From Pyrococcus kukulkanii (GTDB lineage: Archaea > Methanobacteriota_B > Thermococci > Thermococcales > Thermococcaceae): DNA of 64,000 nucleotides. Of the stretch, positions 1 to 64,000 are shown piece by piece. The stretch is taken from NCBI RefSeq assembly GCF_041647995.1, contig NZ_JARRIB010000003.1, forward strand, positions 248,001 to 312,000, written 5' to 3'. The notes beneath the pieces were generated by a model. It had not been told where the DNA came from and searched no databases. It worked only from the letters and a program-made list of their open reading frames with translations. Both the position numbers and the translations under genes were made by a program. Within the stretch, counting starts at the first letter, position 1. Each line of letters begins with the position of its first letter.

Positions 1-2044
1 TTGGGTACGTTTCAAAGCTTTGATTTGAGAGAATAAGATAATCCCCTATAAGGAAGGCCTCCGTTCTGTACATTTCAGTTCTCAAAATTTCCTTAAACTC
101 CCCATTATAGAGGTAAAAACTAGATGGTTCCCTCCAGTGATCAACTTTAATCACCCATCCGGAACTTGAATGACCGAGCACCCTTGCCATCCCTTTGAAC
201 TCTCCCACCTTCTTAAATTCATCATTTAAGATGTACAGCGTAGAGGTGAATTCGGGCAGGTTAGACTCACCCTTCCTACTGCGATCGCTCTTCCTGACAT
301 ACGCGATGAGACACCTTCGTTTGAAACAATTGACGGACACATCACTCCTTAAATCGAGCTTAAGTGGAATCCTGTAAACATTAAACTCCTGAACTATATA
401 GCTCTCATTCTCGGTAACCACTAGAACACCTGAAGATGCACTAGTGATATGAGATCCGGGGGGAAACGTCGCTATTTTCTTAACCCCCTCCTTATAAACG
501 TACAATGTTCTGTTCTCTCTGAACTTTCCCGAAAGTATATAGCTCCCAGCGACCTCACCGGTAATGTTCAGTGGTTTTATGCAACTACCGTTAAAGGTGT
601 ACAAGAGACCTTTGTCATCTTCAACGATCCAGATCCCGGCCCAGGAAAGGGGATAGTACCTTCCAATGTACCTAAAGGTGCCGTTGAATTCATAAAGGTG
701 GCCACACTCCCAAGGCTCACTTTCTGGTTCTTTCACATAAATCAGTACAGATGTCCCGTTTGAGAGGGAGTGCACCACTTCAACAACCTTTTCTGGTGGG
801 TTAGGGAAGAGGGAGCGTAACTTTGGAACCAAATCTATAACCGTGCCATTGTACGCGTAGAGAGCGTTAAAAGAACCACCATTTGAATACATCCTCCCAA
901 AGTAGAGTAACACGAAATCTTTCGAAGAAACTATCTTTAAGGGAAGGTTCTCCTTACTTATCCTAACGACTCTCTTGCCACCGTCACTTAGGTTCCATAT
1001 GTATAAATCTCCTCCTGCATAGAGGTACAAGCTACTGTCAGTGAAAGCAACGGGCCATCCAAAGCTCTCATATCCAGATAGAAAGAGCCACTCCCCAGTA
1101 TATGGATCCACGTACCATGTAAGGCCTTCAAGCTTTATGGGATTTTCCCGGGTTGCTATGTACGAAAAACCCTCTCCGGGGGATGACAGGTAGTAATGAC
1201 CAAGAAAAGATCCGTTCTCCGAGTACAGTGGAATTGGTTCTCCAGAATAGAGGGCATCTGTAAGGGCTAGGCTCGTGTTATGGTAGATGTACCACGTCCC
1301 GTTCCAGCCCAGAGACATTGAAAAGCTTTTGGTTTCAATGAGCTTTAGCTTAAACATGCTCAACAGTGTTCTGTTAATCGTGTAGTTTCCCCACCTTATA
1401 ATAAGGAGGGTACCGTTAAAATAATCGAGCCAGATGTTACCACTTGCAAGCCACCGAGCGCTATCGTTTAGCAAAATGTAGTAGTGATAATAGTAGTGCT
1501 TTGACACTGGCTTTGTCCTAATAAATATATAGTCTCTGAAGGCGATTCCGTCCACAAGGCCTTTAACTTTTCCCAGGAAGGTAGGACTACCATTTAAAGA
1601 AATCCTACACAGATGAGCTTCTCTATAATCCTCACGAACTGAAACGTAAATGCTACCATTAATAAACGCTAGACCCCAGATAATTTCACCTTCTCGGGGT
1701 TTCTTAGTGTACAATCTCTTAATTGAACCATTAAAGGGGTTATACAATACTATTTCATATCTTTCTGCGCTCCTTTGGAGGATCAAGCTATCGTTGATAG
1801 TGCCGAGAATGGAATAACTCCCAAACCAGGGAGGAGCAAGCTTAAATCCACTCCCATTATAAAACACATAGGTTGGATACCCGGAAGGTGCACAACCCCG
1901 CTGGACATTGCAGTATTCGTCCGTATAAACTCCGATAACTGCAACTCTATCCCCAGAATAGACCTCGCTTATAAGAAACATTGCCCGAACTGGAGAAATT
2001 ACAGCGAAGATAATGAAAGTTAAGATAAGTAAGTTCTTCTTCAT
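1..2044 (-). CDS. Secreted protein of unknown function, C-terminus outside window
   Basis: An open frame on the minus strand starts at ATG 2044 and is still open at base 1, so about 681 codons are visible. It has no internal stop, and all plus-strand frames over it are broken. The N-terminus MKKNLLILTFIIFAVISPVRA is a typical signal peptide of about 21 residues. The rest is rich in Gly, Asn, Tyr and Trp. Short strand-turn units recur (for example FNGTLLIIRWG, FIRTKPVS, YVDPYTGEWLF), which suggests a beta-propeller or other all-beta extracellular fold. That is inference; I recognise no named family. It probably acts outside the membrane. The next minus-strand gene upstream is dph6, 62 bp away. 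Confidence 0.75.
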   Translation of the reverse strand, partial: MKKNLLILTFIIFAVISPVRAMFLISEVYSGDRVAVIGVYTDEYCNVQRGCAPSGYPTYVFYNGSGFKLAPPWFGSYSILGTINDSLILQRSAERYEIVLYNPFNGSIKRLYTKKPREGEIIWGLAFINGSIYVSVREDYREAHLCRISLNGSPTFLGKVKGLVDGIAFRDYIFIRTKPVSKHYYYHYYILLNDSARWLASGNIWLDYFNGTLLIIRWGNYTINRTLLSMFKLKLIETKSFSMSLGWNGTWYIYHNTSLALTDALYSGEPIPLYSENGSFLGHYYLSSPGEGFSYIATRENPIKLEGLTWYVDPYTGEWLFLSGYESFGWPVAFTDSSLYLYAGGDLYIWNLSDGGKRVVRISKENLPLKIVSSKDFVLLYFGRMYSNGGSFNALYAYNGTVIDLVPKLRSLFPNPPEKVVEVVHSLSNGTSVLIYVKEPESEPWECGHLYEFNGTFRYIGRYYPLSWAGIWIVEDDKGLLYTFNGSCIKPLNITGEVAGSYILSGKFRENRTLYVYKEGVKKIATFPPGSHITSASSGVLVVTENESYIVQEFNVYRIPLKLDLRSDVSVNCFKRRCLIAYVRKSDRSRKGESNLPEFTSTLYILNDEFKKVGEFKGMARVLGHSSSGWVIKVDHWREPSSFYLYNGEFKEILRTEMYRTEAFLIGDYLILSNQSFETYP

Positions 2045-2106
2045 TCACTTCACCGGTCATAACTAGACTTCTTAACTTAAATTATTTTTGTAGTAAGTAA
2101 ATTGTT

Positions 2107-2796
2107 TTATTTAGGCTCAAGGTGGGCCTTCTTTATCACTAATTTCCCGGAGAGACCATCCCAAATTCTCTCAGCTTCATCAACAACTATCCTATACTTA
2201 AATAGGGGCATATCAAGAACGAAAGTCTCGAACTCACCACCCTCTCCTGCCACGTGAACGTTGTATTTATCCCTCAACTTTACGAGCTCATCTATTACGG
2301 CATCATCTACTACTCTCCCGAGCCACTCCTGGGTTAAGCCATAAGCTGAAACCCCAACGAACATGAATTTAAAGCCGAGTTTCACGAGCTCTCTCATGTA
2401 TTCTTCAGGCTCCCTACCCCAAGCTGGAACATAGACCTTAAGCTCGAGTTCATTGGCTATCCTCTCTATCCTCTCTCTTTGGTACCTGCTTGCAAGGGCT
2501 CCGGCAACGACTCCTTCAATTTTAAGTCCTTCGAGGACTCTCTTTAGATCCTCAACTTCCTTCTCTTTCTCTCCCGTGGTGAACCCCTTCACGAGAGGAA
2601 TTCCAAGGGCCCTGGCCTGCAGGTCAGTGAGGTTTATGTTTGGAGTGTGGTACATATAGCTTTCCTCGTTCTCGCTCACCATCGAAACCAAGAACCTGAC
2701 ATTTAATCCGCTTTTAACAGCCCAATACAAGGCATAATTAGAATCCTTGCCGCCAGAATAGAGGACGGCAACAGAGACATCAGCTAAGCCCACCAT
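2107..2796 (-). CDS. dph6: Diphthine--ammonia ligase (Dph6-like ATP-PPase)
   Basis: This 229-residue protein catalyses the last step of diphthamide formation on elongation factor 2, ATP-dependent amidation of diphthine. The N-terminus carries the N-type ATP pyrophosphatase PP-loop [11 protein letters not shown] (residues 13-23). Further family hallmarks are [17 protein letters not shown] and the C-terminal [12 protein letters not shown] segment. Length matches the archaeal family, which includes P. horikoshii PH1257. The upstream neighbour is the small zinc-finger gene on the same strand (end 2844), so the two may be co-transcribed. Assignment to Dph6 rather than another adenine-nucleotide-hydrolase-like ATP-PPase rests on the GEGGEFE motif. 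Confidence 0.9.
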
Positions 2797-2843
2797 TCAT
2801 CATCCCATCAGGGTCCTGGCTGTTTCATCATTAAAAATTAAAA

Positions 2844-3038
2844 TCACTGGGAGAGCTTGGCGTACTTCTTCTTGAGCCTCTTGCCTTTTGGCTTGCCCCT
2901 GCCAAAGAGCCAGCCGTGGGCCTTGTTAACGTGCTTTATGTAGTCCTTTCTCCTCTTGAATACCATCCCACACCTTGGACACCTAAGGAACTCCTCGCCA
3001 TCCCTATCCTTAACGATGATCGCCTTGAGCCTCACCAT
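2844..3038 (-). CDS. Small C2H2 zinc-finger protein
   Basis: A 64-residue basic protein. The start at ATG 3038 is chosen over longer in-frame extensions because a strong ribosome-binding site (GGGGG, about 3046-3050) lies just upstream. It contains one zinc finger with C20, C23, H36 and H41 (Cys-x2-Cys-x12-His-x4-His) and a Lys/Arg-rich tail ([16 protein letters not shown]). Nucleic-acid or ribosome binding is plausible but not shown. It is divergent from the MBL-fold gene at 3124 and the two share a TATA-containing region. Confidence 0.8.
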
Positions 3039-3070
3039 TATTAATCCCCCGCATGCTTGAGTTGGTGAGT

Positions 3071-3082
3071 TGCTTATAAATT
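3071..3082. promoter_or_regulatory. Shared, near-palindromic TATA element between divergent genes
   Basis: The sequence GCTTATAAATTT reads as a TATA box on both strands. About 25 bp downstream on the plus strand falls near 3103, 20 bp before ATG 3124. On the minus strand it falls near 3050, just before the ribosome-binding site of the gene starting at 3038. One element could therefore serve both divergent genes. Confidence 0.5.
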
Positions 3083-3123
3083 TTCTCCTCAAGCTTAAAA
3101 GTTCAAGGCCCCTATATTGGTTC

Positions 3124-3777
3124 ATGAAACTCATAGTCCTCAACGACAACGTTCCCTCCAAAGGGTTGAAGAATGACTGGGGATGGAGCATTCTAGTGGG
3201 TAGAATTCTGTTCGATGCCGACACGAATCCCCTAGTCCTAGCGTACAACTCAAAGGCCTTAGGAGTTGAGCTTAAAGGATTGAAGTTCGCCGTGCTGAGC
3301 CACTGGCACTACGATCACTATGGAGGTTTCCCTTATATTGCGGAATTGAATCCTGGGTTAAAGCTCTACGCTCCCCTCGAGGGAATGGCGATGGCCATGA
3401 GATGGGGCTTTGATCCGATCCCGGTTACAAGTCCAGGAGAGATAGAAAAGAGAGTTTACACCTCTGGGATCCTCGACAATTTCGAGCATGCTATTGGAAT
3501 TGAGACGAGCTCAGGCTTAGTAGTTATAGTAGGATGCAGTCATCCTGGAGTGGATAGGCTAACTAAAGCCGTTCTCGATGCCAGCGGTTACAAAAAGGCT
3601 TGCCTAGTTATAGGAGGCTTTCACTCGCCGCCCCTATGGAGGATAGACAACTTAGCTAAGATGACAGAATTAATAGCTCCAGCCCACTGCTCTGGGGATG
3701 TAGCGAAGGAGTACGTAAAGAGGAGGTACGGGGAGAAGTTCGTTGATGTTAGAACTGGAACCGTTATTGAGGTTTAG
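3124..3777 (+). CDS. MBL-fold metallohydrolase (MJ0301 / dihydropteroate-synthase-like family)
   Basis: A 217-residue metallo-beta-lactamase-fold protein. ATG 3124 (MKLIVLNDN) is preferred to an upstream ATG because homologous family members begin at this strand. The metal site is [11 protein letters not shown] (about residues 57-67), with further ligands in VGCSHPGVD and APAHCSG. This pattern fits the family annotated as 7,8-dihydropterin-6-methyl-4-(beta-D-ribofuranosyl)aminobenzene-5'-phosphate synthase, linked to methanopterin-type pterin synthesis. In Thermococcales the true substrate is unclear. It is probably cytoplasmic and transcribed alone. Confidence 0.8.
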
Positions 3778-3779
3778 TT

Positions 3780-4300
3780 TTCTAGCCCCTATGCTCTTCC
3801 CCAGCTCGCCTTCAAAGTCCCAGGTTTTGAGACTTTTCATTACGCTCATTGGCGTAGGGCACTTGGATTAGGGCGGCATCTTTGATCCTCAGCTAAGAAA
3901 TTGGCTTCCTTTCCTCAGGGCATTCCTGTAGTAGATCTCAAGTCTTGAGTTCGGATAGAGACTTTCCCTGGGGATCCAAGAACATTAAGTTTCCATGAGG
4001 AACATGGAAAATTCCACCGAAAAGCTCACATAGAGAAGATTTTTGAGAGAGTATCTGACTCCCTTCCTTTATGGGGTTCCCACGGGAAACATCCTCCACA
4101 CGGTCACCCGTGCTTCATCGGACAGGTTGGTGTCATTGGGCACGGCCAGAGGTGCCCTCTAAGGGAATAAAAAATTGAATATAGCGGGCTTTCCTCCCCG
4201 CCCTAAAGGGCGAGGCATTCAACCTACAGAGGAGGCGTGGTGAGAGAACAGACCCGATATTGGACAAAATTATTAAGATGTTGCATCTCCAAGCTTTAAA
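3780..4300. other. Gene-free, hairpin-rich block; decayed IS200/IS605-like non-coding sequence
   Basis: No open frame of convincing length lies here. The stretch holds a run of inverted repeats: TACGC/GCGTA (3841-3856), CTCAAG/CTTGAG (3937-3949), an 8-bp perfect TTTCCATG/CATGGAAA (3990-4010), CACGG/CCGTG (4099-4112), GGGCAC/GTGCCC (4138-4157) and the end hairpin at 4193-4216. Read on the minus strand, the GGGAACCCC and CCCTTTAGGGCGGGGAGG segments resemble the structured 3' end (omega-RNA region) of TnpB elements in Thermococcales. No TnpB frame is left. This is an inference from pattern memory. Confidence 0.4.
4193..4216 (-). repeat. IS200/IS605-type end hairpin, copy A
   Basis: The core CGCCC-TAAA-GGGCG is flanked by CCTCC and AGGC. 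Similar hairpins occur at 48373-48400 and 63185-63210. In Thermococcales such CCCTTTAGGGCGGGGAGG tails mark the 3' ends of tnpB-type elements. Here no transposase is attached. Confidence 0.5.
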
Positions 4301-4687
4301 TTATTGAAGAGTCTTTTTCTCCTGAACTTGTCTCCACAGCTCATCAAAGTTCTCAATGACCCTTTGAAGTGCAACCTTTAGATCCCTAGTTCTCGTGAAG
4401 AATGCTACTTTGTCACTCTGATCTCTTATCCTTAGGAAGTTGGGACCCATTCTAAACGCCGCTAGAACGTCCACATCCTTCAAAAGCTCAACTATCGCCC
4501 TAAACTTCTTGGGATCCCCATGCTCTTCCTCCTCTACCTCCTTTGCTTTATTGATTCTCTTCTCCAGCAACCTGTACCTGCCGTCCTCGCATACATCATA
4601 GATCGCAAAGAAATTTGAGTCCCCATAGTGAGCGTCTATGAGCTTTTCATCATCCTCCATTCCGAACGCAACCTTTAAACACCTCAT
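4301..4687 (-). CDS. Dinitrogenase iron-molybdenum cofactor biosynthesis family protein (NifX/NifB-C-like)
   Basis: A 128-residue protein. ATG 4687 is chosen because GGTGG lies directly upstream; a GTG at 4696 would put that site inside the gene. The body (VAFGMEDDEKLIDAHYGDS, then FFAIYDV) matches the Nitro_FeMo-Co domain, which binds Fe-S or metal-cluster intermediates. No nitrogen-fixation genes are nearby, and in Pyrococcus these stand-alone domains probably serve some other metal-cluster or redox role. An unusual acidic insertion KAKEVEEEEHGDPKKF follows the second strand. The C-terminal helix (FDELWRQVQEKK) is an extension. Confidence 0.8.
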   Translation of the reverse strand: MRCLKVAFGMEDDEKLIDAHYGDSNFFAIYDVCEDGRYRLLEKRINKAKEVEEEEHGDPKKFRAIVELLKDVDVLAAFRMGPNFLRIRDQSDKVAFFTRTRDLKVALQRVIENFDELWRQVQEKKTLQ

Positions 4688-4739
4688 CTCCACCACCGAA
4701 AATTAGGTCAGCCTAACATTTAAAATCCTTTCTATTTAC

Positions 4740-5054
4740 CTATAATTGCCCCTTATCCTCTTAGTTCTAGGGAGAGGCATGAAGTGCAGTTCCCTCACAC
4801 TGCATCATTGTAGTGTGGGTCATCATGACGATTCTAAGCATTCACGGTAACAACTCAACCTCGTCACCGGTCACAGCACTACCGTTCTCGGAAACCCGAG
4901 CCCCATCCACAATGAGACCAATAAAAATTTCTGCCCCTAAAAAGTCCTCCTATATCATGCCGGTATTCATGCCTACAAAGACTATCCCAAGATGATGGGA
5001 CAGGGAGCAGGAGCGAGAGGCCTCACCTTCATTGTAATTTTGAAATAAAGGAAA
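4740..5054. other. Intergenic stretch with a possible decayed gene on the minus strand
   Basis: The only plus-strand frame (4813-4995, 60 codons) has no protein-like character. The minus-strand reading of about 4990-4850 looks more coding: GIVFVGMNTGMI, a stop, EDFLGAEIFIGLIVDGARV, then VSENGSAVTGDEVELLP and a stop. It has no start or ribosome-binding site and carries one internal stop. It may be a gene remnant at the edge of the defence island. Evidence is weak. Confidence 0.25.
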
Positions 5055-7544
5055 TTAGCTAAAGCTCGCGAACCCTATTTCATATAGCTGGCGAAGCATT
5101 CTCAGGACTTTCTTGGCGGTGTGCCGATACACGTAGTTGCCTGGGTTAGTGAGCTCTTTAACGACAGCCCTACTTTTGTCCTGCCAATTTTCAGTTCCAA
5201 ATATATCTTTAAATAGCTCATCGGCCGTTTTGTGCACGTCTTCATCTTTTAGCTCTCCTTCTTTAGCAAGCTTAAGGAGAAGCAGTAAAGGCTTTTCAAG
5301 TTTCTTCCTGTTTCCGTGGAACTTCGGAAGGATTTTCATTAGAATTGCTAGGTCGAATATTTCATCGTCGTTCTCAAAGCTGACTATACCCTTGCTTTTT
5401 TGTGCATTATCAAAGAACAATGCTATTTCATCAACAACCCTGTAGCCAAAGTGCAGATCATATGGCTCTAAGGCCCTGTTCAGCTGTTCGAGGGCCTCCC
5501 AGTACTTTCCGTTTTCAGCTTTTTTGAGCTTTTTAATGGCTTCCCCTATATCCTTCTTGTCAAATGCAAGGAACTTTCCGTTCCTCCTTAGGTCGTTAAG
5601 AATGGTTTTCCTGAGCTGTTCACGTTTTTCCCAGGACAACTTGCTTTCCTCTGGAGGATAGCTTTCAAGGTCAACGTCGTGAAATTCTATCGTGAACGCC
5701 CTGTCAAGAACCTTGGGACTGAACATATAAGTTGTCTCGTCTATATTCACCGTTCCAATTATGTAGAGGTTTGGTGGAAGTTTAATCTCCTTGGGTATCC
5801 CCTGCTCTTTTTCGACTTCATCTACATCATGGAGCTTTATGCTCTCCCTTGTAAAGCCGTCCTCATCTCTGCCACTCTCGAGGACACTTAAGAAGTCGGC
5901 AAAGTAGTACTCAACGTGAGCCAAGTTCATCTCGTCGAGGATTATGAAGTAGGGCATTGCTTTTTCCTTATTCTTCTCATAGTCCTCCTTGGCCCTCAAT
6001 ATGAACTCTAGGAGAGGAGTTTTGTAGTACTTGCCGTCTAATGGATTATAGTAGCCTAGTAAAGGCTTGGAATCTCTCCAGTCTGGACGGACGGAGAGGA
6101 AAAGGGAATTATCTATAATTGATCCACATATAGTTGTAATTAAGCGTTTCAATGCTAAAGGCAATTTGACAATTTTGCTGTATCCACTTTGGGAGACTTG
6201 TTGAGGGGAATATACTTTCCCATCATCTTTTTCGATTACAGTATCTGAGACCTTAACTAATGAAGTCACTGGGATAATTTTGGAAATTTCAAAAAAGACA
6301 ACCCTATCATTTTCATCCTTTATATGTTTAAATCTATTTAGGTGCTTTGTTGTATCCTCATTAAATGATTGGCCGACGTCTTTTCCTCCATAGCTATCTA
6401 ATGTCCATCTATAACCTCTGAGCAATCTCTCCTTTAATTTATCATCTCTTTGAACATCTTTTAATTGGTAAACCTTGTTAACTAGGAACCCTGCTCTGAT
6501 GAGATTCTTATAGACAACCCATAAAATAAAAGGAGTTTCAATTTTTATTGTCTTGCCAGCAGGCCCCCATACTAAAACGGCGTATCCAATATCGTTTATT
6601 GTTTTAGAAATTTCTTCTAGGGCTTTCTTTAATTGCTGTTCAGTATCCTCGCTCCCCCATGCAGTTAATAGTTGTGGAAAATTTATTAGTAACTCAGCAA
6701 ACTCCAAGGCAATCTTTGTCTTCCCCGTACCACTTAATCCAGAGAGAATGACAAATCCTTTAGTCTTTAGAGCAACGTAGAATTGGGAAATTGTTGTGGG
6801 AGAGTATAAATACCCAATGGAGGAATAGTATTCATTCAGTGATCCATGGCTGACGTCGTTGCTTTTTGAGACTCTTTCAATTTGCTGGTTATGTAGGTTG
6901 TCCTTAAATTTGCTGAGGTAAAACACAATTTCAAGTGCAGTTTCTGCTCCTACTCTGTTTTTTATGATGTTTACTACATAAACGAACTTTAGGTAATTAT
7001 TTACGTAGTTTTTCCACCCTGGGCCCCATTTTAGTTCAAAACCGAGCACTTTCCTTAGCATTAAATTAAATTCTTTTGGAATGGTGCCTATAAAGACAGG
7101 AACAAATATGTGAGGATTTACAATTGTTAGCCAAGTGCTTATTATAGACAAGCCAACATCATGTATTTCTAACTCTCTTATCTCTTTCTCTAATCTTTCA
7201 ATATCTTCAGGAGTTAAGTTTTCCTTATCTTTAATTGAGGAGAGCAACTTTCTGAATTTTTTATCTGCAAGTATGCGCCTTAACAGTTTATCCCTATTTC
7301 CGCTGTCGGTCGCGTGTGAAAAGTAAAGCAGTGATCTAGTAGTTGGGGGTATCTTTCGAATTAAATCCTTAACTTCCTCAATAGATATATTCTCCTCAGA
7401 TACAAGCTTGTCGGATATTTCTCTAAATATGCCTAACGTCTTGCTTTTATTATTTTCCCAATCTTTTTGGTATTCTCTTTTTAGCTTCTTAATGATTTCT
7501 TCTATCTCAGATATTTTTTGATGGTCAAAGTTAAAGCTTCCCAT
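5055..7544 (-). CDS. Large McrB-like AAA+ NTPase with an insertion between Walker A and B
   Basis: An 829-residue protein, predicted motor of a type IV (McrBC-like) restriction system. ATG 7544 follows a perfect AGGAGGTGG site. Residues 1-240 are a helical N-terminal region of unknown fold. Walker A is GLSGTGKT (269-276). Walker B is FIILDEMN (533-540), and the McrB-type sensor segment is GTVNIDETT (597-605), followed by the arginine-containing KVLDRAF. Walker A and the conserved SVRPDWRDSKPLLGYYNP block (484-501) normally lie close together but here are about 190 residues apart. The insertion includes DRVVFFEISKIIPVTSL and may be a separate beta-rich domain. This is the last gene of a five-gene operon, 13 bp after the DUF2357 nuclease. 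The coding sequence is AT-rich compared with neighbours outside the island. Confidence 0.85.
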   Translation of the reverse strand: MGSFNFDHQKISEIEEIIKKLKREYQKDWENNKSKTLGIFREISDKLVSEENISIEEVKDLIRKIPPTTRSLLYFSHATDSGNRDKLLRRILADKKFRKLLSSIKDKENLTPEDIERLEKEIRELEIHDVGLSIISTWLTIVNPHIFVPVFIGTIPKEFNLMLRKVLGFELKWGPGWKNYVNNYLKFVYVVNIIKNRVGAETALEIVFYLSKFKDNLHNQQIERVSKSNDVSHGSLNEYYSSIGYLYSPTTISQFYVALKTKGFVILSGLSGTGKTKIALEFAELLINFPQLLTAWGSEDTEQQLKKALEEISKTINDIGYAVLVWGPAGKTIKIETPFILWVVYKNLIRAGFLVNKVYQLKDVQRDDKLKERLLRGYRWTLDSYGGKDVGQSFNEDTTKHLNRFKHIKDENDRVVFFEISKIIPVTSLVKVSDTVIEKDDGKVYSPQQVSQSGYSKIVKLPLALKRLITTICGSIIDNSLFLSVRPDWRDSKPLLGYYNPLDGKYYKTPLLEFILRAKEDYEKNKEKAMPYFIILDEMNLAHVEYYFADFLSVLESGRDEDGFTRESIKLHDVDEVEKEQGIPKEIKLPPNLYIIGTVNIDETTYMFSPKVLDRAFTIEFHDVDLESYPPEESKLSWEKREQLRKTILNDLRRNGKFLAFDKKDIGEAIKKLKKAENGKYWEALEQLNRALEPYDLHFGYRVVDEIALFFDNAQKSKGIVSFENDDEIFDLAILMKILPKFHGNRKKLEKPLLLLLKLAKEGELKDEDVHKTADELFKDIFGTENWQDKSRAVVKELTNPGNYVYRHTAKKVLRMLRQLYEIGFASFS

Positions 7545-7557
7545 AAATTGCCACCTC

Positions 7558-9171
7558 CTATGGCCGGAATTTTAAATATCCAATACCTTGGAAATCTTCA
7601 ATGAATACATCTCTCATATCTTTCACTCCATAATGTTCCTTCAAATTAACATTAAAGAATGCACTCCTCTCCCCAGGATAAAGAACCACCGCAAACTTAG
7701 CCCTTAGAGCATCCCTATATGTGTGCATCTTGTATATATCTTCAAGCTTTGCCCACGTCTTAAGGTCTGGCCTCTGCTCCATCTCCCTATCTTCTTCAGC
7801 AAATTTACTTGTATCAGCAGTTTCAACCTTGAATTTTGCATCAAAAATTCCAATCAACTTTGTTCCTGACTTATTGGGGTCTCCATCGAAAAGAGAGAAA
7901 TCAGGCCTTAGAGATACTGAATAGCTCCATTTTTTAGGTTTGGGAGTAAGCTTCTTGTTGTAGTAAAGCCTCCAGCCATTGTCAAATTCCGCGTAAACAT
8001 CACCCTCTTCTGAGAGCTCACCAAGAGGTGAAATAATAATCTTGGTATCCCTACTTCTAAGTATCTCCCCAAGCTCCTCCACAAGCTTAAAGAAGCACCA
8101 GTACTCGTAGAGCTTTGGAATATCCTTGTTGTTTATCGCCCTCAACATCTCCTCAAAAAACGGTGAGTAGCTATTAAACTCCCTCCAGAGCTGGAGCAGG
8201 TCCCTGTAGCCCTCGCGCTTGAGGAGCACTTGGGATGTATATGGAAACATCTCCATTTCGCCAACATCCTCAAATATATCGCTCGTCGCATAGTACTCCA
8301 AGTCCTCAAGGATGGGCTTAAGGTTGGACACCGCTTTTTCTTTCTGCTCCCTTGTTAGGTAAGATGAGTTAAGGATAGCGCTGATTGCTCTCTCGCCCCA
8401 CGTTATCAGCTCGTTGAGGAAGTGTTTTGCGAATCTGTTCTCGTGGGTGTCGAAGCTCTCGTACTTAATTCTCTGGCTAACTTTTAAGGGCGCGTAGCCT
8501 TTCAGGTGCTTTGCAATATTGGAAGAAGATTTAACTAAATACTCTGGATGAGTCGCTATTGAAAGTACTGTCCCTTCGTATACCTCGCTGACCTCCCAGA
8601 AGTTTACCCACTCCTCCTTTTCAACCAACTTTCTGTGTGGATGCTTTAGAATTTCCTCGTACGCTGAAATTATTCTCTCCCGATTGTTCACGAGGAAGTG
8701 ATATGCAAAGAGCTCATTTACGGGTTCTTCGGACTCCTTAACGCTGAATGCAGTTGGGGTGGAAATAGAAAATGGGAGCGTAATCGCCTTGTTTGTTATA
8801 TCTTCAACTAACGCCCTGTAAAGCCTCTCGTGTTTTTCTACTATGCTACCCTCCTTGTAAATCCTGTCAATTTTGTCCGAGAGAACCTCAACTTCAACTG
8901 TTAACTTGCCCTCTCCATCTATGATCTCTATTCTTGCCTTTCCAATGTAGTTCCTAAATTGAAAGGTGGCTATGTACGTGTTTTTATTGATCTTCTCAGC
9001 TCTGACGATGTACTCTCCGGTCTTCACGCTGAACTCTCTATTCCCAATGATCATATATTCCCGCCACTCGAAAAGATACACTCTTTTCTCACGTTTTAGG
9101 AGAGTTCCACCTTTAGTCCTCAGAATGTAGCCCCTGCCAAGGGGTAGCTCCTTTAATTCTCCACCGTCCAT
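7558..9171 (-). CDS. DUF2357 / PD-(D/E)XK nuclease, McrC-like partner
   Basis: A 537-residue protein of the DUF2357 (DUF524) family, which pairs with McrB-type NTPases. Residues 1-330 are the DUF2357 region, and residues 350-537 the nuclease domain. Visible catalytic elements are YEYWCFFKLVEEL (E356), LRPDFSLFDG (D424) and GIFDAKFKV (D444, K446), followed by KMHTYRDALRA (481-491). These fit the PD-(D/E)XK order E...PD...DxK...Y. The ATG at 9171 lies 3 bp after the stop of the amidotransferase gene, and the next gene begins 13 bp downstream, so translational coupling is likely. I infer it is the DNA-cutting subunit driven by the McrB-like protein. Confidence 0.85.
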   Translation of the reverse strand: MDGGELKELPLGRGYILRTKGGTLLKREKRVYLFEWREYMIIGNREFSVKTGEYIVRAEKINKNTYIATFQFRNYIGKARIEIIDGEGKLTVEVEVLSDKIDRIYKEGSIVEKHERLYRALVEDITNKAITLPFSISTPTAFSVKESEEPVNELFAYHFLVNNRERIISAYEEILKHPHRKLVEKEEWVNFWEVSEVYEGTVLSIATHPEYLVKSSSNIAKHLKGYAPLKVSQRIKYESFDTHENRFAKHFLNELITWGERAISAILNSSYLTREQKEKAVSNLKPILEDLEYYATSDIFEDVGEMEMFPYTSQVLLKREGYRDLLQLWREFNSYSPFFEEMLRAINNKDIPKLYEYWCFFKLVEELGEILRSRDTKIIISPLGELSEEGDVYAEFDNGWRLYYNKKLTPKPKKWSYSVSLRPDFSLFDGDPNKSGTKLIGIFDAKFKVETADTSKFAEEDREMEQRPDLKTWAKLEDIYKMHTYRDALRAKFAVVLYPGERSAFFNVNLKEHYGVKDMRDVFIEDFQGIGYLKFRP

Positions 9172-9174
9172 GCC

Positions 9175-10140
9175 TTATCCCTCGACAATTAGCTTAATTA
9201 TCGCCCTCCTATAATCATTCACCGCGACTCCTCCCCTAGTAATTTTCAGGAGTTTCAAATCTACGAGCCTTTTCACTGTGTTATCAATCTCGGGGCTCTC
9301 TCCATTCAGAACCGCTCGAAGAACTTCAATCTCATCCTTCCTGAGCATGGGCTCAATTTTCCTGCCGACTTTAAGCAATAAAGCACCGTCCCTGAAAATG
9401 TAAAGCTTATTTTTCTCCATCTTCTCCCATTTTTCATCCGTGAGCCTTCTCGTAGCTACGAGGTACGCGTACTCGTCCTGAGCCTTCATATCTCCCACTG
9501 AAACTTCAAAGTCCTCATCAAGAAGCCTTGCATGGCCTCTATGGGGAGGATGACGCCTAAGTAGCCACATGCCCTTGCCCGGGTAGTGCGTGTAGGCAAA
9601 GAGGTATCTGCCGTTACTCATAAGAACATTAAGCGTCCCATAATCGCTGAGCTCGTCTAAGATGCTTTGTAGTTTGATGAAGAGCTCCCTTATTGTCCCT
9701 ATCCCCTCCAAATTCTCCATTATATAGCAGAATGCCGCCTCAGAGTCCGTCGTCCCTAAGGGCTTAAAGCGTTTTGGCAACTCTTCGACTCCGTCTAAAA
9801 CTCCATTGTGTGCAAATATCCACTCATCGTACTGACCAACGCTCCAAATCCTCCTTACGAAGGGATGCGTGTTGAGGTAGCCTATCTCGCTCGTTGCAAG
9901 TCTCACGTGGCTTATTACTATTTGGCCCTTTATCCTCAGTGTGGGAACTGCGAGGGCTATCCTGCTTCTATATGCAGGGATTGGCTGCTTTATTACTGAA
10001 AGGTTCCTACTTCCAGCGAGGTGGCTGTACCACCCAATGCCCCAGCCATCGGGATTATACTCGCTCTTCCTTATAAAGCCCCTCCAGGTAAAATTGACGT
10101 CGACATCTTTGTTCGCATTCACACCAAAAAGCTCGCACAT
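9175..10140 (-). CDS. Class II glutamine amidotransferase (GATase_4, YafJ/EgtC-like)
   Basis: A 321-residue protein. ATG 10140 is chosen because it places Cys2 (MCELFGVNAN) at the N-terminus after Met removal, as the N-terminal nucleophile mechanism needs, and GGGAGGG lies upstream. Other family motifs are NPDGWGIGWYS, IVISHVRLATS, NTHPF, FAHNGVL and TTDSEAAFCYIM. Such enzymes release ammonia from glutamine or hydrolyse a gamma-glutamyl amide. Residues beyond about 250 form an extra C-terminal part (KLYIFRDGALLLKVG, then a helical segment like a small winged helix). It sits 10 bp after the PD-(D/E)XK gene and 3 bp before the DUF2357 gene, inside a restriction-type operon. The substrate is unknown. 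Confidence 0.85.
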   Translation of the reverse strand: MCELFGVNANKDVDVNFTWRGFIRKSEYNPDGWGIGWYSHLAGSRNLSVIKQPIPAYRSRIALAVPTLRIKGQIVISHVRLATSEIGYLNTHPFVRRIWSVGQYDEWIFAHNGVLDGVEELPKRFKPLGTTDSEAAFCYIMENLEGIGTIRELFIKLQSILDELSDYGTLNVLMSNGRYLFAYTHYPGKGMWLLRRHPPHRGHARLLDEDFEVSVGDMKAQDEYAYLVATRRLTDEKWEKMEKNKLYIFRDGALLLKVGRKIEPMLRKDEIEVLRAVLNGESPEIDNTVKRLVDLKLLKITRGGVAVNDYRRAIIKLIVEG

Positions 10141-10150
10141 TATCCCTCCC

Positions 10151-11191
10151 TCACGGCACCACTTCATAGATCCTTATTGCCAAACTATCACCATCGACAT
10201 CAATGTCCTTCCTAAATCTGCAGATGATGATTGGTTCGGGCCAGTGCTGAGGCTCCCCTATACTCTTCATAACCTCATTAATCAGCCACTTTGCACGCTT
10301 CTCCTTCCTTTCCTTGTTTTTAAAGAGGATGTAATCCCTTGTTAGCTTGAATCCTTTGTTGATTTCTAGATCAAAGAATTCCATCAATTTATTTTGGGGA
10401 TTGCGGTAATATCTAATCATTTCTTGATCAACTAGGTATACGAAGTACCGTTTTATGACTTCATTTGATTTGAACAACGCAAGCCTGAGTATATCAGCGA
10501 ATGCAGAACCGGCTACCTGAGATCTTGGAATGTTCCTCTTACTCGGGATCTTAGTCTTGAACTTCATTTCAAACGCTAGAGCAGGTCTATTATTGGCAGG
10601 AGCAATATACGTGTCAATCTTTGCGTACTTTACATGTGGGATATTTTGAGGTGGATATTCAAGGTAAATGGTGAGGGGATCAATATCAGCAGTGGTTGTT
10701 AAGGCGTAGAACATCATGTATCTAACTGTGTCTTCGCTTTCTTCATAGAGATGGTTTGCCTCAGAGCGTTTTTCTGCTATGGCTTTAATCCTTTCCTCTA
10801 TAAGAGAAGCGAACTTTTTAAAGGCTCTGTAAATTTCAATATCGAACTTTTCTGGCGGGAATTCTATGGTATCAACTAAGGTTCTCACATCTGCAGAAGT
10901 TTTGGGAATATTAGTATCAACATTCTTTCCCGTGGGCTCTTTCATAACTATCTTAAACCCCAGTCTCTTTAGATGTCGCACTGCCTCATGGGTATTAAAT
11001 TCTGCAGGGCTTAGAAATTCTCCGTTAGCGTATTTATTTGCCAAAGATATTATGTACTTTGGAGGATAATACTTTCCCTCATAAACAAGGAAGTATGTTA
11101 CTGATTTGTACTGGCTCGGAACTCCATTCGCTTTTACTTCTTCAAGTGCCTTTATCACATCCTCTCTGGAGATATTCCTTGGCACCGGCAT
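10151..11191 (-). CDS. ScoMcrA-N-like head domain fused to a predicted PD-(D/E)XK nuclease
   Basis: A 346-residue protein with ATG 11191 after AGGAGGTG. Residues 8-82 form a small domain (VYEGKYYPPKYIISLA, then HLKRLGFKIV) of the type found at the N-terminus of ScoMcrA and some HNH and McrB proteins. A related copy begins the McrB protein encoded at 14056-15402. Residues 110-346 look like a restriction-endonuclease fold: EESEDTVRYMM (E150-E153), KIDTY (D193) and AFEMKFK (E208, K210). Nuclease activity is an inference from this D...ExK pattern. The gene is 11 bp downstream of the MBL gene and 10 bp upstream of the amidotransferase. Confidence 0.65.
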   Translation of the reverse strand: MPVPRNISREDVIKALEEVKANGVPSQYKSVTYFLVYEGKYYPPKYIISLANKYANGEFLSPAEFNTHEAVRHLKRLGFKIVMKEPTGKNVDTNIPKTSADVRTLVDTIEFPPEKFDIEIYRAFKKFASLIEERIKAIAEKRSEANHLYEESEDTVRYMMFYALTTTADIDPLTIYLEYPPQNIPHVKYAKIDTYIAPANNRPALAFEMKFKTKIPSKRNIPRSQVAGSAFADILRLALFKSNEVIKRYFVYLVDQEMIRYYRNPQNKLMEFFDLEINKGFKLTRDYILFKNKERKEKRAKWLINEVMKSIGEPQHWPEPIIICRFRKDIDVDGDSLAIRIYEVVP

Positions 11192-11202
11192 CTTAACACC
11201 TC

Positions 11203-12744
11203 CTAAATCTCAAAGCTTTCCCCGTTATTCAGAATAACAACTCTTTCTGACCCAAACACACCTTTAAACCACTCAGGGTTCTCCGTGTGAACTGGAATTA
11301 TATAGTCAGGATCTACCTCCTCAATAACCTTGATCAGGTCTTCCCTCGAAGCATGTCCGGAAGCGTGAAGCCCCTTCTCAAACACCGGCCTTCCATCTCT
11401 TAGAACTTTGAAACCGTAAACCTCGAACCCGAAGTGCTGGAGCCAGTTCCAGAGCCTCAAGAAGCTGAACACCTGCTCCTCGGTGAAGGCCTCGCTAGAG
11501 GAGTATATGTAAACTCCACCGCTTGGCATGATGTCGAGCAGATGGGGCATGTCGTAGAATGAGAAGCAGAGAATGTAGTTTTCTAGGTTCTCTTTTATCT
11601 CTTCAGGAGTGACCTTCAGCTCCCCGTACCTCTCGAACACCCAGAGTTCCCATTTTCTAGGGTCTGCCTTTAGGTTTTCGTAAATCCCAACACCCTCGAG
11701 GTAGTTCACTCCTTCAGCCAGAGTTAAGGCGTGGAGGAAGTAAGCGTCTTTGCTCGTTATTACCAGCTCCCTTCCAGTCTTTTTGGCGATCTTCTTGAAG
11801 GTCTCCAGCCTCTCGAAGTTCCTCGGTGAAAAATCTGCAACCACGAGCCCGTTTGCCTCTTCAACTATACCGAGGGCGTTTTCATAAACCTCATCCTCTG
11901 AGACGTTGAAGTCTTCCCTGTTTATCCTCGTGCCCTCCGTAATCAAAACGCTCGCATTTTTGGCCTCTCTGATGAACTTTTTCGTTAGTTCCCTGCGCTC
12001 CCCGTGAAGCCTAAAGTCTCCCGTGTAAGCTATGACACCGTCGATTACGTAACCTACGGCTCCATAGATAGAGTGGTCAACAGGGTAAGCTTTTACCTCC
12101 CAGGGGAAGTCCCATTCCTCAATGCTGACGATCTGTCCGACTCTTATCTTCCTCGCCCTGTTGCTCCTCGCCAGCTCTAACTCCGGCCTCCACCTCATGA
12201 ATTTCTCGATGTCATGTTTGAGTTTTTCCGTCACTACCATATCCCTCGCTATGTAATCCCCCTTCCTGTCCGACTTTAGGACGTTTAGATTTCCATTCAC
12301 AGGAGTTTTCGGGCTGTAGTAGGGGAGCTCCATTCCCATATGAGAGTTTTGAGAGGTGTCCCGGAGGGCCTTCAGAATGACGAGGGTAGTAGGCGAAGCG
12401 ACTATTGGTATATTTTCCCTCAGCAAGGCTATATTGCCAACGTGATCGAGGTGTGCGTGGCTTATCAACACCGCGTCCACTCGGGGGGCTGGATATCTCC
12501 TAACGATCTCGCTTAGATCCTGGGGGATTAAGTCGGCCCTGTAGATGTTGAGCTTGGGGATTAGGTTCAGCATCCAAAGATCGTAGATTCCACGGGCAGG
12601 TCTTTCCCTAAGGAACTCCTCGTAGTATATTGAGTATTTCGCAAAGTTCATGCCAAAATCTAGGAAAATACCATTTCTGCCGTCTTCAACGTGGATTTTT
12701 GTACCGCCTATAGTATCGGCCCCGTCATAAATGGTTATCTTCAT
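11203..12744 (-). CDS. MBL-fold beta-CASP nuclease, RNase J-like
   Basis: A 513-residue protein starting at ATG 12744, or ATG 12747, with GGAGG just upstream. Motifs of the metallo-beta-lactamase/beta-CASP nuclease family are complete: SHAHLDHVGN (near residue 95), PVDHSIYG (near 222), YTGDFRLHG (near 240), the beta-CASP motif HASGHAS (about 460-466) and PVHTE (about 484-488). Family members degrade or process RNA or DNA with two zinc ions. This copy lacks KH domains, so it is not the archaeal CPSF paralogue. It is the first gene of the five-gene operon and has its own promoter. A defence role is inferred from context only. Confidence 0.85.
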   Translation of the reverse strand: MKITIYDGADTIGGTKIHVEDGRNGIFLDFGMNFAKYSIYYEEFLRERPARGIYDLWMLNLIPKLNIYRADLIPQDLSEIVRRYPAPRVDAVLISHAHLDHVGNIALLRENIPIVASPTTLVILKALRDTSQNSHMGMELPYYSPKTPVNGNLNVLKSDRKGDYIARDMVVTEKLKHDIEKFMRWRPELELARSNRARKIRVGQIVSIEEWDFPWEVKAYPVDHSIYGAVGYVIDGVIAYTGDFRLHGERRELTKKFIREAKNASVLITEGTRINREDFNVSEDEVYENALGIVEEANGLVVADFSPRNFERLETFKKIAKKTGRELVITSKDAYFLHALTLAEGVNYLEGVGIYENLKADPRKWELWVFERYGELKVTPEEIKENLENYILCFSFYDMPHLLDIMPSGGVYIYSSSEAFTEEQVFSFLRLWNWLQHFGFEVYGFKVLRDGRPVFEKGLHASGHASREDLIKVIEEVDPDYIIPVHTENPEWFKGVFGSERVVILNNGESFEI

Positions 12745-12786
12745 CATCAACCCTCCGAGGAGGCTTCAGCACGTGCTCCATAACAA

Positions 12787-12813
12787 GAGTTATTGTAACT
12801 CATTTATAAAAAG
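12787..12813 (-). promoter_or_regulatory. Promoter of the five-gene operon with an abutting palindrome
   Basis: On the minus strand TTTTTATAAATG (12802-12813) is a good archaeal TATA box, 60 bp before ATG 12744. Directly downstream, at the expected transcription start region, is a perfect inverted repeat GAGTTA-TTG-TAACTC (12787-12801). Its position suggests an operator that would block RNA polymerase. Confidence 0.5.
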
Positions 12814-12835
12814 TGCTCTTATATCAAGTGAAAAA

Positions 12836-14056
12836 TTACTCTTGATTATTGAAATAATTCCTAAAGTTGAGGTCAAGGTAGCCCTCCCTTAGTACTTCAA
12901 GGTCATAAGGCAAAATTTTGACCCTGCTATCATCGAAGAATTCAAGTTCCTGGGGCTCTAAATCTTTATTAAACCCCTCCGTCCTGGGGAATATCAGGAA
13001 TGCTCTACCTTCTTCTCCTTGAAACTCCAAGATCTTCGAGTAAACGTAGATCTGCCTTAAAATGTCTGGCTCAGCGTTCCACTCCCTGTACTTTGCATCG
13101 GCAACTCCAACGCCCTCAATTACGTAGTCGGGCCTCGCCTTTAGCACATCTTTAACGAACCAGAACTCCCTTTGATAGTGAACTCTGAAGCCGGAACTCC
13201 TCAAAGCCCACAATATGAACCTCTCAAAGAGCTCGTTCATGTCCACGAAGAACCCTCCAACGCTCTCCCCACCTTCGGCGATTGAGCCCAGGATGATCTT
13301 AGCTAGGTTGAATGGCTTCCTAAATCTCTCGTTCAGCCTCGTGAAGTGAACCCTCTCGAAGTCCCTAGGAGTAATCCTCTTGGGGGTTACGTCTGCGAAG
13401 ACCAACATCAACGATTCCAGTAACCTTCTATTTCCTTCCCATCTAGTTTTGGAGAGGGCAAACCTCGTCGTGAAGTAGAATATCTGGTTTAGGAGGTTGT
13501 CCTGGGTGAACTCATGGATCTCGACTGTGAACTCGTGCATCTTGTGCGGCAGCTTTAGTATCTGCCTCCCAACGAGTAGCTTTCCCCTAAGGAACTTTTC
13601 CTCCGATACCCTCTGAACGTACTCCCTGTGGTGGCCCTTCAGGATTTCCTCCCATAGGCTCTTTGCGTACAGGAAAACTAGAACTTCAAAGATGTCCCTG
13701 GGGGCTTTAAGGGATTTGAAGGTTGCAAGATCCACATCGTAAATGTTGAGGCCGTAGGAAACGTTCAGCATCTTCATTAAACCGATGATAGCGTCAAGCT
13801 CTCCCCAGGATTTAAAGACCTTTGGGAGCACTTGAATTGACAAATCTCCGGCAAAAGCGAAGCCCACGTAGTGCTTGGCCTTTATCCCTTCGGCCGTTAC
13901 TTGGAGGAAGCCGTTCTCCTCGGTGAACTCCTCCTGGGGGCTGTCGTTTGATGTCGAAGTTGGACGCGGGAGAGCTCTGTTAATGAGTTTTATTGCCTCC
14001 CTAACGCTCTCATCAACTTCCCTGGGTTCGTGTTCAAAAAGTGTTATGGAAGGCAT
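12836..14056 (-). CDS. mcrC: McrC, nuclease subunit of a McrBC restriction system
   Basis: A 406-residue McrC-family protein. The N-terminal region (about 1-110) ends in AGDLSIQVLPKVF, typical of McrC. The middle contains FLRGKLLVGRQ and the TQDNLLNQIF segment. The C-terminal PD-(D/E)XK domain shows MNELFERF (E275), ARPDYVI (D310), GVADAKY (D320, K322) and RQIYVYS. It is the endonuclease recruited by McrB. ATG 14056 overlaps the TAA of mcrB by one base (TAATG), so the two are translationally coupled. The next operon begins about 80 bp downstream behind its own promoter. Confidence 0.9.
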   Translation of the reverse strand: MPSITLFEHEPREVDESVREAIKLINRALPRPTSTSNDSPQEEFTEENGFLQVTAEGIKAKHYVGFAFAGDLSIQVLPKVFKSWGELDAIIGLMKMLNVSYGLNIYDVDLATFKSLKAPRDIFEVLVFLYAKSLWEEILKGHHREYVQRVSEEKFLRGKLLVGRQILKLPHKMHEFTVEIHEFTQDNLLNQIFYFTTRFALSKTRWEGNRRLLESLMLVFADVTPKRITPRDFERVHFTRLNERFRKPFNLAKIILGSIAEGGESVGGFFVDMNELFERFILWALRSSGFRVHYQREFWFVKDVLKARPDYVIEGVGVADAKYREWNAEPDILRQIYVYSKILEFQGEEGRAFLIFPRTEGFNKDLEPQELEFFDDSRVKILPYDLEVLREGYLDLNFRNYFNNQE

Positions 14057-15402
14057 TACTCATCCTCCACTATTCTCTTGAGGGCGTTGATGAAGTCCTT
14101 TCCTTCTAGATGTTTTATTCTGTAAATTGACCTCTCACCGAATGGTGTTTTGACTTTCTCTTCTTCGATGAAGTCCCCCAGGATGGACTTCAGGCTCTCC
14201 CAGTCGTTGTAGAAGTACTCTTGCAGTAAGGGGATTATCTCTTGGTACCAGACCCTGTGGAGCTCTTCCCTAGTGTTGATGTTGATGAAGTAGCTATGGC
14301 CTATCCTGTGATCCCTGTCCTTTAAGGCTTCGATTTTCTTGTTCAAGCTTTCCAAGAGTTTAGCGAGATTAATGCCTTCGATAACGTTACCCTTTAGTTT
14401 CTCTGGCTCCGGTTCTACTTCAATGAACGCAAACCTCCTCCTCAGGGCAATGTCTATTAAGGCAATGCTCCTATCTGCAGTGTTCATCGTCCCGATTATG
14501 TAGAGGTTCGGTGGCACTCCAAAGGGTTCTCTCGAGTAAGGGAGTGTAACGATGACTTCATTCTCTTGACCCAGCCTTTTGTCCCTTTCGAGGAGGGTAA
14601 TAAGCTCACCGAAGATTCTGCTTATATTCCCCCTGTTGATCTCGTCGATTATGAGGTAGAAGGTGGGAGCATCTTTGAAGAGCTCTTCCCTTTCCTCTTT
14701 TGATAACGATAGTAGGGCGTTCCATAATTTTTGCTTCAACTTATTATATCGGGAATAATCGGTGGAGTAATTTCTGAGATAATTTTCTAATTCCCCGATT
14801 TCGTCTTCAGTTAAGAGCCCTTTATTTTTTATTGCTTCGAGGATTGCTCTAAGGGCCAGTTTCTTGAATATTCCGTCCTCGATGACGTAGGTTATCTGAC
14901 CGTTTTCTGTTCTTGGTCTGAATCCCTCAACAAACTCTTCATAACTGTAAGATTGATGGAAGGTTATGAACTCCCATTTATTCCCAGGGACATCTTCTCT
15001 GGTGGCATCTTTTACGTATTTTAGAGCGAGCCAAGTCTTTCCAGTTCCTGGGGGACCATAGAGAATGATCTGACTTTTCACCGACAATAGGGCATATAGA
15101 GTAACTTTATATATCTGCTCTTCTTTATTAGGGGTATTATCTTCTTTATCATCAAGCTTTTTAATTTCAAATCCAAGCTTTTTTAGGTGAGGAATTACAT
15201 CCTTAGGTGTGTACTCTCTTGTTGGCAGTTGTTCTCCAAACTTGCGTTCTCCAGCTATGGAAACTACGTATTTTACTGGGTATTCCTTGCCATTATAAAT
15301 CGGTATTCCTATCTCATCGATTTTCTTAATGGCGTATTTTATGTCTTCCTTATCTAATTGATGAATTTTCTTTATTACATCTCGCTTTTTAGCGGTTTTC
15401 AT
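14056..15402 (-). CDS. mcrB: McrB, AAA+ NTPase with ScoMcrA-N-like head domain
   Basis: A 448-residue protein that powers DNA translocation for McrC. ATG 15402 follows AGGAGGG. Residues 18-82 form the head domain (NGKEYPVKYVVSIA, then HLKKLGFEIK), related to the N-terminus of the protein at 10151-11191. The AAA+ core shows Walker A GPPGTGKT (116-123), FHQSYSYEEFVEGFRP (148-163), Walker B YLIIDEINRG (249-258), MNTADRS (306-312) and the ALRRRF arginine segment (319-324). Canonical McrB recognises modified DNA through its N-terminal domain; here the head domain probably takes that role. Confidence 0.9.
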   Translation of the reverse strand: MKTAKKRDVIKKIHQLDKEDIKYAIKKIDEIGIPIYNGKEYPVKYVVSIAGERKFGEQLPTREYTPKDVIPHLKKLGFEIKKLDDKEDNTPNKEEQIYKVTLYALLSVKSQIILYGPPGTGKTWLALKYVKDATREDVPGNKWEFITFHQSYSYEEFVEGFRPRTENGQITYVIEDGIFKKLALRAILEAIKNKGLLTEDEIGELENYLRNYSTDYSRYNKLKQKLWNALLSLSKEEREELFKDAPTFYLIIDEINRGNISRIFGELITLLERDKRLGQENEVIVTLPYSREPFGVPPNLYIIGTMNTADRSIALIDIALRRRFAFIEVEPEPEKLKGNVIEGINLAKLLESLNKKIEALKDRDHRIGHSYFININTREELHRVWYQEIIPLLQEYFYNDWESLKSILGDFIEEEKVKTPFGERSIYRIKHLEGKDFINALKRIVEDE

Positions 15403-15417
15403 GAATTCTCCCTCCTA

Positions 15418-15543
15418 CTAATCGTTACTTTTGCAAACGTCTCTAGCGTAATCCTTAAACGCCTCATTTGCCGCCTTTGCGAAAGTATAAACAAGCCATA
15501 ATGAAACTACCGAAACTATGAAAGAAACAAAGAGAGAAACAAT
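15418..15543 (-). CDS. Possible 41-residue single-span membrane peptide with ATT start
   Basis: The gap between mcrB and the DUF262 gene holds an open frame ending at TAG 15418. It reads IVSLFVSFIVSVVSLWLVY followed by a charged tail with one Cys (AKAANEAFKDYARDVCKSND). This has the shape of a one-pass membrane peptide. No ATG, GTG or TTG is in frame. ATT 15543 lies 9 nt after an AGGAG element that overlaps the stop of the DUF262 gene. ATT starts are rare, so it may instead be a remnant or chance. Confidence 0.3.
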   Translation of the reverse strand: MVSLFVSFIVSVVSLWLVYTFAKAANEAFKDYARDVCKSND

Positions 15544-15557
15544 TGTCCAGGACTCCT

Positions 15558-17258
15558 TTATTTAATTATTTCGGGATATATGTTTTTTAAAGCTCTATAT
15601 AACAATGTCATCCTTGTATTCAAAAATTCATCGTAGTTTTCAAGTTTCCATAATTCTGGCTCATATGGGATAAAATGTTTCTCTAGGGATTCTCTATGCC
15701 TCTGAGGGAGGTACTCCTGTGGTGGAGAATCCCCTATTTCGGAGTTTATGGCCTTATTTATTAGGGTTATGTTTCCAAGGTTGTTTATTTCAATGTCTCT
15801 TCTCTCAGGATCTTCCACTTCCAAGTTTTCCTCGAGAAATTTCTTAGGGAATATATGGTGACGTGTTAATTCTTCATAGCTGATTGAGGATATTAACTGC
15901 CCGTTCCAATCATCTGCATTATTGTTAGCAAGAGCAATATAAAGGAGAAATATGTAATTCCTTCCACTTCTTTTTAGGGTATTCTCCTCCCTACCTTTCA
16001 GTATCATCTGCTTAGTTATTTCAGTTGGGTAATTCCTGCTCTTCATGTTTTTTAGGAGTTCATTGTAAGGGAACGTTGAGGCAGATGATATCACTTTGAG
16101 ATCCTGCTCTAATTTGGAACTTGTCCAAGTGCTATAGTAACTTGTAAAGTTGGCGAGTATAAACCAGTTTAATATCTTTCTTTCTTCTTCATTACTAAGT
16201 TGTGATAGCTCATTTATATCTTGTAAGTATATATATCTTGCAACCGGGACTAGAGTTATTTGAGAAGGCAGTAGCTGGGAGCTTGGTAGTGGAAGTCTTC
16301 TTGCTATGAGTTCTATAGTAAGGGTGAAAGCTTCTGATGATTTTTCTAAAACAATATCTGTTTTATGTATCCTCTCATCCTCTGATATCTGTTTCAAGGC
16401 CTTTGCAAACTTATCTACTTTTGAAATTTGGGCTTGATTTATTCCAAGGTTTGCTAATATAAACCTTATTATCGGTTGAATGTCTACTTCAAACCCAAAA
16501 GTTTTGCGAATTTTCCTGTATATTCCTCTTGATATTGCATGTTTTACTTTTCCACCAAGTACGCTGGTCATCAAAGATAGCATAAGTTCTACGTTTCCTA
16601 TTCTAACTCCTTCCTTGTTTATCCTTATAAAAGCCTCTGCCATTTCGAGAATGGTTTCTTCACTTTCTTTCTGTGTCTCTATTATATATATAGGGAGTTC
16701 GTAAGTTGCTATTTTTGAAGCAAATCTTCTTGCTTTTTCAATGTACTCTTGTTCATATTTCCGTAAGTAATTTTGTGAATCACTATCAAAGGGGTTAAGA
16801 GCTATCTTCAATAGTTTCGATAAGTCTACCCCCCTCTTTTTGCTCTTGTATAACTTATATCCTCCATCTGGGGCTGGGGCTATCGAAATTGGGACTTTTA
16901 GGGATATCTCCTCTCCATTCCTTGTAATTCTCCATTCTCTAAACAGGAGGAGTAATGAAGTCAATCTTTGTTGTCCATCGAGGACATAATAATATTTTCC
17001 TCCATGGTTAATTGTTATATCGGCTAGTGGGAGAGAAAAGGGATTTTCTTTTATGAATTCTTCACTTGAGGGTGCCCATAAGATAATAGATCCTATTGGA
17101 TATCCGCGAATCATTGAATCTACCATAGATTTCACATCATCTTCATCCCATACATAGTCTCTTTGGAAGGGAGGTAGGTAGTAGTTATCAAGTTCTAGCG
17201 AGGATCTCATAAGCTCAAGCACTCTCACCTTTTCTACCTTTAAATTTAGTAACTCCAT
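15558..17258 (-). CDS. GmrSD-like DUF262 / HNH type IV restriction enzyme
   Basis: A 566-residue protein. ATG 17258 is favoured over GTG 17267 because GGTGA lies 5 nt before it. The N-terminal DUF262 (ParB/Srx-like NTP-using) domain shows LPPFQRDYVWDEDDVKSMVD, YPIGSIILW and YVLDGQQRLTSL. The C-terminal DUF1524-type HNH nuclease shows ELTRHHIFPKKFL (about 463-475) and INNLGNITLINKAIN (about 492-506). GmrSD enzymes cut glucosylated hydroxymethylcytosine DNA; single-chain DUF262-HNH proteins are widespread in defence islands. The gene has its own AT-rich promoter (TTTATTGTATAATTT, about 17285-17300). Confidence 0.88.
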   Translation of the reverse strand: MELLNLKVEKVRVLELMRSSLELDNYYLPPFQRDYVWDEDDVKSMVDSMIRGYPIGSIILWAPSSEEFIKENPFSLPLADITINHGGKYYYVLDGQQRLTSLLLLFREWRITRNGEEISLKVPISIAPAPDGGYKLYKSKKRGVDLSKLLKIALNPFDSDSQNYLRKYEQEYIEKARRFASKIATYELPIYIIETQKESEETILEMAEAFIRINKEGVRIGNVELMLSLMTSVLGGKVKHAISRGIYRKIRKTFGFEVDIQPIIRFILANLGINQAQISKVDKFAKALKQISEDERIHKTDIVLEKSSEAFTLTIELIARRLPLPSSQLLPSQITLVPVARYIYLQDINELSQLSNEEERKILNWFILANFTSYYSTWTSSKLEQDLKVISSASTFPYNELLKNMKSRNYPTEITKQMILKGREENTLKRSGRNYIFLLYIALANNNADDWNGQLISSISYEELTRHHIFPKKFLEENLEVEDPERRDIEINNLGNITLINKAINSEIGDSPPQEYLPQRHRESLEKHFIPYEPELWKLENYDEFLNTRMTLLYRALKNIYPEIIK

Positions 17259-17309
17259 TGGATTCACCTTCGAATGTTATTACCTAAATTATACAATAAA
17301 TATTAAAAG

Positions 17310-18257
17310 TTAACGTTTTGAGAGTATATGATTCACAAACCCCTCAATTATCCACCCAACAAGCTCCTTGTTCTCCACCTTTATCAGCCATTCCCTGGGA
17401 ATACCCTTTATCCCGTAGTAAGTCCCGGCAAGCCCTCCCGTTACTGCCCCAGTGGTATCAGCATCTTCTCCCAGAAATACTACCTCCCTTACCCCCTCCT
17501 CATAGCTTTCACTCCTCAGGAATGCCCAGAGGCTTGCTTCAAGTGTATGAACAACATATCCACTGCCCCTTATCTCCTCCCTGTGGTACTCGTGTATCCT
17601 CCCCTCCAGCACCCTCCTATAGCGCTTAAGCTCCTCCTTAAAGGGCTCCTTAGAGTAGAATTCCTTGGCGGTTTCAATGGCCCTTTCATATGCTTCAAAC
17701 TTATCAAGGCCCTCCAGGATCTCCCAGACCGTGAGAGCATAAATTCCACACCCCATCAGCGCCCTCGGGTGGGCGTGAGTTATCATGGAGACCTCATGGA
17801 TCAGGTTGAGCCTCTCTTCAAGCGAGTCGAGCTTAAAGTAGGCGTAGTACACAGCCGGGAGGATCCTCATCAGCGAGCCGTTTCCGTTGTCCCACTCTCC
17901 CCTGCCTCCAGCCTTCAAGGGCTCAACTCCTTTGGCAATCCTTTCTATGGCCCTTGACGTAGTGTAGCCTTCGTCGAAGGCATAGCCCCTTGGAGTGAAC
18001 TTTCCGTTATAGTACCACTCCACGAAATTCTTGGCTATCCTCTCAACGTCATATCCCTCGGTCAGGGCGTGGGCTGTGGCTAATGTCAAGGATGAATCAT
18101 CGCTCCAGAGCCCACTCATCATCTTTATGTCCCATGGACTCTTGAACATTTCCCTCATCTTGCTCTTCGACACGAACTGGAAGCTCAGCCCAAAGGCATC
18201 CCCCACTACAATGCCCCACAGCCCGCCGACGAGCCTAGAGCGAAGCGATGACTTCAT
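17310..18257 (-). CDS. ADP-ribosylglycohydrolase family protein (DraG/ARH-like)
   Basis: A 315-residue protein. ATG 18257 is chosen from AGGAGGTG 6 nt upstream. Family motifs are GLWGIVVGDAFG, WSDDSSLTLATAHAL (metal-binding Asp pair), GNGSLMRILPA, ITHAHPRA and the C-terminal GEDADTTGAVTGGLAG metal site. Members remove ADP-ribose from proteins, nucleic acids or small molecules using Mg ions. The start overlaps the end of the upstream NYN ribonuclease gene (stop near 18235), so the two form one translationally coupled unit. In this context it might reverse an ADP-ribosylation made during phage conflict, but no ADP-ribosyltransferase is visible here. Confidence 0.88.
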   Translation of the reverse strand: MKSSLRSRLVGGLWGIVVGDAFGLSFQFVSKSKMREMFKSPWDIKMMSGLWSDDSSLTLATAHALTEGYDVERIAKNFVEWYYNGKFTPRGYAFDEGYTTSRAIERIAKGVEPLKAGGRGEWDNGNGSLMRILPAVYYAYFKLDSLEERLNLIHEVSMITHAHPRALMGCGIYALTVWEILEGLDKFEAYERAIETAKEFYSKEPFKEELKRYRRVLEGRIHEYHREEIRGSGYVVHTLEASLWAFLRSESYEEGVREVVFLGEDADTTGAVTGGLAGTYYGIKGIPREWLIKVENKELVGWIIEGFVNHILSKR

Positions 18258-18768
18258 TCTTAACACCTCCTACCTCTAATCTTTCACTAGTGAACTGGGC
18301 GAGGTCTATGACCCCGTACCTCTCCGTTATTACCCTTGCCATGGTGTGCATGAACCCCGCGAAGAGGACCTCTTTCCCGAGCTCCCTTGCCTTGTCAGCT
18401 AGGGGCACGAAGTCTTTATCCCCAGAGATTATGATGAGCGCCTCAATGAAGGGACGTTCGTAGAGTACGCTCATTCCCTCTACTATCATTTCTGAGTCAG
18501 TTAGCGTCTTCACTCTGTCCCCGGCCTTAAACGAGGGTGTCAGCTCCACATGGATTCCAGCTCTCTCGAGGTTGTTAATCTGATCAAGCTTACCCAGGTA
18601 GAACGGGCTGGCGAAGCCTCTCGCAATGACGACTTCGTAGCCAAGGCCCTCCAGGTACATAAAGAGGGCCTTCCAGTTTACATCCCTGTCAAGCCTTGCG
18701 TCCTCCCCGTATAGATCCCTCAACCCGAGGACAACATTTTCCAAATCAACCAGCACGGCGGCCTTCAT
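18235..18768 (-). CDS. NYN-domain (LabA/DUF88) PIN-like ribonuclease
   Basis: A 177-residue protein. ATG 18768 (MKAAVLVDLEN) is supported by GGAGG upstream; the longer frame has no such site. Active-site acids of the NYN fold are visible: VDLEN near the N-terminus, TDSEMIVEGM (about 98-107) and ISGDKDFVPLADKAREL (about 120-136). NYN proteins are metal-dependent RNases related to PIN domains. It overlaps the ARH gene by 23 bp and is the most upstream gene of the island. Confidence 0.85.
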   Translation of the reverse strand: MKAAVLVDLENVVLGLRDLYGEDARLDRDVNWKALFMYLEGLGYEVVIARGFASPFYLGKLDQINNLERAGIHVELTPSFKAGDRVKTLTDSEMIVEGMSVLYERPFIEALIIISGDKDFVPLADKARELGKEVLFAGFMHTMARVITERYGVIDLAQFTSERLEVGGVKNEVIASL

Positions 18769-18794
18769 ACCCAACCCTCCGTAACTTATGTATG

Positions 18795-18823
18795 GGGAGA
18801 TGCTGTAATATCTCAAATCTCCC
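18795..18823 (-). promoter_or_regulatory. Inverted repeat in the leader of the NYN-ARH operon
   Basis: GGGAGAT (18795-18801) and ATCTCCC (18817-18823) are perfect 7-bp arms with a 15-nt loop. They lie between a TATA-like AAATTTATATAAC (about 18843-18855, minus strand) and ATG 18768. The leader would be about 50 nt. The repeat could be an operator or an RNA hairpin, possibly a self-cleavage site of the encoded RNase. Confidence 0.35.
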
Positions 18824-18840
18824 TAAATGTAATCTAAATC

Positions 18841-19134
18841 TTATGTTATATAAATTTTTCGGTCACATTTTGTTAGAAAAATGTCAATAGCATCTTCCAG
18901 CTTTAGGGCAAGCCCGTGGGCTTCTTCATGCTTGAAGCCAAAATAGACCTCGAGGTAGAATTCGAAGACCTCATGGAGGATAGTCTTAAGCTCTTCAATC
19001 TTATCATCTTTTTCCACAACTACAATCTCCCCATTTTCAAACCACCAGCCCTCCTCTTCCAGGATCTCCTCCCAGTTCTGGTAGTTCTTCTTGACTTCCT
19101 GGGGCGTTAGAACCCTAACCGTGGTCATATCCAT
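18841..19134 (-). CDS. Conserved small acidic protein of unknown function
   Basis: A 97-residue protein (MDMTTVRVLTPQEVKKNYQ) with ATG 19134 preceded by GAGGG. The longer in-frame extension is non-protein-like. It has an N-terminal strand-helix segment, then GEIVVVEKDDKIEELK and an amphipathic helix ILHEVFEFYLEVYFGFKHEE. The spacing of His and Glu residues in that helix is suggestive of a metal site, but I recognise no family. It is divergent from the gene at 19191 and lies directly upstream of the island. Confidence 0.65.
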   Translation of the reverse strand: MDMTTVRVLTPQEVKKNYQNWEEILEEEGWWFENGEIVVVEKDDKIEELKTILHEVFEFYLEVYFGFKHEEAHGLALKLEDAIDIFLTKCDRKIYIT

Positions 19135-19190
19135 AGATCCCTCAGAAACACTTAAATACCTTTCTATTAAATTACAGGTGGTGTATTCCA

Positions 19191-20624
19191 ATGAAATACA
19201 AAAATTTGGACGAGATAAAATACGAGAATATGAAGGATCTTGAGTACGTTGCGGCCTTAACTGGCAGGGTTCCCTATTACGATGCCACCTCAAAGAGGGC
19301 TCTCCTGCTAACGAGAGAAGAGGCCCAGGAATATGCAACTAAGCTTGCAAAGGAGGGCAAGTTTGCCGAGGCAAAGGATCTCCTCGGAGCAATGAAGAGG
19401 GATTATCTTAAGGAGCTGGAAGGTGAACTAGCCCTCAGGCCGTTCTCCATGAGGATTCCATTCCCCCTATGGGTTAAGCTACACGCACTGGCGTTGAAGC
19501 ACGAAACTTCTCCATCGGCAGTCCTCAAGAGGCTACTAGCTAAGGCGCTCCGAGAATTAATTGAGGAGTTACACTCGAGAGGAATTATAGAGGATAGGGC
19601 ATATATTATACTTAAGGATGCCATATCGAACATTGAATCCATCCAGGAGAGGAAGACTTTCAAAGTTGACGAACTCGGCAGGAAGTACGTTCTTATATAT
19701 GAGCACGAGAAGCCGATAAGGGTTGAGGATATCCCCTACCTTCACGCCTTCCTTAAGATGCTGGTTAAAGTTCACGCGGGGAAGGTTGGAGTTCCTGGGG
19801 AAATTGTGGATTTGCTGTTTGAAAAAGCTGTCACATCTAACTTCGAAACCCCTGAAGCCTTCTTCTTTACGTACGTGGGCCTTTTCAAGGTGAAAGATGA
19901 CGTCTTCCTCAGAATCGGGGCCGAGGTCAACACACTTGACTTTAGGCATGTGGTCTTTGACTACCCCATAAAGGCCATTCAGGAGTTTCCTCCTGAGATC
20001 GTCCTGAAGTTCCACGAGCTCATAATGTTTGATGCATTCCTTGACTGTCCAGAGGTCATCGATGTTATAAAGGAAAAACTTGAGAAGAAGGAGGCAATAA
20101 CTTTAGCAGATTATAAGGCGATATTCTGCCATAAGTTCGACGAGGAGATAGAGGCTCTATACAAGGAAGGTGCTAAAAGCATGAGCACTGCTTTCCTGCC
20201 CTACTGCTTCGAGGACTATCCACTTCCACTTTTCACGCCGAGGTTTGCAAAGGATGAGCTTATAATCAATGGAATAACCCTCAAGAGAAGGGCGAAAACC
20301 CAGGAAGCTGTCAGGGCTCTTAGAGAGAAGTTTAAAAGGGCTTATTATGATGCCCTAGGCTTAAGTGATCAGAAAATTAGGGAGGCTGAAGAGAGTATAA
20401 AAAGAGGAAAGATAGACGAGGAGGCACTGGAAATACTAAGCACTGCCAGGGGCATTGACTTGTTCTTGGATTACATGCTCGAAGATCACGGGAGAAGGGA
20501 TATCCTCTCAGCGTTTTCAAAACCTTCTGAGGTCTTTACAGTCAAGTTCCCTAAGCCATTGGCAAGAATACTCGAGTTGTTCACCGGAAAGAGACTCAAC
20601 GAGTTAATAAAAGAGTTGTTGTAA
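19191..20624 (+). CDS. Protein of unknown function with a ribbon-helix-helix-like segment
   Basis: A 477-residue protein with ATG 19191 after AGGTGGTG. I recognise no family. Residues about 85-125 (FSMRIPFPLWVKLHALALKH, then SPSAVLKRLLAKALREL) look like a ribbon-helix-helix DNA-binding unit: a short strand, a helix, a turn at SPS and a second helix. The remainder is mostly helical with several Lys/Glu-rich segments. No signal peptide or membrane span is seen. It is transcribed away from the island edge, so a regulatory role is conceivable. Confidence 0.7.
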   Translation: MKYKNLDEIKYENMKDLEYVAALTGRVPYYDATSKRALLLTREEAQEYATKLAKEGKFAEAKDLLGAMKRDYLKELEGELALRPFSMRIPFPLWVKLHALALKHETSPSAVLKRLLAKALRELIEELHSRGIIEDRAYIILKDAISNIESIQERKTFKVDELGRKYVLIYEHEKPIRVEDIPYLHAFLKMLVKVHAGKVGVPGEIVDLLFEKAVTSNFETPEAFFFTYVGLFKVKDDVFLRIGAEVNTLDFRHVVFDYPIKAIQEFPPEIVLKFHELIMFDAFLDCPEVIDVIKEKLEKKEAITLADYKAIFCHKFDEEIEALYKEGAKSMSTAFLPYCFEDYPLPLFTPRFAKDELIINGITLKRRAKTQEAVRALREKFKRAYYDALGLSDQKIREAEESIKRGKIDEEALEILSTARGIDLFLDYMLEDHGRRDILSAFSKPSEVFTVKFPKPLARILELFTGKRLNELIKELL

Positions 20625-20626
20625 CC

Positions 20627-20635
20627 TTTTTATAC
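20627..20635 (+). promoter_or_regulatory. TATA box of map
   Basis: TTTTTATAC lies immediately after the TAA of the preceding gene, about 30 bp before ATG 20666. The expected start of transcription is near 20655-20660, giving a very short leader with GGGTGG. Confidence 0.5.
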
Positions 20636-20656
20636 TCATTGCAAACTTCAAATTAG

Positions 20657-22254
<1,598 letters not shown>

Positions 22255-22277
22255 AACCCAAAACCTCCAACATGGTA

Positions 22278-22430
22278 ATGGAAAGGCGCCATAAAAAGAC
22301 TGACTTGCACATTACATTGGACCCTGATGTAGTTGAAGTGCTCGAAAAAATGGATGTTATAAAGTCCGGTAAGGTACTGAGGCATGTCTTATTCGGGGAA
22401 GAATTGCCCTATCAACTGAAGCTCGGCAGG
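22278..22430 (+). pseudogene. Ribbon-helix-helix-like gene fragment truncated at a tRNA 3' end
   Basis: The frame MERRHKKTDLHITLDPDVVE, then VLEKMDVIKSGKVLRHVLFG, looks like the start of a ribbon-helix-helix protein. Without a stop it runs straight into the antisense of tRNA-Ser at 22431. The downstream part of the frame is therefore tRNA sequence, so the gene is probably a 5' remnant. Only 17-23 bp separate it from the divergent phosphoesterase start, which leaves little room for a promoter. Confidence 0.4.
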
Positions 22431-22517
22431 TGGCGCCGGGGCGGGGATTTGAACCCCGGTGGGCGAACGCCCACGGGATCTCGAGTCCCGCGCCTTCCCT
22501 GGCTAGGCTACCCCGGC
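22431..22517 (-). tRNA. tRNA-Ser (anticodon CGA)
   Basis: The minus strand from 22517 reads a 7-bp acceptor stem GCCGGGG/CCCCGGC, discriminator G and an encoded CCA end (22431-22433). The anticodon arm CGGGA-CTCGAGA-TCCCG places CGA at 34-36, decoding UCG. The long variable arm TGGGCG-TTC-GCCCA and the T-loop GGTTCAAATCC fit a class II serine tRNA. No intron is seen. Confidence 0.95.
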
Positions 22518-22575
22518 ATGCTCAATAGAAAGACCTAATAATGGTTTTTATAAACCTTTAGCTCGGGGTGCAGGA

Positions 22576-23781
22576 ATGGCGTTCTTGAAGGTAATTCCAC
22601 TTGAAGAGGCCCTCAAGGTAGTTCTCTCATTTAAACTCCCTATTAAGGTTGAGGAAGTTGATCTTGCCAATGCTCTCGGAAGGATAGTGGCCGAAGACGT
22701 GTACTCCCCGACAGATGTCCCTCCCTTTGACAGGGCCACCGTGGATGGATACGCCGTTAGGGCCGAAGATACCTTCATGGCGAGCGAGGCTAGCCCTGTT
22801 AATCTCAAGGTCGTTGGGGAAGTTCATGCCGGAGAAGTCCCTTCGATAGAGCTCGGGAAAGGTGAGACAGTGTACATTTCCACGGGGGCAATGTTGCCAA
22901 AGAATGCCGATGCTGTAATACAGTTCGAGGACGTTGAAAGGGTCAACGATGAAATCATAATTCAAAAACCAGCTTATCCCGGGCTAGGCGTCATGAAGAA
23001 GGGGGCGGATATAGAGAAAGGGAAGTTGTTGATTAAGAAGGGAACGAAGCTCACGTTCAAGGAGACGGCCCTTCTCTCTGCGGTTGGCATCCACAAGGTT
23101 AGGGTCTTTAAGAGGCCGAGAGTGGCCGTGATAAGCACTGGCAACGAAGTTGTGCTCCCGGGACAGGAGCTTAAGCCGGGCCAGATATACGACATAAACG
23201 GGAGGGCAATAACCGATGCTATAAATGAGCTAGGCGGAGAGGGAATTTTCATTGGAATAGCCCAGGACAACAGGGACAGCCTGAAGGAGCTCATAGAAAG
23301 GGCAATTGAAGTTGCCGACTTGATAATTCTCAGCGGAGGGGCAAGCGGGGGAATGAGGGATCTCACTGCCTCAGTAATAGAGGAGCTTGGGGAAGTTAAG
23401 GTTCATGGAATAGCAATCCAGCCTGGAAAGCCGACCATAATAGGCATAGTTAGGGGCAAGCCCATATTTGGCCTTCCCGGGTATCCGACGAGTTGCTTAA
23501 CGAACTTCACGTTACTAGTTGCTCCTCTCCTTTTGAAGTCCCTGGGAAGAGAGGGTAAAGTAAAGAAGGTCAAAGCCAAGTTAAAGCACAAGGTGTTTTC
23601 GGTAAAGGGGAGGAGGCAGTTCTTGCCCGTGAAGCTTGAAGGCAACATCGCTGTCCCCATACTGAAGGGTAGTGGGGCCGTAACGAGCTTTATAGATGCG
23701 GATGGCTTCATAGAAATACCTGAGAACGTTGAGAGCCTTGACGAGGGTGAGGAAGTTGAGATTACACTCTTTTCCTTTTAG
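22576..23781 (+). CDS. moeA: Molybdopterin molybdenumtransferase (MoeA)
   Basis: A 401-residue protein that inserts molybdate or tungstate into molybdopterin; in Pyrococcus the metal is mainly tungsten. Hallmarks are PPFDRATVDGYAVRAED near residues 50-66, ISTGAMLPKNADAVIQFE, AVISTGNEVV, YDINGRAITDAI, ILSGGASGGMRD and GLPGYPTSCLTNF. The C-terminal MoeA domain IV (about 330-401) is present. It is followed by a MoaD-like gene 32 bp downstream, so a cofactor operon is likely. It is divergent from the tRNA-Ser gene. Confidence 0.95.
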   Translation: MAFLKVIPLEEALKVVLSFKLPIKVEEVDLANALGRIVAEDVYSPTDVPPFDRATVDGYAVRAEDTFMASEASPVNLKVVGEVHAGEVPSIELGKGETVYISTGAMLPKNADAVIQFEDVERVNDEIIIQKPAYPGLGVMKKGADIEKGKLLIKKGTKLTFKETALLSAVGIHKVRVFKRPRVAVISTGNEVVLPGQELKPGQIYDINGRAITDAINELGGEGIFIGIAQDNRDSLKELIERAIEVADLIILSGGASGGMRDLTASVIEELGEVKVHGIAIQPGKPTIIGIVRGKPIFGLPGYPTSCLTNFTLLVAPLLLKSLGREGKVKKVKAKLKHKVFSVKGRRQFLPVKLEGNIAVPILKGSGAVTSFIDADGFIEIPENVESLDEGEEVEITLFSF

Positions 23782-23813
23782 CTAAACCTTATATTTCTTT
23801 GGAGGTGGGTGCT

Positions 23814-24083
23814 ATGAAGGTTAAGGTAAAATACCTAGCTAGGTTCAGGATGCTCGCGGGAATCGATGAGGAGGTTTTGGAGCTTTCAGAGGGGGCAACC
23901 GTGGAAGATCTAATAGAGGAAATTAAAAAGAGGCACCCAAAGTTCAGGGAGGAAGTCTTCGGGGAAGGTTTTGATGAGGATTCCGATGTTAACATAGCAG
24001 TTAATGGCAGGTACGTTTCCTGGGATGAGAAGCTCAACGATGGAGATGTTGTTGGCATCTTCCCGCCCGTGAGTGGAGGCTAG
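23814..24083 (+). CDS. moaD: MoaD/ThiS-family sulfur carrier protein
   Basis: An 89-residue ubiquitin-fold sulfur carrier. ATG 23814 follows GGAGGTGGG; a TTG at 23799 is less likely. The protein ends in PVSGG, the Gly-Gly tail that is adenylated and thiocarboxylated. Segments MKVKVKYLARFRMLAG and GDVVGIFPPVSGG are typical of MoaD and archaeal SAMP-like proteins. Its position after moeA supports pterin-cofactor synthesis, but a role in tRNA thiolation or protein tagging is also possible. Confidence 0.88.
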   Translation: MKVKVKYLARFRMLAGIDEEVLELSEGATVEDLIEEIKKRHPKFREEVFGEGFDEDSDVNIAVNGRYVSWDEKLNDGDVVGIFPPVSGG

Positions 24084-24478
24084 CACTTGCAGACCTTTAC
24101 ATATATTTCCCTCGTCCTCGGCCCATCAAGCTCAACGAAGAGTACGCTCTGCCATGTCCCCAGGGCAAGCCTGCCGTTCTCAACTGGGATAACAACGCTT
24201 GAGCCCAGAATTATTGCTCTTAGGTGGGAATGAGCATTGTTGTCTACCCTGTCGTGACTGTAGCCTGCTCCTTTTGGGATAAGCTTTTCTAGTGTCTTTT
24301 CGAGGTCGCTAATTAAACCGCTTTCATTCTCATTAATGATTATTCCGGCGGTGGTGTGTCTGGTAAATACAACTACGATTCCGTCTTCAACTCCTGATTT
24401 CCCCACGATCTCTCTAATCTTCTCGGTTATGTCAATAATTTCTATTTCCTTTGATGTAGTAACCCTAACTACATCCAT
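24080..24478 (-). CDS. YjbQ/UPF0047 family protein
   Basis: A 132-residue protein. ATG 24478 is chosen over GTG 24481 because of GGAGGGATG upstream. Hallmarks are FTRHTTAGIIINENESGL (with the conserved His), HDRVDNNAHSHLRA and LALGTWQSVLFVELDGPRTRE. This family has been linked to secondary thiamine-phosphate synthase activity. The 3' end overlaps the moaD stop tail-to-tail. The start is directly after the stop of the gene at 24482-24763. Confidence 0.9.
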   Translation of the reverse strand: MDVVRVTTSKEIEIIDITEKIREIVGKSGVEDGIVVVFTRHTTAGIIINENESGLISDLEKTLEKLIPKGAGYSHDRVDNNAHSHLRAIILGSSVVIPVENGRLALGTWQSVLFVELDGPRTREIYVKVCKC

Positions 24479-24481
24479 CAC

Positions 24482-24763
24482 TCATCCCTCCAAATATTTA
24501 GCGAGCATTTCCTTTGCAGTTATTAGGTGCTTTTCGGGGTTCTTTTCCATGCTAAGTGTTGCTCTAAGTGCTACTATCTCTTCAAAGGCCTCGAGTATGT
24601 CATCGTTACACTTTCCTTTTAGTAATTTCTTCAGTGTCCAGTACACTTCTTCAATCACATCCTCCCTTAGAACACCATTTTTAGCCATTTTATCAAGGAC
24701 TTCATAGAGAAATTGTACGTTCTCCAGTTCCTCTCTCCTCCTGAATGCTCTCGGGAACTTCAC
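24482..24763 (-). CDS. Small helical protein of unknown function
   Basis: A protein of about 93 residues. GTG 24763 (after GGAGGGG, 7 nt spacing) is preferred; TTG 24781 would remove that site. The sequence is all-helical (FLYEVLDKMAKNGVLREDVI, then VYWTLKKLLKG) and has no motif I recognise. It overlaps the end of the upstream helical-repeat gene by about 60 nt and abuts the YjbQ gene, so the three are probably co-transcribed. It may be a partner of the helical-repeat protein. Confidence 0.6.
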   Translation of the reverse strand: MKFPRAFRRREELENVQFLYEVLDKMAKNGVLREDVIEEVYWTLKKLLKGKCNDDILEAFEEIVALRATLSMEKNPEKHLITAKEMLAKYLEG

Positions 24764-26003
24764 GTAGGCTCCCCTCCACAACTTTTACGAGTATTTCAGA
24801 GGCCAACCTTGAGGCTAACCCTCTATCCTTAATGCTGAGCACTACGTCAACGGCGTCCCCAATGTTTCCCACTTTAATAAGGTAGTGAGCCAAGAATCCG
24901 AGGGCAATTGACCTCGCTTTTTCTGTTCTTAGATTCGACATTATTTTCATGGCATTCTGTAGGTCATCAATTGAAAGATAGTACTTCACGGCCCCAACTA
25001 GAATATCCTCACTGACCTCCTTTTGGGTTAGAACATCAACGATTCCTTTTAGGTCTTCGTCGCCTTCCTTCAAAATCTTTAGTATATCCTTCTTTAAATA
25101 CTTTAGAAGATGCTCGGGCAGTTTCGCTAAAAACTCTTTGAACTTTCCTTTGTCTCTAATGAAAAGTGCCTCAAATATTTCTTTAAGAACGAACTCTGGA
25201 TTTGATATCTCCTTAATAATATCTATAGAGTGGTCGATAAACCCATGGATAGCAAAGATATACGCTATATCCTCCCTTATATCCTCTCTAACTCTCTTTG
25301 ATAATTCCTTAGAGAATCCTATAAGATCCTCAACGCCCTCTCCTTTTTCCTGCTTTAGGTACATAAGGATCTCGGTTAGTGCTTGTCTCAGCCATGGTTT
25401 ACTCTTTATTTCCTGCACAAGCTCAATTACCCTCCTATAGTCACCCACGGAAAGGAGCGGTCTTATTGCTTTTACTATTGCTTCCGATCTATAGGGTTCA
25501 TCCGTTATTGCCTCAAGTATGAGCTCTATCTTTCTTTTCTTGTAGATTACGTTTATTTTCTCTCCTCCAAGTTCATCGAGGGCCTTTTCTAAAATTTTAA
25601 GCAGCTTTTCGTTTTTGATTTTCTTGTTCTTTATTTCTAAAGCGTAGAATAGTGCCTCTTCAAGCTCTCTTAATAGAATAAGGTACTCAACGGCTTCAGC
25701 CCTTATAGCGTCTTTCAGCTCGGGAGGTAGCATTTCGGAGTTTATCATGACTTCCCTAAACGCTTTCTTGGAAGATTTAAATCCAGCTAAACTCGTTGAG
25801 TACCCTATAACGAGTAAACCCCTTAAGAGAAGGTAGGGATCTTCTATCTTCGATAGTTCCTCGAAGGCAAGCTTGAAGACCTTTTCATACCTTGGGTCGT
25901 TTGCCCGTGCGAGGAACACGCCTATCCTTCCGTATGTTACTATCCTCATATAAGGATCTGGAATTGAAGATACGGATTCTATGACCTCCTCTATTACCAT
26001 CAT
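24702..26003 (-). CDS. Alpha-helical repeat protein (TPR/HEAT-like), function unknown
   Basis: A 433-residue soluble protein built almost entirely of paired helices of about 30-40 residues. Examples are RIVTYGRIGVFLARAND, LLRGLLVIGYSTSLAG, SEAIVKAIRPLLSVGDYRRV, and ARSIALGFLAHYLIKVGNIGDA. This gives a solenoid fold of TPR/HEAT type. Such proteins in Thermococcales are usually scaffolds. ATG 26003 follows GGTGATGC. No catalytic motif is visible. Confidence 0.75.
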   Translation of the reverse strand: MMVIEEVIESVSSIPDPYMRIVTYGRIGVFLARANDPRYEKVFKLAFEELSKIEDPYLLLRGLLVIGYSTSLAGFKSSKKAFREVMINSEMLPPELKDAIRAEAVEYLILLRELEEALFYALEIKNKKIKNEKLLKILEKALDELGGEKINVIYKKRKIELILEAITDEPYRSEAIVKAIRPLLSVGDYRRVIELVQEIKSKPWLRQALTEILMYLKQEKGEGVEDLIGFSKELSKRVREDIREDIAYIFAIHGFIDHSIDIIKEISNPEFVLKEIFEALFIRDKGKFKEFLAKLPEHLLKYLKKDILKILKEGDEDLKGIVDVLTQKEVSEDILVGAVKYYLSIDDLQNAMKIMSNLRTEKARSIALGFLAHYLIKVGNIGDAVDVVLSIKDRGLASRLASEILVKVVEGSLREVPESIQEERGTGERTISL

Positions 26004-26085
26004 GCATCACCATAATTTTAACTACCATCACGATTTAGCCTCAGATTGTGAAATCCTTGGAGGACGTTGTTAATTAGTTTTTCGG

Positions 26086-26679
26086 TTACCTTCTGGTTTC
26101 TCTGATAACTTCTCTAAGCGATTCTATTCCTTCTTTGATATTGTCCTTGTCAATTTCAATCCATTGTGCGTTATGAAGCTTACTAAATCTTTCCATAAGT
26201 TCCGTGAAGAGAAGTCCACTCCCTTTAACGATCCTGAGGTTTCCCTTCTCTATAATTTCCTTATAGCTCTTGAGTCTCTCCTCCTTTCCAAGGTAGAAGA
26301 ACCTTTGAATTGAAGAATAGTCATAGTCTTCTGGATTGCTTGACGTTGTGGTAAAAACACCACATGTTGGAGATCCTTTAACTCCAACAAAAACAATTTT
26401 TTCGGGCTTTTCTTCGGTTATTATCCTCCCTATAAAGTCGGCTATATCCTTTACAATCTTTTCCATTCCTAAGTGAGCCATTACTTCCTTGCTCATTGGG
26501 GGCCTTGGCCACCTTAGAAGGAGGAATTCAGGACAAGGATACGAGAGAATTTGCCACTCTTTGTCTAGCTCCGATATTATCCCCCTTACCCCTATTGATG
26601 CGATGTATTCTTTTTCCTTTGGTCCCCTGTAGACGTAGAAAGGCGTTATTAAGCAAGGTGCAATTACAAGGAGCTTCAT
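26086..26679 (-). CDS. TudS-related (DUF523-like) predicted Fe-S desulfidase
   Basis: A 197-residue protein. Three cysteines are placed as in the TudS/DUF523 family, which holds a [4Fe-4S] cluster: C9 (APCLITPF), C49 (YPCPEF) and C106 (GSPTCGVF). The GVKGSPTCG segment is the family hallmark. TudS enzymes remove sulfur from thiouracil; this branch (CD3072-like) is uncharacterised. It stands between the helical-repeat gene and the cyclic diphosphoglycerate synthetase gene, all on the minus strand. Confidence 0.75.
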   Translation of the reverse strand: MKLLVIAPCLITPFYVYRGPKEKEYIASIGVRGIISELDKEWQILSYPCPEFLLLRWPRPPMSKEVMAHLGMEKIVKDIADFIGRIITEEKPEKIVFVGVKGSPTCGVFTTTSSNPEDYDYSSIQRFFYLGKEERLKSYKEIIEKGNLRIVKGSGLLFTELMERFSKLHNAQWIEIDKDNIKEGIESLREVIRETRR

Positions 26680-26717
26680 GAAATGAAATTAGAAAAAGGA
26701 TAGATAAAGGTTTGGGA

Positions 26718-28073
26718 TCATTCCTTCTTCTTGAGCTTCTCGCACTTCTTGACCCACTCTTCAAGGATGTCTTTGAGCTTGGGCGTTCCGATCTCCTCAA
26801 GCTCATACTTGACCCTAACTGCGGGCTTGTTGAGGTTCATGAACCTCCTGAGGTCGACTGGGGTTCCCATAATGACTACATCAGCGTCAGCCCTGTTTAT
26901 TGTTTCTTCAAGCTCCTTTATCTGCTTCTTACCGTACCCCATTGCTGGCAAGATGTTGCTGAGGTGTGGGTACTTCTTATAAGTGTCGATAATTGAGCCA
27001 ACAGCATAGGGCCTCGGATCAACGATTTCCTTTGCTCCGTACTTCTTAGCTGCGATGTAACCTGCACCAAAACTCATTCCACCGTGGGTTAGTGTTGGCC
27101 CGTCCTCGACCACTAGAACCCTCTTGCCTTTGATGAGCTCCGGCTTGTCGACGAAGATCGGTGATGCCGCCTCGATAACGATTGCGTTTGGATTAATCTT
27201 CTCGATGTTCTCCCTTATCTTCTGGATATTCTCTGGTGGGGCTGAGTCGATCTTGTTGATTATAATTACATCGGCGCTCCTGAAGTTAGTTTCGCCTGGG
27301 TGGTGGGTCAACTCGTGTCCCGGTCTGTGTGGATCCGTAACTACGATCCAGAGGTCGGGCTCGTAGAACGGGAAGTCGTTGTTTCCGCCATCCCAGAGGA
27401 TTATGTCAGCTTCTTTCTCTGCTTCCCTGAGGATCTTCTCATAGTCAACACCCGCGTAGACAACCATACCGCGCTCGATATAGGGCTCGTACTCTTCCCT
27501 CTCCTCAATTGTACACTCATGCTTGTCAAGATCCTCGAATGTAGCGAACCTCTGGACGACCTGCTTTCTAAGGTCTCCATAGGGCATTGGGTGCCTCACG
27601 GCTACGACCTTGAAGCCCATCTCTTGGAGTAGCCTTGCGACCTTCCTTGAGGTCTGGCTCTTTCCACAACCGGTTCTGACTGCGGTAACTGCAACGACAG
27701 GCTTGCTAGACTTAAGCATAGTTGATTTTGGCCCTAACAGCCAGAAATCGGCCCCAGCTGAGTGAGCCCTGCTTGCCAAGTGCATGACGTGCTCGTGAGA
27801 GACGTCAGAATAGGCAAACACTACAATGTCAACATCCTTCTCCTTGATTATCTTCTCAAGATCATCCTCGGGAAGTATTGGGATTCCATTTGGATAAAGC
27901 TTACCAGCGAGCTCTGGGGGGTAAACTCTCCCCTCAATGTCTGGAATCTGTGTAGCTGTAAAGGCCACGACCTCGTACTCGGGGTTGTCTCTGAAGAAGA
28001 CGTTAAAGTTGTGGAAGTCTCTTCCAGCTGCGCCAAGAATAACTACCCTCTTCCTCTTCTTCTGCTCAGCCAT
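26718..28073 (-). CDS. cpgS: Cyclic 2,3-diphosphoglycerate synthetase
   Basis: A 451-residue P-loop enzyme. ATG 28073 (MAEQKKRKRV) follows GGGGTGATT; the longer frame is less likely. An N-terminal Rossmann part (VVILGAAGRDFHNFN) precedes the P-loop TAVRTGCGKSQTSRKV (about 153-168). Further conserved segments are RHPMPYGDLRKQ, ILWDGGNNDFPF, NKIDSAPPEN (G4-like NKID) and VEDGPTLTHGGM. The methanogen enzyme makes the thermoprotectant cyclic 2,3-diphosphoglycerate from 2,3-bisphosphoglycerate with ATP. Pyrococcus homologues carry this name, but the in vivo product there is less certain. Confidence 0.85.
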   Translation of the reverse strand: MAEQKKRKRVVILGAAGRDFHNFNVFFRDNPEYEVVAFTATQIPDIEGRVYPPELAGKLYPNGIPILPEDDLEKIIKEKDVDIVVFAYSDVSHEHVMHLASRAHSAGADFWLLGPKSTMLKSSKPVVAVTAVRTGCGKSQTSRKVARLLQEMGFKVVAVRHPMPYGDLRKQVVQRFATFEDLDKHECTIEEREEYEPYIERGMVVYAGVDYEKILREAEKEADIILWDGGNNDFPFYEPDLWIVVTDPHRPGHELTHHPGETNFRSADVIIINKIDSAPPENIQKIRENIEKINPNAIVIEAASPIFVDKPELIKGKRVLVVEDGPTLTHGGMSFGAGYIAAKKYGAKEIVDPRPYAVGSIIDTYKKYPHLSNILPAMGYGKKQIKELEETINRADADVVIMGTPVDLRRFMNLNKPAVRVKYELEEIGTPKLKDILEEWVKKCEKLKKKE

Positions 28074-28100
28074 TTTAATCACCCCAAAATATTTTTACGT

Positions 28101-28130
28101 CGAAACATTTTCGAATTTGGCATTTATAAC
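28101..28130 (-). promoter_or_regulatory. Promoter with palindrome upstream of the cpgS-like gene
   Basis: On the minus strand GTTATAAATG (28121-28130) is a TATA box. CGAAA-CAT-TTTCG (28101-28113) is a perfect 5-bp inverted repeat at the expected transcription start, about 30 bp before ATG 28073. It may be an operator. The rest of the 170-bp gap to 28252 is AT-rich and shows nothing else. Confidence 0.35.
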
Positions 28131-28252
28131 AGTTTTTGTTTAATAGAGAAAGCTTATAGCTAATACTATTCAGAAAAATTATGAAATGGCCGAAAAATAT
28201 TTAAAAATTCTTGCTTATCTTGTAAACAATAAAAAGAAATATTAAGAGGATA

Positions 28253-31200
28253 TTAGACGCTTTGAGTCTTAATAGCATTCTTTAGCATATCTATGGCCTG
28301 CTGGAGGTATATGTATGCGTTTCTGAGATGAGGCAATAGGCTAATGTCCCATAACCTGCTTATTATTGCTCCTCCTGCAAGCTCTTCAGCAATCTCGTAT
28401 TCTTTGATGGCCTTCTCCGTAAGCTCTAAAGCCTCTTTTAGTGTTGTGTTGTCGACCCCTACCTTGACTGCTTCTTCATAAACCCTGTTGAACTCTTCCA
28501 TGCTAATATTGTAGTACCTGTAATACAAGAAGTTTAGGAATGTAAAGTATCTCCTAATGGTAATCTCAGGAACCTTAACCACTTTGCTTCCATCAGCTTC
28601 AATTATTGGATCCTCCTTGAGGACTATGAACACTATGTTGCCCTGCTTGTAATAATATCCAATCGGGTTGCTCTTGTCAGTTGTTAGGTATATTACCTGT
28701 CCGTCTTCCTTAATGACTCTTACCTTAGTTATGTTAATGTCCCTAAGAGCAATTACTGCAATACCATTCTCCTCAAGATCGACTTTTGCCCTTAACTTAA
28801 CACTAACTAGTTTCTGAGCTCCAGTTCTCTGAACGACCTCGGTTTGGACTTCAACGTTTTCAACCTTTGAGTTCCATCCAGCAACTAGTGTTACATTCTT
28901 CTCTCCCTCAGCTACCTCCTCTATTGCAGTTCCGTTAACGGTAACCGCTGGGACGTTGTTGGTTATTGGGACTTCAACCTTAACTTCTCCGGCCTTGGTT
29001 TTAACTTCAACGATCATGGTGTTATTTTGTACGGTTACGTTTGAGACTTCGGCACTAACTGCACCGATCTTAATACTTCTGTTTTCAATAGAGACTTCCT
29101 CAACGGGTGTCTTTGCAACGACGACGAAGTGAACCTTTGCAGTTCCGATGTTACCTGCCTCATCAACTGCCTTAACTATGAGATCATAGGACCCACTTGT
29201 TAGATTGAGTGTCCCTCTGTACGTTCCATTGACCTCAGTTAGAGTTACTGTCTTTCCTCCAATGTTAGCTGTGACATTGAGAAGTGGGAGGGTATCCGTG
29301 ACGTTGACTACTATCGGGATTTCTGTCGTGTTGTATATAGTTGGCTCTGGTGAGATTATGTGGACTATAGGTGCCTTGATTGTAATTGTTCTCTCAGGTA
29401 GCCTATATGTCTCACCATTCATGAACTCAACTTCGACTGTGTAATTGTAAGTGCCTGCGGGCAACTTAAGCTTACTAGCAATGGCTGAACCATAGAAGTA
29501 GTAACCACCGTTCTCTGATGTTAGCTGGTACTCTTGATCTCCTATAATTACCTTAGCCGACTTTAGTCTTGCCAGACTAACTATGTCAACATTGAAGTTC
29601 CCAACATTCACACTTGTATTGTTCCCTGGAGTTATTGGACCATACTGAACTGGAGGTACGGTAAGGGCCACACTAACGTAATCTCCTTCGGGTATCTCAA
29701 CAACGCTTGTGTTTGAACTTATTGGGTAGTAACCCTGAGGAGTCCAAATGAGGATAGTGAAGTTGTACAACTCCCCTGTTATATTGTCTGGGACCTTATC
29801 AATTAACTGTATGATAAATGTAACATTATTGGGAGCTTCTATCTCGTCTAGTGCTCCTGAAATGTCAAAGGCCATTGGGCTGTCTGGGAAGGGGTGTGAT
29901 TGTGGTATGGTTGAGGCATTGAGTTCGGATAGTGAATTAATCCCTACATAGTCAATCCAGAAGTCAAGGAAGTAATGTACCCATACTGGGTCTTCGCTTA
30001 CGGCAACTATTATCGGAATTCCCGAGCTGTATATTATCTTACCTGATGACCTGTTGTATATACCATCTATGATCTCTCCTCTCACTGGGTGCTTAATTCC
30101 AACAACAACAAAGACCTTTGGGGTGTAGTTAGCCGCTTTAGGCACGAACACGAACGCTTCTCCAGGTACTGGGAGAGGCAGGAACAGTTCTACTGGGTAT
30201 ACTCCTTCCACGTAAACTATTTCCTCGTCGGACATCCTTGCGGCCTCATATGAATAGAGCCAGAACCCGTTGTCCCCCCATTCCTCTCCCCAGGAGTTTA
30301 CCATTATTAAAGCTCCTTTTCCATCAGGAGTTGTTGCATTGTCATCGTACCCTATTATAGTTACTGCATGACCTCCACTAAATGCCCAGTAGAATGTATT
30401 GAAGTCAAAATACTGTAGGCGGCTTTCGTATTCTCCTAACGGTATGTACTTTACCATCAGGTAGAAGTTTATTATAGCATATAAGTCTGCAAAGGCATTG
30501 TCCAAGAACCACTTGGTGCCATTAATTGAATATGCTGAAAGATAGTACTTTGCTTCTTCCAGCCATTCTTCATTAAAGTTCTTCTGGATACCTTCGTAAA
30601 TTTTTTCTGCCGCTTTTGGAATAGTGTCGTCCATGCTAACATTATATTTTTCTGTGAGGACCTTCCTCATTAGGATAGCTGAAAGATTAGCAGCTATCTC
30701 GTCTTTATATTCCTCTGTGTAGGCCGTGCGTACCCAATCTATTAATTGCCCGACGGTCCAGTACTTGAAGGTCCCATTTTTCCAGTTCTCTGTATATAGG
30801 AGGGCACTATTTGCGTACCATGATATGTATTCAATAAAGTGTTCTGGATGGTTTAGGTAATTAAATGATGGAAGAACCATTATTCCAGTCTCAAGGATGT
30901 AACCCTGAGCAAGTAACCCTTTCATGTAGTTCCACTGTGTGTCATTGTCTAAGTATAGGATATACCACTGACCTGGAAGTTTGTATGTGTTGTACGGATC
31001 ATAGTACTGCCACCAGTACATGTCTTCAACGCCACTGTTATGTGGAGCAAGCATCCATTGGCTGAGGTTCGGCCAAACCCACAGGTAGTCTTCAGGGAAC
31101 GGTGGGTACGTATAGAGTGGGAATGCATCTAATGGAACAGCGCCTACAGTGGAAATTAAGTTCATAGCATCCCACATATTGCTGCCAGAGTCATATCCCT

Positions 31201-31675
31201 TGTTGATTAGATTGTAAGTAAATGTTGGATTCATTATTTCACTTGGAGTGTTCGGATGTGGGTTGTTCCTCCACCAGTTTACCATGTACGTCCAAACATA
31301 GTAAGTTGAGGCCCATGCATTACAGGAACCCACATAGCCTTGATCACCTATTGGAGGCAGATAGAAAGTATTGACAACCTTTGAAGGCAGGCTTTCATTA
31401 CTTGCATATAATAAGGCTCTCCCAGGATATGCAGGGGCGCTTAGAAGAGCCTCTTTAAATGCTCTCAAGTTTAGTGATTCATACGTAATTCCAGTTAGCT
31501 TTGAGTACTCCTCTAATGGCGTCCAAAGTAATCCCGTCTTGTGAGCACTTGGGAAGAGTTCTTGGGCTGTTATTGGAGTATCCTGGGGGGAGGCTGTAAC
31601 GGGTGTTGCTAGTGGAACTATAGACAGGACAACTAAGATTGTTATCAATAATGGGACTATTTGCTTTTTATTCAT
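28253..31675 (-). CDS. Large secreted papain-like (C1A) cysteine protease
   Basis: A 1140-residue exported protein. ATG 31675 follows GGAGGTG and starts a signal peptide (MNKKQIVPLLITILVVLSIV, cleavage after about residue 28); the 70-residue upstream extension is rejected. The catalytic domain shows PIGDQGYVGSCNAWAS (oxyanion Gln and nucleophile Cys), SGGHAVTIIGYDD (His) and VNSWGEEWGDNGFW (Asn), so the papain triad is complete. The gap between the Cys and His motifs is about 350 residues, much longer than usual, with many Trp and Tyr residues. The C-terminal half has Ig/CARDB-like beta modules (PIVHIISPEPTIYNTTEIPI) and ends in a helical hairpin with no membrane anchor. It probably degrades peptides outside the cell. 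Confidence 0.88.
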   Translation of the reverse strand: MNKKQIVPLLITILVVLSIVPLATPVTASPQDTPITAQELFPSAHKTGLLWTPLEEYSKLTGITYESLNLRAFKEALLSAPAYPGRALLYASNESLPSKVVNTFYLPPIGDQGYVGSCNAWASTYYVWTYMVNWWRNNPHPNTPSEIMNPTFTYNLINKGYDSGSNMWDAMNLISTVGAVPLDAFPLYTYPPFPEDYLWVWPNLSQWMLAPHNSGVEDMYWWQYYDPYNTYKLPGQWYILYLDNDTQWNYMKGLLAQGYILETGIMVLPSFNYLNHPEHFIEYISWYANSALLYTENWKNGTFKYWTVGQLIDWVRTAYTEEYKDEIAANLSAILMRKVLTEKYNVSMDDTIPKAAEKIYEGIQKNFNEEWLEEAKYYLSAYSINGTKWFLDNAFADLYAIINFYLMVKYIPLGEYESRLQYFDFNTFYWAFSGGHAVTIIGYDDNATTPDGKGALIMVNSWGEEWGDNGFWLYSYEAARMSDEEIVYVEGVYPVELFLPLPVPGEAFVFVPKAANYTPKVFVVVGIKHPVRGEIIDGIYNRSSGKIIYSSGIPIIVAVSEDPVWVHYFLDFWIDYVGINSLSELNASTIPQSHPFPDSPMAFDISGALDEIEAPNNVTFIIQLIDKVPDNITGELYNFTILIWTPQGYYPISSNTSVVEIPEGDYVSVALTVPPVQYGPITPGNNTSVNVGNFNVDIVSLARLKSAKVIIGDQEYQLTSENGGYYFYGSAIASKLKLPAGTYNYTVEVEFMNGETYRLPERTITIKAPIVHIISPEPTIYNTTEIPIVVNVTDTLPLLNVTANIGGKTVTLTEVNGTYRGTLNLTSGSYDLIVKAVDEAGNIGTAKVHFVVVAKTPVEEVSIENRSIKIGAVSAEVSNVTVQNNTMIVEVKTKAGEVKVEVPITNNVPAVTVNGTAIEEVAEGEKNVTLVAGWNSKVENVEVQTEVVQRTGAQKLVSVKLRAKVDLEENGIAVIALRDINITKVRVIKEDGQVIYLTTDKSNPIGYYYKQGNIVFIVLKEDPIIEADGSKVVKVPEITIRRYFTFLNFLYYRYYNISMEEFNRVYEEAVKVGVDNTTLKEALELTEKAIKEYEIAEELAGGAIISRLWDISLLPHLRNAYIYLQQAIDMLKNAIKTQSV

Positions 31676-31877
31676 GTAGCTACACCTCCATACATAGTTG
31701 TCCATTATTTTTCTTTTATCACTGGAATATAAGAATTTTGGCCGTTTGATATCTATGGTACCAAGAAAATGCTCACCATAGAATAAGAAATTAGAAATGC
31801 TGTGCAATTTCCGATGTTTAATTTTGTCCAAATGATAATTCCTTAAGGAAAGACATAAATTAATCCTACAAGTTGTT
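31676..31877. promoter_or_regulatory. Intergenic region with divergent promoters and a 12-bp palindrome
   Basis: For the protease, a TATA-like TTCTTATATTCC lies at about 31724-31735 (minus). For the alaX remnant, ACATAAATTAAT (31854-31865) is TATA-like. Just upstream of that, TTCCTTAAGGAA (31839-31850) is a perfect palindrome placed where a BRE or operator would be. Confidence 0.35.
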
Positions 31878-32347
31878 ATGAACATGAGCGTTGAAGTTAA
31901 AACTCACACGGCTCTTCACATACTCAAGGGGGCAGTTGTTAAGGTCCTGGGAGAGGAAGCAAAATGGACGGCATCAACGTACGTCAAAGGTAACCACGGT
32001 GTTTTGGTTGTTAAGTTCAACAGAAAGCCTACTAAGGAAGAAATAGAGAAAATTGAGGAGCTTGCAAATAGGAAAGTGAAAGAGAACGTTCCAATTAAGG
32101 TTTATGAACTTCCCAGGGAAGAAGCTGAAGAAAAATTCGGAAAAGAGATGTACGACCTGTTCCCAGTTCCTAACGATGTGAAAATTTTGAAGATAGTTGT
32201 TTGTAATTGAAGATTTGGAATGTTAATGCTTGTAATAAGGAACATGCGAAGACAACTGGTGAGATCGGAACAATTAGAGTTAGGAAGGTTAGATTTAGAA
32301 AGAACAAGAAGCTACTTGAGATAAGCTTTGAGATCATTGGAGATTAA
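31878..32347 (+). pseudogene. alaX: AlaX-S type alanyl-tRNA editing protein, disrupted by frameshifts
   Basis: The first frame (31878-32210) encodes [20 protein letters not shown] to [10 protein letters not shown], matching the small trans-editing factor AlaX-S that removes Ser or Gly from tRNA-Ala. It stops at TGA 32208. The missing C-terminus is present downstream in another frame: [17 protein letters not shown] and [19 protein letters not shown], ending at TAA 32345. About two indels between 32195 and 32218 separate the halves: an extra GTTT-like unit and an extra T in GATTTGG. The zinc site is split: HTALH is in frame one, CNKEH in the other. The peptide made from the first frame would lack half the metal site. 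A sequencing error cannot be excluded. Confidence 0.85.
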
Positions 32348-32390
32348 CTCCATAATAAACTTTTTATTATAACGTTTAGATGAGCATTTG

Positions 32391-33740
32391 ATGCCCACAC
32401 TTCAAGAAGCAAGGGAAGAAATACTGCATGGGGACATAGAGAAAACCCTATTCAAGCTCGCGTTTCCCTTAATAATAAACAACTTAGTCCAGGTAATGTA
32501 CAACTTGACGGATACATTTTGGTTAGCTAAGCTTGGGAAAGCCGAGCTTTCTGCTCCAGGAACCGTTTGGCCCTTGCTCTGGTTTATGACAAGCTTGGGA
32601 GCTGGATTCGTTACAGCTGGCTTCGCCATGGTTAGTCAGTATGTGGGAGCAAGTGAGTTTAAAAAGGCTAGCAAAGTTGCCGGTTCTCTCTATGCCCTTC
32701 TCCTCTTTCTTTCTTCCCTCCTAGCGATTTTTGGTGTATTCATTGCCCCCTATGCATTGAGGTTTGTCAAAGTTACTCCCGAAGTTTACCCATTCGCCTT
32801 GAAATACATGGTTATCGTGTTCGCCGGTATCCCTATTGCTCTAACCCTCCACGCGTTCAACTTCATACTCAGAGCCGTTGGTGATACGAGAACCCCAGTA
32901 ATAGTGAACGTGTTCACGATAATCCTAAACATAATTCTTGACCCAATATTCATATTCCCCCTTAGAATGGGAGTTCTTGGTGCCGCCCTAGCTACCGTAA
33001 TTAGTGAGGGGGTTGGCTCAATAATAGGTGGCTACCTACTCTTTACGGGGAAGGTTAGCATAAAGATAACCCTGGAGGACATGAAGCCCGATCTAAGCTT
33101 GTACTGGAAGACCTTTAAGATAGGCCTCCCAGCAACGGTTGGAGACTCTGCAAATTCTTTTAGCTTTGTCTTGCTGACTAGGATTATCTATGGATATGGA
33201 ACCGCCGCATTCGCAACGTACACGATAACTAACAGGCTGACAAACTTCATGTTCGCCTTTGCGGATGGGATAAGCCAGGGAATGGGAACTATGATAGGGC
33301 AAAACGTTGGGGCTGAAAGGTACAAAAGGGCGAAAATCATAGCTGAGAAGGCGATGCTAATTAACTTCTTAATCCTTTTGATTGGCACCATTATTTTCAT
33401 AGCATTCAGAGAACAAATATTTGGCTTCTTCATAAAGGATCCTGAGATACTAAGGGAGAGCGAGAAAGTTGTCAAGTACTTTGCGACATCACTGCCCTTC
33501 TTTGGCATATTTGCCGCAGTGACAAACGTTTTTGCCTCTGCAGGTCATACTAAGAAAAACCTCGTCTTAGGTACGATAAGGCTCTGGGGATTGAGGATAC
33601 CTCTCAGCTACTACCTGGGGAAGATGCTTCATGACAGTGCCGGAGTTTGGATAGGGATGGGGTTGAGTAACGCTATCTCCGCTCTAATTGGTCTAGCATG
33701 GTTCATGAGGGGGAGCTGGATGAGGAGGATAATAGAATGA
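32391..33740 (+). CDS. MATE-family multidrug efflux transporter (first of a tandem pair)
   Basis: A 449-residue membrane protein with about 12 spans and the MATE pattern: TLFKLAFPLIINNLVQVMYN, LTDTFWLAKLGKAELSAPG and FAMVSQYVGASE, repeated in weaker form in the C-terminal half. It exports cationic compounds in exchange for Na or H ions. ATG 32391 is preferred to TTG 32388; a TATA-like TTTATTATA at about 32362-32370 suggests a nearly leaderless mRNA. The stop overlaps the start of the second MATE gene (ATGA). Confidence 0.92.
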   Translation: MPTLQEAREEILHGDIEKTLFKLAFPLIINNLVQVMYNLTDTFWLAKLGKAELSAPGTVWPLLWFMTSLGAGFVTAGFAMVSQYVGASEFKKASKVAGSLYALLLFLSSLLAIFGVFIAPYALRFVKVTPEVYPFALKYMVIVFAGIPIALTLHAFNFILRAVGDTRTPVIVNVFTIILNIILDPIFIFPLRMGVLGAALATVISEGVGSIIGGYLLFTGKVSIKITLEDMKPDLSLYWKTFKIGLPATVGDSANSFSFVLLTRIIYGYGTAAFATYTITNRLTNFMFAFADGISQGMGTMIGQNVGAERYKRAKIIAEKAMLINFLILLIGTIIFIAFREQIFGFFIKDPEILRESEKVVKYFATSLPFFGIFAAVTNVFASAGHTKKNLVLGTIRLWGLRIPLSYYLGKMLHDSAGVWIGMGLSNAISALIGLAWFMRGSWMRRIIE

Positions 33741-35167
33741 GCATGGAGAAAGTTAAGGCAATGAGGGAGGAAATTCTAGAGGGGCCGATTGAGAGAACCC
33801 TTTTTAGGTTAGCTTGGCCCATAATAGTGAACAATCTAGTTCAGGTTCTCTACAATATAACTGACACCTTCTGGCTTGGCAAGCTTGGGAGGGCTGCTCT
33901 TTCGGCCCCAGGAGTAAGCTGGCCAATAATCGGGACCCTCATGTCTTTCGGCATGGGCTTCACAATGGCAGGATTTTCCATAGTGGGACAGTATATTGGA
34001 GCTGGAGACTATAAGAAGGCAAATCGCTCTGCTGGTGCCCTGCTCTCGCTTATTCTGGTCTTCTCTACACTATCCGCCATAATAAGTATTGCAATCCTGC
34101 CTTTAGCTTTGAGGTTTATGCATGTAACAAAAACTATCTATCCCTACGCGTTCACGTACTCCCTAATAGTCTTTGCCGGAGTCCCTGCCTCCTTCACTTT
34201 CATGGCATTTACCGCCCTAATGAGAGCAACTGGGGACACTAAAACTCCCGTGAAGATAAGCATGCTCACGGTTTTCCTCAACATAATCCTTGATCCTATT
34301 TTTATCTTCGCCTTGGGGCTTGGAGTGGCCGGAGCAGCGATAGCTACTGTCCTTTCAAATGCCCTTGGAACCTTTATAGGATTTAAAATCCTTCTAAGTG
34401 GAAAGGCCGGGCTAAAGATAAGCAGGGAAAGCATGAAACCGGACTGGAAGTTCTACTCGAAGATAATAAAGATCGGCCTCCCTTCAAGCATCGGTCAATC
34501 TGCGAATTCTTTTGGCTTTGTCGTCCTTACAAGAATAATTATGGGCTTTGGAGATGTGACGTACGCGGCTTACACGATAACAACAAGGCTAGTGAACTTC
34601 ATAACTAGCATATCGAGGGGTTTTAGCATGGCCATGGGAACCATGGTTGCCCAAAACGTCGGTGCGGAGAAGTATGAGAGGGCGAAAACGATAGCCGAGA
34701 GGACAATGGTCGTGAACTTTATAATAGCAAGCATTGCCGTTTTAACGATTGGCATTTTTAGGGTTCCCATCTTTAAGGTGTTCCTAAATGATCCGAAGGT
34801 TATAGCCGAGAGTGCAATAGTCTTGAAGTACTTTCTAATCTCCGTTCCCTTCTTCAACGGCATTTTTGTCGTAGTCACGAGAGTTTTCACGTCAGCAGGC
34901 CATACAAAGAAGAGCATGATAATGAGCATGCTAAGGCTTTGGGGCTTTAGAATCCCCCTAAGTTATGCTTTTGGTTATATCCCAGCCTTAGTGATTGCAT
35001 TTACTATAATGGGTCACTCCATAAACTTTAGGATACCATTGGCAGAGCTCTTTGGCTTTACGAGCAAGGGAGTATTCTTCGGCATGGGAATGAGCAACTT
35101 CTTAGCTGCAATAATCGGGTTAATATGGTTCCTTAGGGGTAGTTGGATGAAAAGAATTATAGATTAG
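33737..35167 (+). CDS. MATE-family multidrug efflux transporter (second of a tandem pair)
   Basis: A 476-residue paralogue of the preceding protein, starting at ATG 33737 within the ATGA overlap. Equivalent segments are [39 protein letters not shown] and [16 protein letters not shown]. It differs by an insertion of about 25 residues in the C-terminal half ([18 protein letters not shown] and following). Tandem duplication followed by divergence is likely, and the overlap implies coupled expression; heterodimeric function is possible but unproven. It converges with the CoA-disulfide reductase gene, overlapping by 4 bp. Confidence 0.92.
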
Positions 35168-36486
35168 AACTTGAGAACCCTAGCAAGAACGACTAGAGGA
35201 TCCCAGACCGGGGCGAACGGAGGTGCATAAGCTAAATCCGTAAAGAACGTATCCTTCGTAGTGAAGCCTGCCATTAGCATTGCTGCAGCTGTATCGATCC
35301 TGGGGAGTATCTCTGCCCCTACAGCCTGCACTCCAAGCAACCTGTTTGTTTCGTTGTCAACTATCCCCTTCAGCCATATTGGCCTTGCCCCAGGATAGTA
35401 GTGGGGTCTCGTTGATGCTTTTATGAACGCTGTCCTTACGTCATATCCTTCCTTTATTGCCTCCTGCTCTGTCAATCCTGTCTTTCCTATTTCAACGTCC
35501 ATGAACTTGGTAACGCTAGTCCCCAGAACCCCCGGAAAGTGGATTTCTTTTCCGGCTATGTTACTACCCGCAACGTACCCCATCTTATTCCCAGCTGGGG
35601 CCAATGGGGTCCATACCCTCCTTCCCGTAATCACGTGCTTCGTCTCTGCAACATCTCCAGCAGCGTAAACGTTCTCAACGCTCGTCTGCATCTTCTCGTT
35701 TGTCCATATGGCTCCAGTCTCACCTATCCTAACGCCTAGTTGCTTTGCAAGCTCGATGTTCGGTTTTATTCCTGTGGCAAGTATAACTATGTCTGCCTTG
35801 TACTCTCCAGCATCTGTAATGACTTTCTCAACCCTATCTTTCCCCTCTATTTCCATAATAACTTCTTGTAATCTTAGGTCAACATGTTGTCTCATCTTTT
35901 CCTCTAAGATATCTGTAACCTCCTTGTCAAAGGACCTCTTCAAAATTCTGTTGCCCCTCTCAATCAGCGTCACGTTCTTACCCTGAACAACAAATGCCTC
36001 TGCCATTTCAACCCCTATGTACCCTCCACCGACTATGACGACATCCTTTACTTCATGCCTTTCCATGTACTCTTTTATGGCCACGGCATCTGGAGGCAGG
36101 TCAGCAGTGAATACTCCAGGAAGATCAACACCCTCAACGGGTGGAACCTTGGGGGAGGCGCCATTTGCAAAAACTAAATAATCCCACTCATAGCTTTTTT
36201 CTCCATCTTTCTCTCTCACCCTGACGTATCCCTGGCCTACCTCTATAACCTCAGCGTTGAGGTGGAGGTCAATTCCCCTCTTTTTAATGAAGACCTCTGG
36301 GGGATAGTGCATTAGCTTTTCTGTGGAAGAGATGCCCTCAACGACGTACGGAATCCCACAAGGGGCGTGGCTGACCCATTTCGTGGCTTCGAATACCTTA
36401 ACTTCCCATTCAGGCTTTAAACGCTTTACACGTGATGCTGCACTCATTCCAGCAGCTCCACCACCTATTATAATGACCCTCTTCAT
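35164..36486 (-). CDS. cdr: CoA-disulfide reductase / NAD(P)H oxidase
   Basis: A 440-residue FAD enzyme of the pyridine nucleotide-disulfide oxidoreductase family, close to P. horikoshii PH0572. ATG 36486 is chosen from GGTGAG upstream. It shows the FAD-binding [18 protein letters not shown], the single redox-active Cys in [13 protein letters not shown] (about residue 42), the NAD site [17 protein letters not shown], and [10 protein letters not shown]. The C-terminal dimer domain contains [11 protein letters not shown] and [12 protein letters not shown]. It keeps coenzyme A reduced and can use oxygen as acceptor, protecting against oxidative stress. It is divergent from the MFS gene. Confidence 0.95.
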
Positions 36487-36569
36487 ACTCTCACCCACCA
36501 GAGGTTCTAAACCTTACGTTAAAAAAGCTTGGCAAGGCTTTTAAAAAGATTGTCTAAAAGTTCAGCTCG

Positions 36570-37712
36570 ATGTTTAAAAGGAATACCCTTGCGGTAATAC
36601 TGCTTGTCCTCTCGGCATTTACCGGAACCCTAGCGTTCAGGTTAGCTGTGCCTGCGATTGCTTACTACAGTAGAGGCGTTTTAAAGGCTTCAATGGTCTC
36701 GATCTCAGTGATATCAACATCATTTATATTTGCCAGGGCCTTTGCCGCGGTTTTCGGAGGCTATTTAGTGGACAAAAGGCCAAAGCTTATAATCCTAGGA
36801 GCGCTGGCCATGGCACTAAATGCCCCTCTTGTCTACCTTTACTCCTTTGCGTCCTCTTGGATCCACATAGTTGGAATAAAGCTAGCTAATGGATTTCTGA
36901 ATGGGATCAGCTGGCCTCTTGCACAGTTAGCGGTTGCTTACGCTTCTCCTAGGAGTATCAGGGCTAGAATATCAGCTATTTACTTCTTCTTTGGAAGTTT
37001 GGCCTCGCTTGCGGGCAACTATCTATATGCTTTTACAATTAGTATTGGAATGAGAGGGCAGATGGTAATTTCTGGCATATTTTATATCCTAACTGGTCTA
37101 CTTATGGCAAGTGCATACTTATTAATAGGGACTATAAAAAAGGAGGGGAAGGATAAAAAGACGGAGGAAGTTGATGTTAACCCTAGGATTGTGATAATGT
37201 TTGGAGCGTTAGTCTCGTTTATCTCAGCTTTTGCCTTTGGAGAGATAACCTACGTATACATATCTGAGACCCTGGGATTAGAAAAGGGAAAGGTTGCGAT
37301 GGTGCTTGGGACAATAAGTTTCCTATCCTCGTTAACTTCTTACTTCATCTCCTGGGTTGCCGACTCCATAGGGAGCGCCAAGGCTCTAAGGATTATAGCC
37401 GTATTTGGGTTCCTAGCCCCAATTCTCGCTGGCATTAGAACTGGCTTTACTATATTCTCTGGTATATTCCTAGCATTGCTGGCGGTGAACTCTTTTAGAC
37501 CAATATCAAGAAAAATCCTAGTTACTCATTCAAGATCTTCGTTGGCAATTGGAGGAATTAATGGGGTTCAGAACATATCGACGTTCTTGGGAGGAATAAT
37601 TTTTGGTTTCGCATACACTCTTGGCTCTCTTGGTGCTTACAATCTTGCATTCCTTCCTTATCTTCCGTTTTCCTTGGCTCTTGTAATAGTAACCCGTAAA
37701 TTGGAGAAGTGA
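36570..37712 (+). CDS. Major facilitator superfamily transporter
   Basis: A 380-residue protein with about 12 membrane spans. The MFS loop 2-3 motif is seen as GGYLVDKRPKLIILGALAM. A charged central loop (about residues 188-210, KKEGKDKKTEEVDVNP) separates the two halves. Substrate unknown. CTTTTAAAAAG at about 36537-36547 acts as TATA, making a nearly leaderless mRNA. The stop lies 22 bp upstream of pyruvate kinase. Confidence 0.88.
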   Translation: MFKRNTLAVILLVLSAFTGTLAFRLAVPAIAYYSRGVLKASMVSISVISTSFIFARAFAAVFGGYLVDKRPKLIILGALAMALNAPLVYLYSFASSWIHIVGIKLANGFLNGISWPLAQLAVAYASPRSIRARISAIYFFFGSLASLAGNYLYAFTISIGMRGQMVISGIFYILTGLLMASAYLLIGTIKKEGKDKKTEEVDVNPRIVIMFGALVSFISAFAFGEITYVYISETLGLEKGKVAMVLGTISFLSSLTSYFISWVADSIGSAKALRIIAVFGFLAPILAGIRTGFTIFSGIFLALLAVNSFRPISRKILVTHSRSSLAIGGINGVQNISTFLGGIIFGFAYTLGSLGAYNLAFLPYLPFSLALVIVTRKLEK

Positions 37713-37713
37713 G

Positions 37714-37730
37714 TATCACTTATGGTGGGA
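37714..37730 (+). promoter_or_regulatory. Thermococcales glycolytic motif (TGM)-like site at the pyk start
   Basis: TATCAC-TTATG-GTGGGA matches 10 of 12 fixed positions of the known TGM consensus TATCAC-N5-GTGATA, bound by the TrmBL1/TGR regulator of sugar metabolism. It lies just before ATG 37735 and includes the ribosome-binding region. A site downstream of a promoter usually represses when TGR binds. Confidence 0.5.
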
Positions 37731-37734
37731 GTCA

Positions 37735-39165
37735 ATGAAGCTACCCCAACACAAGACTAAGATAGTTGCAACAATAGGACCGGCAACAAACTCGAGGAAG
37801 ATGATAGAAAAACTAATAAAAGCCGGGATGAGTGTCGCAAGACTAAACTTTTCTCATGGAACTTTTGATGAACATGCAAGGGTTATAGAGACAATAAGAG
37901 ACGTCTCATTGAAGTTAGATAGAAGGGTTGCAATACTAGCGGATCTCCCTGGGCTAAAAATAAGGGTGGGAGAGATTAAGGGAGGTTATATTGAGCTTAG
38001 GAGAGGAGATAAGGTAGTTTTAACTACCAGGGACATTGAAGGGGATGAGACAACGATACCAGTTGAATATAAAGACTTTCCAAAGCTTGTCTCTAGGGGA
38101 GATACTATATATTTGAGCGATGGATATATAGTCTTGAAAGTTGAAGATGTTAGAGAAAGAGAAGTCGAGGCAGTCGTTGTTTCTGGAGGGAAGTTGTTCT
38201 CGAGGAAGGGTGTCAACATCCCTAAGGCCCACCTACCAGTTGAGGCCATTACACCGAGAGATATGGAGATAATAGAGTTCGCAGTTGAACATGGAGTTGA
38301 TGCTATAGGCCTGAGTTTCGTTGGTAGCGTTTACGATGTTCTGAAAGTTAAAGGGTTCCTAGAGAAGAAGAACGCTGGGGATATATTCGTTATAGCAAAA
38401 ATAGAGAGGCCAGATGCTATTAGGAACTTTGATGAAATACTGAACGCTGCGGACGGAATAATGATAGCTAGGGGTGATCTGGGCGTAGAGATGCCGATTG
38501 AAAAGCTACCTATATTACAGAAAAAACTTATCAGGAAAGCGAATCAGGAAGGAAAGCCTGTGATTACCGCAACCCAGATGCTCGTTTCTATGACTACCGA
38601 AAAGGTTCCCACAAGGGCTGAGGTTACCGATGTTGCAAACGCAATACTTGATGGAACTGACGCAGTAATGCTTTCAGAGGAAACCGCTGTTGGAAAGTTT
38701 CCGATTGAGGCCGTAGAGATGATGGCAAAAATAGCAAAGGTTACTGAAGAGTACAGGGAAAGCTTTGGACTCAGTAGGATAAGAGAGTGGCTGGAAACTA
38801 ACATTCACAGAGGCACGATAAAGGAGGCAATTACGAGGAGCGTAATAGATGCTCTCTGCACAGTTGATATAAAGTACATCTTAACTCCAACGAGAACGGG
38901 AAGGACGGCTAGGCTTATTTCAAGGTTCAAGCCAAAGCAGTGGATACTAGCATTCTCAACGAGCGAGAGGGTCTGCAACAACCTAATGTTCAGCTATGGA
39001 GTGTACTCCTTCTGCCTAGAAGAGGGATTTGATGAGAGGGATATAGTTAGGCTGATCAAGGGACTAGGACTCGTGGAAAGTGACGACATGGTTCTTATGA
39101 CAGAAGGCAGGCCGATAGAGAAAACTGTTGGGACGAACTCCATAAAAATATTCCAGATAGCCTAG
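37735..39165 (+). CDS. pyk: Pyruvate kinase
   Basis: A 476-residue glycolytic enzyme converting phosphoenolpyruvate and ADP to pyruvate and ATP. Motifs: KTKIVATIGPATNSRKMIEK at the N-terminus, MSVARLNFSHGTFDEH, the B-domain region about residues 70-165, VIAKIERPDAIRNFDEIL with the catalytic Lys/Glu, GIMIARGDLGVEMP, and KPVITATQMLVSM. The archaeal C-domain lacks a clear fructose-bisphosphate loop. It follows the MFS gene by 22 bp and is preceded by the TGM-like site. Confidence 0.97.
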   Translation: MKLPQHKTKIVATIGPATNSRKMIEKLIKAGMSVARLNFSHGTFDEHARVIETIRDVSLKLDRRVAILADLPGLKIRVGEIKGGYIELRRGDKVVLTTRDIEGDETTIPVEYKDFPKLVSRGDTIYLSDGYIVLKVEDVREREVEAVVVSGGKLFSRKGVNIPKAHLPVEAITPRDMEIIEFAVEHGVDAIGLSFVGSVYDVLKVKGFLEKKNAGDIFVIAKIERPDAIRNFDEILNAADGIMIARGDLGVEMPIEKLPILQKKLIRKANQEGKPVITATQMLVSMTTEKVPTRAEVTDVANAILDGTDAVMLSEETAVGKFPIEAVEMMAKIAKVTEEYRESFGLSRIREWLETNIHRGTIKEAITRSVIDALCTVDIKYILTPTRTGRTARLISRFKPKQWILAFSTSERVCNNLMFSYGVYSFCLEEGFDERDIVRLIKGLGLVESDDMVLMTEGRPIEKTVGTNSIKIFQIA

Positions 39166-40313
39166 TGCAAAGCTAGAGCGACTACGAAAATCGTTCCCAG
39201 GACATCAGCTATAGTTGTTATCAGGGGAACTCCAAGGTTGTCAGGGTCGAGATGAATCCTAGGAGCAACGAGAACTAATGTTGCCCCTATGATCATCACA
39301 GCTAGGGCGATCAGAGGATAACCTAGGATCAAAGGAGCTACAAGATTGGAGTGCACATGCATTGTAAGCTCAACTATTAGAATTGCCATAACGTTTGCGA
39401 TTACTATCAAGGGAACGCTCATTAAGAGCATTGCCAGTATTTCAAGGAAAGTATCCTTTGACTTTACCCCTTCTTCACCTTCTAGATGATATCTGGTCGA
39501 TAACCTAGCTACTATGACGCTCCCCATATTGCCCAGACTGTCAAGGATGGAAGGATAGAGAACGGCCAAAAGTACCATCTTCCCTATCGCCGAGGAGTAC
39601 TGCTCAAGGAGAGAGCCTGCAAATGACTCTATCAACGCTAAGAGGGTTAATATACCCGCAATTTCGGTAAAGCTACGCTCAATGATGTTCCCACTCTTTA
39701 TCCCCATCCACATAAGTATGCCTAACGTGAAGAAAAACAGAAGATAGAATATTTGCCTGTTGGCGAGGTAAAGCTTCAGGAAGAATATGAGGGTCGGAAT
39801 CGTTACTATGTCGGATATCGATGTTATTAATGGTGCGGCTATTCTATCCGGGTCGAATCCTCTCGAATATGGAACAACAGTTATCAGAGCTGCAGAGTAT
39901 CCCAAAATTATCCCTATCACAAGGGCCGAAAGGATGACAACGAGCAACGCGGCAACTGCCGTCTTAAGGTTGTCCGTGTGTAACACTCCAATAATCCAAA
40001 GAATTATCAGGGGTATCTTTGAGGAGAAAATTGCTCTCAAAACTTCTCTCTTGAGTTCCCTGTCCTTGAGTCCCTTTATAATTCCAAGATTTAATTTTGT
40101 TGTCAGCCTAGAGGCAAGGGTTCCAAAAACATTCCCCCTAAGATCCATAAGGCCTGGGAGGATGACGAGAATTATGGGGAAGTTCTTTGCGATTTCAGAA
40201 TAGTTAACGCCTAAGAAAGTCCCTCCTACGAAATCAAGAACTAAGCAGAGAAGCAATGCTGGGAATGTATATCTTATTGATTCTTTCAACTTTTGGAGGG
40301 CAATTGTTGCCAT
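39162..40313 (-). CDS. MgtE/SLC41-like divalent cation transporter
   Basis: A 383-residue integral membrane protein. ATG 40313 follows AGGAGGG with good spacing. It consists of two related halves, each with the family signature: VILPGLMDLRGNVFGTLASR near residue 50 and LYPSILDSLGNMGSVIVARL in the second half. Acidic residues in these helices probably coordinate Mg or similar ions. There are no cytosolic N or CBS domains, as in the eukaryotic SLC41 type. The 3' end overlaps pyk tail-to-tail by 4 bp. Confidence 0.88.
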   Translation of the reverse strand: MATIALQKLKESIRYTFPALLLCLVLDFVGGTFLGVNYSEIAKNFPIILVILPGLMDLRGNVFGTLASRLTTKLNLGIIKGLKDRELKREVLRAIFSSKIPLIILWIIGVLHTDNLKTAVAALLVVILSALVIGIILGYSAALITVVPYSRGFDPDRIAAPLITSISDIVTIPTLIFFLKLYLANRQIFYLLFFFTLGILMWMGIKSGNIIERSFTEIAGILTLLALIESFAGSLLEQYSSAIGKMVLLAVLYPSILDSLGNMGSVIVARLSTRYHLEGEEGVKSKDTFLEILAMLLMSVPLIVIANVMAILIVELTMHVHSNLVAPLILGYPLIALAVMIIGATLVLVAPRIHLDPDNLGVPLITTIADVLGTIFVVALALH

Positions 40314-40423
40314 TCTCATCCCTCCTCATCCTCTCACCCCTGACAAGGCTATAAAAAGGCAAATTTAAACTTTTTGTATAATCAAAAAGAACGTTAATAA
40401 AGCTCCAAGAAGAGGAAAAGATC

Positions 40424-40759
40424 ATGAAGGTATACCATCCTAAAAGAGAATGGCCTGAAGAATATAGGAAGGTCTTGGAGGAAATGCGGGACATAATAGA
40501 TCCAGTCACCGGTGAGAGCATACTGGACTCAGGAGTTTTAGCTGGGATTGAAGTCACGGAAAACACCCTAAAGGTTTGGCTCAAGTTCGAGAGCCAGGCA
40601 GAATATAACATCTTGGGCGGTGCGGCAATGGCGTACTCAAGGATAGTGGGTAGCATAATGGAGAAGTTTGCCTTAGTAAAGTTCGACAACGTTTACGTTT
40701 ACGACCTCAGGGGGAACATTATAGGGAAGTTTGAAGCCAAAAAGAAGAAAGCTTTATAA
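40424..40759 (+). CDS. DUF59/MIP18-family protein (SufT-like)
   Basis: A 111-residue protein of the DUF59 family, linked to Fe-S cluster assembly. The segment MRDIIDPVTGESILDSGVLA (about residues 20-39) is characteristic. Unlike SufT or PaaD proteins there is no Cys in the core. It has a Lys-rich C-terminus KFEAKKKKAL. A TATA-like TTTTTGTATAATC at about 40370-40382 precedes it, and it is divergent from the cation transporter. The last codons overlap the TATA box of the L10e gene. Confidence 0.8.
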   Translation: MKVYHPKREWPEEYRKVLEEMRDIIDPVTGESILDSGVLAGIEVTENTLKVWLKFESQAEYNILGGAAMAYSRIVGSIMEKFALVKFDNVYVYDLRGNIIGKFEAKKKKAL

Positions 40760-40760
40760 G
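40751..40760 (+). promoter_or_regulatory. TATA box of the L10e gene inside the upstream stop codon region
   Basis: GCTTTATAAG includes the last codons and TAA stop of the DUF59 gene (40757-40759). It lies 51-60 bp before ATG 40811, giving transcription from about 40785 and a leader with GGAGGTGAG. Confidence 0.5.
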
Positions 40761-40810
40761 TTTTCCCTGGGCGCATACATTGGAATCACTCTAATCATGG
40801 AGGTGAGAAT

Positions 40811-41356
40811 ATGGCTCTAAGGCCCGCTAAGATCGATAGGTACGTTGACAAGCCCGCTTACACAAGAAGGGAATACATTAGGGGAGCTCCCGGTCCAAAG
40901 ATAACGATATTTGACATGGGGAACCCTGCAGGTGATTTTGAGTTCGAGGTTGCCCTCCACACCGCTGAACCTGTTCAGATAAGGCAGAATGCCCTTGAAG
41001 CTGCAAGACAGCAGGTCAACAGGTACCTCCAGAAGAACGTCGGTAGGAGTAACTACCACTTCAAGATAAGGGTTTACCCATTCCAAGTCCTTAGGGAAAA
41101 TCCAATGGCTACCGGAAGGAAAGCTGATCGTTACGGTAACGGAATGAGGAGGCCCTTTGGAAAGCCCATAGGGCTCGCCGCAAGGCTCAAGAGGGATCAA
41201 AAGATACTCAGCATTAGGGTTAACAGGCAACACCTTAAGTTCGCTATCGAGGGTGCAAGGAGGGCAGCAATGAAGTTCCCATGCAAGTGTTATTACAGGA
41301 TTTACGATAAGGAAGGAAATGACGTAACGACAAAGATACTTTCCCAGGGTCTCTGA
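40811..41356 (+). CDS. rpl10e: Large-subunit ribosomal protein L10e (uL16)
   Basis: A 181-residue ribosomal protein that sits near the tRNA-binding sites of the 50S subunit. Typical segments are [56 protein letters not shown] and [28 protein letters not shown] lies upstream of ATG 40811. Transcription probably starts from its own promoter. Confidence 0.97.
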
Positions 41357-41403
41357 TTCTTAACCCTTTTATTTAGATCTGCCTAATTCTTCTTGGTGAT
41401 TTC

Positions 41404-41751
41404 ATGAAGACGAGGTTGATCGTTAAGACAAGCTTCGACGCTGCTCATGCTGTTAAAATAGGTAGCGATTGGGAGGAGCTACATGGCCACACGTTCTTCT
41501 TAGAAGTTGTTGTTGAAGGGCCAATAAAGCACGGTTATATAATAGACTTTGTAAAGCTCAGGAAAATCATCGAGGGGATAACCAAGGAGCTTGATCATAA
41601 GAATCTGAATAAGATCTTTGACAATCCAACGACCGAGAACATAGCTCTATGGCTTGCGGATAAAATAAAGGAGAAGCTGCCCGATAATGTTATTTTAAGG
41701 AGGTTAATTCTCTGGGAAGGAAGTGATTATGGGGTGGAGCTGGAGTGGTAA
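41404..41751 (+). CDS. queD: 6-pyruvoyl-tetrahydropterin synthase-like (QueD family)
   Basis: A 115-residue protein of the 6-carboxytetrahydropterin synthase family. Zinc-binding His residues are in SFDAAHAVKIG and ELHGHTFFLEV. Further landmarks are GYIIDFVKLRKII, LDHKNLNKIF and PTTENIALWLADKI. It makes the pterin precursor for queuosine- or archaeosine-type 7-deazaguanine bases. A Cys usual in bacterial QueD after the first His is absent, as in PTPS-III-like archaeal proteins, so pterin metabolism is an alternative. It overlaps queE by 7 bp, supporting the deazaguanine pathway. Confidence 0.88.
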   Translation: MKTRLIVKTSFDAAHAVKIGSDWEELHGHTFFLEVVVEGPIKHGYIIDFVKLRKIIEGITKELDHKNLNKIFDNPTTENIALWLADKIKEKLPDNVILRRLILWEGSDYGVELEW

Positions 41752-42509
41752 AGGTTATTCTAGCAGAGGTCTTTAACAGCTGGCAGGGGGAGGGAGGAAG
41801 CGTTCCAGGTAGTGCCTTTGGGAAAAGGCAGATATTTGTTAGATTCGCGGGCTGTGATTTAAGGTGCAGGTGGTGCGATTCCAGGAAGTACATAGATGCT
41901 TCAAGGGTTTCCCGTTGGAGATATGAGATAGAGCCCTTCACGGGAAGATTTGAATACAAACCGAACCCCGCGAGTCTAGAGGATGTTGAGAGGATAATAA
42001 TTCGCCTAGATACGGGGGATATACACTCGATAAGCTACACGGGTGGTGAGCCAACCCTTCAGATAAATGCTTTGAAAGCTTTGATGACGAGAATGAAGGA
42101 GCTCGGCTTTGATAATTTTTTGGAAACCCATGGGGGTCTTCCAGAGGCAATAAGAGAGGTCGCAGATATTACGGACTATGCAAGCGTTGATATAAAGGAC
42201 GAGAGCGCGAAGGCAGCGAAAGATTGGAGGGGATTGGTGCTCAGAGAAGTTGAAAGCATAAGGATACTTAAGGATGCAGGGGCTGAAGTTTACGCTAAGC
42301 TCGTTGTGACGAATGAGACAAAACTAGAAAACGTTCGCTGGTACGCTGAACTGCTGAAGGGTCTTGCTCCTCTAGCCATACAACCTAAGGAACCCATCGA
42401 CATCTCCATGATTAAGCTTATGGATATTTACAGGGTTGCGGCGGAGATCCTTGGAAAGAAGAACGTTGGTCTTAGCTTTCAGGTTCATAAATACCTAAAC
42501 GTCCTTTAA
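41745..42509 (+). CDS. queE: 7-carboxy-7-deazaguanine synthase (QueE), radical SAM
   Basis: A 254-residue radical SAM enzyme. GTG 41745 overlaps the queD stop. It contains FNSWQGEGG, the cluster motif FAGCDLRCRWCDS (Cys-x3-Cys-x2-Cys) and the SAM-binding SYTGGEPTLQ. It forms 7-carboxy-7-deazaguanine, the precursor of archaeosine in tRNA. The C-terminal part has VYAKLVVTNETK and LAIQPKEP. Coupled to queD; no queC or tRNA-guanine transglycosylase is seen in this window. Confidence 0.92.
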   Translation: MVKVILAEVFNSWQGEGGSVPGSAFGKRQIFVRFAGCDLRCRWCDSRKYIDASRVSRWRYEIEPFTGRFEYKPNPASLEDVERIIIRLDTGDIHSISYTGGEPTLQINALKALMTRMKELGFDNFLETHGGLPEAIREVADITDYASVDIKDESAKAAKDWRGLVLREVESIRILKDAGAEVYAKLVVTNETKLENVRWYAELLKGLAPLAIQPKEPIDISMIKLMDIYRVAAEILGKKNVGLSFQVHKYLNVL

Positions 42510-42549
42510 CTTTAAAAACCCTTTTTACAAACGTAAAAACCGTGGTATT

Positions 42550-42834
42550 ATGGATGATGTCAAGCAATACCTTGAGCTGTTAAGAGCTAGGATGGAATTC
42601 ACTGAGAAATTTTACGGATTTAGAATGAACTACCTTCCCCTATACTTTGAGGGAGATGAAGTCGTCGTTCTGGATAAAAACGATGGGAAAATAAAGTGGC
42701 TTAGAAATAAGAGGCCACTCGACAATGAGGAGTTAAAGAGGATAATACCGAAAATTAAAGAGAACATAGAGAACGGTTTAATTGACATCTTGATGACTCT
42801 GAACTTTCAGTACATCCATGGGCCTGAAGATTAA
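42550..42834 (+). CDS. Small conserved protein of unknown function
   Basis: A 94-residue acidic, soluble protein, 40 bp after queE and overlapping cysS tail-to-tail by 4 bp. Its ordered structure looks alpha-beta: MDDVKQYLELLRARMEFTEK, then LPLYFEGDEVVVLDKNDGK and IPKIKENIENGLIDILMTL. I recognise no family. A short spacer with TTTTTACAAAC could be a promoter. Confidence 0.6.
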   Translation: MDDVKQYLELLRARMEFTEKFYGFRMNYLPLYFEGDEVVVLDKNDGKIKWLRNKRPLDNEELKRIIPKIKENIENGLIDILMTLNFQYIHGPED

Positions 42835-44261
42835 ACCTTTATTCTCTTCCAGATAGTTTCTCCGCCCTTGTCTTCAAGCTGTATTCCAAGCTTCCTGAGC
42901 TCTTCCCTTATTTTGTCCGCGAGATCATATCTCTTCTCCTTCCTGAGCTGGGCCCTAACCTCCACTAGTAGCCTGATAAGCTCTTCCTCCTCCCCTTTCT
43001 TCTCTTCCTTAAAGTAGTCCTCGAATATCCCGAAAACTTCGCTGACGATCCTAAAGAATTCCCAAGCTTTTCTTAATATTGATTCCTTGGGCCTTTCAAC
43101 TTCGGTTAGATACTTGTTAACCGCGTTAGCTACTTCAAATACGGCCTTCAGTGCTTCCGCTGTATTAAAGTCATCATCCATGGCCTCGTAGAACTTTCTC
43201 CTTCCTTCCATAATTGCCTCGTAAGCCTCAAATTCTTCTTCTCCCCAGGTGTAGCTTATCTCAGCTCTCTCCATTGCCACCCTGATGTTTTCGAGGGCAT
43301 TATAAAGTCTCTCCAAGTTGTTCTTCGCATGTTTTAATCCTTCCTCGGTGTAGTCGAGGGGAGAGCGGTAGTGCTTTTGGAGAACGAAGAACCTTATAAC
43401 CTCTGGGCTATACCTCTGCAATAACTCCCTCACCGTGACGAAATTGCCCAAACTTTTACTCATTTTCTCTCCTTTAACCATTACGAAGCCCGTGTGGAGC
43501 CAGTAGTGAACCCATTCATGGCCAAAGCAGGCCTCGCTCTGAGCTATCTCGTTCTCATGGTGTGGGAAAATTAAGTCGTTTCCTCCCCCATGAATGTCAA
43601 ACCTTTCACCTAGGTACTTGCTGCTCATTACTGAACATTCGATATGCCATCCCGGCCTTCCTTCGCCCCAGGGGCTTTCCCATTTGGGTTCTCCCGGCTT
43701 GGCCTTCTTCCATAGTGCAAAGTCTTCGGGGTTCTTTTTACCTTCACCGGGCTCGACTCTGGCTCCTTTCCTCAGCTCCTCTACTTTAACTCCGCTCAGC
43801 TTCCCGTACTCCTTGAACTTCTGGACTTCAAAATAGATGCCGTCGCTTCCCTCGTAAGCGTAGCCTTTCTCCTTGAGCTTTTCGATAAACTTTATTATAT
43901 CCTCAATATGCTCCGTGACCCTGGGATAAATATCAGCCGGCTTAACCTTTAGGGCCTGCATATCCTCTAAAAATATCCTTATGAACTTTTCGGCAAGTTC
44001 CTTTGGGTTCTCTCCTGTTTCATTGGCCCTCCTGATTATCTTGTCATCTATATCCGTGAAGTTCATGACCATCAGAACAGTGAATCCCTTGTGCTCTAGG
44101 TACCTTCTTATTACGTCAAATGCTATGTACGTCCTTGCGTGACCCAAATGGGGGTAATCATAAACAGTCGGACCGCAAACGTACATCCGTATCTCCCCTT
44201 CTCTGAGAGGCTTAAACTCCTCCTTCTGTCTGGTTAGGGTATTGTAAACCTTCAAAACCAT
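42831..44261 (-). CDS. cysS: Cysteinyl-tRNA synthetase
   Basis: A 476-residue class I synthetase charging tRNA-Cys. ATG 44261 follows GGTGGGTG; GTG 44270 lies within that site. The HIGH motif is PTVYDYPHLGHARTY (about 30-44), and KMSKS is GEKMSKSLGNF (about 263-273). Zinc ligands are seen as CGPTVYD, HIECSVMSSK and HHENEIAQSE. C-terminal helices (about 380-476) bind the anticodon region. It is divergent from the RAM-domain gene. Confidence 0.97.
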   Translation of the reverse strand: MVLKVYNTLTRQKEEFKPLREGEIRMYVCGPTVYDYPHLGHARTYIAFDVIRRYLEHKGFTVLMVMNFTDIDDKIIRRANETGENPKELAEKFIRIFLEDMQALKVKPADIYPRVTEHIEDIIKFIEKLKEKGYAYEGSDGIYFEVQKFKEYGKLSGVKVEELRKGARVEPGEGKKNPEDFALWKKAKPGEPKWESPWGEGRPGWHIECSVMSSKYLGERFDIHGGGNDLIFPHHENEIAQSEACFGHEWVHYWLHTGFVMVKGEKMSKSLGNFVTVRELLQRYSPEVIRFFVLQKHYRSPLDYTEEGLKHAKNNLERLYNALENIRVAMERAEISYTWGEEEFEAYEAIMEGRRKFYEAMDDDFNTAEALKAVFEVANAVNKYLTEVERPKESILRKAWEFFRIVSEVFGIFEDYFKEEKKGEEEELIRLLVEVRAQLRKEKRYDLADKIREELRKLGIQLEDKGGETIWKRIKV

Positions 44262-44368
44262 TACACCCACCGTCTAAAACCTTGAGTTATTATCTTATTA
44301 GAGTGTCGGTAGGGGCAAGAACAACCTTTAAATACCTGACAGAAAATAATTCAATTTGGTGATGGAAA

Positions 44369-44596
44369 ATGGTGACGGCTTTTATCCTGATGGTGACCGC
44401 GGCCGGTAAGGAAAGGGAAGTTATGGAAAAGCTTCTAGCAATGCCGGAGGTTAAGGAGGCTTACGTAGTGTACGGTGAATATGATCTAATTGTCAAGGTT
44501 GAAACCGACACCCTCAAAGATCTTGATCAGTTCATAACTGAAAAGATAAGAAAGATGCCAGAGATACAGATGACTTCTACCATGATTGCCATCTGA
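44369..44596 (+). CDS. Stand-alone Lrp/AsnC ligand-binding (RAM) domain protein
   Basis: A 75-residue protein consisting only of the RAM/AsnC-type regulatory domain, without a DNA-binding head. Segments are MVTAFILMVTAAGKEREVME, AYVVYGEYDLIVKVE and MPEIQMTSTMIAI. P. horikoshii has the same type (DM1-like proteins), which form decamers and bind amino acids. It may modulate full-length Lrp regulators by co-assembly. GGTGATGG precedes ATG 44369, and CTTTAAATAC (about 44325-44334) serves as TATA. Confidence 0.9.
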   Translation: MVTAFILMVTAAGKEREVMEKLLAMPEVKEAYVVYGEYDLIVKVETDTLKDLDQFITEKIRKMPEIQMTSTMIAI

Positions 44597-45265
44597 TCAC
44601 TTGTTCATCATTATTCTTATTCTTTCTGCGGCGTCTTTTGCTTTATCTGAGATGTTGCTGAGAGTTCTTGCTATATTGAGGATGTAAAGACCATCTATCC
44701 AGTTTAAGTTGTTATTCAACACGAGTTCCATGAGCCTAGTATCGAGACCATCAATTTTGTTTTCAACTTCTTCTATCTGTTTTATTATCTCATATTCCTT
44801 TTCTATTTCCACATCGGAAAATCCGCTTTCAACAACCGTGTCCATCTGCCTAATTGCTTCGTAAACTAGCTTTGCAGCTTTAATGCTTTCCCTACCCATC
44901 TTCAAGATAAGTTCCTTTATTTCCTGAGGCACATTTATCTCTTTCTTCACTAGTAACCACTTGGCAGTATCCTCCGCAGCATCGGCAACCTTATCCTGCA
45001 TGTGAAGATATTCAAGAATATCGGTTCTCTGAACGGGCATTAGCAATTTTGACGTGATACTATTCCTGAGCTCCATTTTTATCCTGTCAGCGACGTCTTC
45101 AAGCCTATCTACTTCAATCGCATACTTTCTCATCTCTTCATAGTTTCCCTGGGCCCACAGATCAAGAGCTTTTTCTAGTGTCTCCACGGCCTCCACTACA
45201 ACTTCTGCGTGCTTTATCAGGGGCTTAAATGGGCTCTTTGCAAATAATCTAGTCCATACTTGCAT
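44597..45265 (-). CDS. DUF47/PhoU-like phosphate transport regulator
   Basis: A 222-residue all-helical protein of the DUF47 (TIGR00153) family. Visible segments are YAIEVDRLEDVADRIKMELR and LEYLHMQDKVADAAEDTAKW, with the paired acidic metal-binding triads of PhoU-like folds. It lies 4 bp after the pit gene on the same strand, and GGTGATAT lies before ATG 45265. In bacteria and archaea this partner adjusts Pit activity. Confidence 0.9.
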   Translation of the reverse strand: MQVWTRLFAKSPFKPLIKHAEVVVEAVETLEKALDLWAQGNYEEMRKYAIEVDRLEDVADRIKMELRNSITSKLLMPVQRTDILEYLHMQDKVADAAEDTAKWLLVKKEINVPQEIKELILKMGRESIKAAKLVYEAIRQMDTVVESGFSDVEIEKEYEIIKQIEEVENKIDGLDTRLMELVLNNNLNWIDGLYILNIARTLSNISDKAKDAAERIRIMMNK

Positions 45266-45269
45266 TATA

Positions 45270-46490
45270 TCACCCCACGATCACCATCAGGGCTTTGAAA
45301 ATTATCGCTGAAATTACCCCCGCAGTGGGAACGGTAACGAACCACGAGATCACTATATCTTTCACTATATCCTTGTTTATTGCCTTTATTCCCCTAGCAA
45401 GTCCAACCCCAATGACAGCCCCAACTACGGTATGGGTCGTTGAGATCGGCATTCCAAGCCAGCTTGCTATTAGGACAACGGTAGCTGCAGAGAAATCTAT
45501 CGTGAATCCTCTTGTATTTGTGAGCTCTGTAATTTTCTTTCCAACGGTCTCCATCACTCTGTAACCGTAAGTTGCTACGCCAATTGCTATTCCGAGACCA
45601 CCTAGGGCTAGTATCCACTTGGGAACCGGAACTTTCGCTCCTGCCATTCCCATTGTCGCTATAGTGTACACAGCAGCAACAGGTCCTATGGCATTAGCGA
45701 CATCATTTGCCCCATGGGCTAGTGCAACATAAGCTGATGTTATTACCTGAACTTTCCTAAATATGATCTCAGCTCCGAGATACGGATCGACGTTTGGAAA
45801 TCTAGCTCTTAAGATTAGGGACACCATGATGAATGTTACAATTCCCGCAGGAATTCCAAACTTAACAAATCCAATAAAAAGTGATTCTCCATGCAGAACC
45901 TTAAGATAGAACATCGTTCCTATGACAACAAAGGCCAACCCTATCCAGAACGGAGACCATCTCTTTGCACTTTTTATTGGATCCTTACTCTGAAGAACCG
46001 TTTTGCTGAGCGCTTTGAATACAATAAAAGCAAAGATTGCCCCTACTATTGGGGAAAGGACCCAACTCATGACAACCTTGGCCACTTTGCCCCAGTTGAC
46101 TATTGACGTTCCCCCGTATACGATTCCGTAACCCACTATTCCCCCGATAATTGAATGCGTTGTTGATACGGGAAGGCCGTACTTTGTTGCAATTATAAGC
46201 CATATTGTTGCTCCTAAGAGCGCTGCTATTGACCCATAAATCAGAACGTTTGGGTCATTGATCTTTGAAGGATCAATTATTCCTTTCCTTATAGTTTCCG
46301 TAACGCTCTTGCCGAAAAAATAGGCTCCAGTGAATTCTAACACTCCCGCAATTAAAACTGCCTGCTTTGGTGTTATTGCACCTGCTCCAACAGCGGTACT
46401 CATTGAATTTGCGGCATCATTTGCCCCGATCGCCCACGCCATAGCCAGTCCTAGAATTATCGTGAAAAACACCCAAGGATCCGCGACCAT
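45270..46490 (-). CDS. pit: Low-affinity inorganic phosphate transporter, PiT family
   Basis: A 406-residue membrane protein. ATG 46490 (MVADPWVFF) follows GGTGGATC; the 23-residue upstream extension is rejected. The two PHO4 repeats are clear: WAIGANDAANSMSTAVGAG near residue 18 and LAHGANDVANAIGPVAAVYT in the second half. Substrate-site repeats are GLPVSTTHSIIGGIVGYG and GMPISTTHTVVGAVIGVG. It brings in phosphate with H or Na ions. It is co-transcribed with the DUF47 gene. Confidence 0.95.
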   Translation of the reverse strand: MVADPWVFFTIILGLAMAWAIGANDAANSMSTAVGAGAITPKQAVLIAGVLEFTGAYFFGKSVTETIRKGIIDPSKINDPNVLIYGSIAALLGATIWLIIATKYGLPVSTTHSIIGGIVGYGIVYGGTSIVNWGKVAKVVMSWVLSPIVGAIFAFIVFKALSKTVLQSKDPIKSAKRWSPFWIGLAFVVIGTMFYLKVLHGESLFIGFVKFGIPAGIVTFIMVSLILRARFPNVDPYLGAEIIFRKVQVITSAYVALAHGANDVANAIGPVAAVYTIATMGMAGAKVPVPKWILALGGLGIAIGVATYGYRVMETVGKKITELTNTRGFTIDFSAATVVLIASWLGMPISTTHTVVGAVIGVGLARGIKAINKDIVKDIVISWFVTVPTAGVISAIIFKALMVIVG

Positions 46491-46564
46491 CGGATCCACC
46501 AGTTGGTGGGTATTGAGGCTGATATAAATTCCTTGTCGAAATAAAATATAGACTAACAAATACT

Positions 46565-47200
46565 CTATATAGAATATCCGTTTATGTGGATAGATGGAGG
46601 AATCAACAAGTCTACAACCTTTACATCCCTAAGGAACGGAATCAGTCTTATTCCTTCCCTTATATCCATTCCCTCGAAGAATGGGTTTATCGTAGGTAGG
46701 ATTATAAAATTCCCAGCTTTAACAAAGCACTTTACTCTTCTCTTAACTCCTCTCAGAGAAATAATTGCAGTTGGATGGATATGTCCCAGGAAGGCCCTCT
46801 TGAACTTCACATCCGGTAGGGATCTATGACCATGCATAAAAAGTGTCTCATTTAGCAAGTAGTACTCAACGACAGATACATTATCGAACTTTTCCGTTAC
46901 CTCCTCAATCCTACCGTCGTGGTTTCCTTTCGTTATTATGATCCTGTAATCTTTCAGCATGCTGAAAAACTCTAGCAGTACTCTCCGCGTGTACTCTCTA
47001 AGGCTCAGATCTTCTTTGACATCCCCAAGGATAATAACGAGATCAGGATCCTCAGAAATTATGAATTTCGCAAGTTTCCTCTCAAACCTACTCCTGACGT
47101 TTATCCCCCTAAATGGCTCAAATCCGAGGTGAGGATCCGCAAAAATAAGGGTTTTGCCTTGAGGGCTTTCAAATTCAAAAGAATATAAGAAAAGCTCCAT
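46565..47200 (-). CDS. Calcineurin-like phosphoesterase (YpbH/MJ0037-like)
   Basis: A 211-residue metallophosphoesterase. Motifs: LIFADPHLGFE (about 18-28), VIILGDVKEDLS, IITKGNHDGRIE, LFMHGHRSLPD and RAFLGHIHPT. This arrangement resembles the phosphoesterases often seen beside Lhr-type helicases in archaea, but here the neighbour is the L41e gene, whose stop is one base upstream. It may act on nucleic-acid ends; substrate unknown. Confidence 0.88.
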   Translation of the reverse strand: MELFLYSFEFESPQGKTLIFADPHLGFEPFRGINVRSRFERKLAKFIISEDPDLVIILGDVKEDLSLREYTRRVLLEFFSMLKDYRIIITKGNHDGRIEEVTEKFDNVSVVEYYLLNETLFMHGHRSLPDVKFKRAFLGHIHPTAIISLRGVKRRVKCFVKAGNFIILPTINPFFEGMDIREGIRLIPFLRDVKVVDLLIPPSIHINGYSI

Positions 47201-47201
47201 G

Positions 47202-47315
47202 TTAGATTAGCCCTCTCTCTTTCTTTCTCTGCCTCTTTAATCTTCTAATTCTCTTCTTGATCCACTTCCACCTCATCCTACCCTTCTTTTTCCATTTCCT
47301 TGGTCTCCTCTTCAT
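47202..47315 (-). CDS. rpl41e: Ribosomal protein L41e
   Basis: A 37-residue, strongly basic protein starting at ATG 47315. It reads [20 protein letters not shown], then [17 protein letters not shown]. This matches the single-helix ribosomal protein eL41 of Thermococcales almost exactly. GGGGGTGAC lies 5-6 nt upstream. The stop (47202) is separated from the phosphoesterase ATG (47200) by one base, so translation is probably coupled. It is too short for standard gene finders. Confidence 0.92.
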
Positions 47316-47583
47316 GAACGTCACCCCCTTATTCTCTCATTTCTAGCCCAGGAGGCTTAATTTTTAAGTTTTATTAATGCAAATGTAAAGCGAAATTATT
47401 TAACGTTTTTTGACGAAATAATGGCTTAAATGCCTGAGATAATAGAATGCGATATATAATGCCATTATTTTACGGAATGGTTTAATTTAACGATGTCATC
47501 TTGTCGAAAGATCCACAATATCCGAAAGCACAAATCCACAAACCTTAATTAGAACATTTGTTGTAAGCTCTTTCGGTGAGAAC
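47316..47583. promoter_or_regulatory. Divergent promoter region of rpl41e and the nitrilase
   Basis: A 268-bp AT-rich gap. On the minus strand ACTTAAAAATTAAG (about 47361-47374) is TATA-like for rpl41e. On the plus strand CCTTAATTAGA (about 47542-47552) is TATA-like for the nitrilase, whose ATG follows GGTGAGAAC. I see no further gene. Confidence 0.4.
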
Positions 47584-48372
47584 ATGGTTAAGGTTGGGTT
47601 TGTCCAAATGAATCCTGAGCTTTTATCCCTCGATAAGAACTACTCCAAGGCCGAGAAACTAATAAGAGAGGCAAAGAAATTAGGAGCCCAATTAGTCGTA
47701 TTGCCTGAATTGTTTGACACTGGATACAACTTTGAGACTAGAGAGGAGGTTTTTGAAGTTGCCCAGCCAATTCCTGAGGGAGAAACTACAAGTTTTCTCA
47801 TGGATGTTGCCTGGGATCTGGAGATATATATTATAGCTGGTACTGCAGAGAAAGATGGAAGGAATCTATACAATTCTGCAGTCGTGGTTGGTCCAAGAGG
47901 ATATCTTGGAAAATATAGGAAAGTTCACTTGTTTTATCGGGAAAAGTACTTTTTCGAGCCCGGGAATCTCGGATTTCGAGTGTTTGATCTCGGCTTCTTA
48001 AAGGTAGGAGTCATGATATGTTTCGACTGGTTCTTTCCCGAATCTGCTCGAACACTTGCGCTGAAAGGGGCAGATGTCATAGCACATCCCGCTAACCTGG
48101 TAATGCCCTATGCCCCAAGGGCCATGCCCATTAGGGCACTAGAAAATAGAGTGTACACAATAACTGCCGACAGGGTTGGCGAAGAGAGGGGTCTTAAGTT
48201 CATTGGCAAGAGCCTAATAGCCTCTCCCAGAGCGGAAATCCTTGCCATGGCTTCTGAAACTGAGGAAGAGGTTGGGGTTGTCGATATAGACCTAAGCATT
48301 GCGAGGAACAAAAGGCTCAACGAGCTTAACGATATATTCAAGGACAGGAGACCAGACTATTATTTCATCTAA
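47584..48372 (+). CDS. Carbon-nitrogen hydrolase (nitrilase superfamily)
   Basis: A 262-residue enzyme very close to the P. abyssi nitrilase PaNit and P. horikoshii PH0642. The catalytic triad is complete: Glu in VLPELFDTGYN (E42), Lys in GKYRKVHLFYREKYF (K113) and Cys in VMICFDWFFPES (C146). The dimer segment NLVMPYAPRAMPIRALENR is conserved. It hydrolyses small aliphatic nitriles or amides such as dinitriles or omega-amidase-type substrates. It is cytoplasmic. Confidence 0.95.
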   Translation: MVKVGFVQMNPELLSLDKNYSKAEKLIREAKKLGAQLVVLPELFDTGYNFETREEVFEVAQPIPEGETTSFLMDVAWDLEIYIIAGTAEKDGRNLYNSAVVVGPRGYLGKYRKVHLFYREKYFFEPGNLGFRVFDLGFLKVGVMICFDWFFPESARTLALKGADVIAHPANLVMPYAPRAMPIRALENRVYTITADRVGEERGLKFIGKSLIASPRAEILAMASETEEEVGVVDIDLSIARNKRLNELNDIFKDRRPDYYFI

Positions 48373-48400
48373 CCTCCTCCCCGCTCTAAAGGGTGAGACT
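48373..48400 (-). repeat. IS200/IS605-type end hairpin, copy B
   Basis: CCTCCTCCCCGCTCTAAAGG followed by GTGAGACT is a diverged form of the hairpin at 4193-4216. It starts directly after the nitrilase stop. It could double as the nitrilase terminator. Confidence 0.45.
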
Positions 48401-48812
48401 TTCAAAAGAAAATGTAATCGCCTTACAAAAAATTACGTCAAGCACGCAAAAGAGATGGAGTGAGGAGGGAGTTCTAAAAAGCCAATAGGTGGAGTACATG
48501 ACCTCAGTTATGACTTTGGCTGGTGATATAATTGCAACTGGCACTCTCTGGTGTTGGGCCACTAACTGCAAGGGTATAGGAATAAAATAGAAACTTGGAT
48601 AGAAGGAATAAGGAGGATGTGGTAGCTGAGGGCTCCATACTTTGTTAAAAATTTTCGGTAAAATTATTTTTCACGTGAACTCACTTCTACACTTTTTTGT
48701 ATAATTGTGCTCAAGTATGCATTTGATCGTTTTCTTGCAATCAGTGAAGTTTATATTTTACATATAGCAATCTATATTATCTCCGAAAAACTATCAATAT
48801 TTGGTGGTGACC
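48401..48812. other. Gene-free stretch with no intact gene
   Basis: About 410 bp without a convincing frame. A short plus-strand frame at about 48500-48589 (MTSVMTLAGDIIATGTLWCW) looks membrane-like but has no promoter or ribosome-binding site. Because an IS200/IS605-type hairpin borders it, this may be decayed element sequence. AT-rich DNA from about 48640 probably holds the permease promoter. Confidence 0.35.
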
Positions 48813-51973
<3,161 letters not shown>

Positions 51974-52312
51974 CTCTGATCACCGTTATCTCAAATATCA
52001 CAGTTCCACCATCAGTATATGGAGGGCCAGGGTCTAAGCACTGAACGTACGCTTTTTCGCCCTTTCCCAATCCAAGTTCATGCGGTTTAATTCCTTTCCT
52101 TAATGCAACTATGTAAGGAAGCAACGAAGCAAATGCATGGGTGCATATAGCGTCCGTCTCCTCTAGTACCACTTTAGGTCCCTCTATAACTATCTTATCT
52201 CCCAATTTAAAGACTGGACACTTTCCTCTAATCTTAACGACTTTTGCTACTAGCCTCTCCATAGCTTACACCTTAAAACATGTTTAAAAACTTTGGAATA
52301 AAAATTATAGGG

Positions 52313-52326
52313 CCGAAATATAAATA
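52313..52326 (+). promoter_or_regulatory. Promoter of the klb (pilus/secretion) operon
   Basis: CCGAAA (BRE-like) followed by TATAAATA (52319-52326). Transcription would start near 52350. A near-palindrome AGTGATATCATT follows at about 52352-52363, close to the start site, and may bind a regulator. Confidence 0.5.
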
Positions 52327-52398
52327 AGCATTTGTGCTGTCATGAATATGTAGTGATATCATTAATACCTATTACGATAACCTCAGGTGGTGTCAACG

Positions 52399-53796
52399 GT
52401 GGCCGAGGATATTGAGGCGAAGATAAGAAGGCTCAGAGAATTAGGTAGAGCCGTAAGTGAGAGTGAGGAACAACCTGCCCCTGCTCCGCCAAAACCTCCC
52501 AGGAGAAGGGTCTCCAGAATTGGCATGTTGAGAGAGAAAGAAAGGAAAAAAAGGATCATTATTGGTGCCCTTGTCTTATCGATCATTATTGTCGGGGCCA
52601 TCGTTAGTATCTATATGTATTTAGAAAATAAGGCTGCAAAAGAGCTTGAAAATGCAAAGAAAAATAAAATTGCGGAGGTTAATGCATGCTTTAAGGGAGA
52701 ATTAGCTAATGACACAGCTAAAATCCAACTAATAAACGCTATAATGGCAGCAAAAAGCATAGAAGAATTAAGTAAAATAGATGTAAAAAAGATTTGTGAG
52801 GAGAGATGGAAAGCCTTACAGGAAGCTAAAAAGAGAGCCGAAGAAGAGAGATTAGCTAAAGAACTGGCAGAATTGAAAAACCAGACGAAAACTAACATAA
52901 GGATAGCGTTTGATCCACTACTTCATGTCCAAGTTCCTGATAAACTTAGGGAAGATATCATTGATACAATGAACGCGCTACTCTCACAGGTAGATAGGGC
53001 AAAGACGAAGGAGGATGTTATGGAAATAGATCCAACCCCTTATCTCTTGGACTTATGGAAAAAAGTCTACCTTTATAGAATCGATTCAATTCCTGGGACT
53101 AAGGTTATCCTAGCGAAGGGAAATATCACAAATATCTATACAAAATCAGAGGCTAAGGAGGTAATAAGTAAAACTGAAACGCTTACAGACTTGCTTCAAT
53201 ATCAGATTAAAGAGGTTCAGCTAGTTCAACTTGCTCTTGTTTTAAGCAGAAAGGACGTTAATGGTGGGTTCTTGGAACCTGGGGATAAGATTCAAATATA
53301 TGATAAAAGAACTGGTAAGAGGCTAGTACCCGAGGGTTATGTGGTGTTAGTTCTTTTTGACGCCGGCCAAATCCAAGTGTCTGAATCTCAATCCAAGACA
53401 AACTCTTGGTCTTCAACATCATCAACGCTTACCCAAGAATCTTCGAGTACTAATTACACCCCAGGAGAAACCCCGTACCAAGTATCCCAAACCACACAGA
53501 GCCAAACTTCAGTTCAACAGGGGAGTAGTGAAACTCTCTCAGCGAGTTATCAATATTCAGTAAATTTAGCGGAAATCCTTAAGGCAATAGCTGCTGGAAA
53601 GATAACTAATCCTGCAGAAGTGCAGAAGAAGCTAGAGAAATATGGATGGAAAGTGCTTAACCTTGAAGAGGCATCTAACCTACTGGCATTGGATGAAAAC
53701 ACTAGAGTGCTTGTAATAGTCGAAGTTCCCGCCGAATTCGTTTCTGAAATATTGAAGTCAGAAAATTACATTGTAATCACCAAGATATCGGGGTGA
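52399..53796 (+). CDS. DUF515 membrane protein of an archaeal pilus/secretion operon
   Basis: About 465 residues. GTG 52399 is favoured over GTG 52387 because AGGTGGT then has correct spacing. Residues about 1-50 are basic, cytoplasmic and Pro-rich (APAPPKPPRRR). One membrane span (IIIGALVLSIIIVGAIVSIY, about 52-72) is followed by a long coiled coil and a beta-rich domain (LVLSRKDVNGGFLEPGDKIQ) that recalls CpaB/RcpC secretin partners. A Ser/Thr/Gln-rich linker of about 60 residues follows, then a C-terminal helix-strand unit. First gene of the operon with klbA. Confidence 0.75.
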   Translation: MAEDIEAKIRRLRELGRAVSESEEQPAPAPPKPPRRRVSRIGMLREKERKKRIIIGALVLSIIIVGAIVSIYMYLENKAAKELENAKKNKIAEVNACFKGELANDTAKIQLINAIMAAKSIEELSKIDVKKICEERWKALQEAKKRAEEERLAKELAELKNQTKTNIRIAFDPLLHVQVPDKLREDIIDTMNALLSQVDRAKTKEDVMEIDPTPYLLDLWKKVYLYRIDSIPGTKVILAKGNITNIYTKSEAKEVISKTETLTDLLQYQIKEVQLVQLALVLSRKDVNGGFLEPGDKIQIYDKRTGKRLVPEGYVVLVLFDAGQIQVSESQSKTNSWSSTSSTLTQESSSTNYTPGETPYQVSQTTQSQTSVQQGSSETLSASYQYSVNLAEILKAIAAGKITNPAEVQKKLEKYGWKVLNLEEASNLLALDENTRVLVIVEVPAEFVSEILKSENYIVITKISG

Positions 53797-53803
53797 GAGG
53801 TAC

Positions 53804-54769
53804 ATGAGAAGCAATAAGGGACTTGTTTTCCTTGTTATAGTACTTGTCTTTGCTTTTGTTCCAGCTCTTACTTTAGCACAATTTGAAGTAACAGAAAATA
53901 ACAATATTTACCTTACAGGAACAGTAGAACTGGAGCTTAATGTAACTCTTGTTAATTTAGATGATGCTCCAAAGTACATAATGGTTAATCCGAGATACCA
54001 ATTTGAGGTTATTAGGGAAAATAGAACTGAGTTCTTACATCACAATAGCACTGGTGCTTCAATCATAGGCAACCCTGCAAAAACCCTATTAAATTATAGG
54101 CCAGGTTTCTGGATATACCCTCATGAAGTTCTTAAGATTAGGTTCTTTATTAATGAGGTTGACAAAATTCCAGTTCCCTTATACGATTATTATCAACCTC
54201 AATGTACTGGGTATGCATATGTGGAAGATCACGACCTTAGAATTAACGTACCTGTAGGGTTTTATGCAACCCCTTTCTGTGATGTTTTGTACCCTCAGCT
54301 CCTAAATAACCCCATCTACCTATATCCAGAGGCCTTATTTAATGTAAAGGACTTCAATGTGATCATGTATAGTTATGAAGGGACTGTTAAATTTAAAATA
54401 ACCCATAATACTACCCTTGATCTGCCAACAAGAGATGTTTTTGCAGTTGCCCCTCCTATATTATTCCCTAACGCTGAAATATATGGATACTCTCCATCCC
54501 CAACAATGGACTATAGTGAATATTTAGAATACGTTAAGAGTTTTTGGAAACTAAAGGCTCCAAAAACACTTTCTCCTCCTAGTAATTCAAAAGGTGAAAC
54601 AGTGTTGTACGATATAACTAATGATCTCCTAACTTCAAAGTTTGAAATTTCAAGGGTAAAAGACGTTAAGCCGGTAAAAATTGAATATCCAATATGGATA
54701 GTATGGTTGGGAGATAATTCCACCCTTGAAATTACGTACAAGTTTAAGTGGGGGATAAATAAGGGGTGA
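53804..54769 (+). CDS. Secreted protein of the klb operon, function unknown
   Basis: A 321-residue protein with ATG 53804 after GAGGT. The signal peptide is MRSNKGLVFLVIVLVFAFVP with cleavage near TLA-Q. The mature part is beta-rich (VELELNVTLVNLDD, PGFWIYPHEVLKIRFFINEV) and contains two Cys (YQPQCTGY, TPFCDVL) that could form a disulfide. No C-terminal anchor is seen. Placed between DUF515 and KlbA with short gaps, it is probably an extracytoplasmic part or cargo of the same machine. Confidence 0.7.
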   Translation: MRSNKGLVFLVIVLVFAFVPALTLAQFEVTENNNIYLTGTVELELNVTLVNLDDAPKYIMVNPRYQFEVIRENRTEFLHHNSTGASIIGNPAKTLLNYRPGFWIYPHEVLKIRFFINEVDKIPVPLYDYYQPQCTGYAYVEDHDLRINVPVGFYATPFCDVLYPQLLNNPIYLYPEALFNVKDFNVIMYSYEGTVKFKITHNTTLDLPTRDVFAVAPPILFPNAEIYGYSPSPTMDYSEYLEYVKSFWKLKAPKTLSPPSNSKGETVLYDITNDLLTSKFEISRVKDVKPVKIEYPIWIVWLGDNSTLEITYKFKWGINKG

Positions 54770-54775
54770 GCGTTA

Positions 54776-57700
54776 TTGGTAGAAGAAAAAAAGAAGAAAT
54801 CTTGGATTGATGAGATATTAAGTAGTGATAATCTCACATTGGAAGCTATATTGAAGAAGGGAAGGGTTGCTGAAGAGGGTACCGATAAAAAAGAGACAGC
54901 AAAGTCATTTTCGTTAGGCGATATCCTAGCTGGAAAGCAAGCCCCACCACCCGAAACTAAGAAGCCAGAAGAAAAGCCACCTCTTCCCCTGGCGTTCCTA
55001 AAAGATCAGGGAGCTCCTAAACTAGAAGATATCCTCAAAAGACCTGAAGCACCAATTAGAAAAACTGAGGAAAAACCAACAATAAGCCTGCAAGATATCC
55101 TTTCGGCAGGTGGCAAACCCACCGAATATATTGGAGAGGTTAAAGTTCTTGATGTTTACGGTAATATAAGGGTTCTAAGGGTTAAGGGGGAGGCAGTTCC
55201 AATATATGAAATTAACCTTCCCAAGCTAAGCAAAGAAGAGGAGAAGCTACTCAAGATGGTTAGAGATAGAGCAATTGTTGAAATTCAGATTGATCCTGAA
55301 ACAATACCTAATTTTGAAGAAAGAAGGAGAGTATTTATGAGAGAAGTCAGAAGAATGGTAAAAGAAATGGCTCCAACTCTTTCCGAAGGAAGAGTTGAAC
55401 TCCTAGCAGAATTAGTTGTTCAAAACATGATAGGATATGGGAAACTTGATCCCCTTGTAAGAGATGACAATCTTGAAGAAATCATGGTCATTGGAACTAA
55501 CAGGCCAGTGTACGTTTGGCATAGACGTTTTGGCATGTGTAAGACAAACATTGTATTTGAGAACGAGAGGGAGATATTAAATATAATTGAAAGGATCGCC
55601 AGGGAGGTTGGGAGGAGAATCGATCAACAGAACCCACTCCTTGACGCCAGGCTTCCTGATGGTAGCAGAGTTAACGCAACACTACCTCCAATAAGCCTGG
55701 ATGGGCCAACGCTGACGATAAGAAAGTTCAAGAAAGATCCTCTGACTATTATAGACTTGATAAAATATGGAACTTTAAACTCGGAAGTCGCTGCGTTTCT
55801 CTGGTTACTTGTCGATGGTCTCGGTGTTAAGCCGGCAAATATTCTAGTTGCAGGTGGAACTGGTTCAGGTAAGACCACAACCCTTAACTCGCTAGCAATG
55901 TTTATCCCACCAAGCGAGAGGGTCATAAGCATAGAAGATACTGCCGAGCTACAGCTCCCAATAGAGCATTGGGTAAGGCTTGAAACGAGGCCACCAAATG
56001 TTGAAGGCAAAGGAGAAATCACAATGGACGACCTCGTCAAGAACACGCTAAGAATGCGTCCTGACAGAATTATAGTCGGCGAAGTTCGTGGTCCAGAGGC
56101 CAGGACGATGTTCACGGCAATGAATACAGGGCATGATGGAGCTCTCTATGACTTTTCAGTTATCCAGCTCTCAGACGGTCGCTTCATTCTGATCGGTGAT
56201 CTGCTCGAAGAACTATTCAAGAAGTACTCTGATAGGATTGAAACTTACAAAGATTTAGAGTATGTAGTTCTCGACGAAGAAGACAGGTTCGAGGTTGTAA
56301 GCATTGGCCCAGACCTCAAGGCCAGAAAGCATATTGTTTCGAGGATTTGGAGGAGAAAAGTTAGGGAAGGAGAAAAGTTAATCCGCGTGATAACCAGGAC
56401 AGGCAACGAGGTCATCCTTACCAAGACCCACCCATTCTTCGTCTTCTCGGAGGGTGACGTGGTTAGAAAGGAAGCAGAAAAGCTCAAGCCCGGAGATAGA
56501 GTTGCGGTAATGAGGAAGCCACCAAAACCGCCGCAGAGAAAGGCAATTATTAATCCAGAGATTTACGCGGGAATAAGTGACTACTATCTCGTCCCCAATG
56601 GAAATGGCCTCGCGAAGGTTCCAAATGATGGCGTTCCTCCGGAGATGGCCCAGTATCTCCTTTCAATAAACTCAAAGCCTGTAAAGATCGTCCGCGAGGT
56701 AAATGCGAATCTTTCCTACATAGTTGGGGTCCTCCTCGGAAATGGCTACATCTCTTCAAACGGTTACTATATCTCAGCTACATTCGATGACGAATCTTAC
56801 ATGGAAGCGTTCACCTCTGCAGTTCAGGAGTTCCTTCCAGAGAGCGAGCCCCAGGTTAAGCGTGAATCCGGATATACCGTTGTAACATACGGCTCAAAGC
56901 CTTTCGCCGAATTCCTACATAGGGCCTTTGGAATACCAAAAGGAAGGGAGGATGCTGTTGACGTTCCCGATTTAGTGCTCTCGAACGATGACCTGCTGAG
57001 GCACTTCATAGCAGGCCTTTTTGACGCCGACGCCTACATAGATGAAAAGGGCCCAGCGGTTGTCCTGACGACCAAGAGTGAGAACCTCGCGAGAAAGGTC
57101 TGGTATGCTCTCCAGAGGCTCGGAATAATAAGCACGGTTTCTCGTGTAAAGAACAGAGGTTACAAGGAGGACGTGATCTTCCGGGTTATCGTAAGGGGAG
57201 TTGAGAACTTAGTTAGATTCTATACTTACATCCCACTCAGACATCCAAGGAAGAAAGCGAAGCTTGAGAAGATAATAAAGAAGCATAAGGCCCACCGCGG
57301 AAAGGGAGCTGATCATGTGCCGATTTCACCTGTAATGCTCGAACCTCTCAGGAAGAAGCTAGGTCTCACTGTTTCAGAGCTCTCGAAGCTTGCCTCATAT
57401 TATGCTGGCGAGAAGGTCTCGGAGAGTTTAATTAGGCATATAGAAAAGGGCAGAATAAAGAAAGTTAGGAGATCGGCCCTTAAAGGAATTTCACTGGCTC
57501 TTCAGCAGATTGCTAGAGACATTGGTGATGAAGATTCCTGGGTTCAGGCAAAAAGGCTCGAGCTCATAGCAGATGGTGATGTTTACTGGGATGAAGTCGT
57601 AAGTATTGAGGAAGTTGATCCTAGGGAGTTGGGCATAGAATACGTTTACGATCTAACCGTGGAGGATGACCACAACTACATTGCCAATGGAATAGTTGTA

Positions 57701-58204
57701 TCAAACTGCATGGGAACGATACACTCCAACTCCGCCAGGGAAACTATAATCAGGCTCGAGAGCCCTCCAATGAATGTCCCCAGGATAATGATACCTGCAC
57801 TTGATATAATAATAATGCAGGTAAGGTATCATACAAGAAAGAAAGGTACCATAAGGAGAATTACGGAAATAGCTGAAGTCTCTGGAATTGAAGGAGAAAG
57901 TGTTCAGTTGAACTTCCTTTACAAATATGATCCGGCAAAAGACGAGTTAGTAAGAACAGAAGTTCCCAGCAGGTTCCTCCAAACTTTATCATATCATACT
58001 GGAATGCACCCTGATGAATTAATGTACGAAATAGAAAAAAGGAAACTCGTCCTTGATTGGATGATTGAAAAGGGGATAAGGAGAATAGACGAAGTGGGAG
58101 CCCAGATTAGAGAGTTCTACATAGATGAAGAGGAGTTCTTTAAGAAAATAGAAAGAGAAGCAACAACAATAAAGACGAGTAAAAAAGCTAGGGAATTTAT
58201 CTGA
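54776..58204 (+). CDS. klbA: KlbA, type II/IV secretion ATPase containing an intein
   Basis: A 1142-residue precursor; the spliced protein is 620 residues. TTG 54776 is preceded by GGGGTGA. Residues 1-115 hold five short LxDIL-like repeats in Pro/Glu-rich linker. The ATPase core shows the P-loop GGTGSGKT (360-367), SIEDTAELQLP, DRIIVGEVRGPEA (Walker B), and after splicing NTGHDG-CMGTIHSNS. It is a VirB11/GspE/TadA-type motor driving pilus or secretion assembly. The intein (codons 456-977) interrupts the His-box segment. Operon with DUF515 upstream and two GspF/TadC genes downstream. Confidence 0.93.
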   Translation: MVEEKKKKSWIDEILSSDNLTLEAILKKGRVAEEGTDKKETAKSFSLGDILAGKQAPPPETKKPEEKPPLPLAFLKDQGAPKLEDILKRPEAPIRKTEEKPTISLQDILSAGGKPTEYIGEVKVLDVYGNIRVLRVKGEAVPIYEINLPKLSKEEEKLLKMVRDRAIVEIQIDPETIPNFEERRRVFMREVRRMVKEMAPTLSEGRVELLAELVVQNMIGYGKLDPLVRDDNLEEIMVIGTNRPVYVWHRRFGMCKTNIVFENEREILNIIERIAREVGRRIDQQNPLLDARLPDGSRVNATLPPISLDGPTLTIRKFKKDPLTIIDLIKYGTLNSEVAAFLWLLVDGLGVKPANILVAGGTGSGKTTTLNSLAMFIPPSERVISIEDTAELQLPIEHWVRLETRPPNVEGKGEITMDDLVKNTLRMRPDRIIVGEVRGPEARTMFTAMNTGHDGALYDFSVIQLSDGRFILIGDLLEELFKKYSDRIETYKDLEYVVLDEEDRFEVVSIGPDLKARKHIVSRIWRRKVREGEKLIRVITRTGNEVILTKTHPFFVFSEGDVVRKEAEKLKPGDRVAVMRKPPKPPQRKAIINPEIYAGISDYYLVPNGNGLAKVPNDGVPPEMAQYLLSINSKPVKIVREVNANLSYIVGVLLGNGYISSNGYYISATFDDESYMEAFTSAVQEFLPESEPQVKRESGYTVVTYGSKPFAEFLHRAFGIPKGREDAVDVPDLVLSNDDLLRHFIAGLFDADAYIDEKGPAVVLTTKSENLARKVWYALQRLGIISTVSRVKNRGYKEDVIFRVIVRGVENLVRFYTYIPLRHPRKKAKLEKIIKKHKAHRGKGADHVPISPVMLEPLRKKLGLTVSELSKLASYYAGEKVSESLIRHIEKGRIKKVRRSALKGISLALQQIARDIGDEDSWVQAKRLELIADGDVYWDEVVSIEEVDPRELGIEYVYDLTVEDDHNYIANGIVVSNCMGTIHSNSARETIIRLESPPMNVPRIMIPALDIIIMQVRYHTRKKGTIRRITEIAEVSGIEGESVQLNFLYKYDPAKDELVRTEVPSRFLQTLSYHTGMHPDELMYEIEKRKLVLDWMIEKGIRRIDEVGAQIREFYIDEEEFFKKIEREATTIKTSKKAREFI
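56141..57706 (+). other. KlbA intein with LAGLIDADG homing endonuclease
   Basis: A 522-residue intein. It begins with Ala1 (ALYDFSVIQLSDGRFILIGD), as in known KlbA inteins (class 2, no nucleophile at position 1), and ends VVSN followed by Cys+1 of the extein. Block B is TKTHPFFVF (Thr/His). Block F/G is YVYDLTVEDDHNYIANG. The endonuclease has two LAGLIDADG-type motifs, IVGVLLGNGYI and FIAGLFDADAYI. The first has Gly-Asn where Gly-Asp is usual, and both retain one acidic or polar residue at the end, so activity is uncertain. Its DNA is visibly richer in G/C third positions than the extein. Confidence 0.93.
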
Positions 58205-58215
58205 GGTGATGAGTT

Positions 58216-59280
58216 TTGGGTATAATTTCTGTGTTCATAGAATTCCTTGAGAAGCTTGGAGGTAAAACAATAGAAGTTACGGAAGCTCCAATTAGGAAAA
58301 TTCCCAGGAGAGAAATGTCAATTAAGGATAGACTTGAACTTCTCAAACAGATGAGGGAACAAATTGAAAAGGAAAAAGAGGAGGAAGAGGAGAGAATAAT
58401 CGAAGAGGCTATAGAGTGGAGAGAAAAGGTAATAACAAAGCCTCTCTCAGAGAGAATAGCAGAAGGAGTGCTAAAGTATTTCAGGGGACCAGTTGAATCT
58501 CTCAGCAGGTCAATTAAGGGTCTGGAACTAGACTTATACAGAGCAAATATCTCAATGTCAAAGGAAAAATATGTGGCCCTAATGCTTGGAGTAGGAATTA
58601 TAGCTGGAATAATAAGCTTTGTTCTTTCTATCGTGATTTTCCTTCCATGGGATATATCAATACTAATTGGAATGGCAGGTTTCATCTTGGGCTTTATGTA
58701 CATGAGGTTCTATCCAAAGATCTTATGGAGAAGGAGAGTCGAAGATGTTGAAAAAGCACTTCCCTATGTCCTTAGACACATGGCCTCTCTTCTAAGTGCA
58801 GGTGTTGGCATTGCTGAGGCCATGGTTTCTGTAGCCAAGTCAGATTATGGGGTGATCTCTGAAGAGTTCAACTTAATCATACAGGATATGCACAAAGGAG
58901 CTAGTTTCGAGGACGCTCTCTCAAGATTTGAAGAAAGAATGGCTTCTGATAGTGTCACCAAGGTTGTAAAACAAATATTGAGGGCAATAAAATTTGGAGG
59001 AGACCTTGCAGATATACTGTATAAAATGGCAGACGAATTTGCATTTGAGTATAGAATTAAACTCATGGACTACGTTCAGAAAATAAATGGAATAGCATTT
59101 GTGTACATGTTTATGTCTGTTGTTATGCCAACGCTTCTAATAGTGGCAATACTTGCAGGGTCGCTCTTGTCTAAACGTCTGATAATCCCAATTTCAGGAC
59201 TTGCAGTTCTAATGCTATTAGCCTTCCCGCTCCTCTCTACAATAATTGTTGTTATGATTAAGAGAGCAGAACCGAGGTGA
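58216..59280 (+). CDS. TadB/TadC-like membrane platform protein 1 (T2SSF domain)
   Basis: A 354-residue protein. TTG 58216 follows GAGGTGATG. The N-terminal 115 residues are cytoplasmic and very charged (MREQIEKEKEEEEERI), probably a coiled coil. Two pairs of membrane spans follow: LMLGVGIIAGIISFVLSIVI with LGFMYMRFYPK, and FVYMFMSVVMPTLLIVAILA with LAVLMLLAFPLLSTIIVVMI. Between them is the GspF helical domain (ALPYVLRHMASLLSAGVGIA). It anchors the KlbA motor in the membrane. Confidence 0.88.
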   Translation: MGIISVFIEFLEKLGGKTIEVTEAPIRKIPRREMSIKDRLELLKQMREQIEKEKEEEEERIIEEAIEWREKVITKPLSERIAEGVLKYFRGPVESLSRSIKGLELDLYRANISMSKEKYVALMLGVGIIAGIISFVLSIVIFLPWDISILIGMAGFILGFMYMRFYPKILWRRRVEDVEKALPYVLRHMASLLSAGVGIAEAMVSVAKSDYGVISEEFNLIIQDMHKGASFEDALSRFEERMASDSVTKVVKQILRAIKFGGDLADILYKMADEFAFEYRIKLMDYVQKINGIAFVYMFMSVVMPTLLIVAILAGSLLSKRLIIPISGLAVLMLLAFPLLSTIIVVMIKRAEPR

Positions 59281-59284
59281 GCAT

Positions 59285-60208
59285 ATGGCCAAAAAGGAAA
59301 GCCCAATAGGCAGTTTACTGGTCAAGTTTATAGAGCGAGTAATTCCTAAGAAAGTTCTAAAGAAATATGATCTCCTCCTGTATTCGGCAGGGATAGACTT
59401 TAAGGCTCCAGAATACTTGGGAGTCTCTATTATGTTAGGTCTTATAGTCGGAGCCACATTACTGATATTATCTGGTTCTATTACCCAATTTGCAATAGGA
59501 ACATTTGTTGGATTTATAGGGTTTGCTTATGTTTATCCACACTTCAAAATTTCTAGGAGAATAGAAGAGATGGAAAGGACTCTTCCTGATGCTCTTTTTT
59601 ACTTAGCCGGTTCTTTAAGAGCAGGTGTTTCTTTTTCTGAGGCTTTAGGAGAGCTTACTACAACTAAATTTGGAGCCCTAACAGAGGAATTTAAGAGAAC
59701 TGTCGCTGAGATAAAAAGGGGTAGACCAACGGTAGATGCACTAAGGGCATTTGCACTTAGAAACAGAAAATCCCTCGTAATTTATAGGGCAATGATGATA
59801 GTAATTGAAGCGTTGGAAAGAGGTGCCCCAATGGCAGATGTTCTTATTGCTGTTGGCAATGACGTTAGGGAGGTACTAAGGATCAAAAAAGAAAGGAAAG
59901 CCTCTACTGGGATGCAGATGATGTTCTTTATAACTTCTGGAGGTTTTGTTGGACCTTTTATCGTGGCTATAATATCAAATATAGCCACTATGGTAACATT
60001 AACCCAGGGAACGAACATTCAAATACCTGTGGCGGAGCTTAAAACTATCTTATGGCTATTCTCAATTATCCAAGGATTTATAACTGGCTTAGGAATTGGA
60101 GTTATAAGAGAAGGTAAATTCTCCTCGGGAGCAAAGTACGGAGTACTAATAGGCCTTATGGCAGGAGCAGTATACTGGGCTGGCCTTCAGGTTAAGATTG
60201 GATTCTAA
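59285..60208 (+). CDS. TadC-like membrane platform protein 2 (T2SSF domain)
   Basis: A 307-residue paralogue, ATG 59285 after GAGGTGAGC and 4 bp beyond the previous stop. The GspF domain is TLPDALFYLAGSLRAGVSFS, with later membrane segments at FITSGGFVGPFIVAIISNIA and TILWLFSIIQGFITGLGIG. It lacks the long charged N-terminus of its neighbour. Two platform proteins side by side are typical of archaeal pili and Tad systems. No prepilin gene is seen in this window. Confidence 0.88.
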   Translation: MAKKESPIGSLLVKFIERVIPKKVLKKYDLLLYSAGIDFKAPEYLGVSIMLGLIVGATLLILSGSITQFAIGTFVGFIGFAYVYPHFKISRRIEEMERTLPDALFYLAGSLRAGVSFSEALGELTTTKFGALTEEFKRTVAEIKRGRPTVDALRAFALRNRKSLVIYRAMMIVIEALERGAPMADVLIAVGNDVREVLRIKKERKASTGMQMMFFITSGGFVGPFIVAIISNIATMVTLTQGTNIQIPVAELKTILWLFSIIQGFITGLGIGVIREGKFSSGAKYGVLIGLMAGAVYWAGLQVKIGF

Positions 60209-60279
60209 TTTTATCTCCATAAATCGTTTAAATATCTATTTAATATGATAATATGTCAACCGAGATAGGGGGGAATATC

Positions 60280-61326
60280 ATGCCCGAGAAGATGGTGGCT
60301 ATCATGAAGACAAAACCAGAGTACGGTGCTGAGCTCGTGGAAGTTGATGTTCCAAAGCCTGGCCCAGGGGAGGTTCTCATCAAGGTGTTGGCAACAAGTA
60401 TCTGTGGTACCGATTTGCACATCTATGAGTGGAATGAGTGGGCCCAATCCAGAATAAAGCCACCTCAAATAATGGGTCATGAGGTTGCTGGAGAAGTAGT
60501 CGAGGTAGGTCCTGGGGTAGAGGGTATTGAAGTTGGAGATTACGTTTCAGCTGAGACCCACATAGTCTGTGGGAAGTGCTACGCCTGTAGAAGGGGCCAG
60601 TACCACGTTTGCCAGAACACGAAGATATTTGGTGTTGATACTGATGGAGTTTTCGCAGAGTACGCAATAATCCCCGCCCAAAACGTCTGGAAGAATCCAA
60701 AGAGCATACCTCCCGAATATGCAACTCTTCAGGAGCCTCTGGGAAATGCAGTTGACACCGTTTTAGCAGGCCCGATAGCTGGAAAAAGTGTTCTCATAAC
60801 TGGAGCAGGACCCCTTGGATTGTTAGGGGTAGCCGTGGCTAAGGCTTCCGGAGCTTATCCTGTTATAGTCTCCGAGCCAAGCGAGTTTAGAAGAAATTTG
60901 GCAAAGAAAGTTGGGGCAGACTATGTCATTAACCCATTTGAGGAAGATGTCGTCAAGGAAGTAATGGATATAACTGATGGAAATGGTGTCGACGTGTTCC
61001 TCGAATTCAGTGGGGCCCCCAAAGCTTTAGAGCAGGGTCTCCAAGCAGTGACTCCCGCCGGCAGAGTCTCCCTCCTGGGTCTATTCCCCGGGAAGGTCAG
61101 CATAGACTTCAACAATCTGATAATATTCAAGGCTCTAACAGTTTATGGAATAACAGGTAGGCACCTCTGGGAGACTTGGTACACCGTTTCAAGACTCCTC
61201 CAGAGTGGAAAGCTCAACCTTGACCCAATTATTACCCATAAGTACAAGGGATTTGATAAGTTTGAGGAAGCCTTTGAGTTAATGAGAGCTGGCAAAACTG
61301 GAAAAGTTGTTTTCATGTTAAAATAA
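60280..61326 (+). CDS. tdh: L-threonine 3-dehydrogenase
   Basis: A 348-residue zinc alcohol dehydrogenase-family enzyme oxidising L-threonine to 2-amino-3-oxobutanoate with NAD. ATG 60280 is chosen from GGGGGGAA upstream, giving the same length as the P. horikoshii enzyme. Catalytic zinc ligands are in [12 protein letters not shown] and GHEVAGEV. Structural zinc uses the four Cys of [15 protein letters not shown]. The NAD fold has [21 protein letters not shown]-like GTTTAAATAT lies at about 60228-60237. Confidence 0.97.
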
Positions 61327-61487
61327 TGCCTTTACATACGTAATGTTTTTTGACCTTTTTTCAACATTGTTTGCCAAATGTTTATAGGATACCACTTCTG
61401 CAACATATGCGGGAGGTAGCCATGGACATAGAGTTGATAATGAACCTAGAGAACTTTGAAATAATGAGCACAATAATGGAAAATATA
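61327..61487. other. tdh-pheT gap with promoter and ribosome-binding site but no intact gene
   Basis: TTTATAGG (about 61382-61389) looks like a TATA box and GGGAGGTAG precedes ATG 61422. The frame from there reads MDIELIMNLENFEIMSTIME for about 22 codons, then runs into the antisense of pheT. It may be the 5' remnant of a lost gene. Confidence 0.35.
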
Positions 61488-63158
61488 TCAAGAGCGATAC
61501 AGAGGTCTCAGAAACAGCTCGAAGGCAACTACGGGCACTTCAATATTCCAGTTCTCAAGAACTTGTGGATGAATCTCCCCTATAATCCCTATTTCCTTTC
61601 CGTTGACCAGGATTTTACCGACCCTTCCTGGGATAAAGCTTCCGTGCTCCGTCTCCTCTATCTCATACTCAATCCCTAAGTGTCTCATAAGTGAGTCAAG
61701 TATTTCCTTTGCATTTGTAAAGGTATAGCCGGTTCCCGCAAGGGCTACCGCTAGCTTTGGCTCGCTAATGGTTTTAGTTTCCCTCGATTCGTCAATGAGT
61801 GTCGCGAGCCCAACCTCAAAGATCCTTTGTGGATACTCCACATGAGTGTTGTTGCTTAGGAACTCCATTAAGCTTGGAAGGAGCCACTTCCTTAGTGCAC
61901 TCCACTTCTGGCTTATTGGATTTGCTATCTCGACTATGTCTTCCTCTGGAATGTTCATCTTTGTGAACTGAACTTCCTTATTAGTTAAGTTGAACGTCAT
62001 GATCTCCTGTAAGCCAAAGCCGACCATTAAATCCCTTATTGCATCTTCGAAGTCCTTAAAGGGATCTCCTCTTCCCTGAACCGCCAGCTTTGGTTCCTCC
62101 GGCTCTATGTTATTGTAGCCGTAGGCTATGAGAACATCCTCCAGGACGTCCCTAGCATGCATTATGTCATCTCTGAACGCCGGATACTTAAGCTTGGCCT
62201 TTCCGCCCTCGATTTCCACAGAGTACATCATCCTCCTGAGGAGCTCCTTTATCTCCTCATCCTTCAAATCAAGACCGGAGAGCTTCCTTATGTAACTAAG
62301 GTCAACTTCGAACTCTCTCGGGGTTAAGTCCGGGGTTTCTATCTCGAAGTCCTTGTATACAACTTTAACGCTCTTGATCCTTCCTCCTCTCTCCGCCAAT
62401 GCTGTTACCATAACGTTTAAGGCCAGCATTATCTTCTTTAGATCCCATCCAGTAACATCTATGAAAACATTCTTAGTTTCTTCAGTTACCCTTCCCGTAT
62501 ACTCCGAGTTTATTATCGGGGGCATTGAGAGAACGTTCCCTTTGGAATCAACAAGTAATGGATAATAGGGTTTGCCCCTGATTAAGTGCCCATACTCCTT
62601 ACCTTTCTCGTGCTTCTCCAAGACTTCTTCAAGGGTTAGCTCCTCAGTGAACCCCAGGGGGACAAACTTCTCACTCCTCTCTGCGGCCCTGTAATAAATT
62701 GGGGGCTTAACTTTGTCAAAGTCAAAGACTCCTATCGCTACTTCCCTTCTCCTCCTCCCAAAGGTTAAGGCTACCTTCTCCTGGAGTTGGATTAGTTGAC
62801 TCAGTGAATCTTCGTCAAACTCCAGTCCCTCCACTATGGCGTAAACACCGTACGGCCTTACATCCTTGAGCTTTTCATCAACGTAAACTACAACGTCGCT
62901 CTTCTCAACTTTGTACTCAGGAAGCCCCTTCTGGATGCCTAGGGCAAATCTTATCTGCCTAGCAACACCCTCCGCACTCCACAGGTCGGGTCTGTTCGTG
63001 TCCTTTGAATCAAGCTTGAAGTAAACCTTTCCATTCTCTTCCCAAACATCGTCAAGCTCACACTTTGCATATAAAACTAAGTCTTCCCACTCCTCGATGC
63101 TGAACTCCCTTCCTATGAGCCTTTCCAAATCGGATTTTGAAACATCGAACTTTGGCAT
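61488..63158 (-). CDS. pheT: Phenylalanyl-tRNA synthetase, beta subunit
   Basis: A 556-residue beta subunit of the archaeal type, which lacks the bacterial N-terminal EMAP-like domain. Conserved segments are MPKFDVSKSDLERLIGREFS, DTNRPDLWSAEGVARQIRFA, YAIVEGLEF, TFGRRRREVAIGVFDFDKVK and HARDVLEDVLIAYGYNNIEP. The final GRVGKILVNGKEIGIIGEIH belongs to the core fold. ATG 63158 follows GGGGGTGAT. It is 58 bp downstream of pheS, with hairpin C in the gap. Confidence 0.96.
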   Translation of the reverse strand: MPKFDVSKSDLERLIGREFSIEEWEDLVLYAKCELDDVWEENGKVYFKLDSKDTNRPDLWSAEGVARQIRFALGIQKGLPEYKVEKSDVVVYVDEKLKDVRPYGVYAIVEGLEFDEDSLSQLIQLQEKVALTFGRRRREVAIGVFDFDKVKPPIYYRAAERSEKFVPLGFTEELTLEEVLEKHEKGKEYGHLIRGKPYYPLLVDSKGNVLSMPPIINSEYTGRVTEETKNVFIDVTGWDLKKIMLALNVMVTALAERGGRIKSVKVVYKDFEIETPDLTPREFEVDLSYIRKLSGLDLKDEEIKELLRRMMYSVEIEGGKAKLKYPAFRDDIMHARDVLEDVLIAYGYNNIEPEEPKLAVQGRGDPFKDFEDAIRDLMVGFGLQEIMTFNLTNKEVQFTKMNIPEEDIVEIANPISQKWSALRKWLLPSLMEFLSNNTHVEYPQRIFEVGLATLIDESRETKTISEPKLAVALAGTGYTFTNAKEILDSLMRHLGIEYEIEETEHGSFIPGRVGKILVNGKEIGIIGEIHPQVLENWNIEVPVVAFELFLRPLYRS

Positions 63159-63184
63159 ATTATCACCCCCTTTGTGGGCTGGAA

Positions 63185-63210
63185 GCCTCGCCCTTTAGGA
63201 CGGGGAAGAG
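63185..63210 (+). repeat. IS200/IS605-type end hairpin, copy C, between pheS and pheT
   Basis: GCCTCGCCCTTTAGGACGGG followed by GAAGAGGTCAG matches the hairpins at 4193-4216 and 48373-48400 but in the opposite orientation. It fills most of the 58-bp pheS-pheT spacer and could act as an intra-operon RNA hairpin. Confidence 0.45.
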
Positions 63211-63216
63211 GTCAGC

Positions 63217-64000
63217 TCACCAGATTAGCCTAGCTTCCCTGAGCCACTTCAAGTCATAGCTGAATAGGTACCTTATATCGTCGATTCCAAGCTTGAACAT
63301 CGCCAACCTGTCAATTCCAATTCCCCAAGCTATTACAGGCTCCTTTATTCCCAAGGCTTCTGTCATCTCTTCTCTGAACACTCCCGCCCCTCCAAACTCA
63401 ACCCAGCCAAGCTCTGGATGATAGGCACTCAGCTGAACACTTGGCTCAGTGAACGGGTAATAGTCAGGAAAGAACTTGACCTTCTTGGCCCCAGCTATCT
63501 CTATTGCAAATCTCTTGAGTATCCCAAGGAGATGCCTGAAGGTCAAATCCTCACCAACCACAAAGCCGTCAATCTGGTTGAACTCTATTAAGTGCGTCCT
63601 ATCTAGAACATCTGGCCTAAAGACCCTCTGTATAGTGAAGTACTTCCCAGGAATTTGAACACCCTCAGCAAGTTGCCTTGCGCTTAAGGCTGTGGCGTGA
63701 GCCCTTGGCATTAGCAACATTGCCCTCTCCGGGCTCCAAACGTAGCCCCACCCTCTTGATCCTGCTAATCCTTTTTCATGAGCGGTTTTAACTCTCTCGA
63801 CTAGCTCCTTGTTAGGGAGGTATCCCTTTTCGGGATACTTGAGCTGATATGTATCGGTCCACTCCCTCGCTGGGTGATTCTGAGGCTGGAACAGGGCATC
63901 AAAGTTCCAGAACTGGGTCTCGATTAAACTATCAACGGTCATCTCGATGAAGCCCATCTCAATTAACCTTCTCCTTATCTTATCAAGGAAAACCCTATAG
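63217..64000 (-). CDS. pheS: Phenylalanyl-tRNA synthetase, alpha subunit (C-terminal part)
   Basis: About 260 codons of the catalytic subunit are visible; the N-terminus lies beyond base 64000, since the frame continues as [20 protein letters not shown] at the window edge. Class II synthetase motifs are present: [34 protein letters not shown] (motif 2 region), [16 protein letters not shown] and the motif 3 [20 protein letters not shown]. It attaches phenylalanine to tRNA-Phe with the beta subunit. Confidence 0.96.

What the first reader, a model, noticed from the sequence alone, without database searches (positions are those of the whole stretch)
5055..12813. Five-gene operon pairing McrB/DUF2357 with an MBL beta-CASP nuclease, a second PD-(D/E)XK protein and a class II amidotransferase
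Seen: five minus-strand genes with gaps of 11, 10, 3 and 13 bp behind one promoter. They encode an MBL beta-CASP nuclease, a ScoMcrA-N-like plus PD-(D/E)XK protein, a class II GATase, a DUF2357 nuclease and a large McrB-like NTPase. Known: McrB with DUF2357 or McrC forms type IV restriction systems, and MBL nucleases sometimes accompany defence genes. Inference: the tight spacing implies a single five-subunit system. I know of no described system with this set. The amidotransferase could add or remove an amide on a base or other small molecule.
Basis: partly seen in the sequence, partly recalled or inferred. Interest (0 to 1): 0.85.

Follow-up and report, generated by a model that had tools for sequence, protein, structure and literature searches.

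The report
Modular archaeal McrB-type defence operon
The five genes form a genuine operon in a heat-loving archaeon, and it is one version of a mix-and-match DNA-restriction cluster that repeatedly combines McrB-type motors with an RNase J-like nuclease and small-molecule-trimming enzymes, a combination I found no description of in the papers I could search.

Summary
Five minus-strand ORFs have gaps of 11, 10, 3 and 13 bp, intact catalytic motifs and their own TATA-like promoter, in a Pyrococcus-like genome. They sit beside a second McrB-McrC pair, GmrSD, an ADP-ribosylglycohydrolase (ARH) and a NYN gene.

There is no fixed five-subunit system: the DUF2357/McrB pair (NxD-type GTPase) lies away from the MBL in 26 of 35 archaeal loci. 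The RNase J-like MBL and the class II amidotransferase do belong with McrB-type systems. MBL genes lie within 10 kb of McrC or DUF2357 in 16 of 35 loci (0.43 expected); the amidotransferase lies near MBL, McrC or DUF2357 in 11 of 12. MBL + amidotransferase + gamma-glutamylcyclotransferase (GGCT) + McrBC recurs in methanogens in another order, and MBL-McrBC in Archaeoglobi beside CARF-like regulators. Between two close relatives the McrB-like recognition regions were replaced while motor and neighbours stayed 87-98% identical.

Best reading: a modular type IV-like restriction cluster. Motor-nuclease pairs cut foreign or modified DNA; the second nuclease and MBL add cleavage; amidotransferase, GGCT and ARH probably hydrolyse gamma-glutamyl or ADP-ribosyl adducts (inferred). 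New variant of a known kind.

The parts
11203..12744 (-). MBL: RNase J-like metallo-beta-lactamase/beta-CASP nuclease, 513 aa, all motifs present (HAHLDH, DHS, TGDFR, TEGT, HASGH, PVHTE)
   Evidence: TIGR00649 E=8.5e-23; AF2 pLDDT 91; Foldseek: 2az4, then archaeal RNase J
10151..11191 (-). PDX: N-terminal ScoMcrA-like head domain + C-terminal PD-(D/E)XK-like nuclease motif (D193, E208-x-K210 invariant in 6 orthologues), 346 aa
9175..10140 (-). GAT: stand-alone class II glutamine amidotransferase domain (Cys2 nucleophile), 321 aa
7558..9171 (-). DUF2357-PDDEXK_7 protein (McrC-like nuclease of the NxD-type pair), 537 aa; RPDF...FDAKF catalytic motif intact
5055..7544 (-). McrBx: NxD-type McrB-like AAA+ NTPase, 829 aa; Walker A GLSGTGKT 269, Walker B FIILDE 533, GTVNIDE 597; variable N-terminal and Walker A-B insert regions
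12802..12810 (-). Predicted TATA box (TTTATAAAT) of the five-gene operon, 58 bp upstream of the MBL ATG
   Evidence: sequence only, no transcript data
12836..14056 (-). McrC (PF10117) of the adjacent canonical pair
   Evidence: (E=2e-49)
14056..15402 (-). Canonical NxxD McrB (GTMNTADRS) with an N-terminal domain related to that of PDX
   Evidence: (31-42% identity between the N-terminal domains)
15558..17267 (-). GmrSD/DUF262-type protein (PADLOC HEC-05-like)
17310..18266 (-). ADP-ribosylglycohydrolase (ARH/DRAG-like); its orthologues sit inside the MBL-GATase-GGCT operon in sister loci
18235..18816 (-). NYN-domain protein; orthologue also heads the pTBMP1 cluster; predicted TATA at 18854-18846

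Best explanation
The operon is one assembly of a modular, type IV-like restriction cluster of hyperthermophilic archaea. McrBx and DUF2357-PDDEXK_7 form a GTP/ATP-driven motor-nuclease pair that recognises foreign (probably modified) DNA through exchangeable N-terminal and insert domains and cuts it (inferred by homology to McrBC). PDX is a second reader-plus-nuclease, with a ScoMcrA-type N-terminal domain. MBL is an RNase J-like nuclease that degrades or processes the cut nucleic acid or associated RNA (inferred from fold and motifs). GAT, with GGCT and ARH where present, hydrolyses gamma-glutamyl/amide and ADP-ribosyl bonds, most likely to remove adducts from nucleic acid or from the system's own proteins (inferred, weakest step, perhaps 25%). 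Shown: composition, operon layout, intact motifs, cross-lineage association, partner exchange, recognition-region replacement. Inferred: every biochemical activity and the defence phenotype.
For: Motifs intact in all five. MBL next to McrC/DUF2357 16/35 vs 0.43 expected; GAT near MBL/McrC/DUF2357 11/12. GAT found in only 8 of 115 phylum genomes, every time beside MBL/PDX or McrC, so it is not a housekeeping gene. Independent recurrence in other lineages: c32-GGCT-GAT-x-x-x-McrB-McrC-MBL in G337 and, with a broken MBL, G216; MBL-TPR-GAT-McrB-McrC in Archaeoglobus (L125), MBL-McrB-McrC in L126 and L159. Partners interspersed on the MBL tree, at least 3 forced changes. Window vs G003: McrBx blocks 1-5 are 25-51% identical, blocks 6-9 90-98%, MBL and McrC 95-100%: recognition parts replaced under a conserved motor. 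In G003 the upstream McrB is dead (N-terminus missing, internal stop) while all five genes stay open, so the operon can be kept without that McrBC pair. Deleting McrBC pairs in T. kodakarensis raises transformation with autonomously replicating plasmids (PMC13385129). No viral contig carries the MBL or GAT in a pattern scan, arguing for host defence rather than a viral counter-weapon.
Against: No experiment on any of the five proteins. The DUF2357/McrBx pair usually stands alone (26/35 away from MBL), so it does not need MBL, PDX or GAT. 19 of 35 MBL loci have no McrC/DUF2357 within 10 kb (some are contig-end truncated). A PF10117/DUF2357 gene is absent near the P. abyssi-type (L016) and G038 (L017) MBL-PDX-GAT clusters. 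Distant bacterial MBL homologues are not paired with McrBC. ARH and GGCT also occur outside such clusters. No substrate for GAT/GGCT/ARH is indicated by sequence.
Confidence: 0.55

Rival explanations
1. Two independent systems stacked in a defence island: an autonomous DUF2357-McrBx restriction pair, plus an MBL-PDX-GAT accessory set that belongs to the upstream McrBC or works alone. Tight spacing is recent and without functional meaning.
For: DUF2357-McrBx stands alone (-4 bp overlap) at the iorB/TBP hotspot in many Thermococcus genomes; 26/35 away from MBL. MBL-PDX-GAT-GGCT-ARH-TPR-c32 exists without any McrB-type gene nearby (L017). GAT sits beside McrC without DUF2357 in G104 and G131.
Against: MBL is directly joined to DUF2357-McrBx in at least 9 loci, some with no other accessory gene (L053) and on separate MBL branches. 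The order is kept in G003 although the upstream McrB there is dead, and in pTBMP1, which has no canonical McrBC near.
Confidence: 0.28
2. An RNA-directed or dormancy-type response akin to what was proposed for CoCoNuTs: an NxD McrB motor, an RNase J-like ribonuclease and (in other lineages) CARF-type sensors act on RNA after infection.
For: McrBx belongs to the NxD group by motif in 29 of 29 members, the same group as CoCoNuTs, predicted to target RNA (PMC11090510). MBL folds like RNase J. HFX_2341_N + wHTH proteins (CARF-like by my knowledge) lie upstream of MBL in Archaeoglobi (12 loci) and divergent from c32-GGCT-GAT in 4 Methanococci loci.
Against: No coiled-coil, CSD, HEPN or zinc-ribbon domain recognised in the five proteins by Pfam; DUF2357 keeps an intact PD-D-x-K nuclease, unlike many CoCoNuTs; no CARF-type gene in the Thermococcaceae loci; MBL also pairs with canonical DNA-cutting McrBC.
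Confidence: 0.12
3. A metabolic or stress-adaptation island (heat, pressure), as module III of P. yayanosii PYG1 (TPR-ARH-GGCT-GAT-PDX) was read.
For: PYG1 deletion changes growth at 100 C and 80 MPa; module III transcripts respond to temperature and pressure (PMC5126054).
Against: The deletion removed the whole island, including McrBC and TA genes. GAT is patchy (8/115 genomes) and always beside restriction genes. PDX carries a restriction-type reader and nuclease motif.
Confidence: 0.05

Closest known systems
McrBC type IV restriction systems (E. coli McrB-McrC)
   Same: McrB-type AAA+ motor next to a DUF2357-PD-(D/E)xK nuclease; variable recognition domains fused to the motor; a canonical pair lies directly upstream
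   Different: NxD rather than NxxD motif; extra MBL, second reader-nuclease and GATase in the operon; no ADAM-type domain recognised
NxD-branch McrB systems, including CoCoNuTs (PMC11090510)
   Same: NxD(E) signature in 29/29 McrBx; McrC-like partner with DUF2357; CARF-like regulators near related loci; bacterial DUF2357 homologues beside DNA methyltransferases
   Different: No coiled-coil/CSD/HEPN domains recognised; archaeal, where CoCoNuTs are nearly absent; active nuclease motif; MBL/GATase/GGCT/ARH partners: GATase and ADP-ribosyl terms absent from the main text and MBL only once, in a figure legend
PADLOC candidate PDC-M26
   Same: McrBx matches PDC-M26A, E=1.2e-50
   Different: None of the other four proteins matched a PDC-M26 model
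P. yayanosii PYG1 modules II-III / T. barophilus pTBMP1 segment (PMC5126054)
   Same: Same PDX, GAT, GGCT, ARH, TPR genes, with McrBC in the island
   Different: Read there as metabolic; MBL not noted; no link made to a restriction system; DUF2357-McrBx absent from PYG1
RNase J / EF2904 (2az4)
   Same: MBL/beta-CASP/RMMBL fold and motifs
   Different: Far from housekeeping RNase J (13-19% structural-alignment identity); horizontally patchy; linked to McrB-type genes

Membership tests
McrBC-type (type IV) restriction system | McrB-family AAA+ motor with Walker A/B and Nx(x)D signature | tested here: met
   GLSGTGKT, FIILDE, GTVNIDE present; PDB matches limited to McrB around the Walker B-signature region, E=0.027; PDC-M26A E=1.2e-50
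McrBC-type (type IV) restriction system | Adjacent DUF2357 + PD-(D/E)xK partner | tested here: met
   PF09823 E=1.3e-40, PF04411 E=3.9e-18; 13 bp gap
McrBC-type (type IV) restriction system | Modification-dependent DNA cleavage | not testable with these tools
   needs biochemistry
NxD branch of McrB GTPases | NxD in place of NxxD, usually followed by E or D | tested here: met
   VN[MI]DE in 29/29 McrBx; MNT[AS]DRS in 8/8 canonical McrB; phylogenetic placement not tested
CoCoNuT | Long coiled-coil fusion to the McrB-like GTPase and associated HEPN or other CoCoNuT domains | tested here: inconclusive
   No such Pfam domain found; no coiled-coil predictor was run
RNase J family | MBL + beta-CASP + RMMBL with complete metal motifs | tested here: met
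   equivalog-level NCBIfam cut-offs not reached (80.5 of 400 bits for TIGR00649)
ScoMcrA-type type IV enzyme | N-terminal head domain | tested here: met
   weak but best hit 5zmm E=0.0097, N- to N-terminus
ScoMcrA-type type IV enzyme | SRA and HNH domains of ScoMcrA | tested here: not met
   C-terminus carries a PD-(D/E)XK motif instead; no SRA/HNH match
EgtC (class II GATase of ergothioneine synthesis) | TIGR03442 cut-off | tested here: not met
   38.5 of 218.65 bits; GATase_4 family level only
PDC-M26 (PADLOC) | all system components | tested here: inconclusive
   only the McrBx-type component matched; the definition of the other components was not available

The most novel reading that the evidence does not exclude
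A type IV-like restriction complex that carries its own chemical erasers: the class II GATase and GGCT cleave gamma-glutamyl (amide) adducts and ARH cleaves ADP-ribose from viral nucleic acid, stripping protective base modifications so that the McrB-type motor-nuclease, PDX and the RNase J-like MBL can destroy it. Sister islands with 3-methyladenine-type and AGOG glycosylases and NADAR would be further erasers of the same kind.
Probability: 0.15. Interest if true: 0.88.

Novelty: new variant of a known kind. Interest (0 to 1): 0.6.

Why it matters
No NxD-type McrB has been characterised (PMC11090510), and no restriction system with an RNase J-like nuclease plus class II amidotransferase, GGCT and ARH turned up in the papers I could search. 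The association is statistically strong and crosses archaeal lineages, so MBL, GATase, GGCT and c32 gain a testable role. It also gives another reading of the P. yayanosii PYG1 island, published as a heat/pressure adaptation island. T. barophilus and P. yayanosii are culturable, gene deletion is published for P. yayanosii (PMC5126054), and T. kodakarensis strains lacking their known restriction systems exist (PMC13385129) as a clean background.

Tried and rejected
Fixed five-gene system: rejected, the set is variable. GATase as housekeeping enzyme: rejected for this subfamily, 8/115 genomes. Virus-borne counter-defence: no MBL or GAT in scans of viral contigs, and only weak (about 25% identity) MBL homologues in phage records. 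ScoMcrA family membership of the whole PDX: rejected, no SRA/HNH. Structure of PDX by single-sequence AlphaFold: useless (pLDDT 36.9). I did not fold the PDX alignment because its other members came from loci that the folding tool does not accept. PDB sequence search for the CARF-like regulator gave nothing, and the paper search for it found nothing, so 'CARF-like' rests on Pfam HFX_2341_N/DUF6293_C plus my own knowledge. T. kodakarensis TK0794-0795 and TK1009-1010 are probably canonical McrC pairs (G030 has two PF10117 hits and no DUF2357 hit; identity of G030 inferred from size), so that experiment supports McrBC, not the DUF2357 pair. Bacterial plasmid MBL homologues (31-35% identity) showed no McrBC partner.

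Full report
What is there. The window lies in a Thermococcales genome (G000, 2.05 Mb; genus mates have the exact contig sizes of known Pyrococcus genomes, my inference). Five minus-strand ORFs run from 12744 to 5055 with gaps of 11, 10, 3 and 13 bp: an RNase J-like MBL, a ScoMcrA-N + PD-(D/E)XK protein (PDX), a class II GATase (GAT), DUF2357-PDDEXK_7, and a McrB-like AAA+ protein (McrBx). Catalytic motifs are intact in all. A TATA-like box at 12810-12802 and an SD-like GGAGG precede the first gene. Directly upstream on the same strand are McrC, McrB, GmrSD, ARH and NYN.

Identity of the parts. MBL: Lactamase_B_2 + RMMBL, RNase J subfamily model E=8.5e-23; the AlphaFold model (27-sequence alignment, pLDDT 91) is closest to 2az4 and archaeal RNase J. 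GAT: GATase_4, Cys2 and glutaminase motifs conserved, no synthetase domain. PDX: the best PDB hit is ScoMcrA at the N-terminus (E=0.0097); D193/E208-x-K210 invariant. McrBx: NxD signature (VN[MI]DE in 29/29), while the neighbouring McrB family has NxxD (8/8). The McrBC census in PMC11090510 states that no NxD McrB GTPase has been characterised and that CoCoNuTs are nearly absent in archaea; its main text has no amidotransferase or ADP-ribosyl entry and mentions MBL once, in a legend.

Is it one system? The same order recurs in G003. On pTBMP1 of T. barophilus the order is NYN-HsdR_N-MBL-PDX-GAT-GGCT-ARH-small-TPR-DUF2357-McrBx. Elsewhere in Thermococcaceae MBL is followed by c10-McrB-McrC (L051, L060), DUF2357-McrBx alone (L053), GGCT-ARH-c32-c10-McrB-McrC (L054), or PDX-N/EVE-McrB-McrC(-GAT) (L020, L055), among others. 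15 of 26 Thermococcaceae MBL loci, several of them truncated by contig ends, have a McrB-type AAA+ gene nearby (my count from the maps). DUF2357-McrBx is often a two-gene unit, commonly between iorB and the TBP gene. Counting over 396 archaeal genomes for MBL and McrC and the phylum set for DUF2357: MBL within 10 kb of McrC/DUF2357 16/35 (0.43 expected under uniform placement), GAT 11/12, DUF2357 near MBL 9/35. The null is simple and ignores clustering of defence genes, so part of the excess reflects islands in general; the near-zero intergenic distances, repeated order and cross-lineage recurrence go beyond that.

Other lineages. In G337 the order is c32-GGCT-GAT-x-x-x-McrB-McrC-MBL, with the same in G216 (MBL broken) and c32-GGCT-GAT...McrB-McrC in G176; in G320 (M. 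jannaschii size) only GGCT-GAT remain. In Archaeoglobi MBL is 53-58% identical and lies with McrB-McrC, TPR and GAT-like genes in several loci, with an HFX_2341_N + wHTH regulator (CARF-like) in 12 loci. The same regulator type is divergent from the c32/GGCT-GAT operon in four Methanococci loci.

Evolution. On the MBL tree, DUF2357-linked and McrC-linked members are interspersed, with at least three forced changes. Between window and G003, MBL, PDX, GAT, McrC and the McrBx motor are 85-100% identical per block, but McrBx residues 1-500 are only 25-51% identical: the N-terminal and Walker A-B insert regions, where McrB specificity domains sit, were replaced or diverged fast. G003's upstream McrB lacks its first 116 residues and has an internal stop, yet the five-gene operon is intact.

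Mechanism. Best supported: type IV-like restriction with exchangeable recognition parts (0.55). The role of MBL (end processing of DNA, or RNA decay) and of GAT/GGCT/ARH (adduct removal, or regulation) is inferred. The eraser idea draws on accessory genes in sister islands (3-methyladenine-type glycosylase fused to c32, AGOG, NADAR) and on the precedent that DNA glycosylases act in defence against modified phages (PMC11078745); no gamma-glutamyl DNA in archaeal viruses is known to me.

Published context. PYG1 of P. yayanosii carries McrBC with a methyladenine glycosylase (module II) and TPR-ARH-GGCT-GAT-PDX (module III), read as metabolic; deletion of the island alters growth at 100 C and 80 MPa. 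Deletion of two McrBC pairs in T. kodakarensis raises transformation efficiency with autonomous plasmids. Neither tests the genes studied here one by one.

Verdict. Observation confirmed; interpretation partly supported; a new variant of a known kind, with the MBL/GATase/GGCT/ARH module as the new element.

Noticed in passing
L117 4060-13375; L116 5910-12900; L114 9068-12818; L119 5369-7957: Sister islands in Thermococcaceae combine ARH (two paralogues), TPR protein, AGOG glycosylase, DUF6884, NADAR and an unknown 280-290 aa family (famX): a second modular set sharing ARH/GGCT/TPR with the MBL clusters.
   Followed up: partly
L119 6770-7123 (G000:C2:186778-187095): The window's own genome keeps a GGCT gene directly after an AGOG glycosylase gene in another island, so the GGCT missing from the window operon may be supplied elsewhere.
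   Followed up: no
L124, L126, L128-L131, L133, L141, L146, L148, L165; L073: HFX_2341_N/DUF6293-type (CARF-like) regulator gene near the MBL gene, directly upstream in several loci, in one overlapping it by 4 bp; also beside a distant MBL in L073. MBL may have an older link to nucleotide signalling than to McrBC.
   Followed up: partly
L127 6949-7995; L133 9475-10032; L124 5676-6554: Proteins with a weak tubulin/FtsZ-like match, one fused to a dual-specificity phosphatase, next to MBL in Archaeoglobi.
   Followed up: no
L090, L094, L096-L101, L106-L108, L111 and others: DUF2357-McrBx pair inserted between indolepyruvate oxidoreductase genes (iorAB) and the TBP gene in many Thermococcus genomes: a defence-gene hotspot.
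   Followed up: partly
L016 10284-11538: In the P. abyssi-sized genome (G001) both GAT and GGCT are frameshifted beside an intact MBL and PDX: decaying copy of the accessory module.
   Followed up: no
L020 5905-10043: McrB of G043 carries the PDX-type N-terminal domain and an EVE-like domain fused to the motor, and a separate EVE-like gene lies just upstream of MBL.
   Followed up: no
window 54776-58204: Type II/IV secretion ATPase-like gene (archaellum/pilus type) that appears to contain an intein with a homing-endonuclease-like insert.
   Followed up: no
L203 15414-17522: Sacsin/HATPase-type protein follows McrB-McrC in a Methanocaldococcus-like genome.
   Followed up: no
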